Below, one piece after another: positions 1 to 20,036 of a DNA stretch of 20,036 nt. Positions within the stretch are counted from its first letter, which is position 1. Each line of letters begins with the position of its first letter. The notes beneath the pieces are model-generated. The model made no database searches. It saw nothing but the letters and a program-made list of their open reading frames with translations, and was not told the origin of the DNA. The translations under genes were made by a program, and so were the position numbers. Source of the DNA: a virus; the IMG/VR virus record IMGVR_UViG_3300006345_000612, positions 1 to 20,036 of that record; one strand, given 5' to 3'.

Positions 1-605
1 GAAGTTCCTTTTAATGATATTGGTATTGTTGCATCTAAATCTATCTTAACAATATTAATACCTAATGGTTTTGCTCTTGTCTGTAATACTTCTAATGTTT
101 GTGGAAATATTTTATCATCAACTATAAAATCTTTTTTCTTACTTTGACTATGAGCAAGTAACATTGCTTCTGCAGCAGCAGTTCCTTCATCTAATAAAGA
201 TGCGTTTGCAACTGGGAGTCCAGTAAGTTCTGTAATGAGTGTTTGATAATTAAATAATGCTTCAAGTCTACCTTGTGATATCTCTGCCTGATATGGTGTA
301 TAAGATGTATACCATGCAGGATTTTCAAATACATTTCTTAGTATAACTGGTGGTGTAATTGTTCCATAATATCCTTGACCAATCAAAGTTCTTCTTACAA
401 TATTATGTTCTGCAATTTCTTTTAATTCTTCAAGTGCCTGTTGTTCACTACAAGGTTCTGGTAAATTATCATCACCACGAAGTAAGATCGAAGTCGGCAC
501 TATCTCTCTTACTAATTCTTCTAACGAAGAAAGACCCAAATCTTTTAACATTTGAGTCTGTTCTGTTTCGGTAATACCGATATGTCTTTGAATGAATTCT
601 GTCAT
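1..605 (-). CDS. gcvP: Glycine dehydrogenase (decarboxylating), P-protein, N-terminal part
   Basis: P-protein of the glycine cleavage system, a PLP enzyme that decarboxylates glycine and passes the aminomethyl group to the H-protein lipoyl arm. I translated 201 residues from ATG at 605 to the window edge with no stop. They match the GcvP N-terminus: an RHIG segment near residue 8, an SLEELV..IVP stretch, then [31 protein letters not shown] and [15 protein letters not shown]. The family is usually about 950 residues, so roughly four fifths, including the PLP lysine, lies outside the window. Its ATG overlaps the stop of the upstream methylase gene as ATGA, so it sits inside the phage operon and is probably translationally coupled. 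Codon use is AT-rich like its neighbours. A metabolic gene of this size in a phage replication region suggests an auxiliary metabolic gene; whether it is full length cannot be seen. Confidence 0.93.
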
Positions 606-1486
606 GTAGTTAGTAATTCTTCTATTGGTGTTACTGGGTTTATGTTATAGTTAGTTATTAATAATTCTTGTTTAACATTATCATCAGTTCCCTTCTCCCC
701 TCTATGTGCCATTGAATATCTAAGATTCCAAAAGTTTAATTCATATTGTGCGTACATTTGCATCAAACGATGATTCACATTGTAGGTAATCATAAAATTA
801 TGTTTGCATTTATAAACATTTTCTGCAAATAAATTATGGTCGAATGATTTATGCATTTCACGATTCTTACCATATAAAAAATCTTTAATATCATATGGAG
901 GATCGAGGAATACAAATGTATCATCGGAACCTTCTGCACTCATAACTTCCGAATAATCAATATTTGTAATCTTCCAATGTTGAATTAACTTTGAATACTC
1001 ATTTAATTTATCAGCACCGACTAATGAGAAATTTGAATTTGATGCTGTTGGTGAAAATGTACTGTTCTCTGTCAATCCAGAGTAACTACATTTATTCATT
1101 ATAAAAAATGCTACTGCCTTTTCAAAGTCATCATAAGTATCAATCTCTTCTTTGTACTTATTGAATAATTCTTTTGCACTTGCAGTTACTTTTTCTTTGT
1201 CACCTTCATCAAGAGTATTCTGTTTTTCTTCACGAACTCTTTCTGATAATTCTTCACCATGATCTCTTAGTTGTACCCAAAAATTATATAATGGAACATA
1301 CAAATCGTTAATCCAAATTGGTATATCTGGATTCGATTTAGTTATATCAATTGCAATCGAACCACCACCTATAAAAGGTTCACGATACTCTGTGATAATT
1401 TTAGGATACCATTGTGATAATGTTTTAATTGCTTTTGATTTGCCGCCAGGATATCTTAATGGTGTCTTAAGAGATTTAATTGACAT
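602..1486 (-). CDS. dam: D12-class N6-adenine DNA methyltransferase (Dam-like)
   Basis: Transfers a methyl group from S-adenosylmethionine to N6 of adenine in DNA. The 294 residues show the D12/Dam class pattern: TPLRYPGGK at 8-16, the SAM-binding EPFIGGGS at 36-43, a helical insert, a central [10 protein letters not shown] segment near 131-140, and the catalytic DPPY at 195-198. Length is normal for the class. Its ATG overlaps the preceding stop as TAATG and its stop overlaps the gcvP start as ATGA. No cognate nuclease is visible, so it is probably a solitary phage methylase used for protection against host enzymes or for regulation. GATC specificity is usual for Dam proteins but is inferred, not shown. 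Confidence 0.93.
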
Positions 1487-1695
1487 TATCTAATAATCAT
1501 ATCATCATTATAATATTCTCTAGAACGATAAGGTTCTCCCATAAGACGTTTTTGTATCATGATACTTATAGTTTTATCAAACCATGCATCTAATGATTTT
1601 GACATTGCTCGATATCCTGTACCGACATAAACTTGTCCAGAGACAACTGCTATAGTTGCTATACCCCAAAATAGATAATAACTTGATGATTTCAT
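1486..1695 (-). CDS. Small protein with N-terminal membrane segment, unknown function
   Basis: A 69-residue protein that I do not recognise. Residues about 6-26 form a hydrophobic stretch (YYLFWGIATIAVVSGQVYVG) that could be a signal anchor. The rest is polar and basic, with a C-terminus rich in Arg and Tyr. It ends in the TAATG overlap with the methylase gene, and a 38-base gap separates it from the gene upstream. The position within the operon and phage-like composition support a real gene. A small membrane or envelope-associated phage protein is all that can be inferred. Confidence 0.6.
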   Translation of the reverse strand: MKSSSYYLFWGIATIAVVSGQVYVGTGYRAMSKSLDAWFDKTISIMIQKRLMGEPYRSREYYNDDMIIR

Positions 1696-1733
1696 TTGTG
1701 CTTTTGTTTTTGTAAATGTTGATTTAGTAATAA

Positions 1734-2018
1734 TTAAATAATCAATTTTTTAGTAGGAGTTGATATCTTACCAAACATAGTTTTATATTCCTCAACAATT
1801 TCTTCTTGAGGTTCTCCTATGTAAACAACATACTTTTCTGCTACTTTTATTTTTCCCTTTTTATGTAAAGGAGACCAAGGAGCAAATGCAATTTGTCCTG
1901 GTTGTTGAGATGGCACAGCAACAATAGGATTCTCCATTGTAATTGTGTACTCATTTTCTTCGATAACGTCGGCGATTACATCTTCACCAGACCACATACG
2001 GATTAATTTAATAGTCAT
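1734..2018 (-). CDS. Small beta-rich protein following gene 44, possibly Sm-like
   Basis: A 94-residue protein whose start overlaps the gene 44 stop as ATGA. It opens with IKLIRMWSGEDVIADV followed by alternating hydrophobic and polar residues and an ENPIVAVP turn. Later blocks are IAFAPWSPL and AEKYVVYIGEP, and the tail is KTMFGKI..TKKLII. The opening resembles the short beta strands of Sm/Hfq-like barrels, and I have the impression that similar small proteins follow clamp loader genes in marine phages. That fold is inferred from pattern only. In T4 this position holds gene 62 (the small clamp loader subunit, about 187 residues); this protein is too short and too different to be called gp62. 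Confidence 0.65.
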   Translation of the reverse strand: MTIKLIRMWSGEDVIADVIEENEYTITMENPIVAVPSQQPGQIAFAPWSPLHKKGKIKVAEKYVVYIGEPQEEIVEEYKTMFGKISTPTKKLII

Positions 2019-2956
2019 TTGAATTCACATTCTACCATGATTTCTGTTAAGCAAGCAAGAAGATTAATTTCTTGGTCTGCGACAAATGCTATCTGGAATT
2101 GATATTTTCCCAGAATAAGGACAGCCGCAGGGATACTTCTATGCTCCAATGAATCATATAGACTATCGTAAATACGACGCAATAGAACAGAAGTGTCATT
2201 ATCCAAGTTTGTGACAACCCATTTACGAACTTCAGAAAAGTTTTTTTGTTTAAGATTTTTAATAAGGTCATTTACAGCAACATCTGAAAAGGCAGCTAAT
2301 ATACCACTATCTATTTTACCACTAACTGCATATCTTTGACACTCATTAAGAACTCTTCTCCAATCTGGAAAATGTTTGTTAATAAGTTCTGCAAGAACTT
2401 TCTTATCTGCCTCTACTTTTTCTTCTTCTAGAATAGAATTTAATCTTGCAAAGAATTGTGCGGCTATTGTTGGTTTGTCTTTTTTATTAACTGAGAAATC
2501 AACAACAGAACACCTACTATGTAAAGGGTCGATAATTTTGTTTTTGTAATTACAGGTAAAGATAAACCTGCAGTTTTTGGAGAACTCCTCAATAGACGCT
2601 CTGAGAAGGAGCTGTACATCGGAAGTGGTATTGTCTGCTTCGTCAATGATGATGACTTTATGTTTCGACTCGCTTGTAAGAGAGACGGTAGATGCGAAGT
2701 TCTTCGCGTTGTTCCGAACAGTGTCAAGAAAACGACCTTCATCCGACCCATTAATAACATAGAAATCTGCTCCTAATTGTTCACATAATGCTTTTGCTAC
2801 TGTGGTCTTACCAATCCCCGGTGGGCCTGATAATAACATGTTTGGTATCTCACCTGCTGTTACAAAATCTTGAAATGTTTTCTTGATACTGTCAGGTAAA
2901 ATACACTCATCAATAAGTTTGGGTCTATATTTTTCGACCCAAATAAAATCACTCAT
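2015..2956 (-). CDS. 44: Clamp loader large subunit gp44 (AAA+ ATPase)
   Basis: ATPase subunit of the phage clamp loader, which with gp62 opens and places the gp45 sliding clamp on primer-template DNA. The 313 residues (T4 gp44 has 319) contain the RFC-type N-terminus WVEKYRPK, Walker A GPPGIGKT at 44-51, Walker B VIIIDEAD at 101-108, sensor 1 FTCNY at 133-137 and the SRC motif at 147-149, where the arginine finger lies. The remainder is the helical collar domain. It overlaps both neighbours as ATGA. It is the only clamp loader gene in the window, so one gp44 may have to serve both sliding clamp copies. Confidence 0.95.
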   Translation of the reverse strand: MSDFIWVEKYRPKLIDECILPDSIKKTFQDFVTAGEIPNMLLSGPPGIGKTTVAKALCEQLGADFYVINGSDEGRFLDTVRNNAKNFASTVSLTSESKHKVIIIDEADNTTSDVQLLLRASIEEFSKNCRFIFTCNYKNKIIDPLHSRCSVVDFSVNKKDKPTIAAQFFARLNSILEEEKVEADKKVLAELINKHFPDWRRVLNECQRYAVSGKIDSGILAAFSDVAVNDLIKNLKQKNFSEVRKWVVTNLDNDTSVLLRRIYDSLYDSLEHRSIPAAVLILGKYQFQIAFVADQEINLLACLTEIMVECEFK

Positions 2957-3171
2957 AATAAAATTGCTACTTTACTAATTGCTATGCTCATCAAAAATGC
3001 TAGCATAATTGCAACATCCCATTGTTTATTGTGAATATAAAATGGAATACAAATAACATCAGCGATAACATGAATTATCGCTCCATAAAATGTTGATACA
3101 TGTAGTATAACAAAATACGCACAAATAATCAACACCGAACCTGTGATTCTTCCTGCGACCAGTAAATTCAT
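2953..3171 (-). CDS. Small membrane protein, unknown function
   Basis: A 72-residue, highly hydrophobic protein. Reading suggests two or three membrane segments: about 9-30 (VLIICAYFVILHVSTFYGAI), about 31-45, and about 52-72 (DVAIMLAFLMSIAISKVAIL). There is almost no soluble part. It sits between a 74-aa gene and gene 44 with 4-base overlaps on both sides, which supports translation. I do not recognise it. Confidence 0.6.
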   Translation of the reverse strand: MNLLVAGRITGSVLIICAYFVILHVSTFYGAIIHVIADVICIPFYIHNKQWDVAIMLAFLMSIAISKVAILL

Positions 3172-3392
3172 TTAAAACCTTTTTTTAATTGTGGTTTATC
3201 AATAACGTGAATAACTGTTCCTTCAAACCAAGGTGAGTGACAATTATTCCACCAATATTCTTGAACCTCATCCCAAGATTCTACCACAAAAGATTTGTTT
3301 TGACAAACTATTCGATAATGATGACGGTCATAAGGTATATCAGAAGTTTGAGAAAAATATCTTGGGTCTTCTTTAGATATTAACTCTGTCAT
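3168..3392 (-). CDS. Small conserved-looking phage protein, unknown function
   Basis: A 74-residue soluble protein rich in His, Trp and Tyr (YDRHHYRIVCQ, then EVQEYWWNNCHSPWFEG). No catalytic motif can be assigned. It overlaps the DUF4385 gene upstream by 20 bases and the membrane protein downstream by 4. Real-gene status rests on operon position and protein-like composition. Confidence 0.6.
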   Translation of the reverse strand: MTELISKEDPRYFSQTSDIPYDRHHYRIVCQNKSFVVESWDEVQEYWWNNCHSPWFEGTVIHVIDKPQLKKGFK

Positions 3393-3855
3393 TTTCTTTC
3401 GCCCTCCATTCTTTTCTCATTTTAACATAAACATCGCTTTTTGCAACAATGTCACGAACTTTTTTGAATACCTTTGCAGACTCGGCATATTTACTTGATA
3501 GGTTATCTGCTTCTTGAGGTAATACTTCTTTAGTTCCTTTTTTGTATTTTCTTCCAGAGTTATGGTTAGCATATCTTCTAGAACGAGTAAATCCCATTTC
3601 TAAAAATTTACGACACATATCCATACCAATAAAGTCTCCTTCATCACGGTAATCAAGATACATCGCAAATATTTTATTAGAGGATATTATTGCTTCTCTA
3701 GGAGTTTTGAATCTCCAATGATTACAAATAATGTTAGTATAAGGGCGAACCAGTAGAACTCCTTGCTCTCCCCTTCCAATACGATAAAGTTCACGAGTTT
3801 CCGTATATGTAAAATTAAGATATTTGTAATCGAGTTCATAGTCAAATTCTTTCAT
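3373..3855 (-). CDS. DUF4385-family protein, copy 1
   Basis: About 160 residues of a family I recognise as DUF4385, present in T4-like phages and some bacteria, function unknown. Conserved blocks are MKEFDYELDYK, LYRIGRGEQGVLLVRPYTN, HWRFKTP, FAMYLDYRDEGDFIGMDMCR, KFLEMGFTRSRRYANH and a C-terminal KVRDIVAKSDVYVKMRKEW. The ATG at 3855 is chosen over one two codons upstream (3861) because it makes an ATGA overlap with the preceding stop and matches the start of the paralogue at 13039. The paralogue is very similar, and one 58-base stretch (3732-3789) is nearly identical at the DNA level. The many Arg, Lys and aromatic residues would suit nucleic-acid binding, but this is only a guess. Confidence 0.85.
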   Translation of the reverse strand: MKEFDYELDYKYLNFTYTETRELYRIGRGEQGVLLVRPYTNIICNHWRFKTPREAIISSNKIFAMYLDYRDEGDFIGMDMCRKFLEMGFTRSRRYANHNSGRKYKKGTKEVLPQEADNLSSKYAESAKVFKKVRDIVAKSDVYVKMRKEWRAKENDRVNI

Positions 3856-4367
3856 AGCCAATTTGGTTTTTTGGATGGGTCACGTAAATAATTAGATGCA
3901 GCCCAAGGTTTGGACGATATATAACGTTTGTAAGCAGTAAAAGTGTCAATGCTTGTGTCATGTTTAAACTCATCTGGACCTGCGAATGCGAATGATCTTG
4001 GTTTATATGGTGGTGGTGCGGAAGGAATAATACTTACCGCTTCCTCTAATGTTTTCTCACAACTATGAACCTTAGCATATCTCCATTGATATTCATTGCA
4101 CAAAGCTAGACCATGGGCAAGTAACCACCATGTATTTTCTAGGCAAGAGTTTGCCCATACAGTGCATGGATGATTACGAAATGCACCTTTCTCTGTCTTG
4201 TATGGTTGACCATCAAGACGATGCAACTCACCATAACCATGACCCCACTTGTCGGAGCATACAATAGAAAGCATCTGACAAGTTTCTAGAGGCATCTTGA
4301 CAATATGCTTGTCAGGTAGATGTCTAGCAGATAGAGTTGGTGATGGATTAGTTACAAAAATATTCAA
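3852..4367 (-). CDS. Conserved phage protein, unknown function (possible DNA repair relation)
   Basis: A 171-residue protein beginning MNIFVTNPSPTLSARHLPDK followed by a VKMPLETCQMLS helix. It continues with NHPCTVWANS, a Trp-rich helix (NTWWLLAHGLALCNEYQWRY) and a C-terminal block ending in KPNWL. I have seen this pattern in many phage hypothetical proteins, some labelled by distant similarity as pyrimidine-dimer glycosylase-like. I cannot confirm that, so no function is assigned. It lies between gene 45 copy 1 and DUF4385 copy 1 with 4-base overlaps on both sides. No counterpart exists at the equivalent position of the second module, where a small membrane protein is found instead. Confidence 0.7.
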   Translation of the reverse strand: MNIFVTNPSPTLSARHLPDKHIVKMPLETCQMLSIVCSDKWGHGYGELHRLDGQPYKTEKGAFRNHPCTVWANSCLENTWWLLAHGLALCNEYQWRYAKVHSCEKTLEEAVSIIPSAPPPYKPRSFAFAGPDEFKHDTSIDTFTAYKRYISSKPWAASNYLRDPSKKPNWL

Positions 4368-5035
4368 GGTTCTAATGCAATGTAGTAAGTTAAGTCTACA
4401 TCAGTATTAGTCCATTCGGAAATCAAATGTTTAGATACCTTAACAGTATAGTCACCTGGTAGCACACGAATGTTCTCAATCTTAAGGTCAAGAGAAAAGG
4501 TGCCAGTAGTACTACCTGCCAAGGTGAGATCGTAAGTATTACTGGTATCATTTTCTTTGTCCCTGAGAATAAGTTTGATAGTGTCAGATCCTTCTTCGGA
4601 AAAGAATGTAAGATCAGGTAAACTGTAAATAGCAGATGCCTTCTGTAGTGCTAGAAGATCATCGCTAGAAAGATTGAACTGAAGATCAGAACCAGGAAAA
4701 TTTACATTTCTTTCTGGTGCAGACTTAAGAGTAATCTCAGGATCAGAAAAGTAATACTTAGCAGATTGACGACCACCTTTTATGTTTACAAAATCAGAAG
4801 TTGTAAACTCTAATTGAGGATCGTTGAACAAAGAGATACCACTAAGAAACTGACTTAGGTCATAGATCGCAAAGTCAGAGGGGAATACTTCTTCACCAGT
4901 AAACTTTGCTAGAATATTCTCTGCATTAGAGATTGTTCTTACAGTACTTCCTTTACGAAAAACAATAGAAGAGTTGATCGTACTAAAATTTTTAAGAACG
5001 TCTAGTGTCTTTTTAGATAAAGTAACTTTACTCAT
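4364..5035 (-). CDS. 45: Sliding clamp gp45, copy 1
   Basis: DNA polymerase processivity factor, expected to trimerise around DNA. In T4 it tethers the polymerase and also activates late transcription. The 223 residues (T4 gp45 has 228) match the family: an N-terminal LSKKTLDVLKNFSTINSSI block like T4 MKLSKDTTALLKNFATINS, the AIYDLSQFL segment near 57-65 (T4 AIYDLNGFL), and the end IENIRVLPGDYTVKVS... LTYYIALEP (T4 NYVVALE). It is translationally coupled to the DUF3310 gene upstream and the conserved phage gene downstream. A second, diverged clamp gene lies at 13213-13902. Copy 1 is nearer gene 44 and in the standard T4 position, so it is probably the ancestral replication clamp. Confidence 0.94.
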   Translation of the reverse strand: MSKVTLSKKTLDVLKNFSTINSSIVFRKGSTVRTISNAENILAKFTGEEVFPSDFAIYDLSQFLSGISLFNDPQLEFTTSDFVNIKGGRQSAKYYFSDPEITLKSAPERNVNFPGSDLQFNLSSDDLLALQKASAIYSLPDLTFFSEEGSDTIKLILRDKENDTSNTYDLTLAGSTTGTFSLDLKIENIRVLPGDYTVKVSKHLISEWTNTDVDLTYYIALEP

Positions 5036-5292
5036 GATGTAGATTTGTTGTGAAAATGTAAAAGTAGCACTGCATAGTGAACAACTTTGAAGATGTCCTG
5101 CTTTGCTGTGCCCTTCTTGTCATAGCGTGAAGCATATTTTAGTATGTTAGACCTACAGAATGCTTCTGCGTCACCAATAGCATCAATAAGATCAAGGGTT
5201 TGAACCCCATCACTTTGACTATAGTGTGCTCCATAGGTATTGGAGATGTAGTCAGAGATCTCGTCAAGAATCTCTTTCTCATTGTATTTCAA
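5032..5292 (-). CDS. DUF3310-like small protein, copy 1
   Basis: An 86-residue protein with the pattern of DUF3310, common in phages and sometimes linked to nucleotide metabolism: HYSQSDGVQTLDLIDAIGDA, then FCRSNILKYASRYDKKG, then a helical DIFKVVHYAVLLLHF tail. Biochemical role is unknown. The start overlaps the 61-aa gene upstream and the stop overlaps gene 45, each by 4 bases. The C-terminal part of the 266-aa protein at 13889-14689 is its paralogue, also directly upstream of a clamp gene. The copy here is the ordinary free-standing form. Confidence 0.8.
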   Translation of the reverse strand: MKYNEKEILDEISDYISNTYGAHYSQSDGVQTLDLIDAIGDAEAFCRSNILKYASRYDKKGTAKQDIFKVVHYAVLLLHFHNKSTS

Positions 5293-5474
5293 TTCTTACT
5301 CCAGACATGTTCTATGTCTCCATGATAACATTGAAATTCATTTCCGTCAAGGTCAATCACATTTATTTTATGTGTTGCCTTCCACTCCTCACCTCCGTCT
5401 CCTATAATGCGAACACTCCTACCGTCTTTAAGACGGAGGATGTGTCCTAGATATCCATTAAACTTCTCCTTCAT
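5289..5474 (-). CDS. Small protein, unknown function
   Basis: A 61-residue protein read from ATG at 5474 (MKEKFNGYLGHILRLKDGRS). The frame stays open to an upstream initiator at 5519, but that would lie deep inside the CobS-like gene; the ATG at 5474 leaves only a 17-base overlap. The sequence (RLKDGRSVRIIGDGGEEW, INVIDLDGNEFQCYHG) reads as a small beta barrel of SH3-like type, by pattern only. It is coupled to the DUF3310 gene by a 4-base overlap. Confidence 0.6.
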   Translation of the reverse strand: MKEKFNGYLGHILRLKDGRSVRIIGDGGEEWKATHKINVIDLDGNEFQCYHGDIEHVWSKN

Positions 5475-6558
5475 TACTCTCCTCCTTGTCAAGGTCAACT
5501 CCCGCATCAATCTTATCATATAACTCTATGAAAGATTGCTTAGTCTCTTCATCAAAACGATTGACGCAAACTTTGATAGCTTTCACACGATTGTTCCAGA
5601 TAGCATATGCTCTCATGATGTGAACAAGTCTACGTGTACTGATGACTTCATCAATACCACCATCTTTGAAAGTTCTACGGATGATGTCTGCCCAGTTAGA
5701 AAGATTCTCACAAAACTCTTTGTCGTTCTTACCAACAGTAACAGCAACTTTCTCAAGAATCTTCTGCTCAGTTTTAGGAGTAGGATACTCTTGCTCAAAT
5801 GTCAAAGCAAATCTCTCAAGGAATGCTTCGTTCAAAACATTAGTACCGATGAATCTACCATCATCAGAACCTTTACCTTTTGTGTTGGCAGTAGCGATGA
5901 TGTTGAATCCTTTAGCAGGTTGTATGTACTTACCGATCTTCTTGAGGAAAATACCTTTACCTTCAAGAACAGATTGTAGACATAGAATCTTGTTAGATGC
6001 AAGATCAACTTCGTCTAGAAGTAGTACAGCTCCCCTCTCCAAAGCTTCAACCACAGGTCCGTTGTGCCAAACAGTATTACCATTAACAAGACGGAACCCA
6101 CCAATAAGATCGTCTTCATCGGTTTCAATTGTGATGTTCACACGTATTAATTCTCTATTTAGAGTTGCACATGCTTGCTCAACAGAGAATGTTTTACCAT
6201 TACCTGACATACCAGTAATGAAAACTGGATAGAATAATTTTGATTGAATAACTTTTTTTACGTCAGGAAAGTTACCGAAAGGAACATAACTATCATCCTT
6301 AGCAGGAATCAAATTTTGTACGACAGCGGGCATAGCTGCAGGAGCATTGAAAGTTTGCTCAAGTTTTTCTTGAACAGTAAGATTCCACTTACCAATGCCT
6401 TGCTTATAAGATTTAAGTCTTTTCTTTACAGTAGCAAGAGAGCAATTGAAATGCTCAGATGCTTCAAAGAGTTGCTTAGTGTTTACCTCAGTACCTACCT
6501 TATCAGAAAGGTATGTAACTAGGTCTTCAGTTGTAACAGGAACTGGTTCAAAAGGCAT
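5458..6558 (-). CDS. cobS: CobS/MoxR-type AAA+ ATPase, copy 1
   Basis: AAA+ ATPase of the type annotated as cobS in cyanophages, after the cobaltochelatase subunit, although no cobalamin pathway is visible here. The 366 residues show an N-terminal helical segment ending in KQGIGKWNLTV (about 52-62), Walker A GMSGNGKT at 116-123, a DEDDLIGGFRLVNG block (147-160), Walker B LLLDEVD at 179-185, sensor 1 ATANT at 222-226 and an arginine finger candidate at R249 (LNEAFLERF). The gene immediately upstream encodes a VWA protein, the classical partner of MoxR/CobS ATPases, so the two probably form a chaperone-like pair remodelling a protein target. It has its own likely promoter with a palindrome at -35. 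The paralogue at 15265-16368 is nearly identical in the AAA+ core but diverged in the first 50 residues. Confidence 0.88.
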   Translation of the reverse strand: MPFEPVPVTTEDLVTYLSDKVGTEVNTKQLFEASEHFNCSLATVKKRLKSYKQGIGKWNLTVQEKLEQTFNAPAAMPAVVQNLIPAKDDSYVPFGNFPDVKKVIQSKLFYPVFITGMSGNGKTFSVEQACATLNRELIRVNITIETDEDDLIGGFRLVNGNTVWHNGPVVEALERGAVLLLDEVDLASNKILCLQSVLEGKGIFLKKIGKYIQPAKGFNIIATANTKGKGSDDGRFIGTNVLNEAFLERFALTFEQEYPTPKTEQKILEKVAVTVGKNDKEFCENLSNWADIIRRTFKDGGIDEVISTRRLVHIMRAYAIWNNRVKAIKVCVNRFDEETKQSFIELYDKIDAGVDLDKEESNEGEV

Positions 6559-6585
6559 GGGTCTAATAATGATGTGTATGAATAT

Positions 6586-6614
6586 AGTATAAGGTGTGGT
6601 GGGGTTGTGATCAA
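6586..6614 (-). promoter_or_regulatory. Sigma70-like promoter for CobS-like copy 1
   Basis: On the minus strand, TTGATC (6609-6614) and TATACT (6586-6591) are separated by exactly 17 bases and lie 28 bases before the ATG at 6558. This fits a host sigma70-type promoter. The -35 element sits inside the palindrome at 6601-6618 and contains a GATC site. Confidence 0.6.
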
Positions 6615-6618
6615 CCCC
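6601..6618 (-). promoter_or_regulatory. 18-base inverted repeat over the -35 box (operator or hairpin)
   Basis: GGGGTTG-ATCA-CAACCCC on the minus strand has a 7-bp GC-rich stem with a 4-base centre. It is followed by no T run, so it is not a typical terminator. Its position over the -35 element suggests an operator; in a read-through transcript it would form a stable hairpin between the VWA and CobS-like genes. Confidence 0.55.
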
Positions 6619-6620
6619 TT

Positions 6621-6640
6621 GTGTGCCACTTTGTCAACTG
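6621..6640 (-). repeat. Promoter-associated repeat, copy A
   Basis: CAGTTGACAAASTGGCACAC (S is G here) occurs here and at 18759-18778 with 19 of 20 bases identical, although the flanking genes are not homologous. In both places its TTGACA lies exactly 17 bases before a TTGA-type -35 box. A shared upstream activator site is one reading. Confidence 0.6.
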
Positions 6641-8811
6641 ACATACCCTATAAAAGAACTGAGTAGTTTTTTGTTGGTAGATTTGTTACCTAACATTCTT
6701 TTGAATGCTTTAGAAATCTCACCTTTTTGAGCACCAGACTCAACATTGAACTCAACTTCTTTGTTTAGTGATCTGCTATTGATAACATACAATGCACTGT
6801 ATGCTTTTGGATTACTTATAATAGCAGACTTTTCTTTCTTCCATTGTTTTTGTATCTCAGTATACTTTTCAAAGTTTGCATACCTACCAACAAAACCAGA
6901 GAGTGAAGAACCATCAAGAATACGGAACCCAATAACATTTACAGCAGGATTACGGTCACGTAATTGTTGAATGAAAATGTTAGTGCAATTGTCATACTCA
7001 AAAGGAGCATAGGTACGACCAGTTTTACGATCACGAAGAACTGCTGACCAATCAAGACGACGAACATGAACCTTGTACTCGTCTTGGTATTCATCATGAT
7101 ACTCTCTACCATATCCAGTTGTACATCCTTCGCCATCAGATAAGATGCAAAGATTTACTTTCTGTAGATCATTCTGTTTCTGGAAATTAGGAATGATGTA
7201 GTTCATCATAACTATTGCTTCATTCAAAGGAGTTCCAGAAAGTTGAAGACCTATTGTGTACTGGTAGTTAGTGTAATTTCTGTAGTAAGAAGCTTCTCTC
7301 CAGAGATTCTTGCACATACGCTCATAGTCTTTACCATTAGAACGAGATGAGATAAAGTTTACTAGGTGGAACCAATCATCATTGATGTAAACCTCATTCT
7401 TTACAGCATTCTCTTTCCTATATGAATAAGAATCATAATAAGGATCTTCATGATTTATAGATCTCTCAGCAGCAATCCAGTCATTAGTAAATCCATAAAC
7501 TTCAAATGGAATCTGAACTTTTTTACAGAATGCAGTTAGGTTAAGTAATTGTTTTACAGTTGCAAGAATCTCATTCTGCATAGAACCAGACCAATCAAGA
7601 AGGAACAGAAGACCGTGATTCTTACCATCAGGAAGAACAGTTATTTTTTTGAAGATGTCTTCGTTATAAAGATAAGTATGTAACTTTGTAGTATCAAGCA
7701 CACCAGTTTTAGATTGACCAGCACGAGCATAAGCGTCAGCAGACTTACGGCACTCAAATTCTTTAACAAGATAGTTTACCTCCTTCTGAGATTGCTTACG
7801 GAACTCATTGTATAGATGGTCAACTTCTGCATAAGCAACAGACTCAACTGCTTGACTATCAATCCAGTCGTGTAGTTTTTTCCAATCAACAACATGTTTA
7901 TCTAGGTTGACTTTCTCAGGAATCTCAACATAGGTTAGATCTTTTGAGTCAGGAGAAGAAAGTTTTTCTGATGCATCATCAAAAGAACGTTGAGTAGAAG
8001 ATTCATCACCACCTTCAGAACCTGCACCGTCTTCTTCTTCATCTTCATCATCCCAATCGTCAATAATATCTTCTTCAATCTCAGATTCAATCTTTGCAGT
8101 ATTACCACCAGAAGATGCTCCACCTGATTGAGGTTTTGCATTTGGTTGATCTTCATCACTAGACTCATTATCTTTTTTATCAGATGATGAAGAATCACTT
8201 CCTTGAAGAACATTAGCATTAGATTCAGACTCATCAGGAGTAGATGGTATCTCTACCTCATTCTTGTGTTCCTGACTAAATGCATATACATCTTGAGCAA
8301 TCTGTAGAACTTCTTCAAAAGTCTCAGCAAGATCTGTACGAGCAACAAATAATTTCTCTTCAATTGAGAATGGAATCAATGCACTAGCACCAATCTTGAA
8401 GTGAAGATTGATACGGTCAATCAAACTATAAGTGCTAAGATCTTCACCTTGAACACTGAAGAAATCCATGTCATGTAGTTCTTTGTATCCTTTAGAAAAA
8501 GACTTGTTAAGACCTGGAAACTTACGCTTCATAAGTTTCTCAATACGTGCATCCTCAATAACGTTTATAAAATCTTTAGGACAATCTGCACTATCTCTCC
8601 AATCTTCGTTAGGTGTGAACAATGCATGTCCTACTTCGTGACCTACTAGCATATCATATACTACGCTAGATGCTTTGTCCCACATTGGTAATGTCAATAC
8701 ACGACGATCTACGTCAAACATTGCGGTAGAAACTTTACGATGTTCTACGATAAGGTTCTCAGTAGCAAGTAGTCTTGCAAGGTTACCTTTGATTTCTTGT
8801 TGAGTGTGCAT
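6634..8811 (-). CDS. Zincin-like plus VWA domain protein, copy 1
   Basis: A 725-residue CobT-like partner of the CobS/MoxR ATPase. The N-terminal domain carries HEVGH at 58-62 with a downstream Glu in NVIEDARIEK (E86), the pattern of gluzincin metallopeptidases. Residues about 185-285 are a disordered, very acidic Ser/Asp/Glu-rich linker. A conserved bridge (KEVNYLVKEFECRKSADAY, about 343-361) leads to a VWA domain with MIDAS residues DWSGS (406-410), T527 in SGTPLNEA and D559 in LSDGEG. Whether the HExxH site is catalytic is unknown. The acidic linker and MIDAS match MoxR/VWA and cobaltochelatase-type systems, where VWA proteins present substrates to the ATPase. The stop is 75 bases before the CobS-like ATG. 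The paralogue is at 16449-18701, and the region 5' of both genes is conserved, including the -10. Confidence 0.85.
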   Translation of the reverse strand: MHTQQEIKGNLARLLATENLIVEHRKVSTAMFDVDRRVLTLPMWDKASSVVYDMLVGHEVGHALFTPNEDWRDSADCPKDFINVIEDARIEKLMKRKFPGLNKSFSKGYKELHDMDFFSVQGEDLSTYSLIDRINLHFKIGASALIPFSIEEKLFVARTDLAETFEEVLQIAQDVYAFSQEHKNEVEIPSTPDESESNANVLQGSDSSSSDKKDNESSDEDQPNAKPQSGGASSGGNTAKIESEIEEDIIDDWDDEDEEEDGAGSEGGDESSTQRSFDDASEKLSSPDSKDLTYVEIPEKVNLDKHVVDWKKLHDWIDSQAVESVAYAEVDHLYNEFRKQSQKEVNYLVKEFECRKSADAYARAGQSKTGVLDTTKLHTYLYNEDIFKKITVLPDGKNHGLLFLLDWSGSMQNEILATVKQLLNLTAFCKKVQIPFEVYGFTNDWIAAERSINHEDPYYDSYSYRKENAVKNEVYINDDWFHLVNFISSRSNGKDYERMCKNLWREASYYRNYTNYQYTIGLQLSGTPLNEAIVMMNYIIPNFQKQNDLQKVNLCILSDGEGCTTGYGREYHDEYQDEYKVHVRRLDWSAVLRDRKTGRTYAPFEYDNCTNIFIQQLRDRNPAVNVIGFRILDGSSLSGFVGRYANFEKYTEIQKQWKKEKSAIISNPKAYSALYVINSRSLNKEVEFNVESGAQKGEISKAFKRMLGNKSTNKKLLSSFIGYVS

Positions 8812-8824
8812 GTGTCTTTGTGTC

Positions 8825-8838
8825 TGATGTATACATCA
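8825..8838. promoter_or_regulatory. 14-base perfect palindrome upstream of VWA copy 1
   Basis: TGATGTATACATCA is a perfect palindrome overlapping the -10 box of the VWA promoter, just before the ATG at 8811. It could be an operator. The equivalent stretch of copy 2 keeps the promoter spacing but has lost the symmetry. Confidence 0.4.
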
Positions 8839-8862
8839 TAGCAAAGAAAACTATCTAGCCAA
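8835..8862 (-). promoter_or_regulatory. Likely promoter for VWA copy 1
   Basis: Minus strand TTGGCT (8857-8862), 16 bases, TATGAT (8835-8840). The stretch from the -10 to the ATG is 29 bases here and also 29 bases at the paralogous gene, with 20 of 29 positions identical. The -35 is weak; the -10 is supported by conservation between copies. Confidence 0.5.
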
Positions 8863-10600
8863 CCAGTGCATGTGTCACTTCGTGAACTGTCTCCTCTAAG
8901 GTAGAATAATTTTTATCCTTATTAACGGTTATAGTTCTGTCAAATTTATCATCTAATCCTTGTTTATGACTAATAACATATACTTTAGTGTTCTCATCAA
9001 AGTTTCTCAAGATCCATCCTAGATCAGATGTACCAGATTGGTCAAGAGATCCATCAAATATCTCATCTAAGATAAGTAAATTAGTATCCACGCTATTCTT
9101 AAGCTTAGCAATACTACGCCAAGTGAGCAGAAGAGCGATATCAATGCGAGCTTTTTCTCCTTCTGAGAACGAATCATATGAAAATACGTCACGGTATCTA
9201 CTCTTAATTATTTCATCAAAGTTCTCATCAAGGGTAAAATTGACATAAAACTCCATCCTTTGTAAGAAATCGTTAATTAACTTATTCATTGTAGGAAGAT
9301 AAGTCTTGATAATCCTAGTCTTTATCCCATTATCCTTAAGTAGTTGTCCTGCAGTTGTCAGGACATCACGATCTTTCTTTAGATCAGCATGTTGTTTACT
9401 AGATTCTTTCTTATTGCTTACAAGAAGTTGCAATTTATCATACTCTGCTTTCTTATCAGGTGTAGATCCCTCTAGTTCTTTGATCTCATCTTGTAATGAT
9501 TCAATCTGTTTACGAATTGTTAGTAATTGAAAATTGGTTTGAGAAATTGTTGTATTGATATTGTTTACTTCAGTAGAGAGTTCAGTAAATTTATCATATC
9601 TTTTTTGTTCATCTGTTATTGCTTTCTGTAAATCTTCATAACCAATGTTCATTTCATCAACCTTGGTTTGTCCTGCTTCTAATTTCTCATTACGAAACTC
9701 TTCTGATAGTTCCTGTGTACACGTTGGGCACACATGATTGTCCTCAAAAAACTTATGCTCCTTCTTACATGTGTTCAACTTATGTGTCAACTTAATCAAG
9801 TACGTGTTTAACTTGCTCAATTTTTCAGTGGACTTTGAATACTCCTGCATTTCTTTATTAAGTTTACAGATTTGCTCTGTAAAAACTGATACTTCTTCAG
9901 CACCTTGAAGTTCTGTATTTTTATATTCATTTATCTTTTCTTTCTTACGATCAATTTCCTCCTGAGTTTTTTTCTCTAGAGAAAACATATGTTGTTTTTG
10001 TAATTCAATCCTATCTTTAAGTAGATCAAGTTGATAATCAATGTCACGTAGCTCTTCATTATTACCACGCATCTTATCTTTAAGGAGAACATTCATTGTA
10101 GAGAATACTTGAATGTCCAGAATGTCTTCAATAATATCACGACGTTGACCACCAGGTAATTTCATGAATGGCACAAATGTAGATGATCCTAGTACCACAA
10201 TTTGTGTAAATGATTTGTAATTCATCTTGAGAACATTTGCCTCAAAATTCTTTTGTTGTTCTAGTTGACTACTATCTTGATTCCATGCCTGACCATTACA
10301 GTAGATCTCAAACTTACTGGGTTTCATACCACGTATGACTTTGTACTCTATCTTACCAATACGAAACTCAATCTCTGCTACACAATCTTTTTCGTTGATA
10401 CTATTGACCAACATACTTTTACTAATTTTACGAAACGGTCTAGCAAACAAGGAAAAAGTAAGAGCATCCAATATGGTACTTTTACCAGCACCATTACTAC
10501 CAACAATTAAATTTGTTCTTCCTTCTGTAAGGTCAATCTCACTAAAAACATTTCCAGTTGATAGAAAATTCTTCCAACGGATCTTTTCAAAAATTATCAT
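8855..10600 (-). CDS. 46: Recombination nuclease ATPase subunit gp46 (Rad50-like), copy 1
   Basis: SMC/Rad50-type ATPase that with gp47 resects DNA ends for recombination-dependent replication and host DNA breakdown. The 581 residues (T4 gp46 has about 560) show Walker A GSNGAGKST at 34-42, long coiled coils, a zinc hook CPTC at 291-294, the ABC signature SFSEGEKAR at 477-485, Walker B LLILDEIFD at 508-516 and an H-loop His at 545. The start overlaps the DUF3110 stop as ATGA, placing it in one operon with gene 47. A second, partly visible gene 46 lies at 19043-20036. Confidence 0.96.
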   Translation of the reverse strand: MIIFEKIRWKNFLSTGNVFSEIDLTEGRTNLIVGSNGAGKSTILDALTFSLFARPFRKISKSMLVNSINEKDCVAEIEFRIGKIEYKVIRGMKPSKFEIYCNGQAWNQDSSQLEQQKNFEANVLKMNYKSFTQIVVLGSSTFVPFMKLPGGQRRDIIEDILDIQVFSTMNVLLKDKMRGNNEELRDIDYQLDLLKDRIELQKQHMFSLEKKTQEEIDRKKEKINEYKNTELQGAEEVSVFTEQICKLNKEMQEYSKSTEKLSKLNTYLIKLTHKLNTCKKEHKFFEDNHVCPTCTQELSEEFRNEKLEAGQTKVDEMNIGYEDLQKAITDEQKRYDKFTELSTEVNNINTTISQTNFQLLTIRKQIESLQDEIKELEGSTPDKKAEYDKLQLLVSNKKESSKQHADLKKDRDVLTTAGQLLKDNGIKTRIIKTYLPTMNKLINDFLQRMEFYVNFTLDENFDEIIKSRYRDVFSYDSFSEGEKARIDIALLLTWRSIAKLKNSVDTNLLILDEIFDGSLDQSGTSDLGWILRNFDENTKVYVISHKQGLDDKFDRTITVNKDKNYSTLEETVHEVTHALVG

Positions 10601-10860
10601 TCTAAATTGTCAGGTGGTATTATAAAATCGTCAGGTGTGATGATGGAAAATTTTTGTCCTCTTTGCTGACATGCATCTATTATAACATGATCTTCCATTT
10701 CCACAACCCTCATGGAAGGATATTCTGATACATCTTCTAACATTGTAAGATATCTATTTGCATCATCCTCTAATTGAAATATAGGTATAACTCTATTTTT
10801 GTCTGCATCAAACAAAGAATAGACTCCCTCAGCATGATTTTCTAGTGTAAGTACAAACAT
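10597..10860 (-). CDS. DUF3110-family protein
   Basis: An 87-residue protein matching DUF3110, which I know mainly from cyanobacteria and their phages: FVLTLENHAEGVYSL, then VIPIFQLEDDANRYLTML near 25-42, and the tail DDFIIPPDNLE. Function is unknown. It joins gene 47 (TAATG overlap) to gene 46 (ATGA overlap), which ties its expression to the recombination nuclease. It supports a cyanobacterial host and looks host-derived. Confidence 0.8.
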   Translation of the reverse strand: MFVLTLENHAEGVYSLFDADKNRVIPIFQLEDDANRYLTMLEDVSEYPSMRVVEMEDHVIIDACQQRGQKFSIITPDDFIIPPDNLE

Positions 10861-11900
10861 TATCCAACGTTACAACTCTCAATATATAGGGATCTCATGA
10901 CATTCTTGAGTGAAGGTTTGTCTACAGCGATATCCACTTCATCAATATATTCATTCAAAAGAGTCATTGTATCCTTAGTCTTTAAGTCTACATCATCAAT
11001 GTCATCTGTGTCAACTAGGGTTTCCACTATCTTGACATCATGTGCTCCTACGTTGTAAAGGCGATCAACCAATGTCTCGAACATTCTGTAGTCTCGTTTC
11101 TCTTCAACGATGATCTTGACGTACTTGTCTTTATAACTAGATACATTTGATTTGTTGTAGTCATACTTGGCATCATCGTAGAAGATCTTGTCAAATATTT
11201 CGTAAGGATTTCTGACAAATTTAAGTCTATCAGTTTCAGTATCGTAGATATGAAATCCACGAGAATCTTTGTAATCATTCCAATACATCTGGTAAGGATT
11301 GCCAAGGTATTGTACATTACCTCTTTTTGATTTGTGATGGAAATGTCCTGACCATACACGATCAAAGTTTTTAAAATCACTCACAGAAAATCCACCATCA
11401 AAATGCATGCCTGGTGTAACTTCAAAACCATCAACTTCCATGTGACTACACATGATGTCAGCATTACTACTCTTCATAGTTTCTACTGCTTCTTTCTTAT
11501 TCTCAGAATTAATCCAAGGCATCATAAGAAAGTTCTTGCCACCAATAGTTACATGTTCTGGTGAAGAATAGATAGTTATATTCTCATAGTTTTCTAATAA
11601 TAACTCAGGAGAATTTATCTTATTAGTATTCTTATAGTAAGTACAATGATTACCAAGAATCATATGTACCTTATAATCTTTTAACCTCTCGAAGTAATTA
11701 GTCTTAACTCTGTTAAAAGTATTATAATCCAGAGACTTTCTATTATCAAAGGTGTCGCCAAGGTCAAATACCGTTGTGATACCTTCTTTCTCAAGAACTG
11801 GAAAAAATATGTTATCATAAAATTTTTGAAAGTAATTCCAAAACGGAAGAGAACCCTTACGTCCATCTAAATGTTGATCTGTTATAAGTGCTATCTTCAT
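10860..11900 (-). CDS. 47: Recombination nuclease subunit gp47 (Mre11-like)
   Basis: Metallophosphoesterase nuclease that works with gp46. The 346 residues (T4 gp47 has 339) have the metal-binding motifs in order: DQH (D8, H10), GDTFDNR (D49), GNH (N84, H85), SHMEVDGFE (H153) and GHFHH (H186, H188), followed by LGNPYQMYWND and RGFHIYDTETDRL as in T4. The usual GNHD motif reads GNHC here; the metal-ligand Asn and His are kept. Only one gene 47 is in the window, although a second may lie beyond the right edge, upstream of gene 46 copy 2. It overlaps the small gene upstream by ATGA. Confidence 0.95.
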   Translation of the reverse strand: MKIALITDQHLDGRKGSLPFWNYFQKFYDNIFFPVLEKEGITTVFDLGDTFDNRKSLDYNTFNRVKTNYFERLKDYKVHMILGNHCTYYKNTNKINSPELLLENYENITIYSSPEHVTIGGKNFLMMPWINSENKKEAVETMKSSNADIMCSHMEVDGFEVTPGMHFDGGFSVSDFKNFDRVWSGHFHHKSKRGNVQYLGNPYQMYWNDYKDSRGFHIYDTETDRLKFVRNPYEIFDKIFYDDAKYDYNKSNVSSYKDKYVKIIVEEKRDYRMFETLVDRLYNVGAHDVKIVETLVDTDDIDDVDLKTKDTMTLLNEYIDEVDIAVDKPSLKNVMRSLYIESCNVG

Positions 11901-12088
11901 TTAATAAAATTATGTTTTGATGTACTGCTCTTAGTTCTATTATGAATAACAATAAACTTATCTGCTGCCCAAGTTCCTGCAAGACAAACATCAATCTCGT
12001 CACCATCTTCCCAATTGACATCACCATTCATCTTAGTATGTCGCATTGCTTCTTGAATCTTCTCAATAATTTCAGTTGTTAATTCCAT
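11897..12088 (-). CDS. Small acidic protein, unknown function
   Basis: A 63-residue protein: an N-terminal helix (TEIIEKIQEAMRHTKM) followed by NGDVNWEDGDEIDVCLAGTW and a basic tail. I do not recognise it. Its TGA overlaps the gene 47 ATG, so translation of gene 47 is probably coupled to it. It overlaps the preceding gene by 17 bases. Confidence 0.6.
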   Translation of the reverse strand: MELTTEIIEKIQEAMRHTKMNGDVNWEDGDEIDVCLAGTWAADKFIVIHNRTKSSTSKHNFIK

Positions 12089-12272
12089 ATTGTGTTAGGT
12101 CATAGTAAGGGATTTCTAGTGGTTCACCCTTGCGAGGTGTTGGTTGTCCTATCTTTTCTAAGATCTCAGCAGGAATCTTTTTCATAGTGATGTCATAGGG
12201 TATCGGTGCGTTTGCTACACACACTCTAATACATTCCCATTGTTCCTCAGTAAAAAAATTATTATGATACAT
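12072..12272 (-). CDS. Small protein, unknown function
   Basis: A 66-residue soluble protein (MYHNNFFTEEQWECIRVCVA, then TPRKGEPLEIPYYDLTQYG). No family recognised. It is the first gene after a 69-base gap (12273-12341), so it probably heads the gene 47/46 transcription block, although I could not find a convincing promoter in that gap. Confidence 0.55.
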   Translation of the reverse strand: MYHNNFFTEEQWECIRVCVANAPIPYDITMKKIPAEILEKIGQPTPRKGEPLEIPYYDLTQYGINN

Positions 12273-12341
12273 TAGTCATATAAAGAAATTGTTTGAAAGA
12301 AACATACAGTTCCTGACAATATTATTAAAAACTTTACCAAT

Positions 12342-12581
12342 TTAATCGTCATGATCATCCCAAGGATCTGCTAACTCTTTATTGTCAAAGAACCCTTTGT
12401 ATATACCAAAGCCTGCTAACAACACAGTAACAACTGCTATTGATATTCCTAGTGTTACGTTAGGATCAGCATTGTAATGTGGAATAATTGCATTGCATTT
12501 AGTCCATGTACCTGGTAGTGTATACACAGGTGGACATGATGCTAACAAGTCTTTTATAGCGTACATCTCACTTCCTATCAT
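12342..12581 (-). CDS. Small single-pass membrane protein with VYTLPGTW motif (A)
   Basis: Up to 79 residues. The first ATG (12581) overlaps the DUF4385 stop as ATGA; an ATG five codons later (12566) gives an N-terminus that lines up without gaps with the other VYTLPGTW protein at 13043-13225, so it may be the true start. The order is a short N-terminal segment, VYTLPGTW, one membrane segment (about LGISIAVVTVLLAGFGIYKG) and an acidic tail ending DPWDDHDD. Function unknown. The two related proteins flank the DUF4385 copy 2 gene. Confidence 0.6.
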   Translation of the reverse strand: MIGSEMYAIKDLLASCPPVYTLPGTWTKCNAIIPHYNADPNVTLGISIAVVTVLLAGFGIYKGFFDNKELADPWDDHDD

Positions 12582-13039
12582 TCGTTAGATCTCCATTCTT
12601 TTCTCATTTTAACATATGTATCAGATTTTGCAACTATGTCTCTAACTTTCTTAAATATTTTAGCAGACCTAGCAAAATGACAAGTAGCATGATCTTCTTC
12701 TTGGGGTATTACATTACCTTCTTCATCATACTTTTTACCATCTCTATGATTGGCATATCTCCTTGACCTAGTAAATCCCATCTCAAGAAACTTACGACAC
12801 ATATCCATACCGATGAAGTCTTCTTCATCACGATAGTCAAGATACATACCAAAGATATGGTTAGAAGATTTTACTGCTTCATCTGGAGTTCTGAATCTCC
12901 AATGAGCACAAATAGTGTTAGTATAAGGGCGAACCAGTAGAACTCCCTGTTCTCCCCTTCCAATACGATAAAGGTTGCGATTCTCTTCAACTGAAAAGTC
13001 AAGCGCCTTGTAATCGAGGTCATAATCAAATTCTTTCAT
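12578..13039 (-). CDS. DUF4385-family protein, copy 2
   Basis: A 153-residue paralogue of the protein at 3373-3855, with the same blocks: MKEFDYDLDYK, LYRIGRGEQGVLLVRPYTN, HWRFRTP, FGMYLDYRDEEDFIGMDMCR, FTRSRRYANH and KVRDIVAKSDTYVKMRKEW. It differs mainly in the linker near residues 105-125. Its DNA between 12916 and 12973 matches copy 1 at 56 of 58 bases, far closer than other paralogous regions. Function unknown. Confidence 0.85.
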   Translation of the reverse strand: MKEFDYDLDYKALDFSVEENRNLYRIGRGEQGVLLVRPYTNTICAHWRFRTPDEAVKSSNHIFGMYLDYRDEEDFIGMDMCRKFLEMGFTRSRRYANHRDGKKYDEEGNVIPQEEDHATCHFARSAKIFKKVRDIVAKSDTYVKMRKEWRSNE

Positions 13040-13042
13040 TCA

Positions 13043-13225
13043 TTAATTAAGTTTCCGTTTGCGTTTAATAGCTACTGTGGATATAACTGCTGCGGTAACA
13101 AATACAAATGCGGCTGATGCTAGGAGAAATGTAGGATCAAACAACACTTCTGGTTGTGGTTCCCATGTGCCAGGCAAAGTGTAGACAGATGGATTAGATG
13201 CAAAAAACAAAATTAGTCCTCCCAT
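13043..13225 (-). CDS. Small single-pass membrane protein with VYTLPGTW motif (B)
   Basis: A 60-residue protein: MGGLILFFASNPSVYTLPGT, a proline-rich turn, one membrane segment (about LLASAAFVFVTAAVISTVAI) and a basic KRKRKLN end, suggesting a cytoplasmic C-terminus. It shares the ASxPxVYTLPGTW block with the protein at 12342-12581 but not the tail. It overlaps the end of clamp copy 2 by 13 bases. No function is known to me. Confidence 0.6.
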   Translation of the reverse strand: MGGLILFFASNPSVYTLPGTWEPQPEVLFDPTFLLASAAFVFVTAAVISTVAIKRKRKLN

Positions 13226-13902
13226 GTGATATCAGGTTCTAGGGCTATATAGTAAGTTAGATCATACTCAGCAGACTTAAATTGTGACAAAAGTTTACGA
13301 GAGATCTTAACTTCATATGTTCCAGGCACAATCTTGATGTTCTCTACCTTGAAATTCATGGAGAACTTCTTATCAGTTTCACCAACAACAATAGAGAAAT
13401 CATTAGAGGTATCATTCTTACGATCTAATACGACCATCTTAATTTCTTTACCGTCACCAATCACTGATAAATCTGTTAAGTGATATACACCAGCAGCTTT
13501 AAGTAAACGATCAAGTTGAGAACTTCTAAGTGTAAACTCTACATCCACTGATGGAAGAGTAATGGACTTTTCTGGTGGAGATACAATCACACTAGGATCA
13601 GCAAAGAAATACTTTGATCTTTGTTTTCCTTCTTTGATATTTACAAAACTCTGTCCTGTAAAATTAAGTTCTGGTTCTTGGAATAATCCAAGTGAATTTA
13701 GGAATTGACTTAAATCATATACCCCAAAGTCTTGTGGAAAGTCTTCATCTACATTTGCCTCTGCAAGTATATTCTTCATGACACTTATGGTACGAAGTTG
13801 ATTACCTTGCTTAAAAAGGATAGATTGATTGATAGAAGCAAAGTTCTTTAGTAAGTTGATAGTTCTATCTGAAAGTTTCATCGGTATTTTAGTTGTTGTC
13901 AT
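13213..13902 (-). CDS. 45: Sliding clamp gp45, copy 2
   Basis: A second gp45-type processivity clamp of up to 229 residues. It has the LSDRTINLLKNFASINQSI opening, VYDLSQFL, FVNIK, NDTSN, VENIKIVPGTYEVKIS and LTYYIALEP blocks, and aligns along its whole length with copy 1 at about half identity by eye. It ends with a six-residue extension (DITWED) absent from copy 1. Either the ATG at 13902 (14-base overlap with the preceding gene) or the ATG at 13881 (giving MKLSDRT, like T4 MKLSKDT) could be the start; no strong ribosome site decides. Being intact and diverged, it is probably functional. The upstream neighbour is again a DUF3310 gene, as in copy 1. Confidence 0.92.
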   Translation of the reverse strand: MTTTKIPMKLSDRTINLLKNFASINQSILFKQGNQLRTISVMKNILAEANVDEDFPQDFGVYDLSQFLNSLGLFQEPELNFTGQSFVNIKEGKQRSKYFFADPSVIVSPPEKSITLPSVDVEFTLRSSQLDRLLKAAGVYHLTDLSVIGDGKEIKMVVLDRKNDTSNDFSIVVGETDKKFSMNFKVENIKIVPGTYEVKISRKLLSQFKSAEYDLTYYIALEPDITWED

Positions 13903-14689
13903 TAAAAGAAAAATGATATAGGAGTGTGCAATAGTGAATGGCTTTTAGAATATCCTTTCTATTCTTACCATCTTTTTTGCCAAATCTTGAAAGATACTTG
14001 ATCGCATTGGATCGGCAAAATGCTTCCGCATCTCCAATACTTTCTATAAGATCTAGGGTTTGATAGTTACCCTTATCACTAGTATAGTGCAATTCGTACG
14101 TTTTGGCGATATAATCCTCAGCTTGTTTAAGAATTGCATCTTCCTCATACTTAAATGTTTTGGTTATGTATGGAGGAACTGTGTTGTTTCCAAAGTGATG
14201 AGCTCTTTGATCATCTACATCAGCGAGATAATCAACACCAAAAGGATTTGGTCTGTCGGGATCATTACGAGTGTAATCATACCAATACTCTGAGTGTTCT
14301 ATATCTTCCGATATTTCAGCAGTGTTTCCATAACCTAATGGCTCCTGACCCATCATGTAGTCAAAGGCTTCGGTATAATCGTCACCATTACATGCTTCCT
14401 CATCAGGAACCTCTGGTGGCCATGGTGAACCTGGCGTCCACTCAAATCCTCCACTCTTCGCAATCCAATCAAGGTCTTTATCCCTTTTATCTTCAACTTC
14501 ACTCCAAGTTATTTCCTCGAAGTAGTCTCCTTGAATTACTTCTCTCTTGTCACTAAAAGGCTTTCTTCGAGTAACAGTTTTGCCACCATCAGGTGACTCA
14601 TAGATGTACTTTTCTTTGTCCATAAGAGGATAGTCTTCTTCAAATGTTCCATTCATAATTGAACCAGCGAGACTCCATGCGTTAACCAT
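13889..14689 (-). CDS. Long DUF3310-containing protein (N-terminal extension fused), copy 2
   Basis: A 266-residue protein. Residues about 182-262 are a DUF3310 unit paralogous to the 86-aa protein at 5032-5292 (TLDLIESIGDAEAFCRSNAI, then KYLSRFGKK, then ILKAIHYCTLLYHF). The first 180 residues are extra: acidic and rich in Tyr, Trp and Pro, including YIYESPDGGKTVTRRKPF near 28-45, which I do not recognise. No Met occurs between about residue 113 and the DUF3310 unit, so a separate internal start is unlikely and this reads as a genuine fusion or extension. The start overlaps the pebS stop by 8 bases and the stop overlaps clamp copy 2. Role unknown. Confidence 0.75.
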   Translation of the reverse strand: MVNAWSLAGSIMNGTFEEDYPLMDKEKYIYESPDGGKTVTRRKPFSDKREVIQGDYFEEITWSEVEDKRDKDLDWIAKSGGFEWTPGSPWPPEVPDEEACNGDDYTEAFDYMMGQEPLGYGNTAEISEDIEHSEYWYDYTRNDPDRPNPFGVDYLADVDDQRAHHFGNNTVPPYITKTFKYEEDAILKQAEDYIAKTYELHYTSDKGNYQTLDLIESIGDAEAFCRSNAIKYLSRFGKKDGKNRKDILKAIHYCTLLYHFSFNDNN

Positions 14690-15302
14690 AAGTAAATAAG
14701 AAATCGTGAACTAAACTATCTGCTTGTTCTTTACCAAACTTCCCTGCAAGATATCCTCCTACTGGATCTAGTTTGGTCATGTAAGCATCAAAGTCTTTGT
14801 ATTCGCTGGTATCAGTTCCAGACGGTTTCTCTAATTCTACCATGTCTTTGTACTTTGTCAAGTATTGTTCAAACATATCTAAATGTTCATCAACATCAGC
14901 AAAGGTACAATATCTAACAAAGATATTCTCAGAGAAGTGATTACCCATTTCAAAAAATCTATAATCTTGTTCTGCCTTGGGTAATCCAGGCACAGAGAAT
15001 AAAAATTTTTCTTTAGGGTGTTGAAAGTCAAATACAATAATAACTTTCTTTTCAAAAAATCCCATCAAATCCATACCGAAGCAAGGCAGATTACTGCCTG
15101 TCTTAGGGTAGATTATCGTATTGTAGATACATGACTTATCACTCCATATATCTACCTCTCTAGACTTAATAAAGTATGGGTTGGTATAGGTTCTAGCAGT
15201 TAAGTTAGTACCTTTACCTTCCCATGATGCCCATTCGGACTCAAACTTTAGGTCTGGAAATGTTTTATACAGAAGGGACTTGTAGTTCTTCCATAGGTTC
15301 AT
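14682..15302 (-). CDS. pebS: Phycoerythrobilin synthase (ferredoxin-dependent bilin reductase)
   Basis: PebS reduces biliverdin IX-alpha to phycoerythrobilin in two ferredoxin-dependent steps, a cyanophage speciality. The protein matches my recollection of P-SSM2 PebS (233 residues) nearly end to end: YNTIIYPKTGSNLPCFGMDL, VIIVFDFQHPKEKFLFSV, YRFFEMGNHFSENIFVRYC, YLTKYKDM and LDPVGGYLAGKFG. The two catalytic Asp of PebS (105 and 206 there) correspond to the Asp in CFGMDLM and in LDPVGGY, at the same offset, so no indels are needed. ATG 15302 (MNLWKNYK, 206 residues) is chosen over an upstream TTG at 15320; a GGAGG sits 11 bases before it. It overlaps the CobS-like stop by 38 bases. No heme oxygenase is visible in the window, so biliverdin would come from the host or from a gene elsewhere. 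Confidence 0.95.
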   Translation of the reverse strand: MNLWKNYKSLLYKTFPDLKFESEWASWEGKGTNLTARTYTNPYFIKSREVDIWSDKSCIYNTIIYPKTGSNLPCFGMDLMGFFEKKVIIVFDFQHPKEKFLFSVPGLPKAEQDYRFFEMGNHFSENIFVRYCTFADVDEHLDMFEQYLTKYKDMVELEKPSGTDTSEYKDFDAYMTKLDPVGGYLAGKFGKEQADSLVHDFLFTYG

Positions 15303-16368
15303 TAGGTGTCTCTCCTCCAAAGTTTACATCAGCATCAACCTTATCATATAGATCAAGGAAGGCCTGTTTGGTTTCATCATCAAAACGATTTACACATATC
15401 TCAATCGCTTTCTCTTTGTTTTTCCAGATGGAATATGCCTTTACGATATGAACAAGGCGTCTTGTAGAAATAACTTCCTCAACACCACCATCAAAGAATG
15501 TTTTACGGATAATGTCTCCCCAATCAACAAGTCTCTTACAGAAATCTTTATCATCACATAGAAGATTTAGTATCTTTTCCTCAGTTTTTGGGCTTGGATA
15601 AGATTGCTCGAAGGTTGCTGGGAATCTTTCGAGGAAGGCTTCGTTAAGCACGTTAGTTCCAATAAACCTTCCGTCGTCTGAGCCTTTACCTTTAGTATTA
15701 GCGGTTGCGATAACATTGAATCCTTTCGCTGGTTTGACATATCTTCCAATCTTCTTAAGGAAGACTCCAGTTCCCTCAAGGATGCTTTGAAGGCAGAGGA
15801 TTTTGTTTGATGCAAGGTCGATTTCGTCAAGTAACAATATTGCACCTCTCTCAAGGGCTTCGATAACTGGCCCGTTATGCCATACTGTGGAGCCATTAAC
15901 AAGACGGAAACCACCAATAAGATCATCCTCATCAGTTTCAATAGTGATGTTAACACGGACTACCTCCCTCTTAAGTTGAGCACAAGCTTGTTCTACACCG
16001 AAGGTCTTACCATTACCAGAAAGTCCAGTAATAAAACATGGGTAGAAAAGTTTGGATTGAATGATCTTCTTCACATCTTGGAAGTTACCAAACTTGACAA
16101 AGTTAGGGTCAACTGCTGGGACTAGATTCTGTTCTACTGGTGGAACAACAGCAGGAGCTTTGAAGTTTGCTTCAAGTTTCTCCTTGACAGTTAGATTCCA
16201 TTTACCAATACCTTTCTTATATGGTTTAAGGTATTTGGTGACAGTTTGATATCCCACATCATTCTGAGCACAGTATGCTTTGATGTGTGCGGATGTAATT
16301 TTGTTTCCGTATAGATCTCTTAGAGATGAGATCAATTGTTCGGGGTTCACTTTAGCTTCAAAAGGCAT
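15265..16368 (-). CDS. cobS: CobS/MoxR-type AAA+ ATPase, copy 2
   Basis: A 367-residue paralogue of the ATPase at 5458-6558. It has Walker A GLSGNGKT at 115-122, DEDDLIGGFRLVNG, Walker B LLLDEID at 178-184, sensor 1 ATANT, and LNEAFLERF with the arginine finger candidate. The AAA+ core is nearly identical to copy 1, but the first 50 residues differ until the shared KKGIGKWNLTV block, so the N-terminal domain may choose a different partner or target. The end (EPMEELQVPSV) differs from copy 1 and overlaps pebS. It lies directly after its VWA partner and has its own promoter-like region with a perfect palindrome. Confidence 0.88.
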   Translation of the reverse strand: MPFEAKVNPEQLISSLRDLYGNKITSAHIKAYCAQNDVGYQTVTKYLKPYKKGIGKWNLTVKEKLEANFKAPAVVPPVEQNLVPAVDPNFVKFGNFQDVKKIIQSKLFYPCFITGLSGNGKTFGVEQACAQLKREVVRVNITIETDEDDLIGGFRLVNGSTVWHNGPVIEALERGAILLLDEIDLASNKILCLQSILEGTGVFLKKIGRYVKPAKGFNVIATANTKGKGSDDGRFIGTNVLNEAFLERFPATFEQSYPSPKTEEKILNLLCDDKDFCKRLVDWGDIIRKTFFDGGVEEVISTRRLVHIVKAYSIWKNKEKAIEICVNRFDDETKQAFLDLYDKVDADVNFGGETPNEPMEELQVPSV

Positions 16369-16392
16369 GGTTCATTCTGTAGTTATATATTA

Positions 16393-16421
16393 AGTATAGT
16401 AGCATATGCTACTACATGCAA
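16393..16421 (-). promoter_or_regulatory. Possible promoter for CobS-like copy 2
   Basis: Minus strand TATACT (16393-16398) lies 25 bases before the ATG at 16368, with TTGCAT (16416-16421) exactly 17 bases upstream. The -10 is the same as that of copy 1; the -35 matches the consensus in only three of six bases. Confidence 0.45.
16397..16414. promoter_or_regulatory. 18-base perfect palindrome in the CobS-like copy 2 promoter
   Basis: TAGTAGCATATGCTACTA reads the same on both strands and occupies the spacer between the -35 and -10 boxes, touching the -10. It is a good operator candidate. Nearby inverted repeats (ACTAC-TTGCAT-GTAGT, and AGTGT/ACACT at 16424-16437) could compete with it as RNA hairpins in a read-through transcript. 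Confidence 0.5.
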
Positions 16422-16448
16422 GTAGTGTTGTGACACTAATATAATTGT

Positions 16449-18701
16449 CTATGCTATAAAGTCCATAAACTGACTTAATACTTTCTTGTTCATTTTTTTA
16501 GCATTTAATGATCTCTTGAAAGCAGATTTGATTTGAGCTTTGGTAGCATCTTCTTTCACAGTGAACTCAGTATCATTACCAAGTGCAGTTGATGACAATC
16601 CAAAGTAAGCATGGTATCCAACATCAGTAAGTTTGAGTGACTTATTCTTTTTCCACCCTGCTTGGATGTGTTGTACCTTATCGAAATCCCAATCCATATA
16701 TCTTCTGATAAATGAATTGGCATCTCTACCATCCATAACTCGGATACCTATAAAATTGACATCGGTAAATCTACCTCTGAGTTGATTAAGAAGTGCTGAT
16801 GTAACTTCATGATGATTAGACTTACAGAAATAAGTTTTTTTAGTTTGTGTATCTCTGATATAAACTGTTCCGTTCATGATAGATCTAGAACCCATGTAAT
16901 TTCTCTCAGGGTTATCAGGATAAGTAAAATTCTTACTGTATGAAAGTGGATGTGCTTCACCATCAGTGAGAGTGACACATTGTACTTTCTGAACACCTGT
17001 AGATTTCTTGAACTCAGGAATTATTTGATTCAAACATACTAGAGCTTCATTAAGTGGAGTTCCAGATAGACTCAATCTTCTAGGAGCTTGGTAGTAAACA
17101 TTAGGATTCCATCTGTAGTATGCAGATAATGATGTTGATAGTCTCCAAATACTAAGTAGTTGTTTTTCTAAATCAGATTTTTTACAATCACTTGTAAGAA
17201 ACTCTACCATACTGAAAGTACTTTCAATTTTTACCATACCATCTTTTTCTGTATGGTGAGCAGATGTATCCCTTCTATATGTGTAGAAGTATTCATCATT
17301 CTCATTGGCATAATGAGTCCACTCATTAGTGAAAGCATATACTTTAAAGGGTATTTGAACTTTCTTACAAAACCATATCAAATTAAATAATTGTTTGATA
17401 GTGTCCATAAGAACTGTACTCATAGAACCAGACCAATCAAGAACGAAAACTAATCCATGATTTTTACCATCTGGTAATATCGTAACTTTTTTGAATAGAT
17501 CTTCATTGTATTTGTAAGAGTGTAACTTTGTACAATCAAGAACACCAGTTTTTGCTATAGTAGCACGGGCATATGCATCTGCTGATTTACGGCACTCAAA
17601 CTCTTTTACGAGATAGTTGACTTCTTTTTGAGCAGATCTACGAAACAATCTGTAATCATTATCAACTGTTTCAAATATATTCATCTTAGTAGATGATTCT
17701 GAATCAAAATGTTTTTGAGATTTAGTCCAATACTCACTTAGATAATCATGGACTTCATCATTATTAGCAACAATTTTATTGATATCTAAATCAGGTAACT
17801 CAACATACTCTGGTTCGTAGTATGAGTTAGTTTCTTTTTTAGATAACTGTTCTAAGTTGTCTTGAAAAGTTTTGTCGGTAACTGCTTCAGATACACCACC
17901 ATGTTCTCCACCCATAAAATTGTCTGAAGCTGCCTCTAATTCCTCAAGTAATTCTTTATCTGACATACCATCAATGTCAGGGTTTCCTTGACCTTCTTGT
18001 GAATCGGCATCATTATCAGATTCTTCACCGTCTTTATCTGATTCTTCAAATGGCATTTCCATATCACCTGATCCACTACCCATCCCAAATCCAGAGAAAT
18101 CATCTTTAGAAAACTCAATGTCATCTAGTTTGGTAAGCATCTCTTCTTGACGTTGAACATGATTATATAATTCCTCAGCAAGTTCTAGAACATCTTCAAA
18201 TGTTTCAGTTTTGAAAGCCTGATCTACGAAATATTTTTCATCAGTTTCAAAAGAAACTTTTTCAAATTTACCAATCTTATAGAAGATATTAATTCTATCT
18301 GCCAAACCCATGTCATCAAGATCATGTGATGATAGTTCAAAGAAATCTTGTTCAGCGAGTTGTTTGTATCCATTGTAGAATGTTCTACTTAAGCCAGGAT
18401 ACTTTTGTTTCATAAACTTTTCGATTCTAACATCTTCCAATACATTGACAAAAGACATTGGGACATCTGGATACTTTATCTTCCAATTGTCAGCGGGTGT
18501 ATATAATGCGTGACCTACTTCATGTCCCACTAGAAGGTCATATACGACCCCAGAAGCCTTCTCCCACATTGGTAGGGTAAGAACTCTACGCTCTGTATCA
18601 AAGGACGCTGTAGAGACCTTACGGTTCTCTATGATAAGATCTTCTGTTGCAAGTAGTTTTGCTAGTTGACCTTTGACTTCGTAATTAACCTGTGTAAGCA
18701 T
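16449..18701 (-). CDS. Zincin-like plus VWA domain protein, copy 2
   Basis: A 750-residue paralogue of the protein at 6634-8811. It has HEVGH at 60-64 with E89 in NVLEDVRIEK, an acidic linker about 190-295 (different in sequence and rich in Gly, Asp and Glu), the conserved KEVNYLVKEFECRKSADAY bridge, and a VWA domain with DWSGS at 422-426, SGTPLNEA and LTDGEA. The frame is open to an earlier ATG at 18752, but MLTQVNYEVKGQLAKLL from 18701 aligns with copy 1, and the longer form would start at the -35 box of the gene's own promoter. So 18701 is chosen. It is likely the partner of CobS-like copy 2, as in MoxR/VWA systems; the substrate is unknown. Confidence 0.86.
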   Translation of the reverse strand: MLTQVNYEVKGQLAKLLATEDLIIENRKVSTASFDTERRVLTLPMWEKASGVVYDLLVGHEVGHALYTPADNWKIKYPDVPMSFVNVLEDVRIEKFMKQKYPGLSRTFYNGYKQLAEQDFFELSSHDLDDMGLADRINIFYKIGKFEKVSFETDEKYFVDQAFKTETFEDVLELAEELYNHVQRQEEMLTKLDDIEFSKDDFSGFGMGSGSGDMEMPFEESDKDGEESDNDADSQEGQGNPDIDGMSDKELLEELEAASDNFMGGEHGGVSEAVTDKTFQDNLEQLSKKETNSYYEPEYVELPDLDINKIVANNDEVHDYLSEYWTKSQKHFDSESSTKMNIFETVDNDYRLFRRSAQKEVNYLVKEFECRKSADAYARATIAKTGVLDCTKLHSYKYNEDLFKKVTILPDGKNHGLVFVLDWSGSMSTVLMDTIKQLFNLIWFCKKVQIPFKVYAFTNEWTHYANENDEYFYTYRRDTSAHHTEKDGMVKIESTFSMVEFLTSDCKKSDLEKQLLSIWRLSTSLSAYYRWNPNVYYQAPRRLSLSGTPLNEALVCLNQIIPEFKKSTGVQKVQCVTLTDGEAHPLSYSKNFTYPDNPERNYMGSRSIMNGTVYIRDTQTKKTYFCKSNHHEVTSALLNQLRGRFTDVNFIGIRVMDGRDANSFIRRYMDWDFDKVQHIQAGWKKNKSLKLTDVGYHAYFGLSSTALGNDTEFTVKEDATKAQIKSAFKRSLNAKKMNKKVLSQFMDFIA

Positions 18702-18724
18702 TTGTTTTCTTGTCGTATATACAC

Positions 18725-18752
18725 ATGATAATCGATCCTGTGCCACTTTCAA
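18725..18752 (-). promoter_or_regulatory. Sigma70-like promoter for VWA copy 2
   Basis: Minus strand TTGAAA (18747-18752), 16 bases, TATCAT (18725-18730), with five of six consensus bases in each box. The -10 starts 29 bases before the ATG at 18701, the same spacing as in copy 1. This excludes the longer reading from 18752. Confidence 0.65.
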
Positions 18753-18758
18753 GCAACA

Positions 18759-18778
18759 GTGTGCCAGTTTGTCAACTG
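18759..18778 (-). repeat. Promoter-associated repeat, copy B
   Basis: Second instance of the CAGTTGACAAASTGGCACAC element (S is C here). A degenerate third unit, TTGAAAGTGGCAC at 18740-18752, follows in tandem 23 bases on and doubles as the -35 region. Confidence 0.6.
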
Positions 18779-18779
18779 T

Positions 18780-19022
18780 CTACCCCGACCATTTTATCGC
18801 TGTATCTAATGCCTTCTTCGCTGTATTCTGTAATTTTATTACTTTACTCTCATATGTTATCGTAAACCCCAATAGATCTCCTTCGGGATCATTTGGCATA
18901 CCTACAGGTTGTACTAGAAAAATGCCTGCATGGGCAATAGTTCTCCACTCCATATCAATGAAGCCAAGTTCCCTTAAGGCACACTCAAGTTTCAATGAGT
19001 GACATCCATCTAGTAGTATCAT
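18780..19022 (-). CDS. Small protein, unknown function
   Basis: An 80-residue soluble protein (MILLDGCHSLKLECALRELG, then IFLVQPVGMPNDPEGDLLGF, then a helical KLQNTAKKALDTAIKW end). It lies between gene 46 copy 2 and VWA copy 2. Copy 1 has no gene at that place, so it is specific to this module. A TATACT sequence at 19034-19039 just upstream could be a -10 box, but no -35 accompanies it. Confidence 0.55.
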   Translation of the reverse strand: MILLDGCHSLKLECALRELGFIDMEWRTIAHAGIFLVQPVGMPNDPEGDLLGFTITYESKVIKLQNTAKKALDTAIKWSG

Positions 19023-19042
19023 ACGGTATCCGTAGTATACTA

Positions 19043-20036
19043 TTATGTAGAATATCTAACTTTTGAGAATCCGTTCATTTTTTCAAAGGTAATTAAATTA
19101 TCTAACCTATCAGTGAGTTCATCTACCTTATGAGAAATCATAAACACATAAGCATCCTTAATGACATACTTGATGATCTTTGTAAACTCGTCAGTGCCAT
19201 TACTGTCAAGTGAACTGTCAAATATTTCGTCAAGGATTAGGATGTTTGTACTAGATGAGTTCTTCATCTTAGCAATATCTCTCCAAGTAAACAGAATAGC
19301 AAGATCAATTCGCATTTTCTCACCCTCAGAGAATGATTCGTAACTGAATTTTTCATGTATAGGTGATTTTATCCTCTCATTAAACTGTTCATCTAGAGTA
19401 AAATTGATATAGAAGTCCATCATCTGAAGATACTTATTGATCTTCTGATTCATGACAGGCAAATACCTTCTTATGATCTTTGCTTTAACTCCAGAGTCTT
19501 TCATCATGGAATTGGCAAAGTCTAAGTAGTCTATATCTTCACTATTTTTTGATTTATCTTTCTCTACACTTGTTAACTCGCCTTTGAGTGACTTAAGAGC
19601 GGCTCTTTCAGTATTTCTGTTTGCAATTTGTTCGGTAATCTCTTGAATTTCTGATTCATAATCTCCGATCTGTCGTTGATACTGAGAAATTTTAAAATTG
19701 TTTGTCGAAATGTCATTCGTTAGTTGAGTGATTTGATTAGAAATTTCTATAAACTTAGAATCTCTTTTTTGTTCTTCATTTATAGACTTGGTAAGGTCTT
19801 TATAAGCGGAATTAATCTCTTTGACCTTACCTTCTATGTCTTCAATTTTATTTAAGCGAAACTCTTCTTCTATATGTTGTCCACATGTAGGGCATGATAC
19901 GTTATCAGTAAAAAACTTATGATCGGATGTTATATTCTGTATCCTTTGTTCCAATTTTGCCTTAATTGTGTTCATTTTCTTAAGAGAAACACGAGCAGAT
20001 GATAAGTTTTCTAACTCTGGTTGATACTTTGTCTTA
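19043..20036 (-). CDS. 46: Recombination nuclease ATPase subunit gp46 (Rad50-like), copy 2, partial
   Basis: C-terminal 330 residues of a second gp46. The frame is open to the window edge: residues before the internal Met at 19975 read KTKYQPELENLSSARVSLKK, so that Met is not the start and the N-terminus with Walker A lies outside. Visible parts are the zinc hook CPTC (in SCPTCGQHIEEEF), coiled coil, the ABC signature SFSEGEKMR, Walker B ILILDEIFD and the H-loop in MISHK. It aligns with copy 1 residues from about 250 to the end, but lacks copy 1's HEVTH tail and is clearly diverged. All visible ATPase motifs are intact. Confidence 0.94.
   Translation of the reverse strand, partial: KTKYQPELENLSSARVSLKKMNTIKAKLEQRIQNITSDHKFFTDNVSCPTCGQHIEEEFRLNKIEDIEGKVKEINSAYKDLTKSINEEQKRDSKFIEISNQITQLTNDISTNNFKISQYQRQIGDYESEIQEITEQIANRNTERAALKSLKGELTSVEKDKSKNSEDIDYLDFANSMMKDSGVKAKIIRRYLPVMNQKINKYLQMMDFYINFTLDEQFNERIKSPIHEKFSYESFSEGEKMRIDLAILFTWRDIAKMKNSSSTNILILDEIFDSSLDSNGTDEFTKIIKYVIKDAYVFMISHKVDELTDRLDNLITFEKMNGFSKVRYST

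Follow-up and report, generated by a model that had tools for sequence, protein, structure and literature searches.

What is the two-gene unit that encodes a VWA protein with a putative metallopeptidase site and an AAA+ ATPase, and does a single phage genome carry it twice? The window that we analysed is an entire IMG/VR contig (20,036 bases), in which the unit lies on the minus strand at two places: VWA_1 (16449..18701, 750 aa) with CobS_1 (15265..16368, 367 aa), and VWA_2 (6634..8811, 725 aa) with CobS_2 (5458..6558, 366 aa). The ORF caller starts VWA_1 at an upstream TTG (18752), and an earlier note on this DNA chose the ATG at 18701, which agrees with the start in S-SSM7. That note had read the unit as a zincin and VWA protein paired with a MoxR-type ATPase, each VWA gene being directly followed by an AAA+ ATPase gene of its own. 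The gene positions bear out the second point, and motifs, profiles and fold neighbours support the first. The identity of the unit is well supported: among the core genes of T4-like cyanophages it is the pair for a zincin-VWA protein and a MoxR/NorQ-type AAA+ ATPase, with one copy per genome.

Both VWA proteins match phrog_459 over their full length in profile searches (E=1.7e-262 for VWA_1 and E=4.5e-270 for VWA_2), and both are built from a predicted N-terminal zincin, an acidic disordered linker and a C-terminal VWA domain with a complete MIDAS. In VWA_1, HEVGH occupies residues 60-64, Glu89 lies within NVLEDVRIE, and the MIDAS is formed by D422-S424-S426, T548 and D580. VWA_2 (45% identical) carries the same zincin, linker and MIDAS set, and the combination described in the earlier note (HEVGH with a Glu further along, then the acidic linker and all of the MIDAS) is thus found in each protein. 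HExxH and the DxSGSM core are each present in 149/149 family sequences. In an alignment of 51 diverse members, which includes the distant phages DLP6 (Stenotrophomonas) and OC (Ochrobactrum), H60, E61, H64, N86, E89, D90 and R92 are invariant, as are all the MIDAS residues listed above. While HExxH alone appears in 140/5000 shuffled versions of VWA_1, the motif pair HExxH...EDxRIE appears in 0/5000, and its presence is therefore not due to chance. Judged from sequence, the third metal ligand of the predicted zincin site would be E89 or D90.

Modelled on its own with AlphaFold (pLDDT 85), the N-terminal domain has a short sheet, a helix at 51-67 that bears HEVGH and a helix at 82-100 that bears Glu89; as modelled, this helix placement is the layout of small gluzincins. 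The top fold matches of the domain (selecase, abylysin, jannalysin, ZMPSTE24, BlaR1, ArdC, IrrE/PprI and SPRTN/Wss1) are all zincins or zincin-like, and since their Z-scores (≤6.3) fall in a range where shared arrangements are common, a zincin fold is consistent with these matches rather than proven by them. From the modelled helix placement and the zincin fold matches we infer that HEVGH and Glu89 are grouped in space. The match list also holds the HExxH domain of an alpha-ketoglutarate oxygenase, and HExxH domains can therefore be non-peptidases. Among the predicted viral proteins compared, CobT-like proteins of phages and VWA proteins of haloarchaeal tailed viruses have the same N-terminal domain. 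DUF2201_N (PF13203), another metallopeptidase domain that is paired with VWA, was not matched within the window. In the full-length model of VWA_1 (pLDDT 75) the acidic linker, at about residues 196-270, is disordered and of low confidence. A PDB sequence search with the VWA profile gave no match; by fold, the closest neighbour of the VWA domain is the MIDAS domain of MDN1/Rea1 (Z 16-17), and NorD in the NorQ-NorD complex scores Z 13.6-14.7.

CobS_1 and CobS_2 match phrog_249 (E=1.1e-136 and E=1.9e-138, respectively). Walker A, Walker B, sensor 1 and FLERF are intact in both, and Walker A, Walker B, sensor 1 and FLxRF (arginine finger) are present in 152/152 ATPase family sequences. CobS_1 also matches AAA_5 (E=6e-18) and CbbQ_C (21.6 bits, cut-off 20.6). 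The nearest PDB sequences are those of Midasin (the best match), CobS, NorQ and CbbQ. These results support the assignment of the ATPase to the MoxR/CbbQ/NorQ/CobS clade. Midasin (Rea1/MDN1), the best match of the ATPase by sequence and of the VWA domain by fold, differs from the phage pair in being a single giant chain, in acting in ribosome assembly, and in having no zincin domain noted.

The minus-strand gene order of the window is gp46_1 - h80 - VWA_1 - cobS_1 - bilin reductase - DUF3310 - gp45_1 - h60 - p5325_1 - h79 - h66 - h63 - gp47 - h87 - gp46_2 - VWA_2 - cobS_2 - h76 - DUF3310 - gp45_2 - p624 - p5325_2 - h74 - h72 - gp44, where h80, p5325 and the like are our own labels for small genes without an assigned function (p5325 is phrog_5325 and p624 is phrog_624). 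The SbcC-like gp46 genes lie upstream of the VWA genes: gp46_1 (19043..20036; phrog_77, E=1e-91), truncated by the contig end, precedes VWA_1, and gp46_2 (8855..10600; phrog_77, E=6e-179) precedes VWA_2. The SbcD-like gp47 (phrog_100) is at 10860..11900, and the sliding clamp genes gp45_1 and gp45_2 (both phrog_223) are at 13213..13902 and 4364..5035; all of these are on the minus strand. The bilin reductase gene (Fe_bilin_red, 14682-15320) overlaps the end of cobS_1, as it does in S-SSM7. DUF3310_1 (13889-14689) encodes 266 aa with a long N-terminal extension, and DUF3310_2 encodes 86 aa.

The earlier note describes the module as present twice. For a single genome this is not borne out: the 463 phage records with a VWA gene hold it at 463 places, one each, and a hybrid gene stands at the join between the two halves of the window. 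This gene, p5325_1 (12578..13039, minus strand), passes from lineage A to lineage B at about 12945-12915. From 13047 to about 12930 the sequence is 93-100% identical to the lineage A type, and from about 12815 to 12618 it is 100% identical to the lineage B type, lineage A being 57-93% identical there and dropping to 57-75% in the end part of the gene. The nearest relatives of the VWA_1 half have each gene once, in the order gp47-gp46-VWA-cobS-bilin-DUF3310-gp45-h60-p5325-p624-h74-gp44, and S-SSM7 is alike; in the lineage of the VWA_2 half, p5325 and its neighbours are located between gp55 and gp47. The gp55 side lies upstream of gp47 in 115 distinct metagenome contigs, and gp45 in 4. Apart from the window, the contigs with gp45 upstream of gp47 are L059, L185, L186 and L224, all from samples 3300006305, 3300006345 and 3300006350; the arrangement is found in 4/14 contigs of the sample series 33000063xx-64xx and in 0/105 elsewhere (Fisher p=1.3e-4), and the same series supplies many of the window's nearest relatives. 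By base composition the halves are not separable (GC 0.359 vs 0.358).

The likeliest source of the second copy in the window is the joining of two related phage genomes by the assembly. T4-like phages recombine readily, and one phage could have acquired two divergent gp46-VWA-cobS-gp45 modules by recombination between differently placed p5325 genes; homologous recombination, too, would act at the p5325_1 switch site, p624/p5325 cassette genes are found at both places, and the order with gp45 upstream of gp47 is seen in five contigs, the window included. However, the other four of these share one sample series, the switch lies within a conserved 26-30-nt stretch identical between both lineages, the closest relatives of either half carry on in the single-copy order, and no isolate has two copies. 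The published ratio of cobS to terL in metagenomes is about 1 per myo-cyanophage genome (PMC9983427). On account of the series bias, the hybrid gene, the single copy in isolates and this ratio, we rejected a real tandem duplication as the main reading and consider it very unlikely. With the window read as an assembly join, comparison to the Kyanoviridae core genes phrog_459 ('peptidase') and phrog_249 ('porphyrin biosynthesis/cobS'), which give full-length matches and occupy the same gp46-gp45 interval, leaves the doubled module as the sole difference.

The small cassette of p624, p5325, h79, h66 and h41/h63 sits in the gp55-gp47 or the gp45-gp44 interval depending on the cyanophage, as if moving as a unit; in the window it is found at 3373-4367 and 12072-13039. 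L059, L185, L186 and L224, together with window positions 12578-13039, suggest that chimeric joins at p624/p5325 recur in that sample series.

Does the pair belong to cobalamin synthesis? The gene cobS is a cyanophage core gene (PMC3037559) found in almost all myo-cyanophages (PMC9983427), and ecological surveys still tally it as a vitamin B12 auxiliary metabolic gene. According to published proposals (PMC8651126; PMC2984593), the phage proteins would be CobST proper, acting with host CobN and raising cobalamin production during infection. The aerobic cobaltochelatase CobS/CobT has the same two-gene pairing and is distantly homologous over both proteins: the CobS model TIGR01650 matches the phage ATPases (E=3e-20), hhalign relates the VWA protein to CobT at E=4e-4 (probability 34%), and hmmsearch with cellular CobT finds VWA_2 at E=1.5e-10 and VWA_1 at E=7e-4. 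A cyanobacterial genome analysed as a control gives a CobN-family match, and a host-encoded CobN is possible. The phage proteins are nevertheless far under the equivalog cut-offs. CobS_1 and CobS_2 score 63.7 and 72.8 bits with TIGR01650 (curated cut-off 558.55), and neither VWA protein is matched by the CobT models TIGR01651, PF06213 and PF11775; for scale, two cellular CobT proteins gave E of about 1e-222 with TIGR01651, at scores just below its cut-off. The earlier note had remarked on the absence of cobalamin companion genes, and this is supported beyond the window, itself a fragment: CobN (PF02514) was found in 0/9 whole records of related or analogous phages. Judged by these family models, the pair is not a cobaltochelatase.

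The zincin site separates the two further. In a gapless alignment, cellular CobT has SVALR-type residues in place of the HEAGH of the viral proteins, with the later Glu usually kept. The site is missing from the cellular CobT proteins of loci L336-L345 and L347 and present in those of viral loci L348, L350 and L351 and of the window; HExxH is also retained in L346, a bacterial-genome locus. Intermediate viral proteins from pJN2-26 and T5S1 match Pfam CobT (E=2.6e-23 and 8.5e-11) and keep HExxH...E. We dropped the idea that genuine CobT carries a shifted HDxxxH, the alignment with the viral CobT-like proteins showing the HExxH helix replaced (e.g. by SVALR). Because SVALR-type residues stand where the viral proteins have HEAGH, genuine CobT, with the same N-terminal domain, looks like a relative in which HExxH has been lost; no statement of this loss was found in the literature searched, the coverage of which was incomplete. 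As genuine CobT lacks HExxH, a CobST role leaves the invariant zincin site of the phage protein unexplained, and with the family scores and the missing CobN it makes CobST proper a very improbable reading of the pair. The same observation bears on the dispute over the name. Liu and colleagues, who described cyanophage cobST, called the 'peptidase' annotation mistaken (PMC8651126); given that the phage protein keeps the zincin residues without exception and genuine CobT lacks them, 'peptidase' is probably the better name for the phage protein.

The cyanophage pair is not new: the core gene was known, and a zincin-vWA and MoxR pair was described by Iyer and colleagues in group 2.2 jumbo phages (PMC7824862), with the same N-terminal metallopeptidase-vWA fusion adjoining a MoxR ATPase. 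Those phages are group 2.2 and the cyanophages group 2.1, the two pairs being likened by their published description.

The placement of the pair among replication and recombination genes, between gp46 and gp45, which the earlier note had stressed, is a general one: gp46 is upstream and cobS downstream of the VWA gene in 78/79 loci, and the order is also that of isolates. Co-occurrence of the two genes in T4-like cyanophages, which the same note had put forward, is likewise supported by their record counts, which are equal in each of the three most numerous host groups: 365 for Synechococcus, 61 for Cyanophage and 24 for Prochlorococcus. Several cluster C cyanophages live without cobS (PMC10665884), so the function of the pair is dispensable or replaceable. 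In OC the pair is located between gp46 and gp45. In unrelated phages it is found near DNA polymerase, primase or UvsX genes: it comes after a primase/helicase gene in DLP6, precedes DNA polymerase III alpha in the Klebsiella phage pJN2-26, and is followed by polymerase and primase/helicase genes in T5S1. Synteny in itself is no proof of function.

A late-promoter motif was found upstream of the VWA gene in 0/159 loci, of gp46 in 0/158 and of gp45 in 0/159, against 66/67 for gp3; the scan is a partial control, since gp23 also gives no signal (0/37). Synteny and the absent late-promoter motif together favour a replication-phase role over late assembly. A chaperone with peptidase activity that helps to assemble and process virion structural proteins has been proposed for the same architecture in the group 2.2 jumbo phages, and the archaeal-virus MoxR-vWA chaperone cited there, with the tail chaperone of the Acidianus two-tailed virus, offers an analogy (PMC7824862). 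For the cyanophage pair this role is unlikely, given the lack of a late-promoter motif and its position with gp46, gp45 and gp44, away from head and tail genes. The literature searched on expression timing and virion proteomics held no statement on the VWA/cobS pair, and PADLOC defence models gave no match to the window at E up to 0.01.

Taken as a whole, the explanation that we prefer, and to which we give an even chance, is that the core pair is a remodelling metallopeptidase that works in the replication phase, driven by ATP and targeted by its MIDAS. The ATPase would form a ring, on which the VWA protein would dock by means of an insert in the VWA domain, in the manner of NorD on NorQ. In NorQD, the VWA domain sits on the ATPase ring, the MIDAS engages an acidic residue of the client and a linker is stretched (PMC13036017; PMC9976466). 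By analogy, the MIDAS metal of the phage protein may bind a client protein at an acidic residue, the linker may be stretched as the VWA domain moves, and ATP hydrolysis would twist or unfold the client, which the predicted zinc peptidase on its flexible acidic tether could clip. With a predicted zinc-peptidase site on the tethered N-domain, the phage protein probably cuts its client as well as pulling on it. The pair would be made with gp46, gp45 and gp44 and would most likely act while DNA is replicated or recombined, its target being a protein complex in need of remodelling or removal; an ATPase-driven peptidase acting on replication complexes is a reasonable proposal from sequence. A search of the literature for biochemistry on the zincin-VWA/ATPase family found none.

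NorQ-NorD also suggests a different role. NorQ is homologous to the phage ATPase, NorD is likewise laid out as an N-domain, a disordered linker and a VWA domain, and the complex, a metal inserter, is the closest solved one with a VWA partner (PMC13036017; PMC9976466). The HExxH domain could accordingly be a non-peptidase metal carrier or sensor, the ATPase ring opening a client metalloprotein in the way that NorQD acts on nitric oxide reductase. We consider this quite unlikely: most of the proteins nearest in fold to the HExxH domain are peptidases, and the conserved Glu61, the usual catalytic base, would be unnecessary for mere metal carriage. NorD, which matures nitric oxide reductase, differs in that its N-domain is not described as a zincin in the portions of the two papers covered here (PMC13036017; PMC9976466).

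The preferred reading, a remodelling metallopeptidase, can be extended. SPRTN/Wss1 and IrrE/PprI have a small zincin fold and are proteases of DNA-damage pathways; their fold match to the N-terminal domain is weak (Z 3.9-4.9), with no sequence match, and a SPRTN/Wss1-like DPC-protease role is a lead only. More broadly, and tentatively, viral 'CobT' may be a large family of active ATP-driven metallopeptidases of which cellular CobT is a protease-dead member, the cyanophage form working at the replication fork, for example in a SPRTN/Wss1 and Cdc48-like clearing of DNA-bound proteins; we see this as possible, though on the improbable side. Were the pair a remodelling metallopeptidase, cobS would be no evidence of phages boosting host cobalamin, and if CobT did lose a protease site, a subunit of the vitamin B12 chelatase would be related to a remodelling protease.

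Apparent cellular homologues of the VWA protein were set aside, nearly all of them looking like phage contigs: nearly all genome_contigs matches with readable context have the T4-like phage genes gp46, gp47 and gp45 by the VWA gene. L323 is a 188-kb contig with T4-like cyanophage gene order in an isolate assembly of Nonlabens xiamenensis, either contamination or an unusual phage. In Staphylococcus phage A5W (L349), Mycobacterium phage Aegeus (L352) and Acinetobacter phage YMC13/03/R2096 (L353), the gene for a CobS-like AAA ATPase is followed by one for a DUF7192 (PF23822) protein that has neither MIDAS nor HExxH, possibly a different partner family of CobS-like ATPases.
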